Program-made: the position numbers and the translations under genes
The notes under the pieces: generated by a model
Databases searched by the model: none
Seen by the model: the letters and a program-made list of their open reading frames with translations, nothing else
Told to the model about the DNA's origin: nothing
IMG/VR virus record: IMGVR_UViG_3300025131_000489
Location: 1 to 21,955 of that record
Source: a virus
DNA: 21,955 nt
Direction: 5' to 3' (one strand)
Part shown: positions 1-21,955 of the stretch, in pieces
Layout: each line of letters opens with the position of its first letter
Numbering within the stretch: position 1 is the first letter of the stretch

Positions 1-434
1 GGCTTGCTCCAGATCTGCACGCCCATGTGGTCGCGTGCGTCCGTCACCAGACCCTTCATCTCCGACTCCAAGGCACGGCGGAAGCCACCCTTGTCATCGA
101 GGACCGAGTCCATGGCGAGGCCAGTCAGTTGGATCGTGCCGTAGAACAGCACGTCGGTGACTTCAGCCTGGGCGTAGTTCTGTCCACCAGCGAGCGGCAG
201 GGTGCCGGTCTCACCACGGAAGCCAACACCCGTGTTGCGCTTGGTATGGATGGGGAACATGATCTTGCGACCACTCCACTTCATGTCCTTGCGCTGCTCC
301 AGACGGTCTAGCGCCCAGTTGCGGTTGTTCAGTTGCTCGACAATGCGGGGACCGTAGAAGTCCTTCAGCAGACCGTCGAGGTCCTGATAGTTGGTGATTC
401 CTGTGCCCTTACTGACACCTGAAGTGGTAGCCAT
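1..434 (-). CDS. Major capsid protein, N-terminal part (cut by window edge)
   Basis: The minus-strand reading frame starts at ATG 434-432 and runs open off the left edge, giving 144 codons of N-terminus. The protein begins MATTSGVSKGTG and contains a basic stretch followed by RNTGVGFRGETG and GGQNYAQAEVTD. A glycine-rich loop leading into a strand with a Q/YAxA pattern is what I know from phage major capsid proteins of the HK97-fold type. The position supports this: it directly follows portal and scaffold-like genes with only 17 bp between stop and start, the usual portal-scaffold-capsid order. It would form the icosahedral shell. The fold cannot be proven from the N-terminus alone, and the C-terminal domains lie outside the window. 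Confidence 0.75.
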   Translation of the reverse strand, partial: MATTSGVSKGTGITNYQDLDGLLKDFYGPRIVEQLNNRNWALDRLEQRKDMKWSGRKIMFPIHTKRNTGVGFRGETGTLPLAGGQNYAQAEVTDVLFYGTIQLTGLAMDSVLDDKGGFRRALESEMKGLVTDARDHMGVQIWSK

Positions 435-451
435 ATCTCAATCTCCCGACT

Positions 452-1411
452 TCAACCGAGGTTGGTTTCCAACCAGTTGTCCACCGCTTTGGCGAAGTCT
501 CTGTCGTTCATTTTGGCAGGGTTTGTCGAGGGCTTCTTGCCCGCGACTGCCGAACTAGCCCCACGGGACCGGATCGGAGCTCGCCCTGACGGTTTGGTCT
601 TGACCTTCCGCACCGCGCCTTCCTGGGCGCTCTTGCGGATAGAGTCGAAGGTGTTCCTGGCAGCCTGGATGGCAGCCTCCACCTCGTTGATGCGCCGCTG
701 GTCGCCGCCGATCACACCCAGTTGGGTATAGCCGGCTTCCCACAATCGGGCCTTGACCTCGCGGTTGTCGCTGAACGCAGTCCCCGTGACTGCGGCATCG
801 ACGTAGTTCACGAGCGTGTCTTGGACCCAACGCTGGTACTGCTGCACCTGCTGGGTCCGCGACTGGTTCTCAACCTCCTGCTGCCGTTTGGTCCTCATGT
901 CGAGGAGTTCGCGGCGCGTTTCACTGAGGTCGATCTGCAATCGCTTCACGTCGTAGTCGGGGTCATCCTCGTCGAGCGCGGCGTATGGGTCCGTCTTGGG
1001 TGCCGGGGCTGCCGGCGCCTGCTGACGCTCCAAGAGCATCTGGCGAAGGTCCCCAATCACACCAGTCAACTGCTGATTCTGACTGAGCACCGTGTCGAAC
1101 TGGGACTGCATGTTCGTCATCTTGCGATCGAACTCAGCCTTCAGATTCTGCACGGGACGGTCATCTTCAACCGCTTTCTCGACAAGCTCCGCCGCCGACT
1201 CCTCGAAAGGATTCTCCGGTTCTGCGGCAGCAGTTTCTACTTCTACTTCCTCGTCCGGGCTTGACGTGCCCGCGTCGTCGGCAGCCGCATCATCCGCAGG
1301 AACGGAATCTTCGGTCTGTGGCGAGGTCTCATCCGCTGCGCCCATACTGGACGTCATGGCGGCATCGAAGTCGTCTGCTGTCCCCCAACTTGTGTCTCTT
1401 CCCTTGCTCAT
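452..1411 (-). CDS. Scaffold-like acidic coiled-coil protein
   Basis: A 319-residue protein. Residues roughly 1-90 are very acidic and rich in Ala/Ser/Asp/Glu. A long heptad-rich helical part follows (FDRKMTNMQSQFDTVLSQNQ, then LQIDLSETRRELLDMRTKRQ), then a basic Lys/Arg/Ser tail ending in a short helix (AKAVDNWLETNLG). Acidic N-terminus, coiled coil and basic C-terminus are typical of phage scaffolding proteins, which bind the capsid protein through a charged C-terminal helix. Its place between portal and capsid genes agrees. I chose ATG 1411-1409 because GGGAGG (1421-1416) sits 4 bases upstream; the ATG directly before it (1414) is only 1 base from that site, and the most upstream ATG (1438) lacks one. 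No protease motif was seen, so a fused prohead protease is unlikely. Confidence 0.65.
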   Translation of the reverse strand: MSKGRDTSWGTADDFDAAMTSSMGAADETSPQTEDSVPADDAAADDAGTSSPDEEVEVETAAAEPENPFEESAAELVEKAVEDDRPVQNLKAEFDRKMTNMQSQFDTVLSQNQQLTGVIGDLRQMLLERQQAPAAPAPKTDPYAALDEDDPDYDVKRLQIDLSETRRELLDMRTKRQQEVENQSRTQQVQQYQRWVQDTLVNYVDAAVTGTAFSDNREVKARLWEAGYTQLGVIGGDQRRINEVEAAIQAARNTFDSIRKSAQEGAVRKVKTKPSGRAPIRSRGASSAVAGKKPSTNPAKMNDRDFAKAVDNWLETNLG

Positions 1412-1441
1412 CATGCCTCCCGGTCGTAACGCGACCAACCG

Positions 1442-3418
1442 TTATACGGGTCCCCCGATAATCTCGAGAGCCTGCGTTTCTGGCACGTTCGGTTCCACGC
1501 CAGGCATCTGCGGGGGAACGCCAAATCCTTCGTCGGGCGGCGGAGGTCCACCGGGCGGGGGCGGTGCCCCTGCGTCCGGGTCCTCGACCGGCCCTTGCAT
1601 CATCTGACCGTGGGCTTGGACATGCATGAGGAATGCCTGCTGGACATTGGGTCCCGCCTTGTACCAGCGGTCTTCCTTCATCGCATCCAAGTGGATCTCA
1701 AGGTGCTCGTCGTGCGCCTCGTGCGGGAACACATGAGCCTGCTCACCCTGGAACAACAGGTCGTTCTCGTGACGGGCACGCTCTTGGTCGCGGTCGGTGC
1801 CGCCGAGCAGTTCGCCAACATCACCGAACTCAAGGAGCTTGAGGGCTTTCTCCTGATTGATGAGCCCGATCTGCGCCATCTCAATGATGGTCTGGCGGCG
1901 ACCCTCGCGGTTGGCGGGCAGCGAGGACTCGATGTGGAACTCCACATCTTCGTAGTTGATCTCGTTGGCGTCCAACGCTTGCGCCTCATGCATGGCGTTC
2001 TCACCCATGATGCGGTAGGTCAGCGGGAAGTCAGCGTTCTTCTTCCAGGTCTCCAGCATCATCCGACCCAGTTCCTTGAGGGCTTGGCGGATGCACTTCA
2101 AAGTGGGACCCAGTTTCGTATTGTCCTGCTCTGCGGCGAAGAGGATGGATCGACCGGACTGGGAGGCACCCTCAGACAGGCCAAGGGAGGGGTCCTGCAC
2201 GCCCAAGGTGTTCATGATGCCGGCGCGGAAATACTCGCCAAGCTGCATCATGTTGTTGCTGACCGGGTCTCCCCGAATCCAGTGCGGTGGACCGTGGGTC
2301 GGGTTGTACTCGATCTTCTCGCCAGGAGCGGAGGTGATGCGCGTCACCTGCGACCCCTTGGGGATCAACCATTTGCCGTGGGCGGCCAGGTGCATCTGCT
2401 CGATGATGAGCGAGTAGACCTGATTGGTCGCCATCTGCATGTCCCGCGCCTGCGAGACCGGGGTCAGGCCGATGAAGCTCTCGGTGTCCGGGTAGAAGTT
2501 GCAGTAGATGAAGGGGAACTCGATGGCGTCCTCACCCTTCTTAGGGTTGGGTTCCTCGTATTCCAGCAACTCACTGCCCGCGATGACGATGCGTCTGCCA
2601 CCCGGATGCTCTTTGGAGGCGAGTTCCCACAGTTCCTTGACCAGAACCGTGTCTGCCACCTGGTCGCGACCCTCGTTCAGCACCGACAGCCACTCGAGTC
2701 CAAAGGCGGCGACCCGCTCGCCTTGAATCTCAACGCCCCATCGCTCAAACACCTCGTCCACCGACATGGTGTGGGCGTGGATGATGAAGCGGGCATCCCG
2801 CATGGTCTTGGCACCGGGATCGACGAAAATCTCAAACGGTGACACCGAGAAGGCTTCCAACTCGCCTTCGGGCCGGCTGCGCTCTGCCTTGGACAGGCCG
2901 AGGGAGTCAGCGATCAGCGGGTCCACCTCTCGGATGGGACCAGCTTCCGGGTTCCAACTGACCTTCCACCACGCCAGCCCGGTAGACCACAGTTCGCTGC
3001 ACCAAGACACATACTCTCGGTCCATGCCGTGCTTGCGCCACTGATAGGTCATCATCCGCTCGCACGCACGAGCAACAGAGCGATCCTTGTCGGTGTTGGT
3101 GGCGGGAGTGACGACTGGGCGCGGTTCCTGGGCGGTGAGCTTGGCGACGACGGTGCGCTCGACGGGTTGCATGATGTTGCAGGTGATCTGCTTGCGCCAA
3201 CTCTTCTTCGCCACCCGCCGGATGTCGTTGTTCTGCGGGTCAGCGGAGAACCACTGGTAGCCCCGGATGAACGCTTTGTTCAAGACCCAGTCTGCCGTGG
3301 TGGCAGAGCGGGCATCCTTGGCACGGTTGAAGTAGTGGTCTACCTCGTGCTGGGGATTCTTGTCCTTGTATCGCCGGGCGTGGCGAACACGGTCAACCTT
3401 GGTGCGTGGGATCGCCAT
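1442..3418 (-). CDS. Portal protein (head-tail connector)
   Basis: A 658-residue protein with the layout of long phage portal proteins. A basic N-terminus is followed by YFNRAKDARSATTADWVLN, a helical stem-like region with WRKQITCNIMQPVERTVVAK and multiple Trp-rich segments (WCSELWSTGLAWWKVSW), then FPFIYCNFYPDTESFIGLTP and a long helical C-terminal half. The end is low complexity, with runs of Pro and Gly. Portals form the dodecameric ring at one capsid vertex through which DNA is packaged and to which the terminase and tail attach. The length fits the larger portals better than the roughly 400-500 residue HK97-type ones. Its ATG (3418) abuts the stop of the upstream gene with no gap. Family identification is from pattern recognition and gene order and is fairly secure. 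Confidence 0.8.
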   Translation of the reverse strand: MAIPRTKVDRVRHARRYKDKNPQHEVDHYFNRAKDARSATTADWVLNKAFIRGYQWFSADPQNNDIRRVAKKSWRKQITCNIMQPVERTVVAKLTAQEPRPVVTPATNTDKDRSVARACERMMTYQWRKHGMDREYVSWCSELWSTGLAWWKVSWNPEAGPIREVDPLIADSLGLSKAERSRPEGELEAFSVSPFEIFVDPGAKTMRDARFIIHAHTMSVDEVFERWGVEIQGERVAAFGLEWLSVLNEGRDQVADTVLVKELWELASKEHPGGRRIVIAGSELLEYEEPNPKKGEDAIEFPFIYCNFYPDTESFIGLTPVSQARDMQMATNQVYSLIIEQMHLAAHGKWLIPKGSQVTRITSAPGEKIEYNPTHGPPHWIRGDPVSNNMMQLGEYFRAGIMNTLGVQDPSLGLSEGASQSGRSILFAAEQDNTKLGPTLKCIRQALKELGRMMLETWKKNADFPLTYRIMGENAMHEAQALDANEINYEDVEFHIESSLPANREGRRQTIIEMAQIGLINQEKALKLLEFGDVGELLGGTDRDQERARHENDLLFQGEQAHVFPHEAHDEHLEIHLDAMKEDRWYKAGPNVQQAFLMHVQAHGQMMQGPVEDPDAGAPPPPGGPPPPDEGFGVPPQMPGVEPNVPETQALEIIGGPV

Positions 3419-3979
3419 CTACAGACCCAACCCTCTGCCGCGAAGCGACATGCCGCCACCGTAGTAGTTGTTGATCGGCTTCCACGTCCCATAGTGCTCG
3501 TCGGTGGAATAGTCCAACTGTTCGGCAAAGGCTGCATCGACAGGTTTGGGTTGCCCCTGGAGCGTCATGCCCATGGTCTTTGCCGGTTGGCCGCCGAACG
3601 GGTTCTGGATGGGCGACGTGGCGGCCATGGCATTGGGGTCGGCGTATATGGACGTATACCCACCCTCGCCCGGCAGTTCTGGCACCTTGGCACCTTCATA
3701 GGCTGCGACCATCGCAGGCGCACCCTTGAACAGGCCGATGGCACCCTGCCTGAGTTCCTTCTTGGACTTGGTGGGGTCATCCTCGAGGAAGGATGCCGCC
3801 ATCTGACCTGCGCTATGGCCGAGCCCAGCCCCTGCGACGGCACCTGGTGCGTTGCCGGCCATGCCGCCGATGACACCACCGATGACCATGCCGCCGATCT
3901 CAAGACCATCTCCGAGGTAGTCCTTCCAATCCTTGCTGTCCGGGGTCTCGACTGGAGGGCGATACTTGACCAATGCCAT
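3419..3979 (-). CDS. Hypothetical glycine-rich protein with hydrophobic GxxxG stretch
   Basis: A 186-residue protein I do not recognise. Residues about 25-60 form an Ala/Gly/Val-rich hydrophobic stretch with repeated GG and GxxxG steps (IGGMVIGGVIGGMAGNAPG). This resembles the glycine-zipper segments of membrane-inserting proteins, including some phage internal or ejection proteins. The remainder is polar with many Pro, Gly and Tyr, ending in a Gly/Arg-rich tail (GGGMSLRGRGLGL). The ATG shares one base with the preceding stop (TGATG), and the stop abuts the portal start, so it is translationally linked to both. A minor virion or ejection protein is a reasonable guess from context only. Confidence 0.6.
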   Translation of the reverse strand: MALVKYRPPVETPDSKDWKDYLGDGLEIGGMVIGGVIGGMAGNAPGAVAGAGLGHSAGQMAASFLEDDPTKSKKELRQGAIGLFKGAPAMVAAYEGAKVPELPGEGGYTSIYADPNAMAATSPIQNPFGGQPAKTMGMTLQGQPKPVDAAFAEQLDYSTDEHYGTWKPINNYYGGGMSLRGRGLGL

Positions 3980-5217
3980 CAGTTCACCTCCGCCAGTTGC
4001 GCCATCATGGTCTTGAGGTCTGCCTCGTCATTGATGTTGGCAACGCCAGCCTGCATCGACTGCTCTGCCTCAAGGCGGGCAGCCTTGGTCTGCTCTTCGC
4101 TCTCCCCGTAGGTCGCGATGTGGGCGAGCTCGGATGAAGCAGCATCAGCGTACTTGGACAGTTTCTGCCCTGAGTAGCCAGCCTGGGCGAGGGCTTTCTT
4201 GTACTCCGCCTGACCCTTGCGGCTGTTCATGTCGAAGACGAAGTCGGTGCCGTCGTCCACCACCAAGATCATCTTGTTGTGCTTGTAGTCCCGCACCGGG
4301 ACGAAGGGGGCGAGACCCTGTCCACGGTTGGCTGCGGCAGACCGACGTGCCCGGATGAGGACGTCGTGCATCTTCCGCATGTACACATCACCGTGGCTGG
4401 CAGCCTGCATGATGCGCTCTCGCCAGGAAGGACTGGCCTTGTGGGCAGCCGGCCCGGCAACGGCAGCCTTGCCTTTGCCGCCGGCTCCACCTTTCCGCCT
4501 GGACAAGAGGGTGCGCGAGGCAGATGCTGCTGCACCTGCGACTGTGGTAGGTGTGGGTTTCAGGTCGGCCATGGTTTGCTGCTGCGGCATTGGTGCCGGA
4601 ACAGACTGGTTTTCCATAGACTGAGGCCCAACAGTCCGGGCACCGTATCCCTCCACAGGCTTGCCTAGTGGTACTGGACGAGACATCATGGACGGTGCGG
4701 AGGCGGGTGCGGGTCCGGGGGCGGGCGACGGGGTTTGCCGGCGAGCCAGCCCAGCGGCGACTCTAGGGTCAAGTCCAGAACCGTACCCCTCCGGCGACGG
4801 CCCCTCCGGCGGAGAAAGGCTGGTATCATGCCAATCCGAACTGTCCATATACTCCGAGCCTTTGCCGGTGAAACCTACAGCAGGAAAGGAACTAACCCCC
4901 AGTGTCGTAACCTCCGGCCCCTCCGCCTGTCCCGTATACGTCACACCCCGAGGGTTGCCAAAATTACCAGGGACGACGCCCGCGCCCTGCGTGGAAACCC
5001 AAGGATTCCCCCGGTTCATGCGTCCAACGCTGCTCGGGCCGCCAGCCTGCACAACCCCACCCGTCCAGTAGCCGGGAGGTGGCTGCCCGCCGGCAGGAAC
5101 TTGAGAACCAGGCTGAACCCAAGACGGTTGCATCATTGCAAGCGATGCCCTTCGCGCCTCCGGGGTCATCGCATTCAGTTCCGCTTGAGTTGGATAACGG
5201 GGGGGTGGATTTGGCAC
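3979..5217 (-). CDS. Hypothetical proline/glycine-rich virion-type protein
   Basis: A 412-residue protein I do not recognise. The first ~220 residues are low complexity, rich in Pro, Gly, Ser, Gln and Ala, and probably disordered. The second half is more ordered: a basic Gly/Lys segment, a helical region (WRERIMQAASHGDVYMRKMH), a compact part with FVPVRDYKHNKMILVVDDGT, and a C-terminal helix rich in Ala, Glu and Gln. The start codon is GTG (5217-5215), with GGGG a few bases upstream and 2 bases separating it from the previous stop. An internal ATG at codon 17 has a weaker upstream site. Its position between terminase and portal fits a minor structural or internal protein, but no function can be assigned. 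Confidence 0.6.
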   Translation of the reverse strand: MPNPPPRYPTQAELNAMTPEARRASLAMMQPSWVQPGSQVPAGGQPPPGYWTGGVVQAGGPSSVGRMNRGNPWVSTQGAGVVPGNFGNPRGVTYTGQAEGPEVTTLGVSSFPAVGFTGKGSEYMDSSDWHDTSLSPPEGPSPEGYGSGLDPRVAAGLARRQTPSPAPGPAPASAPSMMSRPVPLGKPVEGYGARTVGPQSMENQSVPAPMPQQQTMADLKPTPTTVAGAAASASRTLLSRRKGGAGGKGKAAVAGPAAHKASPSWRERIMQAASHGDVYMRKMHDVLIRARRSAAANRGQGLAPFVPVRDYKHNKMILVVDDGTDFVFDMNSRKGQAEYKKALAQAGYSGQKLSKYADAASSELAHIATYGESEEQTKAARLEAEQSMQAGVANINDEADLKTMMAQLAEVN

Positions 5218-5219
5218 GG

Positions 5220-5504
5220 TTACCCCTGCTCAACGACGACTTCTGGGAAGTCATTCGGGTCCAAGTCCGGGTGCAAACCGTCCCCTTCCCAGGTCCGACA
5301 AGGTGTCGTGTCCTCAGCAGACATGTACTCGCCCACCGTCTTCGACAGAGCAACCTTGACCACCTGCTTCATGAGACCTGCCCTTTCTTCAATCCATTCG
5401 CGACGTTCCGCTTCAGCCTGGCGAGCCTGTGTCGAGAGAGCTCTCCGCCCGGCAGCGTACACAAGGAAAACGCAAATGCCAAGGGCAATGTGAAAAGGGT
5501 CCAT
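5220..5504 (-). CDS. Small membrane protein with one N-terminal transmembrane segment
   Basis: A 94-residue protein. Residues about 4-19 are hydrophobic (FHIALGICVFLVYAAG) and look like a single membrane anchor. An Arg/Glu/Ala-rich amphipathic helix follows (QARQAEAERREWIEERAGLM), then an acidic C-terminus. GGAG lies 7 bases before the ATG. Membrane anchor plus charged helix is the general shape of phage inner-membrane spanins and some holin-associated proteins. There is no adjacent endolysin or recognisable outer spanin, so I do not assign a lysis role. It lies between TerL and the virion-type genes. Confidence 0.6.
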   Translation of the reverse strand: MDPFHIALGICVFLVYAAGRRALSTQARQAEAERREWIEERAGLMKQVVKVALSKTVGEYMSAEDTTPCRTWEGDGLHPDLDPNDFPEVVVEQG

Positions 5505-5527
5505 GTTCTAACTCCAAAAGGGTGCCG

Positions 5528-7378
5528 TCAGAGTGAGGAAAAGAACCCAAGCTCGAGCAACTCTGACTCCACGTCCGAGTGCTCGTCGGAGTCTTCATCC
5601 ACCAATTCCGATACCGTGCTCCACTTGGGAGGGGCACCCTCCTCCCGTGGCTTCTCGTCGTTGTAGAGCAAGTCCAGATCGTAGTGCTCATCGTGCAGGG
5701 CGCATGCGATCATGAAGGAGAAGACGTAGTCGTCGTTCTCGCCTGGCTGCGCCTCGCACCGCATGCCATCCACCCAGACAAAGTTGGAGAGTTGCGTCAC
5801 CAGCTTGTCGTCGTGGATGATCACCGAGGTGGAGTCCGACCGCAGGGCTTTGCGGGCCGCCGAGACCAGCATCGGACGGGTCTTTGCGGTGGTCTCCCAG
5901 CCCAGCTTGTTCCTGATCAACTTGCCTTCAGCGCGGCTCCACTCCAGTTCCCGGTAGATGTTGGGGTAACTGAGTTTGCGGAGTTCCTTGAGCGTGGTCT
6001 TGCCGTAGGTGTTGGACTCCGGGCAGACGATGGCGTTGTTGTAGAAGCGACCCAGGATGTCCATCAGGACACCCACTTCATCTGGGTCTGGCTTGCCGAT
6101 GTAGGCAGCGCATTGCTCGATCGCCCTGCCGCGCCGCGCCCAAGCGGTGATGACGCTGAAGTCGTCGCCGGTCCCGCCGCCGCAGATGTCCGCAGTTATT
6201 ATATAGCGGGTGCCCTCTTCTGGATCGAGCCAACCCTCAAACTGCCCCACCTCGGTCTCGGTCTTGAAGATGGTCGGTCCTTTGTCGGACAGGTCGAACC
6301 TGGTCGATGGGAACAGGTGCTTGTTCTGGGCTGCGAGGAACTTGGCTGCGAAGACCTGGCGCCCGCTGGCGAGGAAGCAGGACACATCGTCGTCGGGGTA
6401 CTCTTGGAGCATGCGCTCTTCGTCACCGTCGCAGACGTTCCGGTAGCAGTAGCACCACCACAGCCATTGCCCGCAGGACAGGTCGTAGGTCTCGATCCGG
6501 TTGCTGCTGTCCTCAAGGAACCCGCCGGCTTCCCTGTCTGAAGCCCTGCCGTGCTTGCGCCACTTCCGCCAATGCCCCAGAACTGTCGGAGCCGGCTTGA
6601 TGGTGTTCTTGGGCACCGCATGCCAGGGCACAAACCAAGCCTTGAACTCGCTCTCCCCGTTCTTCGCACGCATGTACTCGTCGTAGAAGTACCCGCCTTT
6701 GCCGCAGGGGGAGGATTCAAGGATGATGATGCGCCAGGGTCCGAGGCGGGCACCCATGGCCGATTTAACAGCTGTCACCAGCTTCTTTGGGGCTGCGTAG
6801 AACGCCACCTCCGAGAAGTGGACGGCTTGCAGGGTCTTGGATCGCCCCTTCTTGGCGGCGACTGCCGAGGTGCCGGCGGTTGCGATGCGGACAAAGGACC
6901 CGTTCTTGTAGTGGACTCCGAGCTTCCGGGCCGAGCGGTCCACCTCCGGGCGCACGTCCGGGGACATCTTGGAGTACATGAAGGTGTACTTCTCAAGCAG
7001 GGTGTCGGTGGAGTCGTCATCGTGACTGATAACCATGGCCCGGTAGTTGTCCATGAAGATGGTCAACCAAGACAGGAGAGCGGCAACCCAGGTGGAGAAT
7101 CCGGCCTCCTGGCGCAGTTTGAGGATGACCATCAGCAGCGGTCTGCCTGCGAGGAGCTCGCGCAGGGCGTGCCTGGTGGCTCGGACTTGCGGCGGGTTGA
7201 GTACAAACGGGATGACGTTGGAGTCTGCATCGACGATCTTGACCTCCTGCTCGCAGAAGAAGACGAAGTCCTCTGCCAGTTGGAGGATGTACTGCTCGTC
7301 GAACTCGGTATCTGACAGGACTGACAGTTCGTCTGCCACAGCCTCTTCGACGATCTCTTCAAAGATGTCTTGCTTCAC
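5528..7378 (-). CDS. terL: Terminase large subunit (packaging ATPase/nuclease)
   Basis: A 616-residue packaging motor protein. The ATPase half shows the N-terminal Q-type motif (FVLNPPQVRA, about residues 58-67), a Walker A variant (LKLRQEAGFST, 86-96), a Walker B-like AVHFSE (185-190) and a coupling segment LESSP (about 220-224). An EYPDDDVSCFLASG motif (about 326-339) precedes the nuclease half. The RNase H-like nuclease shows ITADICGGGTGDDFS (Asp397), CPESNTYG (Glu454) and GENDDYVFSF (Asp549/550). I chose GTG 7378-7376: it overlaps the previous stop as GTGA, whereas the longer frame from ATG 7489 would read through 110 bp of the upstream gene. It cuts concatemeric DNA and drives it through the portal. 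Confidence 0.92.
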   Translation of the reverse strand: MKQDIFEEIVEEAVADELSVLSDTEFDEQYILQLAEDFVFFCEQEVKIVDADSNVIPFVLNPPQVRATRHALRELLAGRPLLMVILKLRQEAGFSTWVAALLSWLTIFMDNYRAMVISHDDDSTDTLLEKYTFMYSKMSPDVRPEVDRSARKLGVHYKNGSFVRIATAGTSAVAAKKGRSKTLQAVHFSEVAFYAAPKKLVTAVKSAMGARLGPWRIIILESSPCGKGGYFYDEYMRAKNGESEFKAWFVPWHAVPKNTIKPAPTVLGHWRKWRKHGRASDREAGGFLEDSSNRIETYDLSCGQWLWWCYCYRNVCDGDEERMLQEYPDDDVSCFLASGRQVFAAKFLAAQNKHLFPSTRFDLSDKGPTIFKTETEVGQFEGWLDPEEGTRYIITADICGGGTGDDFSVITAWARRGRAIEQCAAYIGKPDPDEVGVLMDILGRFYNNAIVCPESNTYGKTTLKELRKLSYPNIYRELEWSRAEGKLIRNKLGWETTAKTRPMLVSAARKALRSDSTSVIIHDDKLVTQLSNFVWVDGMRCEAQPGENDDYVFSFMIACALHDEHYDLDLLYNDEKPREEGAPPKWSTVSELVDEDSDEHSDVESELLELGFFSSL

Positions 7379-7629
7379 TCCGTGCCCCGTTTTCTGCGCC
7401 TCGCTGCCAGAGCAGCGACTCTCTGGTGTCTCTCGCCCTGGGAGATGGACGGTGCCGACATGGCGATCTTCATGCAGCGGTCGTACCACTCTTCTTCAGC
7501 CCTCGTTTTCTTGTCTTCGACTGCTGTTTCGAGCCTCTCCACAGCCATATTGGCGAGGCTGCGGACTGCATCGTTGGGGAATTGGAGACCGTCGAAAGCG
7601 GTCTTAATCTCGTCGAGCCGCTCTTTCAC
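7375..7629 (-). CDS. Small helical protein upstream of TerL (possible small terminase subunit)
   Basis: An 84-residue, highly charged, mostly helical protein (MKERLDEIKTAFDGL at the start, ARRRKRGTE at the end). It starts with GTG (7629-7627), with GGAG 8 bases upstream, and overlaps the preceding gene by 26 bp and TerL by 4 bp (GTGA). Small terminase subunits normally lie directly before terL, so position makes it a candidate. However, they usually carry an N-terminal helix-turn-helix and are longer than 84 residues; I see no clear helix-turn-helix here. It could equally be a short regulator or an unrelated small protein. Confidence 0.55.
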   Translation of the reverse strand: MKERLDEIKTAFDGLQFPNDAVRSLANMAVERLETAVEDKKTRAEEEWYDRCMKIAMSAPSISQGERHQRVAALAARRRKRGTE

Positions 7630-7996
7630 GCTTGCGCTCCATCCCGTTCCAGACCTTGATGGTTTTGATCAGCGACTGCCGTTCGCCTGGGCAGGGCTCT
7701 CCTTGCGGGACCCATGCCTCGTGGTCCGCACACTTGGCATACCACACCCCCTCGTGCTTCTCCCTGCGGGCGTCCCACAGGTGGAAGACCTTCTTCTCCT
7801 CCTGCGCCTCTTTGCGGCAGTCGGGGCAGTCTCGAGGGCAGTCTCGGTGCCGCCAGCAGCGGTCTGGGGTGTAGAGAACGCGCTGCGGGGTCGGTCGCTT
7901 GTGCTTGGGTCCGGGTCTCTTCTTCATCCTTCTTCCGGCGGGTCGGGCAGGGGCGTGGAAAGATTCGGCAGCGTTGGAAGGGTACTCAAGCCCCAT
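7604..7996 (-). CDS. Cysteine-rich probable zinc-binding protein, function unknown
   Basis: A 130-residue basic protein. A Lys/Arg/Pro-rich N-terminal segment is followed by a cysteine cluster (DRCWRHRDCPRDCPDC, about residues 46-61) and two further Cys with a His (YAKCADHEAW and GEPCPG), enough ligands for one or two structural zinc sites. The C-terminus is basic and helical. ATG 7996 is preceded by GAGG 5 bases upstream. A second in-frame ATG (7927, giving 107 residues) also has GGAAG upstream, so the start is not settled. It lies just before the small gene preceding TerL and may be a packaging accessory or nucleic-acid-binding protein. I see no HNH catalytic pattern. Confidence 0.6.
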   Translation of the reverse strand: MGLEYPSNAAESFHAPARPAGRRMKKRPGPKHKRPTPQRVLYTPDRCWRHRDCPRDCPDCRKEAQEEKKVFHLWDARREKHEGVWYAKCADHEAWVPQGEPCPGERQSLIKTIKVWNGMERKRERAARRD

Positions 7997-8034
7997 CTGA
8001 GCCTCTACAGTGCCGACGCACTACTTCAAGCAAA

Positions 8035-8397
8035 CTAGGGGAGGTCTTTGCACATGTCCCGCGTGAACCCGGCGGGCAGACAATCACAGCACCCCATGCT
8101 CTTGACCAGTTCAATCGCTGGCAGGCACGCCTCGCCCTCGGTCACCACACAAGCGGTGGCAGCGGCAGCGGTCGCTGCGCTGCAATAGGCTGTCTGCCAC
8201 CAAGCGCAGCCCATGAGCAACGACCCCGGTGCAGTGAGCTTTGCCTTGCAGGCTGGCTCTTTCTTGCACTCGCCAAGGTGCATGACGATCTTGTCAAAGC
8301 GGGTCGCCTCGGCTGCGGGCGCTGCGGGTGCTTTCTGTTCGCTGCACGAAGTCAGCATGAGGCTCAAGCCAACCATCAGAATCATGAACGCTCTCAT
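8035..8397 (-). CDS. Cysteine-rich lipoprotein
   Basis: A 120-residue predicted lipoprotein. The start ATG 8397 has AAGGAG placed 6 bases upstream; a longer in-frame ATG (8451) lacks this. The signal peptide MRAFMILMVGLSLMLTSC has a positive n-region, a hydrophobic core and the lipobox LTSC, so Cys18 should be lipidated after signal peptidase II cleavage. A short Ala/Pro linker follows, then a mature part with ten further cysteines in a compact ~75-residue region (including CKKEPAC, CAWWQTAYC and GCCDC), suggesting a disulfide-stabilised exported domain. Candidate roles by family knowledge are superinfection exclusion at the cell surface or an outer spanin, though spanins are not normally this cysteine-rich. 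Function is unproven. Confidence 0.7.
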   Translation of the reverse strand: MRAFMILMVGLSLMLTSCSEQKAPAAPAAEATRFDKIVMHLGECKKEPACKAKLTAPGSLLMGCAWWQTAYCSAATAAAATACVVTEGEACLPAIELVKSMGCCDCLPAGFTRDMCKDLP

Positions 8398-8453
8398 CAG
8401 TCTCTCCTTGGACATCGGTTCTAAACCCCTTGACGGGCTCCTTTCTAACATGC

Positions 8454-8927
8454 TTACGACACGCTCAACGTGCCTGTTCCGCTAATGTCGGCCATGTCGG
8501 CACCCTCAGTGACACCGACAAAGGTTCCATACAACTTCCCGTGCGTACTGAACAGCGAAAAGGTCGCCATACCCTCGACAACGTCCACCGCAACGCAGGT
8601 GAAGTGACACTTGCCCGCAACGGTTTTTGGGTTCACTAAGAATGTCCCTGCCACTGGCGCTGTGAACGCACCGAAATCCCAACTGAATCCCGATGCGTTG
8701 AAGCTGACAGCGCACTCATACGTCCCGGCCACCGCCAGCGTGCAGTCCAGCACATAGTATAGTGCCCCCGCACAACTTAACAGCCCAGCACCCACGCCGA
8801 ACCCGTCACCGAGGGCAAGCAGGTGTTGATTAGCCTTAGCGACATCAGAGCCAGCAGGTGTTGCCTTTATCCGTTCGATCTGTTTAGCCAACGCTTGCTC
8901 TGCCATCTTGACAAGCATGTCAGACAT
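8454..8927 (-). CDS. Hypothetical beta-rich protein with helical N-terminus
   Basis: A 157-residue protein. Residues 1-30 are helical and charged (MAEQALAKQIERIKA). The rest alternates short hydrophobic and Gly/Thr stretches expected of beta strands (CTLAVAGTYECAVSFNASGF, then FGAFTAPVAGTFLVNP) and ends in TGTLSVS. The FTAPVAGTF segment weakly recalls the C1q/TNF-like jelly roll seen in some phage fibre heads, but the rest of that signature is missing. A good ribosome site (AGAGG) lies 3 bases before the ATG, and the gene overlaps the upstream stop by 8 bp. A small virion decoration or receptor-binding protein is conceivable; I assign no function. Confidence 0.6.
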   Translation of the reverse strand: MSDMLVKMAEQALAKQIERIKATPAGSDVAKANQHLLALGDGFGVGAGLLSCAGALYYVLDCTLAVAGTYECAVSFNASGFSWDFGAFTAPVAGTFLVNPKTVAGKCHFTCVAVDVVEGMATFSLFSTHGKLYGTFVGVTEGADMADISGTGTLSVS

Positions 8928-9375
8928 CTACCTCTGCCTCCCGGTTGCTGCAACTGCGGTTCCGACAGCGCGGACTCCCTTCAGAATCTAACCTGCTCCG
9001 CCCCCGCTCTGCGGCATCCCTCTGCCGGATGTATTCGTCGTGCAGGTGCTGCCGGTCGGAAGGGGTGGAGATGTGAACAACAGACACACCGGCCTCCCGG
9101 TGGGTGGGGTGGGGGCAAACGCCGCCCTCAGGTATCCGAACTCCGCAATCGCAGTCCGAACAGGTCTCTCCGCAGTCCCCGCAACCCGACCTCCCCGCCA
9201 ACTCCTCGACCCTCTCCCGAGCCCTCTTCTCCCAAAACTCGCTGCTCCGGGCAGCCGCCTGTAACATCTGAAGATGCGACCCGGACACCAGGTACATGTC
9301 GTACCCAGACACCCTCCGACAACCCTCACTCACTAGAAGAGGCGCAACCTCTATCAACCCTGCTCGCTCGGACAT
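8920..9375 (-). CDS. Hypothetical protein with central cysteine cluster, first gene of the leftward operon
   Basis: A 151-residue protein. ATG 9375 is preceded by a strong ribosome site (AGGAGG, 5 bases upstream); the frame extends further upstream but without such a site. A helical N-terminal part is followed by a dense cysteine cluster (GCGDCGETCSDCDCG, about residues 85-99), then CPHP with nearby His, and a basic C-terminus with two more Cys. The cluster suggests zinc binding, although the close packing of Cys is also compatible with a metal cluster or metallothionein-like site. It is the promoter-proximal gene of the minus-strand unit. I do not recognise a family. Confidence 0.6.
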   Translation of the reverse strand: MSERAGLIEVAPLLVSEGCRRVSGYDMYLVSGSHLQMLQAAARSSEFWEKRARERVEELAGRSGCGDCGETCSDCDCGVRIPEGGVCPHPTHREAGVSVVHISTPSDRQHLHDEYIRQRDAAERGRSRLDSEGSPRCRNRSCSNREAEVDV

Positions 9376-9538
9376 GTGTTCCTCCTGCAAGAGCCTTCCG
9401 CCCAGCAGAATACACACACAACCAACACCTGACAACAAGATTAGGAAAGCAAGAGAGCGAGACTTCCCTTAGAGGGACTGCGTCCCTTCCAGTGTATCGA
9501 CTGCTCGCATAACTTGCTCCGCTCCTGCCTTGCAGTCG

Positions 9539-9568
9539 ATTCTTAGTAAGAGACCGAGGTTTTGTCAA
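9539..9568 (-). promoter_or_regulatory. Candidate leftward promoter for the packaging/capsid operon
   Basis: On the minus strand a perfect -35 TTGACA (9568-9563) is followed after 18 bases by AAGAAT (9544-9539), matching four of six -10 positions. Transcription would begin near 9531, leaving a ~155-base leader before the first gene at 9375. That leader contains a 6-bp stem with a 3-base loop (AGGGAC/GTCCCT, 9473-9487). The call rests on sequence match and position in the divergent region only. Confidence 0.45.
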
Positions 9569-10061
9569 GATGTTTCTGCCGCCAGTTGATTGGGGTCTGT
9601 GGACATCACCGTTTTTTGGGATATATCGGGTATGGGGGTGTCCCCCCCGAGCACTAGCCCCTCGAGGCCAGGTACCCCCTTACCCACGGGCAGGCACCCA
9701 TGTGGGCGATCTAGCGTCAAAGGAACGAAAAGCCCCCTATATTCAAAGAGTTAGCTATCTTTGTTGTGCTGCGTCTTTATGGTGTTCCCTACCCTGAGGG
9801 TCCAGATTGACGGTGATCGGCTGTGCTCGCAAGCAGTGGCTTGCAAATGGCATAGGACACAACTTGTCATAGGCGGTGATGGGAGGCTAGCTCGAGTTGA
9901 CGCACGTCACCGCCCCCAATCTAGGTCTAGCCTTCCCATATCAACGCCCGATCTTGGTGCCTTGTCGATCTTCCCTGTCCACCGATGATCACTGCCGATG
10001 GTTGGCGGGGATCGGGCGACCCTCATCTAGGATCAAGCTGGATAGGGGGCAGAAGAGTTAG

Positions 10062-10091
10062 TTGACAGTAGGTGCGAACCATGCCCTTAAT
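10062..10091 (+). promoter_or_regulatory. Candidate rightward promoter for the early arm
   Basis: A perfect -35 TTGACA (10062-10067) is followed after 18 bases by CTTAAT (10086-10091), four of six matches to the -10 consensus. Transcription would begin near 10098, which excludes the upstream GTG/ATG codons of the 10072 frame and supports translation from ATG 10147. The first stem-loop leader (10119-10133) would then lie about 20 bases from the transcript 5' end. Confidence 0.4.
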
Positions 10092-10118
10092 ACTCCTACG
10101 GCAATTAAGCCGACTTAA

Positions 10119-10133
10119 GCGGTCCCGAACCGC
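10119..10133 (+). promoter_or_regulatory. Stem-loop leader element 1
   Basis: GCGGT-CCCGA-ACCGC forms a perfect 5-bp stem with a 5-base loop, followed by AAGCGAGGAAGAC-ATG. The same design (short GC stem, purine-rich ribosome site, start codon) recurs before several genes of this arm. It is probably an mRNA leader structure; its function is unknown. Confidence 0.5.
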
Positions 10134-10146
10134 AAGCGAGGAAGAC

Positions 10147-10419
10147 ATGGCACAGCGCATCAACAAAGCAACCGATCCAACCACTTCTTTTCGGACTGGT
10201 CCCGTTATTGCTGAGGGCCGGATCTCCGTTGTTGCTCTACCGGGGGACCCTTCCTTGTTCTCAAGCGAGCAAATCTACCTCCAGCGGACCCTTTACGCTG
10301 ACAACGGCTCGCATATGGCGACCACCATTCACTTGGCATCAAGGGCAGAATTGGACACACTAATTAGCAATCTCCAAGCGTGCCGACGTTGGATCTCCAA
10401 GCGCAGTACAGAAAGCTAG
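10147..10419 (+). CDS. Small protein, paralogue of the 12784 gene product
   Basis: A 90-residue protein I cannot assign to a named family. ATG 10147 has GAGGA 4 bases upstream; an in-frame GTG at 10072 lies before the likely transcription start and is disfavoured. Residues 41-90 (EQIYLQRTLY through HLASRAEL and LQACRRW to STES) align with residues 39-90 of the 118-residue product at 12784 (EQVYLAREIN, HLRDRHEL, LQACQRW, STER), with a gap of two residues. The alignment extends weakly to the N-terminus (RISVVA against RVTVSAV). This copy lacks the partner's C-terminal zinc-ribbon extension. It is the first gene of the rightward arm, so it may act early in infection. Confidence 0.75.
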   Translation: MAQRINKATDPTTSFRTGPVIAEGRISVVALPGDPSLFSSEQIYLQRTLYADNGSHMATTIHLASRAELDTLISNLQACRRWISKRSTES

Positions 10420-10438
10420 GCTCTGCCGTTGCCCATTG

Positions 10439-10484
10439 CCCCGGACTACCACGGTCCGGGGTATAGGGCAGGGGCAGACCCTGC
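10439..10484 (+). other. Two GC-rich stem-loops after the first early gene
   Basis: CCCCGGAC and GTCCGGGG (10439-10446, 10454-10461) form a perfect 8-bp stem with a 7-base loop. GCAGGG and CCCTGC (10468-10473, 10479-10484) form a 6-bp stem with a 5-base loop. Neither is followed by a T-run, so a classic intrinsic terminator is not supported. mRNA processing, 3' end protection or attenuation remain possible. Confidence 0.5.
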
Positions 10485-10493
10485 GACACCTAA

Positions 10494-10508
10494 GCGGCCC
10501 TGAGTCGC
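10494..10508 (+). promoter_or_regulatory. Stem-loop leader element 2
   Basis: GCGGC-CCTGA-GTCGC forms a 5-bp stem with one G-T pair and a 5-base loop, followed by ATACGAGGATACA-ATG. It is the counterpart of the element before 10147 and precedes the 10522 gene. Confidence 0.45.
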
Positions 10509-10521
10509 ATACGAGGATACA

Positions 10522-11418
10522 ATGAGAGAATCGACACTAATATGGACTGGCAATAGCGAATTGAACGGCCAGCCGATCGCTGTTTTCGCCCGCGTTGGCG
10601 CTAATCGCAAGGTAAAAGGCAAGGTGAAGGCGCGGCAAGTGCTCGCCTTGTCCGTTGTGCCGATGGTCACGATTGCCAAGGTCCGGGCAGCCGACCACGG
10701 TCAGTCTGCCATCAAGCTTGGTACCACCTATCGCCACAGCTTGATCAATGGCGCGATTGACTCGGTCTGCGACAATGCCTGCGAGCACAAGGGCAATGCT
10801 AAGTGTTACGCCCAATACAACGCTCAGAGCGTCTCGGAACCAATCACCACGATCCGCAAGGCTGGGCCAGCGATCAAGGCGCGACCCAATGCGTTGCGAA
10901 ACCATCTACGTGCCCATCGATTCCAGTCGGGCGACAAGTATCGGCTGATGGTTGTCGGCAGTACCGGCGCGATCCCCGCTGCTGTTGTTGATAACATGTT
11001 GTCCACGTTCGCCGACTTTGGCATGCAGTCGCTGGCCTATGTCGAGAATTGGCGAGACCGCCCGGATTTGTGCGAAACCCATATGGCTTCTTGCTACACC
11101 CTAGAAGACCTTGCCGAAGCTAAGGCGGCGGGTTGGAGAGGCTTCTACTCTCCCGCCGCCGAGACCCTTGGAAACACGTTGCCCGAGGGTGCTACCCTCT
11201 GCCCCGGCAGTGTCTACCGCAAATATGCTGGGCTTAAAATTATGTCGTGCGCCGACTGCGGTCTTTGCGACGGCGCCGGCAAGGGCTTGTCGATCGTCTC
11301 GCCACGGCACGGCAACGGCGACGCGGGACGCGTCCAGTCGCTTGTCCGCAAAGGCGTGCTCGGGCGCCTTATCTACACTGCCAAGGGGAAGGTGATCGGA
11401 GCCTACGCCGCAGCATAG
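10522..11418 (+). CDS. Phage protein with CxxxC...CY and CxxCxxC motifs, function unknown
   Basis: A 298-residue protein. It opens with an NS-containing segment (WTGNSELNG). A first cysteine group CDNACEHKGNAKCY (Cys83, 87, 95) is followed by HRFQSGDKYRLMVVGSTG, YVENWRD, an Ala-rich helix ending in AGWRGFYS, LCPGS (Cys227), CADCGLC (Cys243, 246, 249), and IVSPRHG near the end. This succession matches a widespread but uncharacterised phage family that I recall from other phage genomes, with GKCY, sGDf and CxxCxxC hallmarks. The cysteine pattern would suit an iron-sulfur cluster or zinc. I do not see the CxxxCxxC loop of radical-SAM enzymes in its standard place, so no activity is assigned. GAGGA precedes the ATG. 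Confidence 0.75.
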   Translation: MRESTLIWTGNSELNGQPIAVFARVGANRKVKGKVKARQVLALSVVPMVTIAKVRAADHGQSAIKLGTTYRHSLINGAIDSVCDNACEHKGNAKCYAQYNAQSVSEPITTIRKAGPAIKARPNALRNHLRAHRFQSGDKYRLMVVGSTGAIPAAVVDNMLSTFADFGMQSLAYVENWRDRPDLCETHMASCYTLEDLAEAKAAGWRGFYSPAAETLGNTLPEGATLCPGSVYRKYAGLKIMSCADCGLCDGAGKGLSIVSPRHGNGDAGRVQSLVRKGVLGRLIYTAKGKVIGAYAAA

Positions 11419-11433
11419 CAGCGACTTCCCGGT

Positions 11434-11464
11434 ATGCTGGCGACCCGCCGATGGTCGCCAGCAT
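11434..11464 (+). other. Perfect 12-bp stem-loop after the 10522 gene
   Basis: ATGCTGGCGACC (11434-11445) and GGTCGCCAGCAT (11453-11464) pair perfectly around a 7-base loop, 16 bases after the stop codon. No T-tract follows (CACGGGG), so it is not a textbook Rho-independent terminator on this strand. It is the most stable hairpin I found in the window and may be a transcription pause, processing or mRNA-protecting site. Confidence 0.65.
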
Positions 11465-11508
11465 CACGGGGCGCCCCTGCCCTGCCCTGATAGACGGAGA
11501 CCAAAACC

Positions 11509-12096
11509 ATGAGAATCCTAGTAGCCTGCGAAGAAAGCCAAGCGGTCGCGGTCGCGTTCCGAAACCTCGGGCACGAGGCGTACTCCTGCGATATTCAACC
11601 ATGCAGCGGTGACCATCCCGGCTGGCACATTCAAGGCGACGTATTGGCGGAGTTGAGCAAGGGCTGGGATATGATCGTCGCGTTCCCGCCTTGCACGCAT
11701 CTTGCCAGTTCCGGCGCACGCTGGTTCGCCGCCAAGCGGGCCGACGGTCGGCAGCAAGCGGCGTTGGCATTCGTCGCCGCTATCGCCGCCGCAGACTGTC
11801 CGCGCATCGCGATCGAGAACCCGATCGGGGTCCTGTCGTCGCAGTGGCGCAAGCCAGACCAGATTGTGCAGCCTTGGCAATTCGGGCACACCGAAAGCAA
11901 AGCCACTTGCCTGTGGCTCAAGGGGTTGGCTCCGCTGGAGCACACCGACAACGTACACGCGGCAATGATGCTGCTGCCGCTGGCTGAACGCACCCGCGTT
12001 CATTATATGTCGCCCGGTCCTGACCGAGCGAAGCTTCGCAGCAAAACCTACAGTGGCATCGCCGCCGCAATGGCCGCCCAATGGGGCAAGGATTGA
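11509..12096 (+). CDS. C5 cytosine methyltransferase-like phage protein
   Basis: A 195-residue protein of the short phage DNA-methyltransferase-like type. It begins MRILVACEESQAVAVAFRNL (the SAM-binding motif I equivalent), then YSCDIQP, GDVLAELSKGWDMIVA and FPPCTHLASSGARW. FPPC carries the Pro-Cys of motif IV, Cys being the usual methyl-transfer nucleophile. IENPIGVLSS is the motif VI ENP counterpart. It is much shorter than full C5 methyltransferases (300-400 residues) and lacks a visible target-recognition domain and a QRRxR motif VIII. Activity is therefore uncertain; it may methylate, or be a derived family with another role. GGAG precedes the ATG by about 10 bases. Confidence 0.75.
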   Translation: MRILVACEESQAVAVAFRNLGHEAYSCDIQPCSGDHPGWHIQGDVLAELSKGWDMIVAFPPCTHLASSGARWFAAKRADGRQQAALAFVAAIAAADCPRIAIENPIGVLSSQWRKPDQIVQPWQFGHTESKATCLWLKGLAPLEHTDNVHAAMMLLPLAERTRVHYMSPGPDRAKLRSKTYSGIAAAMAAQWGKD

Positions 12097-12100
12097 GACC

Positions 12101-12280
12101 ATGATGAGCACCCGAACCTACATGATCACCTTGACGCTCGCCGCCCTGCTGTTCTTCGTCATCCTGTGGCAGCGCCCAGAAGTGGCACCTGCCCCGGCAC
12201 CCAATGCCGTTGTGTGGGTTGGCGAGTGGTGCAGCCCCATAGACATTGCCCTCAATTTCAACAACTGCGGCGACGACTGA
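12101..12280 (+). CDS. Small single-pass membrane protein
   Basis: A 59-residue protein with one clear transmembrane segment near the N-terminus (YMITLTLAALLFFVILW, about residues 7-23), then a Pro/Ala linker (PEVAPAPAPN) and a short polar tail with two Cys (EWCSPIDIALNFNNCGDD). It would sit in the inner membrane with the tail most likely outside. The start ATG 12101 is followed by a second ATG; AAGGA lies 8 bases upstream and spans the end of the preceding gene. It is 4 bases from the methyltransferase-like gene, so probably co-expressed. Function unknown. Confidence 0.6.
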   Translation: MMSTRTYMITLTLAALLFFVILWQRPEVAPAPAPNAVVWVGEWCSPIDIALNFNNCGDD

Positions 12281-12293
12281 ACCACCACCAATA

Positions 12294-12308
12294 GCGGGAC
12301 CCACCCGC
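12294..12308 (+). promoter_or_regulatory. Stem-loop leader element 3
   Basis: GCGGG-ACCCA-CCCGC forms a perfect 5-bp stem with a 5-base loop. AAGGA (12309-12313) and TTAGACC-ATG follow. The ribosome site starts immediately at the foot of the stem, so the hairpin could modulate initiation. It is the best-formed member of the family. Confidence 0.6.
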
Positions 12309-12320
12309 AAGGATTAGACC

Positions 12321-12536
12321 ATGCCGACCATCCTGTCCTTCTACGAGCACAACCACAACCACGTTTTGTCTTTTGTTCTACTCTGCGACGACTGCGCAAT
12401 TGCTGTAGCATCGCCCTCGCTTGAGATGTTCCCACCTCGCGACGACCCGCAGACTTGCTGCGGCGAATGCGGCGAAGAGGGCGACATTGCCCCCCGCGAC
12501 TCAACCCTCATCGAGCGCACCCTTGACCCCCGATAG
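12321..12536 (+). CDS. Small protein with two CxxC-type pairs (probable zinc binding)
   Basis: A 71-residue protein. It carries a His/Asn cluster near the start (HNHNH), a first pair CDDC (Cys22, 25), and a second group CCGEC after a Pro-rich turn. Four or five cysteines plus His would be enough for one zinc site. It is preceded by stem-loop element 3 and AAGGA 7 bases from the ATG. Its stop codon TAG ends on the first base of the next stem-loop. I do not recognise the family. Small zinc-binding proteins in early phage regions often bind host factors, but nothing here shows that directly. Confidence 0.6.
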   Translation: MPTILSFYEHNHNHVLSFVLLCDDCAIAVASPSLEMFPPRDDPQTCCGECGEEGDIAPRDSTLIERTLDPR

Positions 12537-12553
12537 CGGGACGACCCACCCGC
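12536..12553 (+). promoter_or_regulatory. Stem-loop leader element 4
   Basis: GCGGG and CCCGC (12536-12540 and 12549-12553) pair around an 8-base loop, followed directly by AAGGAG and the ATG at 12567. Stem and flanks are nearly identical to element 3 (both read ATAGCGGGAC and CCCACCCGCAAGGA). Confidence 0.6.
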
Positions 12554-12566
12554 AAGGAGCTATGAC

Positions 12567-12721
12567 ATGCTGACCTCAGAACAAGCCATCCGGCAGGCAA
12601 TCCGACTCGCTGACCGTCCGGCCAGGCAGACTGCGGCGAGACCGTCTGCACCTGCGACCGTCCCAAGGACAACGGACCCCGCTTGACGCAGGGCTTGACA
12701 GACCTTGTCGGGCTCAACTAG
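12567..12721 (+). pseudogene. Small cysteine-containing gene broken by an apparent frameshift
   Basis: From ATG 12567 (AAGGAG 7 bases upstream) the frame gives MLTSEQAIRQAIRLADR and then loses coding character, stopping at 12686. The frame one base back, open after TGA 12611-12613, reads DCGETVCTCDRPKDNGPRL and ends at TAG 12719-12721. It has a strong third-position G/C preference there, while the original frame does not. Joining the two near 12612-12620 gives a ~51-residue protein with a C-x4-C-x-C group, like its CxxC-bearing neighbours. I see no classic slippery heptamer at the junction, so a real mutation or a sequencing indel is likelier than programmed frameshifting. If translated as is, the product is a 39-residue peptide. 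Confidence 0.55.
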
Positions 12722-12724
12722 CAT
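12695..12724 (+). promoter_or_regulatory. Candidate promoter upstream of the 12784 gene
   Basis: TTGACA (12695-12700) is a perfect -35 and TAGCAT (12719-12724), 18 bases later, matches four of six -10 positions. A transcript would begin near 12731, placing two stem-loops (12734-12770) at its 5' end. It lies within the tail of the frameshifted gene. Confidence 0.4.
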
Positions 12725-12733
12725 TCCATCACA

Positions 12734-12770
12734 GCCGCAACCCAGCGGCATCACAGCAGGCGAGACCTGC
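12734..12770 (+). promoter_or_regulatory. Double stem-loop leader element 5
   Basis: GCCGC-AACCCA-GCGGC (12734-12749) and GCAGG-CGAGA-CCTGC (12756-12770) are two adjacent 5-bp stems. AAGGA (12771-12775) and CAGGAACC-ATG follow. The second stem has different bases from element 3 but the same geometry and flanking AAGGA, which argues that the structure itself is conserved. Confidence 0.55.
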
Positions 12771-12783
12771 AAGGACAGGAACC

Positions 12784-13140
12784 ATGAGCAAGCGCAACAC
12801 CCATCCCAACCCGTCTAAGTATTTCAACACGGGCAACACGTTCGCCAGCCGCGTTACCGTTTCGGCAGTCAAGTGCGCCGACGCAAACGACATCGAGGAG
12901 CAGGTATACCTCGCACGCGAGATCAACACCTGTCAGGGTGCTGGCCCCTCGGTCTCGGTGAGCCTGCACCTGCGCGACCGTCACGAGTTGGCAGACCTCA
13001 TCAAGGACTTGCAGGCGTGCCAGCGGTGGCTGATTGCCAACAGCACCGAGCGCACCTGCCGCTACTGCGGCGGCAACGGGAACTGGGGCAGCAAGTGCAA
13101 CAACTGCGGCGCCGGCAAGCGCAAAGCCGGGGAGGGCTAG
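12784..13140 (+). CDS. Paralogue of the 10147 protein with an added C-terminal zinc ribbon
   Basis: A 118-residue protein. Residues 1-90 match the 10147 product (EQVYLAREIN at 39-48, LHLRDRHEL at 61-69, DLQACQRW at 75-82, STER at 87-90). Residues 92-111 add CRYCGGNGNWGSKCNNCGAG, a CxxC-x9-CxxC zinc ribbon (Cys92, 95, 105, 108), followed by a basic tail. The ribbon suggests a nucleic-acid or protein contact that the shorter paralogue lacks. AAGGA lies 8 bases before the ATG, behind stem-loop element 5 and a promoter candidate. The core family is unknown to me. Confidence 0.75.
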   Translation: MSKRNTHPNPSKYFNTGNTFASRVTVSAVKCADANDIEEQVYLAREINTCQGAGPSVSVSLHLRDRHELADLIKDLQACQRWLIANSTERTCRYCGGNGNWGSKCNNCGAGKRKAGEG

Positions 13141-13202
13141 ACCGCACCGCTTGACCCCCTCTGTTGCGCGTCAGTCCGCTGTCGCGCAGCGCAGGGTGCC
13201 AA

Positions 13203-13232
13203 GCACCCCCACCGGGCACAACGCCCAACACC
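13203..13232 (+). repeat. Imperfect 30-bp intergenic repeat, copy 1
   Basis: Matches 13921-13950 at 25 of 30 positions without gaps. It has a shared core CGGGCA then ACGCCCAACAC that can form a small GGGC/GCCC hairpin. It lies upstream of the 13267 gene. An additional stem GGGTGC-CAA-GCACCC (13194-13208) overlaps its left end. Confidence 0.7.
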
Positions 13233-13266
13233 GGGACACAGGAAAACACACCGCAAGGAGACCGAC

Positions 13267-13482
13267 ATGACGACCAACACACCAACCGCAGAATACGCAA
13301 GCGTGCTGATCTGCGTTTACTGCCGCCACTGCGGCGCGTTCTTGCACGATCCGGCCACCGGATCGACAAACATCAGCGCGGACAGTGTGCGCGACGCGGG
13401 TTGGAAGGCGGGCGCCGTTGTCGTCTGCGACCAGTGCGCGGGCCGCTTTCGGTTGCCGGCAGCGGTTGACCGCCTCGTTTAG
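13267..13482 (+). CDS. Small zinc-ribbon protein
   Basis: A 71-residue protein with CVYCRHCGAF (about residues 16-25) and VVCDQCAGRF (about residues 52-61). That is two close cysteine pairs about 30 residues apart, the typical layout of a zinc ribbon, with hydrophobic residues after each pair. GCAAGGAG lies 6 bases before the ATG, the same ribosome-site sequence found after the stem-loop leaders elsewhere in the array, though here the stem is imperfect. Function unknown; a DNA- or RNA-polymerase-binding role is possible but is not shown. Confidence 0.65.
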   Translation: MTTNTPTAEYASVLICVYCRHCGAFLHDPATGSTNISADSVRDAGWKAGAVVVCDQCAGRFRLPAAVDRLV

Positions 13483-13510
13483 ACCACCACACACACCACG
13501 GGGTCAAGAC

Positions 13511-13909
13511 ATGAAAACCATCACTATCAAGATCAACATCGACAGCATCAACGGCGATCTCGGCTACATCGAGTTTTTGCGCGAGCGGCACCCAGACGCT
13601 GACATTGAGTGCGGGAACATGGAGTCCGTATGGTCGGTCTGCGGCGACGGAGAGAATGACGATTGCTTGGAAGAAGCCGGGCTTGAGGAGGGCGAGCGCG
13701 AGCACGACGACGGTTGCTGCTTTGGATGGCGCACTTCGGCCCCTGAGAATCGCGCCTGCCATGCCTGCGACGCATACGTGCCCCCCCACAGCAAGGAGGA
13801 GAGTTTGCCACCTTGTGATATGTCCTGCGCCGAGTGCATCTGCGGCGACGGAGAGAATGACGAGGGCGCGGCTGCGGATTCTTGGCGCACCTATTGCGAG
13901 ATCATCTGA
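13511..13909 (+). CDS. Acidic cysteine-rich protein with an internal duplication
   Basis: A 132-residue, strongly acidic protein. A short beta-like start (MKTITIKINIDS) is followed by CGDGENDDC and an acidic helix, CCFGWRTS, CHACDAYVPP, CDMSCAEC, and a second CGDGENDEG followed by SWRTYC. The two CGDGEND segments come from an exact 25-bp in-frame direct repeat 201 bp apart. About eleven cysteines indicate metal binding or disulfides; the acidity could mean DNA mimicry, a known anti-restriction strategy, but that is only a suggestion. ATG 13511 has a weak ribosome site (GGGG, 6 bases upstream). The frame extends upstream to 13385 but would overlap the previous gene. Confidence 0.65.
   Translation: MKTITIKINIDSINGDLGYIEFLRERHPDADIECGNMESVWSVCGDGENDDCLEEAGLEEGEREHDDGCCFGWRTSAPENRACHACDAYVPPHSKEESLPPCDMSCAECICGDGENDEGAAADSWRTYCEII
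13638..13662 (+). repeat. 25-bp exact direct repeat, copy 1 (in gene)
   Basis: Identical to 13839-13863, in the same reading frame (offset 201 bp = 67 codons), encoding CGDGEND. The copies diverge at once on both sides, so it looks like a recent short duplication or recombination tract. Confidence 0.85.
13839..13863 (+). repeat. 25-bp exact direct repeat, copy 2 (in gene)
   Basis: Second copy of the repeat at 13638-13662, inside the 13511 gene and in frame. Recombination between copies would remove 67 codons without shifting the frame. Confidence 0.85.
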
Positions 13910-13920
13910 CACTACACCGC

Positions 13921-13950
13921 GCACCCCTAACGGGCAGCACGCCCAACACA
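13921..13950 (+). repeat. Imperfect 30-bp intergenic repeat, copy 2
   Basis: Matches 13203-13232 at 25 of 30 positions. It lies directly before the stem-loop at 13951 and the 13978 gene, so both copies occupy the leader of a small gene. Confidence 0.7.
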
Positions 13951-13964
13951 GCGGCAGTAGCCGC
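13951..13964 (+). promoter_or_regulatory. Stem-loop leader element 6
   Basis: GCGGC-AGTA-GCCGC forms a perfect 5-bp stem with a 4-base loop. GGGAGA (13967-13972) and the ATG at 13978 follow. Again the stem stands immediately upstream of the ribosome site. Confidence 0.55.
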
Positions 13965-13977
13965 ATGGGAGAATAGA

Positions 13978-14109
13978 ATGGAGACCATCATCGAGCTCGG
14001 ACTCACAGACCAAGAGATGGCAGGCACCCTGCGGGTGCTGCTGCTGGAAGGCATCAAAGTTGAGCGCGTCTGGTTCGACGGCAAGTGGCTTGCCAGAGTG
14101 GAGGCTTAA
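13978..14109 (+). CDS. Very small protein, function unknown
   Basis: A 43-residue protein (METIIELGLTDQEMAGTLRV at the start, WFDGKWLARVEA at the end). GGGAGA lies 5 bases before the ATG, and a stem-loop leader stands upstream. The predicted layout is helix then a short beta hairpin around FDGKWL. An upstream in-frame ATG at 13882 would overlap the previous gene and the 30-bp repeat, so the short form is preferred. No family recognised. Confidence 0.55.
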   Translation: METIIELGLTDQEMAGTLRVLLLEGIKVERVWFDGKWLARVEA

Positions 14110-14111
14110 CC

Positions 14112-14417
14112 ATGAACACGCGCCCCTTCACCCTGCTGGACGTTAGCCTGGCCCTGGGTACACGTTGTGGCATCGTCCTGATGCTGCGCGGCGTGCCCGT
14201 CGCCAACATCATCTACACCCCGCACGGGATCGTCTACGCCGCAGCCCGCAATCACGAGGCGTGGCGCCAACTCCCCACCATCCGCCGGCTCGCCGCCGAG
14301 GCTACCGGGCAGGGCGACGACGACGGGCTGGACTGGCTTGTGCAGGCTGCCCGCATCGGTGACACGCTCGACTATGCCATGATGATCATTGACTGCATGT
14401 TCACAGAGGAGAACTAG
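14112..14417 (+). CDS. Hypothetical small protein
   Basis: A 101-residue protein with no motif I recognise. It has hydrophobic beta-like stretches (CGIVLMLRGVPVANIIYTPH), then a helical half with an acidic linker (GQGDDDGLDW). It starts two bases after the preceding stop; GGAG lies 9 bases before ATG 14112. It is followed after 3 bases by the next start (TAG-ACC-ATG), so the three genes 13978-14651 are probably translated from one mRNA. Confidence 0.6.
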   Translation: MNTRPFTLLDVSLALGTRCGIVLMLRGVPVANIIYTPHGIVYAAARNHEAWRQLPTIRRLAAEATGQGDDDGLDWLVQAARIGDTLDYAMMIIDCMFTEEN

Positions 14418-14420
14418 ACC

Positions 14421-14651
14421 ATGACCACCGCAACCAAACTCACAGGACACGCTGAATCCCTGCGCGACATGTTGGCAGACCTGCTGCTGCGCGAGCCCCG
14501 CAGGTGGGACCGCTACAATCGCATTGTGTTTCGCGATGGTCTCGACAAACGACTGCTCCGCCCCGCCTTTGGTGCCGGTCCTGGCTACTGGATGATCACC
14601 GACAAAGGTGTTGACACCCTGCACAGCCTCAACAACTTGGAGCAACCGTAG
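14421..14651 (+). CDS. Small winged-helix-like protein
   Basis: A 76-residue protein. The C-terminal half reads GYWMITDKGVDTLHSLNN. An aromatic beta strand followed by ITDKG and a helix is the usual wing-and-last-helix signature of small winged-helix DNA-binding proteins. The N-terminal half is helical (ESLRDMLADLLLREPRRWDR), agreeing with that fold. GAGGAG lies upstream across the preceding stop codon. It could regulate transcription from the nearby promoter at 14637-14666, but this is inferred only from fold and proximity. Confidence 0.6.
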   Translation: MTTATKLTGHAESLRDMLADLLLREPRRWDRYNRIVFRDGLDKRLLRPAFGAGPGYWMITDKGVDTLHSLNNLEQP

Positions 14652-14666
14652 ACCCCGTGCTATAAT
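14637..14666 (+). promoter_or_regulatory. Candidate promoter with perfect TATAAT inside a palindrome
   Basis: TATAAT (14661-14666) is a perfect -10 in GC-rich surroundings, flanked by GTGC and GCAC, which makes a palindrome. The -35 is weak (TTGGAG, 14637-14642, spacing 18). A transcript would start near 14673, a few bases before stem-loop element 7, so that hairpin would cap the mRNA 5' end. Confidence 0.5.
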
Positions 14667-14677
14667 GCACACCAACA

Positions 14678-14712
14678 GCGGGACAACCCGCAAGCGCAGC
14701 CGCTGAAGCGGC
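14678..14712 (+). promoter_or_regulatory. Double stem-loop leader element 7
   Basis: GCGGG-ACAA-CCCGC (14678-14691) and GCCGC-TGAA-GCGGC (14699-14712) are two perfect 5-bp stems with 4-base loops. ACGAGG and the ATG at 14728 follow. The first stem is identical to elements 3 and 4. Confidence 0.6.
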
Positions 14713-14727
14713 ACGAGGCGACGACAG

Positions 14728-15312
14728 ATGCTCTGCCCCTGTGGACAACAAGCCGACTGGAAGGTGGACCTTGGCATGCTCGTGCCAGACCGAGGGGTGG
14801 TAGCCGCTCATCACAGCATGGTCCGCTACTTCTGCAAGCCCTGCGGCATGGGAACGTGGCGCCCCGTGCTGGCGCACATGCGCCGGATGGAGTTGCCCGT
14901 CACCCGCATCGCATCCAACACCACCGTCCCGTGGCTTGAGATCGGGCGGTCCCCCTACCGGCACGTTCCCCTGTACAAGCACATCTGGCAGGTGCTCTGC
15001 ACCGATGGCAGGGAGATTGAAGTTCGGGCTCCGCAGTCAAACGGGCTGGGGCTATGGCCGCGCAGTTGCCGGCGATACAACCTCACCCACCTGCGGAGCG
15101 GCAAATCGGTGCAGTCCAGCATCAAGGCGAAGTGGCGGGCCGAGCGGTTGCTCCGCTGGTTGGTAGCCTTGGGCATCGACTGGGAGCAGACCGAGCGGCA
15201 GGTGTGGGAGCAGTTGCAAGCCAACCCGCAAGCACGCCTCGCCATGCGCCTCGCCCTGCTCTCCACCATGCACGAGAGCTACAACAAACAACCGAGGAAG
15301 ACCGATGACTGA
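14728..15312 (+). CDS. Hypothetical protein with N-terminal zinc-finger-like cysteines
   Basis: A 194-residue basic protein. The N-terminus has CPC (Cys3, 5) and, about 30 residues later, a CKPC pair, a likely zinc site. A beta-rich middle part follows (YKHIWQVLCTDGREIEVRAP), then a helical C-terminal third containing WRAERLLRWLVALGIDWEQ. It is the first gene behind the promoter at 14637-14666 and starts a run of overlapping genes; the next start lies 8 bp inside its end. No family recognised. Cysteines plus high positive charge suggest nucleic-acid contact, as inference only. Confidence 0.6.
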   Translation: MLCPCGQQADWKVDLGMLVPDRGVVAAHHSMVRYFCKPCGMGTWRPVLAHMRRMELPVTRIASNTTVPWLEIGRSPYRHVPLYKHIWQVLCTDGREIEVRAPQSNGLGLWPRSCRRYNLTHLRSGKSVQSSIKAKWRAERLLRWLVALGIDWEQTERQVWEQLQANPQARLAMRLALLSTMHESYNKQPRKTDD

Positions 15313-15661
15313 CACCACCCCCCCGACACCCGCCGAGGTCTTGCGAGACCTGGCCTGGAATGATGAAGACCGAGCCATCAGCTTCGCCCGGTTCCGCGTG
15401 AAGCAGAACCTCCGCAAGCGCGTGATGGAGGGCACCTACATGCCGACGATGGCAGCGGGTGCTTGGCGCCGGGTCGCAGACCTCGCCAGTCAGCGGTGCG
15501 CCGAGCGCATCAAAGACTCAGTCCCCGCCCCATTCGAGGCATGGGCTAGCAGTGGTCGGTACGCGCACCCGCGTGCCACCCGAAACCTGTGCGCTGCCCT
15601 GATGGCAGAGCACTTTGACTCCCACCTCGAGCAGGTGGAAGAGGAGCTCGACAATGACTGA
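15305..15661 (+). CDS. Hypothetical helical protein
   Basis: A 118-residue, mainly helical protein without recognisable motifs (AEVLRDLAWNDEDRAISFAR near the start, LEQVEEELDND at the end). It overlaps its upstream neighbour by 8 bp and the exonuclease gene by 8 bp, so all three are probably translationally coupled. GAGGAAGACC provides a ribosome site before ATG 15305. Coupling to the exonuclease hints at a replication/recombination accessory role, without direct evidence. Confidence 0.6.
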   Translation: MTDTTPPTPAEVLRDLAWNDEDRAISFARFRVKQNLRKRVMEGTYMPTMAAGAWRRVADLASQRCAERIKDSVPAPFEAWASSGRYAHPRATRNLCAALMAEHFDSHLEQVEEELDND

Positions 15662-16469
15662 ACTGAAAGCTGGACTGATCACCGGCATGCCCGCCCCCGA
15701 GTACCATGCGATGCCAGCCTACGGCAGCACCACCGTTGTGCGTGCCGCTACTGTCGGCCCGCTGCACGCTCGCACCGGCATTGCCACCACCTCCTCCATG
15801 GTCAAGGGCAGCCTCGCCCACGGTGCGATGCTTGAACCCGACACCTACGAGAAGGAGTTCGCCCGCCAGCCCGAGGGGCACGGCAACAGCAAGGCTGTGA
15901 AGGAGGCGAAGGCAGCGATGCGCGAGCAGGGCATCACCCCGGTGCCCACCACCGACTGGGACACCGTCCACCGGGCAGTGACGTACGCCCGCTCCCACGC
16001 CGAGGTGCAGGACCTGTTTGTGTCCGGTGCCCCCGAGGTGTCCGGGTTCTGGCAGGACGATGAGACCGGACTGTGGTGTAAGTTGCGCTGCGACTGGCTG
16101 GATAAGGTGCGCGGCATTGCCGTAGACTACAAGACCAGCTCGATCTTTGGCTCCGCCAGCCCGGCGACATTCGGCAAGACCATCGCAAACCGGGGCATGC
16201 ACATCCAGATGGTGCATTACCTTGAGGGTCTGCGCGTGCTGACCGGCGACAACTACGATTGGCTGTGGTTGATGCACGAGGTCATCCCCCCCTATGCCTA
16301 CGGTCTGTTCGCCGCCTCCCCCGACATGGTGGCGAGCGGACACTACCTGTGGCGCAAGGGCATTGACACACTCGCGGAGACCGAGGGGCAGGAGCACGTC
16401 GCAGCGTGGCGTGGTGGCGTCCATGAGGTAGACCTCCCATCGTGGGCGAAGGAGCGGTTCCATGTGTAA
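15654..16469 (+). CDS. PDDEXK-family exonuclease (RecE/exodeoxyribonuclease VIII-like)
   Basis: A 271-residue nuclease. Motifs in order: an N-terminal segment MPAPEYHAMPAYGSTTV, GSLAHGAMLEP (the conserved His/Glu-type helix), GFWQDDETGLWCKLRCDWLD, then AVDYKTS, whose Asp and Lys with the preceding Asp form the catalytic D...(D/E)xK core, and HIQMVHYLEGL, the Q-x3-Y helix. This succession is typical of the phage RecE/YqaJ-like exonucleases that resect double-strand ends 5' to 3' to feed a single-strand annealing protein; the annealing-protein candidate lies at 18117. ATG 15654 has GAGGAG upstream and fits the coupled gene string. Family assignment is confident; polarity and processivity are inferred. 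Confidence 0.82.
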   Translation: MTELKAGLITGMPAPEYHAMPAYGSTTVVRAATVGPLHARTGIATTSSMVKGSLAHGAMLEPDTYEKEFARQPEGHGNSKAVKEAKAAMREQGITPVPTTDWDTVHRAVTYARSHAEVQDLFVSGAPEVSGFWQDDETGLWCKLRCDWLDKVRGIAVDYKTSSIFGSASPATFGKTIANRGMHIQMVHYLEGLRVLTGDNYDWLWLMHEVIPPYAYGLFAASPDMVASGHYLWRKGIDTLAETEGQEHVAAWRGGVHEVDLPSWAKERFHV

Positions 16470-16851
16470 CGACCCCCGCATGCTTGTGTTGGCTCTTTGG
16501 CCGATGGATGACGCTGCCCCCCTGGACATCGTAGTCCTGGCTATCGAGGGCAAGGACCTGGCCGAACTGGCAGTGCCCCTGCGGTGCTGCCCCCGCCACA
16601 CCTTCGACCCGGTGGACCTGTTCCGCGACACCTACGCCTTCCCCCCGTTGGTGGGGCTGGTGGTGGCAGAGGGTGGCGGGTTCATGGGTGAAGAGGATGG
16701 CTTCCCCTACTGGGTGGGCTGCACTTGGCGGCCCGCCACCATCCACGAGGTGGCAGCCCTGCACCCCGACCATGAGTGCGCCACCTCTGCGCGTTGGGTG
16801 CAGAAGGGCAACCTGCTACCACAGGAGCGGGCTCACGAGGGGGATGAATAA
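16462..16851 (+). CDS. Hypothetical protein between exonuclease and initiator
   Basis: A 129-residue acidic protein. It has alternating hydrophobic strands (RMLVLALWPM, LDIVVLAIEGKDLAELAVPL), three Cys in the first half, and a W-rich middle (YWVGCTWRPATIHEV). I do not recognise it. It overlaps the exonuclease by 8 bp with AAGGAG upstream, and its TAA shares a base with the ATG of the replication initiator (TAATG), implying coupled translation. That context suggests a replication/recombination accessory, nothing more. Confidence 0.6.
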   Translation: MCNDPRMLVLALWPMDDAAPLDIVVLAIEGKDLAELAVPLRCCPRHTFDPVDLFRDTYAFPPLVGLVVAEGGGFMGEEDGFPYWVGCTWRPATIHEVAALHPDHECATSARWVQKGNLLPQERAHEGDE

Positions 16852-17720
16852 TGGGATTCGCAGTTCTACCTACACACATCGTCCGCGACCCGTCGATCCC
16901 GGTGGCAGCCAAGGGTTTGCTGCTGGTGTTGTCCAGCTATGCCAGCAACGACGGCAAGTCCTGGCCCAGCCTCGCCACCCTCGCCAACAACCTGGGGCAG
17001 AGTCCGCGCCAAGTGCAGCGTCAACTCCGCCGGCTGGAGCAGGGCAACTGGATCAAGGTGATGCGCCGGGTGGCTACCACCGGGGCCAACCAGTCCAGCC
17101 TCTACGTTCTGAACTTCGACCGATGGGATGGAGATCAAAGGGAATTGACAGATGTGTCAGGGGAGGGTGACAAATCTGACACAGGGAGGGGGACAAATCT
17201 GTCAGGGGATGGTGACACCAGTGTCGGGGGGATGGTGACACCAGTGTCACCCAATCAAGACCATATGATCAAAACCAACCAACAACCTGATCTGATCCCA
17301 CCCGCCAAGAAGAAGAAGTTCAAGGTGCCCGAGGCTGAAGAGGTTGCTGCCTTCTTCTCCATCAGCGGCAGCACCAAGGTCGAGGCTGACAAGTTCTTCG
17401 ACTACTACGAGAGCAAGGGGTGGACGGTGGGCAAGTCGCCGATGAAGAGTTGGAAGGCTGCCGCCCGCAACTGGATGAGGAACGCCAAGACCAACGGCTA
17501 CTCCTCCTACGCACCACCCAAGCGCAGCGCCGACCCTACCCGCAATCGGTGCCGGCCCGAGCCGCCACCGCCTGGCGACGAAGAGGTCTCCAAGGGCATC
17601 GAGCAACTGCTCGAGCAGTGGGACGCATGGACACCAGAGCAACGGCAGGAGCAACTCGCCAAGAAGGCTTGGCGCAATGCGTTCCTGCCCATCATTGAGA
17701 AGCACAGGAAGGTATCATGA
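16851..17720 (+). CDS. Phage replication initiator with N-terminal winged helix (lambda O-like role)
   Basis: A 289-residue protein. Residues 1-95 form a winged-helix domain of the phage replication-organiser type (LPTHIVRDPSIPVAAKGLLL, then WPSLATLANNLGQSPRQVQR as the helix-turn-helix, then GNWIKV as the wing). Residues about 98-155 are a Gly/Asp/Thr/Ser-rich linker whose DNA carries the iterons. A basic PPAKKKKFKVPE segment leads into a C-terminal domain with FFDYYESKGWTVGKSPMKSW and WKAAARNWMRN, a segment I know from many phage replication proteins, and a helical tail. By analogy with lambda O, the first domain binds the iterons and the rest recruits a helicase or loader. No helicase gene is in the window. 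It overlaps the genes on both sides. Confidence 0.8.
   Translation: MGFAVLPTHIVRDPSIPVAAKGLLLVLSSYASNDGKSWPSLATLANNLGQSPRQVQRQLRRLEQGNWIKVMRRVATTGANQSSLYVLNFDRWDGDQRELTDVSGEGDKSDTGRGTNLSGDGDTSVGGMVTPVSPNQDHMIKTNQQPDLIPPAKKKKFKVPEAEEVAAFFSISGSTKVEADKFFDYYESKGWTVGKSPMKSWKAAARNWMRNAKTNGYSSYAPPKRSADPTRNRCRPEPPPPGDEEVSKGIEQLLEQWDAWTPEQRQEQLAKKAWRNAFLPIIEKHRKVS
17146..17251 (+). repeat. Five iterons inside the initiator gene: candidate replication origin
   Basis: Five copies of a TGACA-N4-TGTCA-type inverted repeat start at 17146, 17168, 17191, 17213 and 17236, a regular 22-23 bp spacing. Copies 1 and 5 are perfect. Copy 2 has TGACA as right arm, copy 3 GGACA as left arm, and copy 4 TGTCG as right arm. 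Copy 5 extends to GGTGACAC-CA-GTGTCACC (17234-17251). G/A-rich spacers of the GGGGAGGG or GGGGATGG kind separate copies. An A-rich, duplex-destabilising tract (about 17252-17298) follows. Iterons within the linker region of an initiator gene, then AT-richer DNA, is the lambda ori layout. Confidence 0.75.
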
Positions 17721-18073
17721 CCGACAAGAAGACCGAGACCGTTGAAGCCATCGAGCCCGAGGCAGCGCCCGAGGCAGCGCCCCGCTACGCCCTCTTCGCA
17801 GTGCGCCAGCCCACCGGCATCGGCTTTGCCATCCTTGAGGTGCCCGCCGACAAGAAGCCTGAGGATGTGGGGCAGGGAGCCCTCGTTGCGGTGGTCAGCG
17901 GACACAAGGAGCACTGCGAGATGCTCTGCAACATGCTGGCGGAGTCCTTCTCGATGGGCTTTCAGCTTGGGCACAACGAAGGCATGAAGACCAACCGCAA
18001 GGATCGCCGGGCCTCCACCAAAGAGGGTGGTCTGATCATGCTGCCCAAGCACCTCAAACCTGTTGACCATTAG
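17717..18073 (+). CDS. Hypothetical protein following the initiator
   Basis: A 118-residue protein. The N-terminal ~25 residues are acidic and low complexity, including an EAAPEAAP tandem produced by a 12-bp duplication (17756-17779). The middle is compact (RYALFAVRQPTGIGFAILEV and a helix with CEMLCNMLAESFSMGFQLGH). The C-terminus is basic (KTNRKDRRASTKEGG). Start and preceding stop overlap as ATGA, so it is coupled to the initiator. Lambda's gene P (helicase loader) follows O in the same way, but this protein has no recognisable loader features and is much shorter, so I do not assign that function. Confidence 0.6.
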   Translation: MTDKKTETVEAIEPEAAPEAAPRYALFAVRQPTGIGFAILEVPADKKPEDVGQGALVAVVSGHKEHCEMLCNMLAESFSMGFQLGHNEGMKTNRKDRRASTKEGGLIMLPKHLKPVDH

Positions 18074-18092
18074 CATCGAGTTAGCATATAAT
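18063..18092 (+). promoter_or_regulatory. Strong candidate promoter with a direct-repeat operator
   Basis: TTGACC (18063-18068; five of six matches) and a perfect TATAAT (18087-18092) are separated by 18 bases. The spacer holds two copies of TTAGCAT (18070-18076 and 18081-18087), 11 bp apart start to start, so they face the same side of the helix. A transcript would begin near 18099, just before AGGAGG (18104-18109), and serve the annealing protein/SSB genes. This is the best promoter match in the window. Confidence 0.65.
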
Positions 18093-18116
18093 GTGCCCCT
18101 AACAGGAGGAACTAGC

Positions 18117-18713
18117 ATGGCTCGCTTCAAACTGGATGACTACGAAACAGTGGAGCAGAGGTTGCATCGCTTCTGGGCAGCGCACCCCAACGGTCGCATC
18201 GCCACCGACCTGACGCACCATTCGGTGGACAATTTCGATGCCGTCATCTTCCGCGCCGATGTGTGGAAGGATGCCACCCGCCCGCACCCGGACGCCAGTG
18301 GCTGGGCAGAGGAGCACCGCAAGGTCAGCGGTGGCGGCCCGAACGTGGACTGCTGGGTCGAGAACTGCGAAACCTCTGCCATTGGGCGTGCCCTCGCCAA
18401 CCTGGGCATGAGCGGCAACAAGCGTGCCACCCGCGAGGAGATGCGAAAGGCTGCCCGGCAGGATGAGCGGCAGACACCGACTCCTGACCGCAAGAAGGAC
18501 AACACCAAGCAGCTCGCCCTGGGTCGCATGCGCTCGCTGTTCCGCAAGAAGGACGGATACCTCCCCATCTCCGAGGTGCTGGGGCGCCCGGTGCAGGACA
18601 TTGCGGACATGACCACCGAGGACATCAACACCTACACCAAACACCTGTCGGAGTGTTCCGACAAGTTGGACCCCGCTTTCTCAGCGGATGACATCAAGCC
18701 ACAGGAGGGCTGA
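18117..18713 (+). CDS. Single-strand annealing protein candidate (Rad52/Erf-like)
   Basis: A 198-residue protein. Residues 10-35 (ETVEQRLHRFWAAHPNGRIA) and the signature ENCETSAIGRALANLG (82-97) match a family of phage recombination proteins with an ENxETSAxGRALAxLG box, which I associate with Rad52/Erf-like single-strand annealing proteins. The middle VIFRADVW and the glycine turn fit that fold. The C-terminal half is charged and probably flexible. It would coat resected strands made by the 15654 exonuclease and anneal homologous ssDNA. It directly precedes SSB, a common pairing. ATG 18117 has AGGAGGA 6 bases upstream. Some relatives are annotated only as hypothetical, so the activity is not certain. 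Confidence 0.7.
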   Translation: MARFKLDDYETVEQRLHRFWAAHPNGRIATDLTHHSVDNFDAVIFRADVWKDATRPHPDASGWAEEHRKVSGGGPNVDCWVENCETSAIGRALANLGMSGNKRATREEMRKAARQDERQTPTPDRKKDNTKQLALGRMRSLFRKKDGYLPISEVLGRPVQDIADMTTEDINTYTKHLSECSDKLDPAFSADDIKPQEG

Positions 18714-18714
18714 T

Positions 18715-19101
18715 ATGAACTCGATCTCACTCGCCGGCAGGATTGGGCAAGACCCTGAGCTCCGTTATACCAGCAGCGACAACGCGGTCTGCAACATCAG
18801 CATTGCCACCCGCAACTACCAGGGCGAGACCGACTGGCACCGGGTGGTCTGCTGGGGCAAGACCGCAGAGAACATCGAACGCTACCTCCGCAAGGGTGAC
18901 TGGGTTGTTGTCCGGGGTAGCCTCGGCTATCGCAAGTGGACCGACCGTGAGGGCATCGAGAAGGTCTCGGCTGAGATCAACGCGCAGGAGGTGACCTTCA
19001 TGACCAAGCCCACCCGAGACCGGAACCCTGCGCCCAAGGTCGCCCCCGCTCCCGAGCCGGCGGCGACCCCCAAGGACGACTTGTCCGACCTCCCATTTTA
19101 G
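18715..19101 (+). CDS. ssb: Single-stranded DNA-binding protein
   Basis: A 128-residue SSB of the bacterial OB-fold type. MNSISLAGRIGQDPELRYTS and NAVCNISIATRNYQ are the first strands, WHRVVCWGKTAENIERYLRK the central signature, GDWVVVRGSLGYRKW and EGIEKVSAEINAQEVTFM the last strands. A Pro/Ala-rich linker leads to the acidic tail KDDLSDLPF, matching the DDDIPF-type tip that recruits repair and replication partners. It would protect ssDNA at the origin and during recombination. GGAGG lies 6 bases before the ATG, which is 1 base after the preceding stop, so it is coupled to the annealing protein gene. The assignment is secure. Confidence 0.93.
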   Translation: MNSISLAGRIGQDPELRYTSSDNAVCNISIATRNYQGETDWHRVVCWGKTAENIERYLRKGDWVVVRGSLGYRKWTDREGIEKVSAEINAQEVTFMTKPTRDRNPAPKVAPAPEPAATPKDDLSDLPF

Positions 19102-19110
19102 GAGACCACC

Positions 19111-19497
19111 ATGGCACGCAAGACCAGCAAGGTGCAGCTTCAAGAGTGGTTCGACCCGGCGAAGTTCCGGGCTGCCCGGTTGCGACGGGGTCTGACACAG
19201 CAGGACCTGGCCGAGCGTATGGGCTGGAAGAAGGTGCCGGGTGGCAACTGCCTGTCCCGGTATGAGAACGCGCCGTTTCGGAAGTCGAAGCAACTCCCTT
19301 CTCTGGACACGGTTCACCTCATGGCAGGTGCCTTGGACGTTGACGTTGGCGATCTCCTGTCCAGCAGGGAGCAACTGGTCGAGTCCATCCGGCTTCTGAT
19401 TGCTGACCGCAACTCGAGGACCAAGGGTTCCAGAGGTGTGCGCCAGCGGAAGATGTTCGCAGACATCATCAACGAACTGGCAGACGAACTCGAGTAG
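19111..19497 (+). CDS. XRE-family helix-turn-helix regulator
   Basis: A 128-residue protein with an N-terminal Cro/C1-type helix-turn-helix, about residues 15-85: FRAARLRRGLTQQDLAERMG, then NCLSRYENAP as recognition region, then LPSLDTVHLMAGALDVDVGD. The insert between helix 2 and the recognition helix is longer than usual (WKKVPGG). The C-terminal ~45 residues are basic then acidic helices, probably for dimerisation. AGGAG precedes the ATG by 6 bases. It may repress a promoter in this arm; the TTAGCAT repeats at 18070-18087 or the palindrome at 9898-9909 are testable targets. A repressor-like gene is compatible with, but does not prove, a temperate phage. Confidence 0.8.
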   Translation: MARKTSKVQLQEWFDPAKFRAARLRRGLTQQDLAERMGWKKVPGGNCLSRYENAPFRKSKQLPSLDTVHLMAGALDVDVGDLLSSREQLVESIRLLIADRNSRTKGSRGVRQRKMFADIINELADELE

Positions 19498-19525
19498 CCG
19501 GCACTACATCCCCGTAGGTTCCACC

Positions 19526-19855
19526 ATGTCCCACCACAACACCCGCAAGGACAGTCCCTCGCCCGCCTCAGGCGGCACCTATCCCACCGCACAGACCGGC
19601 AACTCAAAGTCCCCCCCATCGTCGGGGAGTGGGGGTGGACTGCTCGTGCGGATGCTGGCGCAGCGCAACACACTGAAGCCACGCTGGACCGATGCCGAGA
19701 TGGCTGCACTGTGGACTGCGTGTGCGGAGTACCCGAGGGCCAGGCACGGTGGCAACGATCGACGGTGGCGCACCATTGCGGCCCAACCGGGGCTGGAGAA
19801 CCGCACCGCTTCTGCCTGCTACCAGCAAGCGTACAGCAAGGGGAGACACCGATGA
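19526..19855 (+). CDS. Small protein with Myb/SANT-like domain
   Basis: A 109-residue protein. The first ~45 residues are low complexity (Ser/Gly/Pro). Residues about 50-105 read KPRWTDAEMAALWTACAEYP, then RRWRTIAAQPGLENRTASAC and YQQAYS. The spacing of Trp residues, the acidic helix after the first Trp and the WxxIA...RTA..C pattern are those of Myb/SANT-like DNA-binding domains, found in a number of phage and mobile-element proteins. The ribosome site is weak. The stop overlaps the methyltransferase start as ATGA, so the two are probably produced together and may act on the same DNA. Confidence 0.6.
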   Translation: MSHHNTRKDSPSPASGGTYPTAQTGNSKSPPSSGSGGGLLVRMLAQRNTLKPRWTDAEMAALWTACAEYPRARHGGNDRRWRTIAAQPGLENRTASACYQQAYSKGRHR

Positions 19856-20625
19856 AGTACAAGTGCATCCTGGCCGACCCACCCTGGGCAGAGCGTGGCG
19901 GCGGCAAGTCGAAGCGTGGAGCCGACAGGCACTACCCGCTCATGTCCACCAAGGAGATAACTGCGCTGCCCGTGCGTCAACTGGCAGACGAGGGCGGCAG
20001 CCACCTTTGGCTGTGGGTCACCAACAACTTTCTGCCCCAGGGGCTCGAGGTCATGCAGGCGTGGGGCTTCCGCTACGTCACCAACATGTGTTGGGGCAAG
20101 GTCAGCGCGGAGTACCCGTTCGCTGGTGGTCCCCGCATGGGGCTGGGGCAGTACCTGCGCGGAGCTCATGAACTGTTGCTGTTTGGTGTGCGCGGTGGAC
20201 TGGGACCGGGCGGGACACCGTATGGGCAGAAGCCCAGCCCCGTTGTGCCTTCCCTGTTGCTGGCGAGGCGTGCCAGGCACAGTCGCAAGCCTCCGCAGGT
20301 TCACAACCTGATCAGTTCCGTATCGCCCGGACCTCGCCTCGAGCTGTTTGCGCGGGAGCGTCGAACAGGCTGGGACTGCCTGGGCAACGAGACCGAGGGC
20401 GGCGACATCCGCGATGCAATGCTCGGGCTCATCCAGCCCAGCCTGTGGCAGGTGCCGTGCCGGGGCTGCGGTCAGATGGGTGACACCGTCTGGTGCCAGG
20501 ACTGTTCCGACCATGGCGCCGGCTGTCCCCACGGCAATGAGCCCGGCGAATGCAACGCATGCGATGTGGAAGGAGACCTCGCCTTCGATAGCATGCGAGA
20601 GGATGCACTGGGGGGGCGACGATGA
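19852..20625 (+). CDS. MT-A70-type adenine methyltransferase with C-terminal cysteine cluster
   Basis: A 257-residue protein. Residues 1-190 are an MT-A70-like N6-adenine methyltransferase: LADPPWAERGG has the catalytic DPPW (9-12), then HYPLMSTKEITALPV, HLWLWVTNNFLPQGLEVM, GFRYVTNMCWGK, LRGAHELLLFGVRG, and RLELFARERRTGWDCLGNET with the SAM-binding GNE. Residues 203-235 add CRGC, CQDC, GC and CNAC (Cys203, 206, 215, 218, 223, 232, 235), a likely zinc-binding appendix absent from the standard phage enzymes I know. It should methylate adenine in DNA, probably to avoid host restriction. Target sequence unknown. It overlaps its neighbours by 4 bp on each side. Confidence 0.82.
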   Translation: MKYKCILADPPWAERGGGKSKRGADRHYPLMSTKEITALPVRQLADEGGSHLWLWVTNNFLPQGLEVMQAWGFRYVTNMCWGKVSAEYPFAGGPRMGLGQYLRGAHELLLFGVRGGLGPGGTPYGQKPSPVVPSLLLARRARHSRKPPQVHNLISSVSPGPRLELFARERRTGWDCLGNETEGGDIRDAMLGLIQPSLWQVPCRGCGQMGDTVWCQDCSDHGAGCPHGNEPGECNACDVEGDLAFDSMREDALGGRR

Positions 20626-21134
20626 GAATCTTGGCGATTGACCCCGGCACTATCGAGAGCGGGTGGGTGTTGTACGACACCGATGCGGAGGCACCTGTTG
20701 AGGCTGGCATCACCCGCAACGACCGCTTGCTGGTGCTCATGTGGGACCATCTTGAATCAAGCCACCTCGTATGCGAGATGATAGCCAGCTACGGAATGCC
20801 GGTCGGCGCCAGCGTCTTCGAGACTTGCTGCTGGATCGGCAGGTTTGAAGCGTCTTGGAGCCTCATGCCCAAAGGTCGCATGTCGGGCACCGAGTTCCCC
20901 TTCACCCACCGCGTCTACCGCAAGGACGTGAAGTTCCACCTCTGCGGCAGCATGAAAGCGAAGGACGGCAACATCCGGCAGGCGTTGATAGACCGCTTCT
21001 CTGCGGGGCAGGGCAAGCGGGTGGCTATCGGACTGAAGAAGACACCCGGTCCCCTCTATGGATTCAAGAGTCACATGTGGGCGGCACTAGCGGTAGCAGT
21101 TACCTGGGCAGACAAGGAGGCATCACAACGATGA
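20622..21134 (+). CDS. RuvC-like Holliday-junction resolvase
   Basis: A 170-residue protein with an RNase H-like RuvC fold. MRILAIDPGTIESGWVLYD has the first catalytic Asp (7). LVCEMIASYGMPVG has the second acidic residue (Glu52), followed by ETCCWIGRFE. YRKDVKFHLCGSMKAKDGNI and the C-terminal helix YGFKSHMWAALAVAVTW complete the fold. In that helix the usual Asp positions near SHMWAALA are partly replaced, as in some phage relatives. It would resolve branched DNA before packaging, consistent with the exonuclease/annealing/SSB genes. ATGA overlaps couple it to both methyltransferase genes. Confidence 0.78.
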   Translation: MRILAIDPGTIESGWVLYDTDAEAPVEAGITRNDRLLVLMWDHLESSHLVCEMIASYGMPVGASVFETCCWIGRFEASWSLMPKGRMSGTEFPFTHRVYRKDVKFHLCGSMKAKDGNIRQALIDRFSAGQGKRVAIGLKKTPGPLYGFKSHMWAALAVAVTWADKEASQR

Positions 21135-21955
21135 AGTGGGCAAGCTGTTGCAGCGGCATAGGAGCGCCAGAGGTGGCATGGTCCGGTCTGGGCTGGGATC
21201 ACCGATGGTGCAGCGAGATCGACAAGTTTCCAAGCGCCGTGCTGGCGCACCACTGGCCCAACGTGCCCAACTTGGGCGACATGACAAAGGCGGTAGACCA
21301 TGAGCGATTCGAGACAATTAACCTTCTTGTCGGAGGTACGCCCTGCCAGTCGTTCAGTATCGCAGGCAAACGCCTCGGACTGGACGATCCCAGAGGAGGA
21401 CTGGCCCTCGCGTATCTCAAGCTGGCTCGCGACTGTGGCGCCCGTTGGATCGTCTGGGAAAACGTGCCCGGCGTCCTGTCGTCTGACGGAGGGCGGGATT
21501 TTGGAGCCTTCCTCGGAGCGTTGGGCGAGCTCGGGTATGGGTGGGCGTACAGAATCCTGGACGCTCAATACTTCGGAGTGGCCCAGCGCCGCCGCCGTGT
21601 CTTCGTTGTCGGACATCTTGGAGACTGGAGACGTGCCGCAGCGGTACTTTTTGAGCCCGCGAGCCTGCGCGGGGATTTTGCGCCGCGCAGAGGCTCGCGG
21701 GAAGGTGTTACCGTTGGCGCTGGATCGGGCGCTCACCCAGGCGGTTTCAACGGACAAGACGCCTACAACGGACAGTTGATCGCTGCGAGAGAGAGTGGCC
21801 CAGGCTGGTGGATGGAGGACGACAAGGCCGGCCCGCTTCGCGCAGAGGGAGAGAACAGACCAAGCCGACCATCTCACATCATCGCCCATACCCTCGGCAC
21901 GCAATGTGGAGGGGCAACAGAGGACGGCACCGGGCGCGGCGCACCGCTGGTGCCG
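21131..21955 (+). CDS. C5 cytosine DNA methyltransferase (Dcm-like), C-terminus cut by window edge
   Basis: An open frame of 275 codons from ATG 21131 to the window end. The canonical C5 motifs are present: motif I SCCSGIGAPEVAW (5-17), motif IV GGTPCQSFSIAG (68-79) with catalytic Cys72, motif VI WENVPGVLSS, and motif VIII QYFGVAQRRRRVFVVGH. After that comes a Gly/Asp-rich region, probably the target-recognition domain, then ATEDGTGRGAPLVP, typical before the last motifs of phage enzymes. Motifs IX-X lie outside. Unlike the short homologue at 11509, this looks fully active. The start overlaps the resolvase stop (ATGA). It probably protects phage DNA from restriction; the target site cannot be read from the sequence. 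Confidence 0.9.
   Translation, partial: MKWASCCSGIGAPEVAWSGLGWDHRWCSEIDKFPSAVLAHHWPNVPNLGDMTKAVDHERFETINLLVGGTPCQSFSIAGKRLGLDDPRGGLALAYLKLARDCGARWIVWENVPGVLSSDGGRDFGAFLGALGELGYGWAYRILDAQYFGVAQRRRRVFVVGHLGDWRRAAAVLFEPASLRGDFAPRRGSREGVTVGAGSGAHPGGFNGQDAYNGQLIAARESGPGWWMEDDKAGPLRAEGENRPSRPSHIIAHTLGTQCGGATEDGTGRGAPLVP

Follow-up and report, generated by a model that had tools for sequence, protein, structure and literature searches.

Hairpin-led genes in the early region

The genome studied here belongs to a marine phage and is on the 41-kb scale; the window, that is, the whole stretch of 21,955 nucleotides analyzed (IMG/VR record IMGVR_UViG_3300025131_000489), was joined to an overlapping IMG/VR contig. 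Small genes are tightly packed in the region with the leaders, whose transcript is 61% G+C, and seven of them carry a short hairpin just 5' of the start codon. These hairpin-led genes are non-structural and have intergenic gaps, accounting for 7 of the 10 plus-strand genes with upstream gaps of at least 28 nt between 10.1 and 14.8 kb and for none of the 3 ungapped ones. They are mutually unrelated except for one paralog pair (36% identity, E = 6e-14), formed by the 90-aa gene behind hairpin E1 (10147..10419, plus strand) and the 118-aa gene behind E5a/E5b (12784..13140, plus strand), the latter with no relatives in the phages collection. The 298-aa gene behind E2 (10522..11418, plus strand) corresponds to phrog_2554, of unknown function.

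Every hairpin copy fits the rule A-GC-NNN-(4-8 nt loop ending in A)-NNN-GC-A, and a scan based on this rule found nine copies, all on the coding (plus) strand and all within 10.1-14.7 kb. E1 (GCGGT-cccga-ACCGC, 10119..10133) and E2 (GCGGC-cctga-GTCGC, with one G-U pair, 10494..10508) each end 13 nt before their ATGs at 10147 and 10522, while E3 (GCGGG-accca-CCCGC, 12294..12308) ends 12 nt before the ATG at 12321. E4 (GCGGG-acgaccca-CCCGC, 12536..12553) shares sequence with the stop codon (12534-12536) of the ORF before it and lies 13 nt before the ATG at 12567. The gene at 12784 is preceded by a tandem pair consisting of E5a (GCCGC-aaccca-GCGGC, 12734..12749) and E5b (GCAGG-cgaga-CCTGC, 12756..12770), with E5b ending 13 nt before the ATG. 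E6 (GCGGC-agta-GCCGC, 13951..13964) likewise ends 13 nt before its ATG at 13978. A second tandem pair leads the gene at 14728, with E7a (GCGGG-acaa-CCCGC, 14678..14691) nearer the promoter and E7b (GCCGC-tgaa-GCGGC, 14699..14712) between E7a and the Shine-Dalgarno (SD) stretch, 15 nt before the ATG.

A preliminary description of this DNA had listed seven stem-loops, all of which exist and now have exactly mapped stems; it had missed E5a, the extra copy 5' of E5b that came from the motif scan. It had also placed a ribosome site directly after each stem. This is true of most elements, where the SD stretch reads AAGGA, GAGGA, or GGGAG, whereas at the seventh E7b intervenes and is itself the in-register copy. 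In addition, CCGCAAGGAG at 13251..13260 (plus strand), before the ATG at 13267, represents the 3' half of the element without the 5' arm and is either degenerate or independent. A TAG-ACC pattern had been noted at gene junctions as well; four real stops are indeed followed by ACC (13138, 13480, 14415, and 14649), but the TAG at 12315 is no stop codon. Of the 116 TAG triplets on the plus strand, 10 have ACC after them; the pattern is weak and incidental, and it does not belong to the element.

Two familiar classes of element were considered and dropped. The hairpins are followed by the purine-rich SD rather than a T run and none is among the results of a terminator scan, which excludes an intrinsic terminator, and a CsrA site (CARGGA beside a hairpin) was rejected as the GGA lies outside the loop and acts as the SD.

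Register and repetition of the hairpins

Of the 24 plus-strand starts, 6 have a 5-bp hairpin whose end lies 12-13 nt ahead of the ATG; at the seventh gene the distance is 15 nt. In 400 dinucleotide shuffles, on average 0.19 starts and never more than 2 had a hairpin at 12-13 nt, and the maximum was 3 when any 2-nt distance window was permitted; the hairpins at this distance thus exceed chance. Similarly, shuffled windows contained 0.35 motif copies on average and never more than 2, compared with the nine observed. One could suppose that these are chance hairpins of GC-rich DNA picked by eye, as 5-bp hairpins end at ~1% of positions and single elements folded in isolation are not exceptional (z of -0.7 to -2.8, mostly inside the shuffled range). 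However, the register and motif tests both lie above all shuffles, and the scan turned up one more copy, next to E5b, that had played no part in defining the motif, and we regard a chance origin as extremely improbable. The signal sits in register, repetition, and covariation, not in the stability of isolated folds.

Pairing through base changes

The outer two stem pairs are invariant, while the inner pairs differ on both sides and yet remain paired, and we therefore read the element as RNA. As previously described, the third, fourth, and seventh elements (E3, E4, and E7a) share the same stem, GCGGG/CCCGC; the observation that the second and fifth differ in letters but keep their pairing also holds, and extends to elements 1, 2, 5, and 6. 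Pairing is retained with a covariation score of 0.564, whereas shuffled partners score 0.162 and slid partners no higher than 0.129. The loops were trimmed to 4 nt for this alignment, MAFFT on the raw elements having put the stems 3 nt off. The copies were selected for pairing, which makes pair counts alone partly circular, whereas the register test is independent of that selection.

The loops of 4-8 nt, the A/A flanks, and the single orientation likewise point to an RNA rather than a DNA reading. A DNA dyad would require A and T flanks, not A/A. We nevertheless weighed the element as the operator of a dimeric DNA-binding protein or as short homology for cassette exchange. Such a role would suit its position in the intergenic gaps of small early genes, as in Microbacterium Cluster EG and Mycobacterium Cluster K phages, and cassette-exchange or DNA-site proposals have been made for the extended start-associated sequences (ESAS) of the latter (PMC3203893), while the fixed palindromes of Cluster EG suggest a DNA site (PMC7302621). 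In the present element, however, the 4-8 nt spacer breaks helical phase, the arms vary with their symmetry kept, and the flanks, the single orientation, and the constant distance to the ATG all speak against DNA-level action, which is very unlikely. The cassette-exchange role proposed in the preliminary description is itself unlikely because the conserved runs are only 3 nt and the 4-8 nt loops and the inner bases vary.

Comparison with start-associated repeats of actinophages

The closest known counterparts are actinophage start-associated repeats (SAS/ESAS and Cluster EG), which have been known since 2011 without an assigned function. Like the present element, the SAS/ESAS of Cluster K mycobacteriophages are short repeats just 5' of starts that include the SD, occur only at non-structural genes that have intergenic gaps, and are common to unrelated genes (PMC3203893). 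Inverted repeats lie upstream of about half of the SAS; these ESAS are 17 bp and imperfect, the changes among them do not speak for RNA pairing, and DNA-binding sites are the interpretation favored by the authors (PMC3203893). In contrast, the element described here has 5-bp covarying stems and a fixed ATG spacing, and the 13-bp SAS core (GGGATAGGAGCCC or GGGAAAGGACCCC, in Cluster K and Cluster EF) is absent from the ribosome-binding sites of its leaders. The repeat of Microbacterium Cluster EG (Hyperion) also occurs as several copies in short gaps before small genes at one genome end, 14-22 nt before starts (PMC7302621). Unlike the present element, it is a near-invariant 18-bp palindrome, TGATCAACCYGGGTTGATCA, with a 2-nt center, 16-22 nt from starts (PMC7302621); the full repeat could not fold into a normal RNA loop and looks like a DNA site. 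Cluster O mycobacteriophages similarly carry a repeated short (17-bp) dyad, but its arms are invariant and have no link to translation starts (PMC4351075).

Occurrence in relatives and other phages

Protein and profile scans of IMG/VR brought up either contigs of the same species or no match, and no relative outside the species covers the region, so the proposed travel of the leader with small gene cassettes is a conjecture. Structural relatives are without the hairpin leader. Only 3 of 99 phage leaders having CCCGCAAGGAG (the 3' half alone) contain the hairpin, which equals the background level, and the leader design is therefore not general. The exact pattern AGCGGGAC..CCCGCAAGGA gave 16 matches, mostly within reading frames or a tRNA, with the exception of one leader in L012/L016; across 84,980 species genomes, an exact pattern gave 62 scattered matches. 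In a looser scan, among matches leading an ORF of at least 40 aa, the unspecified fifth pair was Watson-Crick in 50 of 86 (29 expected), implying that single leaders of such design occur in other phages. Other phages showed no hairpin peak at 12-13 nt in sets of 745 and 173 starts with an SD, and no Rfam family matched, the one chance snoRNA match falling under its gathering score.

Folding in context and promoter-like sites

Folded in context, six of the seven gene-proximal copies form their stem with P of 0.68-1.0 (0.98-1.0 for E1), while E2 hardly folds (P of 0.03-0.06). When the 5' arm was barred from pairing, opening the SD was usually predicted to cost more, with a largest rise of 2.4 kcal/mol. 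SD accessibility thus improves modestly and, for E6, by almost nothing, and for E2 barring the arm is even beneficial in two of the three contexts. According to standby-site rules, a short hairpin costs little if ~10 nt upstream are free (PMC3936740). Standby-site hairpins resemble the present ones in lying 5' of and apart from the SD, with the ribosome accommodating them, but they are known from single or synthetic leaders and not as a repeated covarying family in one genome (PMC3936740).

The plus strand between 9.9 and 15.0 kb contains only three promoter-like sites of such a score, all consensus matches only. These are TTGACA-18-CTTAAT (10062..10091), TTGACA-18-TAGCAT (12695..12724), and an extended -10, TGCTATAAT (14658..14666), with predicted starts ~21 nt before E1, ~3 nt before E5a, and ~5 nt before E7a, respectively. 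Each of the two double-hairpin leaders begins 3-5 nt downstream of a predicted transcription start, which suits 5'-end protection there, one of the roles originally suggested. Extended to all copies, this role would have the hairpin block 5' access of RNases at both transcript starts and processed intercistronic ends. The three predicted starts favor such protection, but the same scan placed no promoter-like site near E2, E3, E4, or E6, which make up four of the seven leaders, and the constant 12-13 nt distance to the ATG is needless for stability. We consider protection as the general function rather unlikely.

Discussion

Our analysis demonstrates a hairpin in fixed register that recurs within one early region, always on the coding strand, and keeps its pairing through base changes. 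The preliminary reading of a modular mRNA leader, consisting of a hairpin and an SD at fixed spacing, is borne out by its sharing among genes unrelated save one paralog pair and by genuine covariation. As to function, we give about even credence to a cis-acting mRNA leader hairpin, reused by one phage, that insulates the SD site. A short GC hairpin would be placed with its 3' arm ending where the SD begins, 12-13 nt before the ATG, and would tie up SD-adjacent bases locally, keeping the SD from pairing with upstream RNA. Each gene would thereby obtain an independent ribosome entry site, and the promoter-proximal tandem copies may additionally shield the 5' end of the message.

The A on each flank, the outer G-C and C-G pairs, and the last loop base A are constant in 9 of 9 copies, which is more than a plain insulator needs. 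They would suit the site of an RNA-binding protein, of phage or host origin, that switches all seven early genes in concert as a post-transcriptional regulon. The translational repressors of T4, which act at single mRNAs, offer a model; the fixed place beside the SD would befit a repressor, and the tandem copies at two genes would befit cooperative binding. On the other hand, loops that vary from 4 to 8 nt and in most of their bases are not typical of protein-bound hairpins, no candidate for the protein emerged, and the lack of an Rfam match also weighs against a protein site, which we hold to be unlikely though worth serious consideration. The narrower proposal that a single phage or host factor recognizes the A-GC...A...GC-A hairpin and thereby controls translation of a whole set of early genes at once seems fairly unlikely.

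The start-associated repeats of actinophages may act as RNA or as DNA. The present element, repeated and start-linked, has RNA covariation and a fixed ATG register and so points to the mRNA. Should it boost or gate initiation, it would also serve GC-rich hosts as a compact, modular leader part.

A hairpin in fixed register upstream of the early genes

Within the window, a 21,955-base IMG/VR virus record of 61% G+C, the portal and terminase genes lie in a minus-strand block at 1–9.4 kb, and small plus-strand genes followed by a DNA exonuclease-like gene extend from 10.1 kb rightward. The preliminary description placed seven stem-loops ahead of these early genes, at 10119, 10494, 12294, 12536, 12756, 13951, and 14678 (here E1–E4, E5b, E6, and E7a), each leading into a start codon. 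All seven were found. For the first six, the 3' end of the stem lies 13, 13, 12, 13, 13, and 13 nt before the ATG; at the seventh, a further hairpin that follows the same pattern (E7b) intervenes, 15 nt before the ATG of gene 14728 (genes are named by ATG position). A 5-bp hairpin with a loop of 4–8 nt sits at 12–13 nt before 6 of 24 plus-strand starts, which were called by hand. Across 400 sets of dinucleotide-shuffled sequences, such starts averaged 0.19 and never exceeded 2, or 3 when the best distance window was picked separately for each shuffle. Folded in isolation, the elements are mostly unremarkable, and the evidence for the hairpins is therefore their register and repetition.

All copies share the rule A-GC-NNN-loop-NNN-GC-A, with a loop of 4–8 nt ending in A. 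A search with this rule covered the window and the remainder of the overlapping contig IMGVR_UViG_3300025141_000485 (G001) on both strands. It returned nine copies at 10.1–14.7 kb, each lying on the coding strand, plus three matches at other places in the window; the remainder of G001 had none. In shuffled windows, plus-strand matches averaged 0.35 and never exceeded 2. Because the rule was derived from eight copies, the count of nine is partly circular; the ninth (12734–12749, AGCCGCaacccaGCGGCA), 6 nt upstream of E5b, was absent from the rule-defining set. Tandem hairpins precede two genes, 12784 and 14728, and the leader of gene 13267 retains only the 3' half of the element. On the minus strand, at the gene start at 1414, a 5-bp hairpin of different consensus (GGTCG-cgtta-CGACC) abuts the Shine–Dalgarno (SD) site GGGAGG.

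Base pairing is retained while bases change

The outer two stem pairs are G-C and C-G in every copy, pair 3 is G-C, C-G, or A-U, pair 4 includes one G-U, and pair 5 is C-G, G-C, or U-A. Complete pairing was to be expected, as the copies were first spotted through it; the informative part is the two-sided base changes among copies with common flanks and register. The covariation score was 0.564, compared with 0.162 for shuffled partners and at most 0.129 for slid partners, which bears out the earlier claim that bases differ and pairing is kept. The covariance model proposed at the same time, built from eight copies, turned up nothing else convincing, either in this genome or in six phages that were related or served for comparison. 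A DNA operator would be the alternative reading, but the variable loop length, the A on both flanks, and the single orientation argue for an element acting as RNA.

Relation to other phages

Start-associated sequences occur in Microbacterium cluster EF and in mycobacteriophages of Cluster K. For the extended repeats of Cluster K, the original authors saw little to support RNA hairpins and preferred DNA-binding sites (PMC3203893). In Microbacterium cluster EG, the repeats (examined in Hyperion) take the form of near-invariant palindromes that have a 2-nt center and lie 16–22 nt before starts. The present element resembles all of these in location and repetition; however, it misses their sequence definitions and displays RNA covariation. 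It can best be regarded as a new variant within the start-associated leader repeats.

Neither 745 SD-bearing starts from phage contigs selected by pattern nor 173 starts from related phages showed a hairpin peak at 12–13 nt. A matching 5' arm was present in 3 of 99 phage leaders with CCCGCAAGGAG ahead of an ORF, equal to background; with both arms preselected, the unspecified fifth pair was Watson–Crick in 50 of 86 cases versus 29 expected. Judging from these counts, the design crops up occasionally in other phages, but its repeated use is a trait of this phage, the region being covered by one species only. In a different phage (L012 and L016, 1836–1856), the leader AGCGGGACGACCCCGCAAGGAGAAAGGATG, near-identical to E4, precedes a gene between portal-like and capsid-like ORFs.

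Genome map and probable host

G001 (30,798 bases) overlaps the window at both ends, with 12 differences from window positions 1–11512 and an exact match to 21829–21955, and together the two close the map of one genome, about 41 kb long. Among the 12 differences over these 11,512 nt are adjacent pairs at 1184–1185, 9913–9914, and 9918–9919. The portal and capsid proteins share 22–27% identity with actinophage proteins (Arthrobacter Brad/Adat group, Microbacterium Shocker, and Cellulosimicrobium DS1), making an actinobacterial host likely. The IMG sample numbers of same-species contigs are presumably marine.

Genes and transcripts carrying the element

Apart from paralogs 10147 and 12784 (36% identity), the element-led genes are unrelated to one another. 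The paralogs (10147–10419 and 12784–13140) belong to no known family, and the longer, 12784–13140, has an extra C-terminal zinc-ribbon-like CxxC part. The 298-aa product of 10522–11418 (phrog_2554) shares 27–30% identity with mycobacteriophage and Roseobacter phage CRP-811 proteins, and its matches in Gordonia and Bradyrhizobium phages are weaker; in the gap past its gene, at about 11433–11466, lies a long perfect-arm hairpin, ATGCTGGCGACC...GGTCGCCAGCAT, without a T run.

At the chosen score, consensus matching yielded only three promoter-like sites on the plus strand of 9.9–15.0 kb, with transcription starts predicted 21 nt before E1, 3 nt before E5a (the upstream hairpin of the 12784 pair), and 5 nt before E7a. 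In two leaders the first hairpin falls nearly at the predicted 5' end; these are the tandem ones, 12784 and 14728. E3 begins 14 nt and E6 42 nt past the preceding stop codon, and the first base of the E4 stem is the last base of a stop codon.

The hairpin as a possible insulator of the ribosome site

In native context (45–120 nt), stem probability was 0.68–1.0 for six of seven gene-proximal copies, the exception being E2 (0.03–0.06). Directly upstream of E2, at about 10440–10490, two hairpins (CCCCGGAC...GTCCGGGG and GCAGGG...CCCTGC) may compete with it. When the 5' arm was kept unpaired, with all bases unchanged, the SD became costlier to open in most cases, by at most 2.4 kcal/mol; E6 was almost unaffected, and E2 showed the opposite effect in two of three contexts. 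By the rules published for hairpins that precede the SD, a 5-bp hairpin is little penalized if about 10 nt upstream are single-stranded (PMC3936740). We commit to a model, the functional steps of which we infer, in which the leader hairpin would insulate the SD; the tandem copies may additionally shield 5' ends. Each small gene would thereby obtain its own open ribosome entry site.

Follow-up and report, generated by a model that had tools for sequence, protein, structure and literature searches.

A palindrome array inside the gene of an HTH_36 initiator is a probable replication origin of an uncultured phage and covaries with the initiator's recognition helix

INTRODUCTION

The replication origin of phage lambda, ori-lambda, lies in the middle of gene O, adjoins an AT-rich region and is bound by the N-terminal part of the initiator. 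Iteron changes that spare the protein still abolish replication (PMC4488673, PMC7466680). The origin boxes of the pSK41 plasmid are likewise located centrally inside rep, where they encode a dispensable linker. In the staphylococcal plasmid pPR9, a pfam13730 N-terminal domain and an origin region stand in place of their pSK41 counterparts, and the pPR9 mini-replicon is autonomous and compatible (PMC5703833). The iterons of geminiviruses keep their position and pattern but diversify in sequence, tied to the cognate Rep (PMC12548392).

Here, we analyzed 21,955 nucleotides of phage DNA (IMG/VR record IMGVR_UViG_3300025131_000489; hereafter, the window), in which an initiator gene contains an array of TGACA-N4-TGTCA-like palindromes. 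As in lambda O and ori-lambda, including their Stx-phage variants, the candidate origin occupies a central part of the initiator gene, where palindromic iterons recur and an AT-rich region comes next. However, the window protein has an HTH_36 N-terminal domain and a different C-terminal domain, and its sites are 14 bp long, of TGACA type and 22 to 23 bp apart, whereas lambda iterons measure 19 bp. The pPR9 replicon likewise has an N-terminal domain of the HTH_36 type, which is related to a phage replication protein and was exchanged together with the origin region (PMC5703833), but pPR9 is a plasmid and its pSK41-type C-terminal domain is unrelated. RepA_N initiators such as pSK41 Rep resemble the window initiator in having binding boxes inside the linker stretch of their gene and in a weak fold match (E, ∼0.004 to 0.01), but not in sequence. 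Geminivirus Rep is an unrelated rolling-circle initiator and provides only an analogy.

RESULTS

The initiator gene and its surroundings

The features of the locus are listed in Table 1. The gene product scored 49.2 bits against PF13730 (curated cutoff, 25) and matched O-like families of PHROG, including the replication initiation families given in the table. Pfam matches up to an E value of 0.01 included neither PF04492 (Phage_rep_O) nor a RepA_N domain. Thus, the analogy with lambda drawn by the initial annotation is valid for the anatomy (iterons and an AT-rich tract following the N-terminal domain within the gene) and for the probable mechanism, but it does not extend to a Phage_rep_O match.

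Table 1. Coordinates of the initiator gene, its domains and the palindrome array in the window
Feature	Position	Strand	Remarks
Replication initiator gene, 289 aa	16851..17720	+	HTH_36; PHROG 270, 678, 8540, 1032 (replication initiation)
HTH_36 winged-helix domain, aa 17-68	16899..17054	+	Pfam PF13730, E=4.5e-13; confident AlphaFold2 fold
Start of recognition helix, R53-Q54-V55-Q56-R57	17007..17021	+	Covary with iteron bases in relatives; model helix 52-64
Iteron 1, TGACAGATGTGTCA	17146-17159		0 mismatches to TGACA-N4-TGTCA
Iteron 2, TGACAAATCTGACA	17168-17181		1 mismatch to TGACA-N4-TGTCA
Iteron 3, GGACAAATCTGTCA	17191-17204		1 mismatch to TGACA-N4-TGTCA
Iteron 4, TGACACCAGTGTCG	17213-17226		1 mismatch to TGACA-N4-TGTCA
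Iteron 5, TGACACCAGTGTCA	17236-17249		0 mismatches to TGACA-N4-TGTCA
A-rich tract after array, probable DNA-unwinding element	17254..17298	+	60% AT, top 0.3%; relatives A-rich at same position
C-terminal domain, aa 150-217, motif GW-VGK--MK-WKAAARNW	17298..17501	+	PHROG 15768; also in initiators with other N-terminal domains
C-terminal helical pair, aa 243-288	17577..17714	+	AlphaFold2 model

AlphaFold2 modeled a confident winged helix at residues 8 to 90, a linker predicted to be disordered at about residues 91 to 150 and a confident three-helix C-terminal domain at residues 162 to 214, followed by the final helical pair. Sequence searches of the PDB returned weak, generic winged-helix matches, CRP among them; for the C-terminal domain, they gave no meaningful match. 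Foldseek placed 4pql, 4pt7 and 5kbj among the best matches of the model, at the weak E values mentioned above. These structures are titled as initiators or Rep-DNA complexes, which we take to be RepA_N proteins. MarR- and CzrA-type repressors were also matched. We propose that the C-terminal domain (residues 150 to 217) contacts the replicative helicase or its loader. No gene for either was recognized among the window genes scanned.

Portal-protein relatives with a named host came mostly from Arthrobacter, Microbacterium or Cellulosimicrobium phages (∼22% identity), which makes an actinobacterial host plausible. Elsewhere in the window, a strong match to a sigma-70-like promoter (TTGACC-N18-TATAAT, 11/12) spans 18063 to 18092, where the gene at 17717 to 18073 ends and the next one starts, and a 28-bp G+C-rich repeat is present twice, in imperfect form, at 21649 to 21701, close to where the fragment ends on the right.

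A palindrome array in the linker-encoding stretch

The initial annotation had described five TGACA-N4-TGTCA-like palindromes recurring every 22 to 23 bp in this gene, with palindromic arms and G-rich spacers. We confirmed this description: each of the five 14-bp sites is within one mismatch of the motif, start-to-start distances are 22, 23, 22 and 23 bp, and the spacers are rich in G. The array encodes residues 99 to 133, inside the segment predicted to be disordered and between the winged helix and the C-terminal domain. At up to one mismatch, codon shuffling of the gene gave a mean of 0.018 sites and a maximum of 2 (n = 2,000), compared to the 5 present, and random synonymous recoding of the same protein gave a mean of 0.19 and a maximum of 2 (n = 3,000). 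Therefore, neither composition nor protein sequence accounts for the array. The peptides encoded at the five sites, LTDVS, DKSDT, GTNLS, DTSVG and VTPVS, differ because a single DNA motif is read in two frames, which assigns the repeat to the DNA and not to the protein.

The whole window contains 8 TGACA-type sites, compared to 0.67 expected from dinucleotide shuffles. The three additional palindromes, one of them exact, lie in the leftward terminase region (7313 to 7326, 8283 to 8296 and 8909 to 8922) and may be secondary sites for the initiator or have arisen by chance.

Since TGACA contains TGA, a stop codon when in frame, the palindrome can be read in just two of the three frames. Accordingly, 168 exact sites from distinct genes were distributed as 48 and 120 in the two open frames and 0 in the third. 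Steps of 22 bp always left from one open frame (14/14) and steps of 23 bp from the other (26/26). The alternation in the window thus moves between the two open frames, avoiding the forbidden one, and averages 22.5 bp without a stop. This rule is unavoidable once the frame is intact and is no independent finding, but it accounts for the spacing that was first noted.

The A-rich tract reported 3' of the array is real but modest: A makes up 42% of its 45 bp, and its AT content, 60% compared to 39% for the genome, ranks in the top 0.3% of 45-bp windows. Cumulative GC skew over the 22-kb fragment is flat around the initiator gene.

The DNA pattern alone retrieves HTH_36 initiators

We scanned IMG/VR for two exact TGACA-N4-TGTCA sites 5 to 12 bp apart, using no protein information. 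The scan yielded at least 120 loci, compared to 11 for a control pattern with reversed letters. Among the matches listed, 88 of 120 loci (70 of them distinct) had the array inside a frame encoding an HTH_36-like domain, and the first site was located a median of 22 residues past that domain. We then scanned 71 proteins, namely, 67 ORFs over arrays, the window protein and three known relatives; PF13730 was matched by 53 of them, and PHROG 270, "replication initiation protein," also by 53. In 44 of 53 genes, the 60 bp after the last site had a higher AT content than the remainder of the gene (0.60 versus 0.51), with an A fraction of 0.42 and a T fraction of 0.18.

The other 32 of the 120 loci, again among the matches listed, could not be assigned to an HTH_36 gene and are unexplained or truncated. 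They include L131, L073, L074, L026 and L098, whose TGACA arrays lie outside the HTH_36 frames that were detected; in locus L054, the array is just past an HTH_36-like frame. Such arrays may belong to truncated genes, intergenic origins or another system.

Iterons persist in protein relatives while the linker drifts

A direct search of IMG/VR returned no close relative of the window initiator, phage records contained only distant ones, and a plasmid search gave a single match, to the C-terminal part. An alignment of 11 N-terminal sequences was too diverse to serve as a query. Among loci collected by N-terminal similarity, 17 of 28 had either a TGACA array or an array of palindromes that was found de novo and exceeded codon shuffles. 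In the actinophage-like family, also collected by N-terminal similarity, 69 of 75 had a linker array at a lenient cut with six shuffles per locus. The linker peptides of array-bearing HTH_36 relatives are very different, and the half-site sequence varies from phage to phage, but the linker position and the spacing (∼19, 23 and 24 bp) are kept. The initial annotation had asked whether the iterons persist as the linker protein drifts, and they do. One family of initiators (L365 to L439) occurs on many contigs of ∼15 to 18 kb, a size that suggests small complete phages or satellites; its linker arrays keep a spacing of ∼19, 24 and 23 bp but have many different half-sites.

Retrieval with the C-terminal domain gave mostly proteins with other N-terminal domains, and 159 of 160 loci lacked two or more TGACA sites; the sole exception had an HTH-type N-terminal domain. 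Two loci combine a window-type C-terminal domain with another N-terminal domain and have different arrays at the corresponding place: L010 has TCCGGA units every 11 bp (1479 to 1522), and the linker of L013 has palindromes of CTGCA type at 23-bp distance. It looks as though the origin had been exchanged along with the N-terminal domain. The iteron type thus goes with the N-terminal domain. Most HTH_36 genes sampled from bacterial genomes had no array. An HTH_36 domain is therefore no sufficient sign of an origin, and Arg at helix positions 1 and 5 did not by itself predict an array in these genes.

The recognition helix covaries with the iteron bases

A second DNA-only scan, with TGTCG-N4-CGACA, gave 20 loci, 16 of which had the array in an HTH-like frame; two scored weakly, and the remaining 14 (E < 1e-3) were used. 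All 69 distinct TGACA proteins had Arg at position 5 of the recognition helix (R57 in the window), but none of the 14 TGTCG proteins did; these had Lys, Asn, Gln, His or Trp. Among actinophage-like family members, which were sampled by protein and partially overlap the TGTCG scan, position 5 was Arg in 11/11 TGAC cases and 1/15 TGTC cases. The HMM that located the domains was trained partly on TGACA genes; as it also recovered Lys-type genes, its training does not create the Arg/Lys contrast.

In a tree of 26 actinophage sequences built without the recognition helix, residue and base changed 8 times each, in parallel. Six independent pairs on well-supported branches, in a tree of limited branch support, gave 5.5 changes in the same direction and 0 in the opposite one (P = 0.03). 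A tree of 105 N-terminal domains had too weak support for this test.

We also compared every half-site base with every domain column over 57 distinct loci, with no preselected positions. The top associations, whose z-scores are inflated by shared descent, linked base 1 to helix position 4, base 3 to position 5 and base 2 to position 1. With Arg at position 4, base 1 was G in 8/9 loci; with Gln, it was T in 32/41 and C in 9/41. The resulting putative code pairs Gln4 mostly with T1, Arg4 with G1, Arg5 with TGAC and Lys5 with TGTC, and, from very few cases, Ala5 with TGAT and Thr5 with TGAA. Exceptions exist, such as N at position 2 with TGACA. The window helix, RQVQR over TGACA, fits the pattern, as do 69 of 69 others with Arg at position 5. 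This sequence covariation makes it very probable that the recognition helix binds the array located within its own gene.

Alternative explanations

The main rival holds that the palindromes are operators through which the HTH_36 protein mainly regulates transcription of its own operon, replication starting elsewhere. Palindromic sites and winged-helix folds are indeed typical of transcription regulators, as the MarR- and CzrA-type fold matches recall. Yet the sites lie ∼300 bp inside the gene, away from a promoter position, and we found no sigma-70-like promoter near them. In addition, the relatives match replication initiation families, multiple evenly spaced sites with an A-rich tract fit an origin, and the functional pPR9 replicon has an initiator whose N-terminal domain is HTH_36 (PMC5703833). 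We therefore consider a mainly regulatory role improbable; autoregulation through the same sites may nevertheless coexist with an origin role.

TGACA-type palindromes resemble the sites of several regulators, and the array might be bound by a host or another phage regulator instead of the encoded protein. Such a regulator would hardly explain arrays placed after the HTH_36 domain in unrelated phages, with base identity tracking the HTH_36 recognition helix, and we judge this very unlikely. Finally, several relatives have similar-looking linker peptides, as would be expected if the repeats were a by-product of a repetitive Thr/Ser/Gly/Asp-rich linker with no DNA role. We rejected this explanation, which retains almost no credibility: the 22- and 23-bp spacings are not multiples of 3, the motif encodes different peptides in two frames, synonymous recodings never exceeded two sites and the bases covary with the recognition helix.

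DISCUSSION

We conclude that the array at 17146 to 17249 is, with high probability, a set of five iterons for the winged-helix domain encoded by its own gene, forming with the A-rich tract the replication origin of the phage. Anatomy, family annotation and precedent point to this function. The origin proposed by the initial annotation gained support from the DNA-only retrieval of HTH_36 initiators, from the linker arrays of relatives and from the A-rich tract found across the family.

An HTH_36 plasmid replicon is already known in pPR9, and by analogy the window origin would work like that of lambda O. A dimer of N-terminal domains would sit on each palindrome, and several such dimers, with about two helical turns from site to site, would wrap the DNA. 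The A-rich tract would then open, and the C-terminal domain would recruit the replicative helicase or its loader. Almost any peptide works in the disordered linker, which is probably why the array resides in the stretch encoding it.

The helix-to-base code appears to be new, as we found no earlier description of it in the open-access literature. We think it reasonably likely that helix positions 1, 4 and 5 set half-site bases 2, 1 and 3, that this one-gene cassette diversifies into private origin specificities across diverse phages and that the stop codon TGA limits the array spacings. With the sites written into the initiator gene, key and lock would pass on as a single cassette, and every phage seems to have its own matched pair within one gene.

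The array is a signature by which candidate origins can be located in the genomes of uncultured phages from DNA alone, and it gives a winged-helix family with poor annotation a set of predictable binding sites. In the same 100 bases, the function of the DNA, the disorder of the protein and the genetic code clearly constrain one another. Finally, the covariation hints at how phages may escape origin cross-talk with initiator and origin still matched, since one gene holds both and they can be exchanged together.
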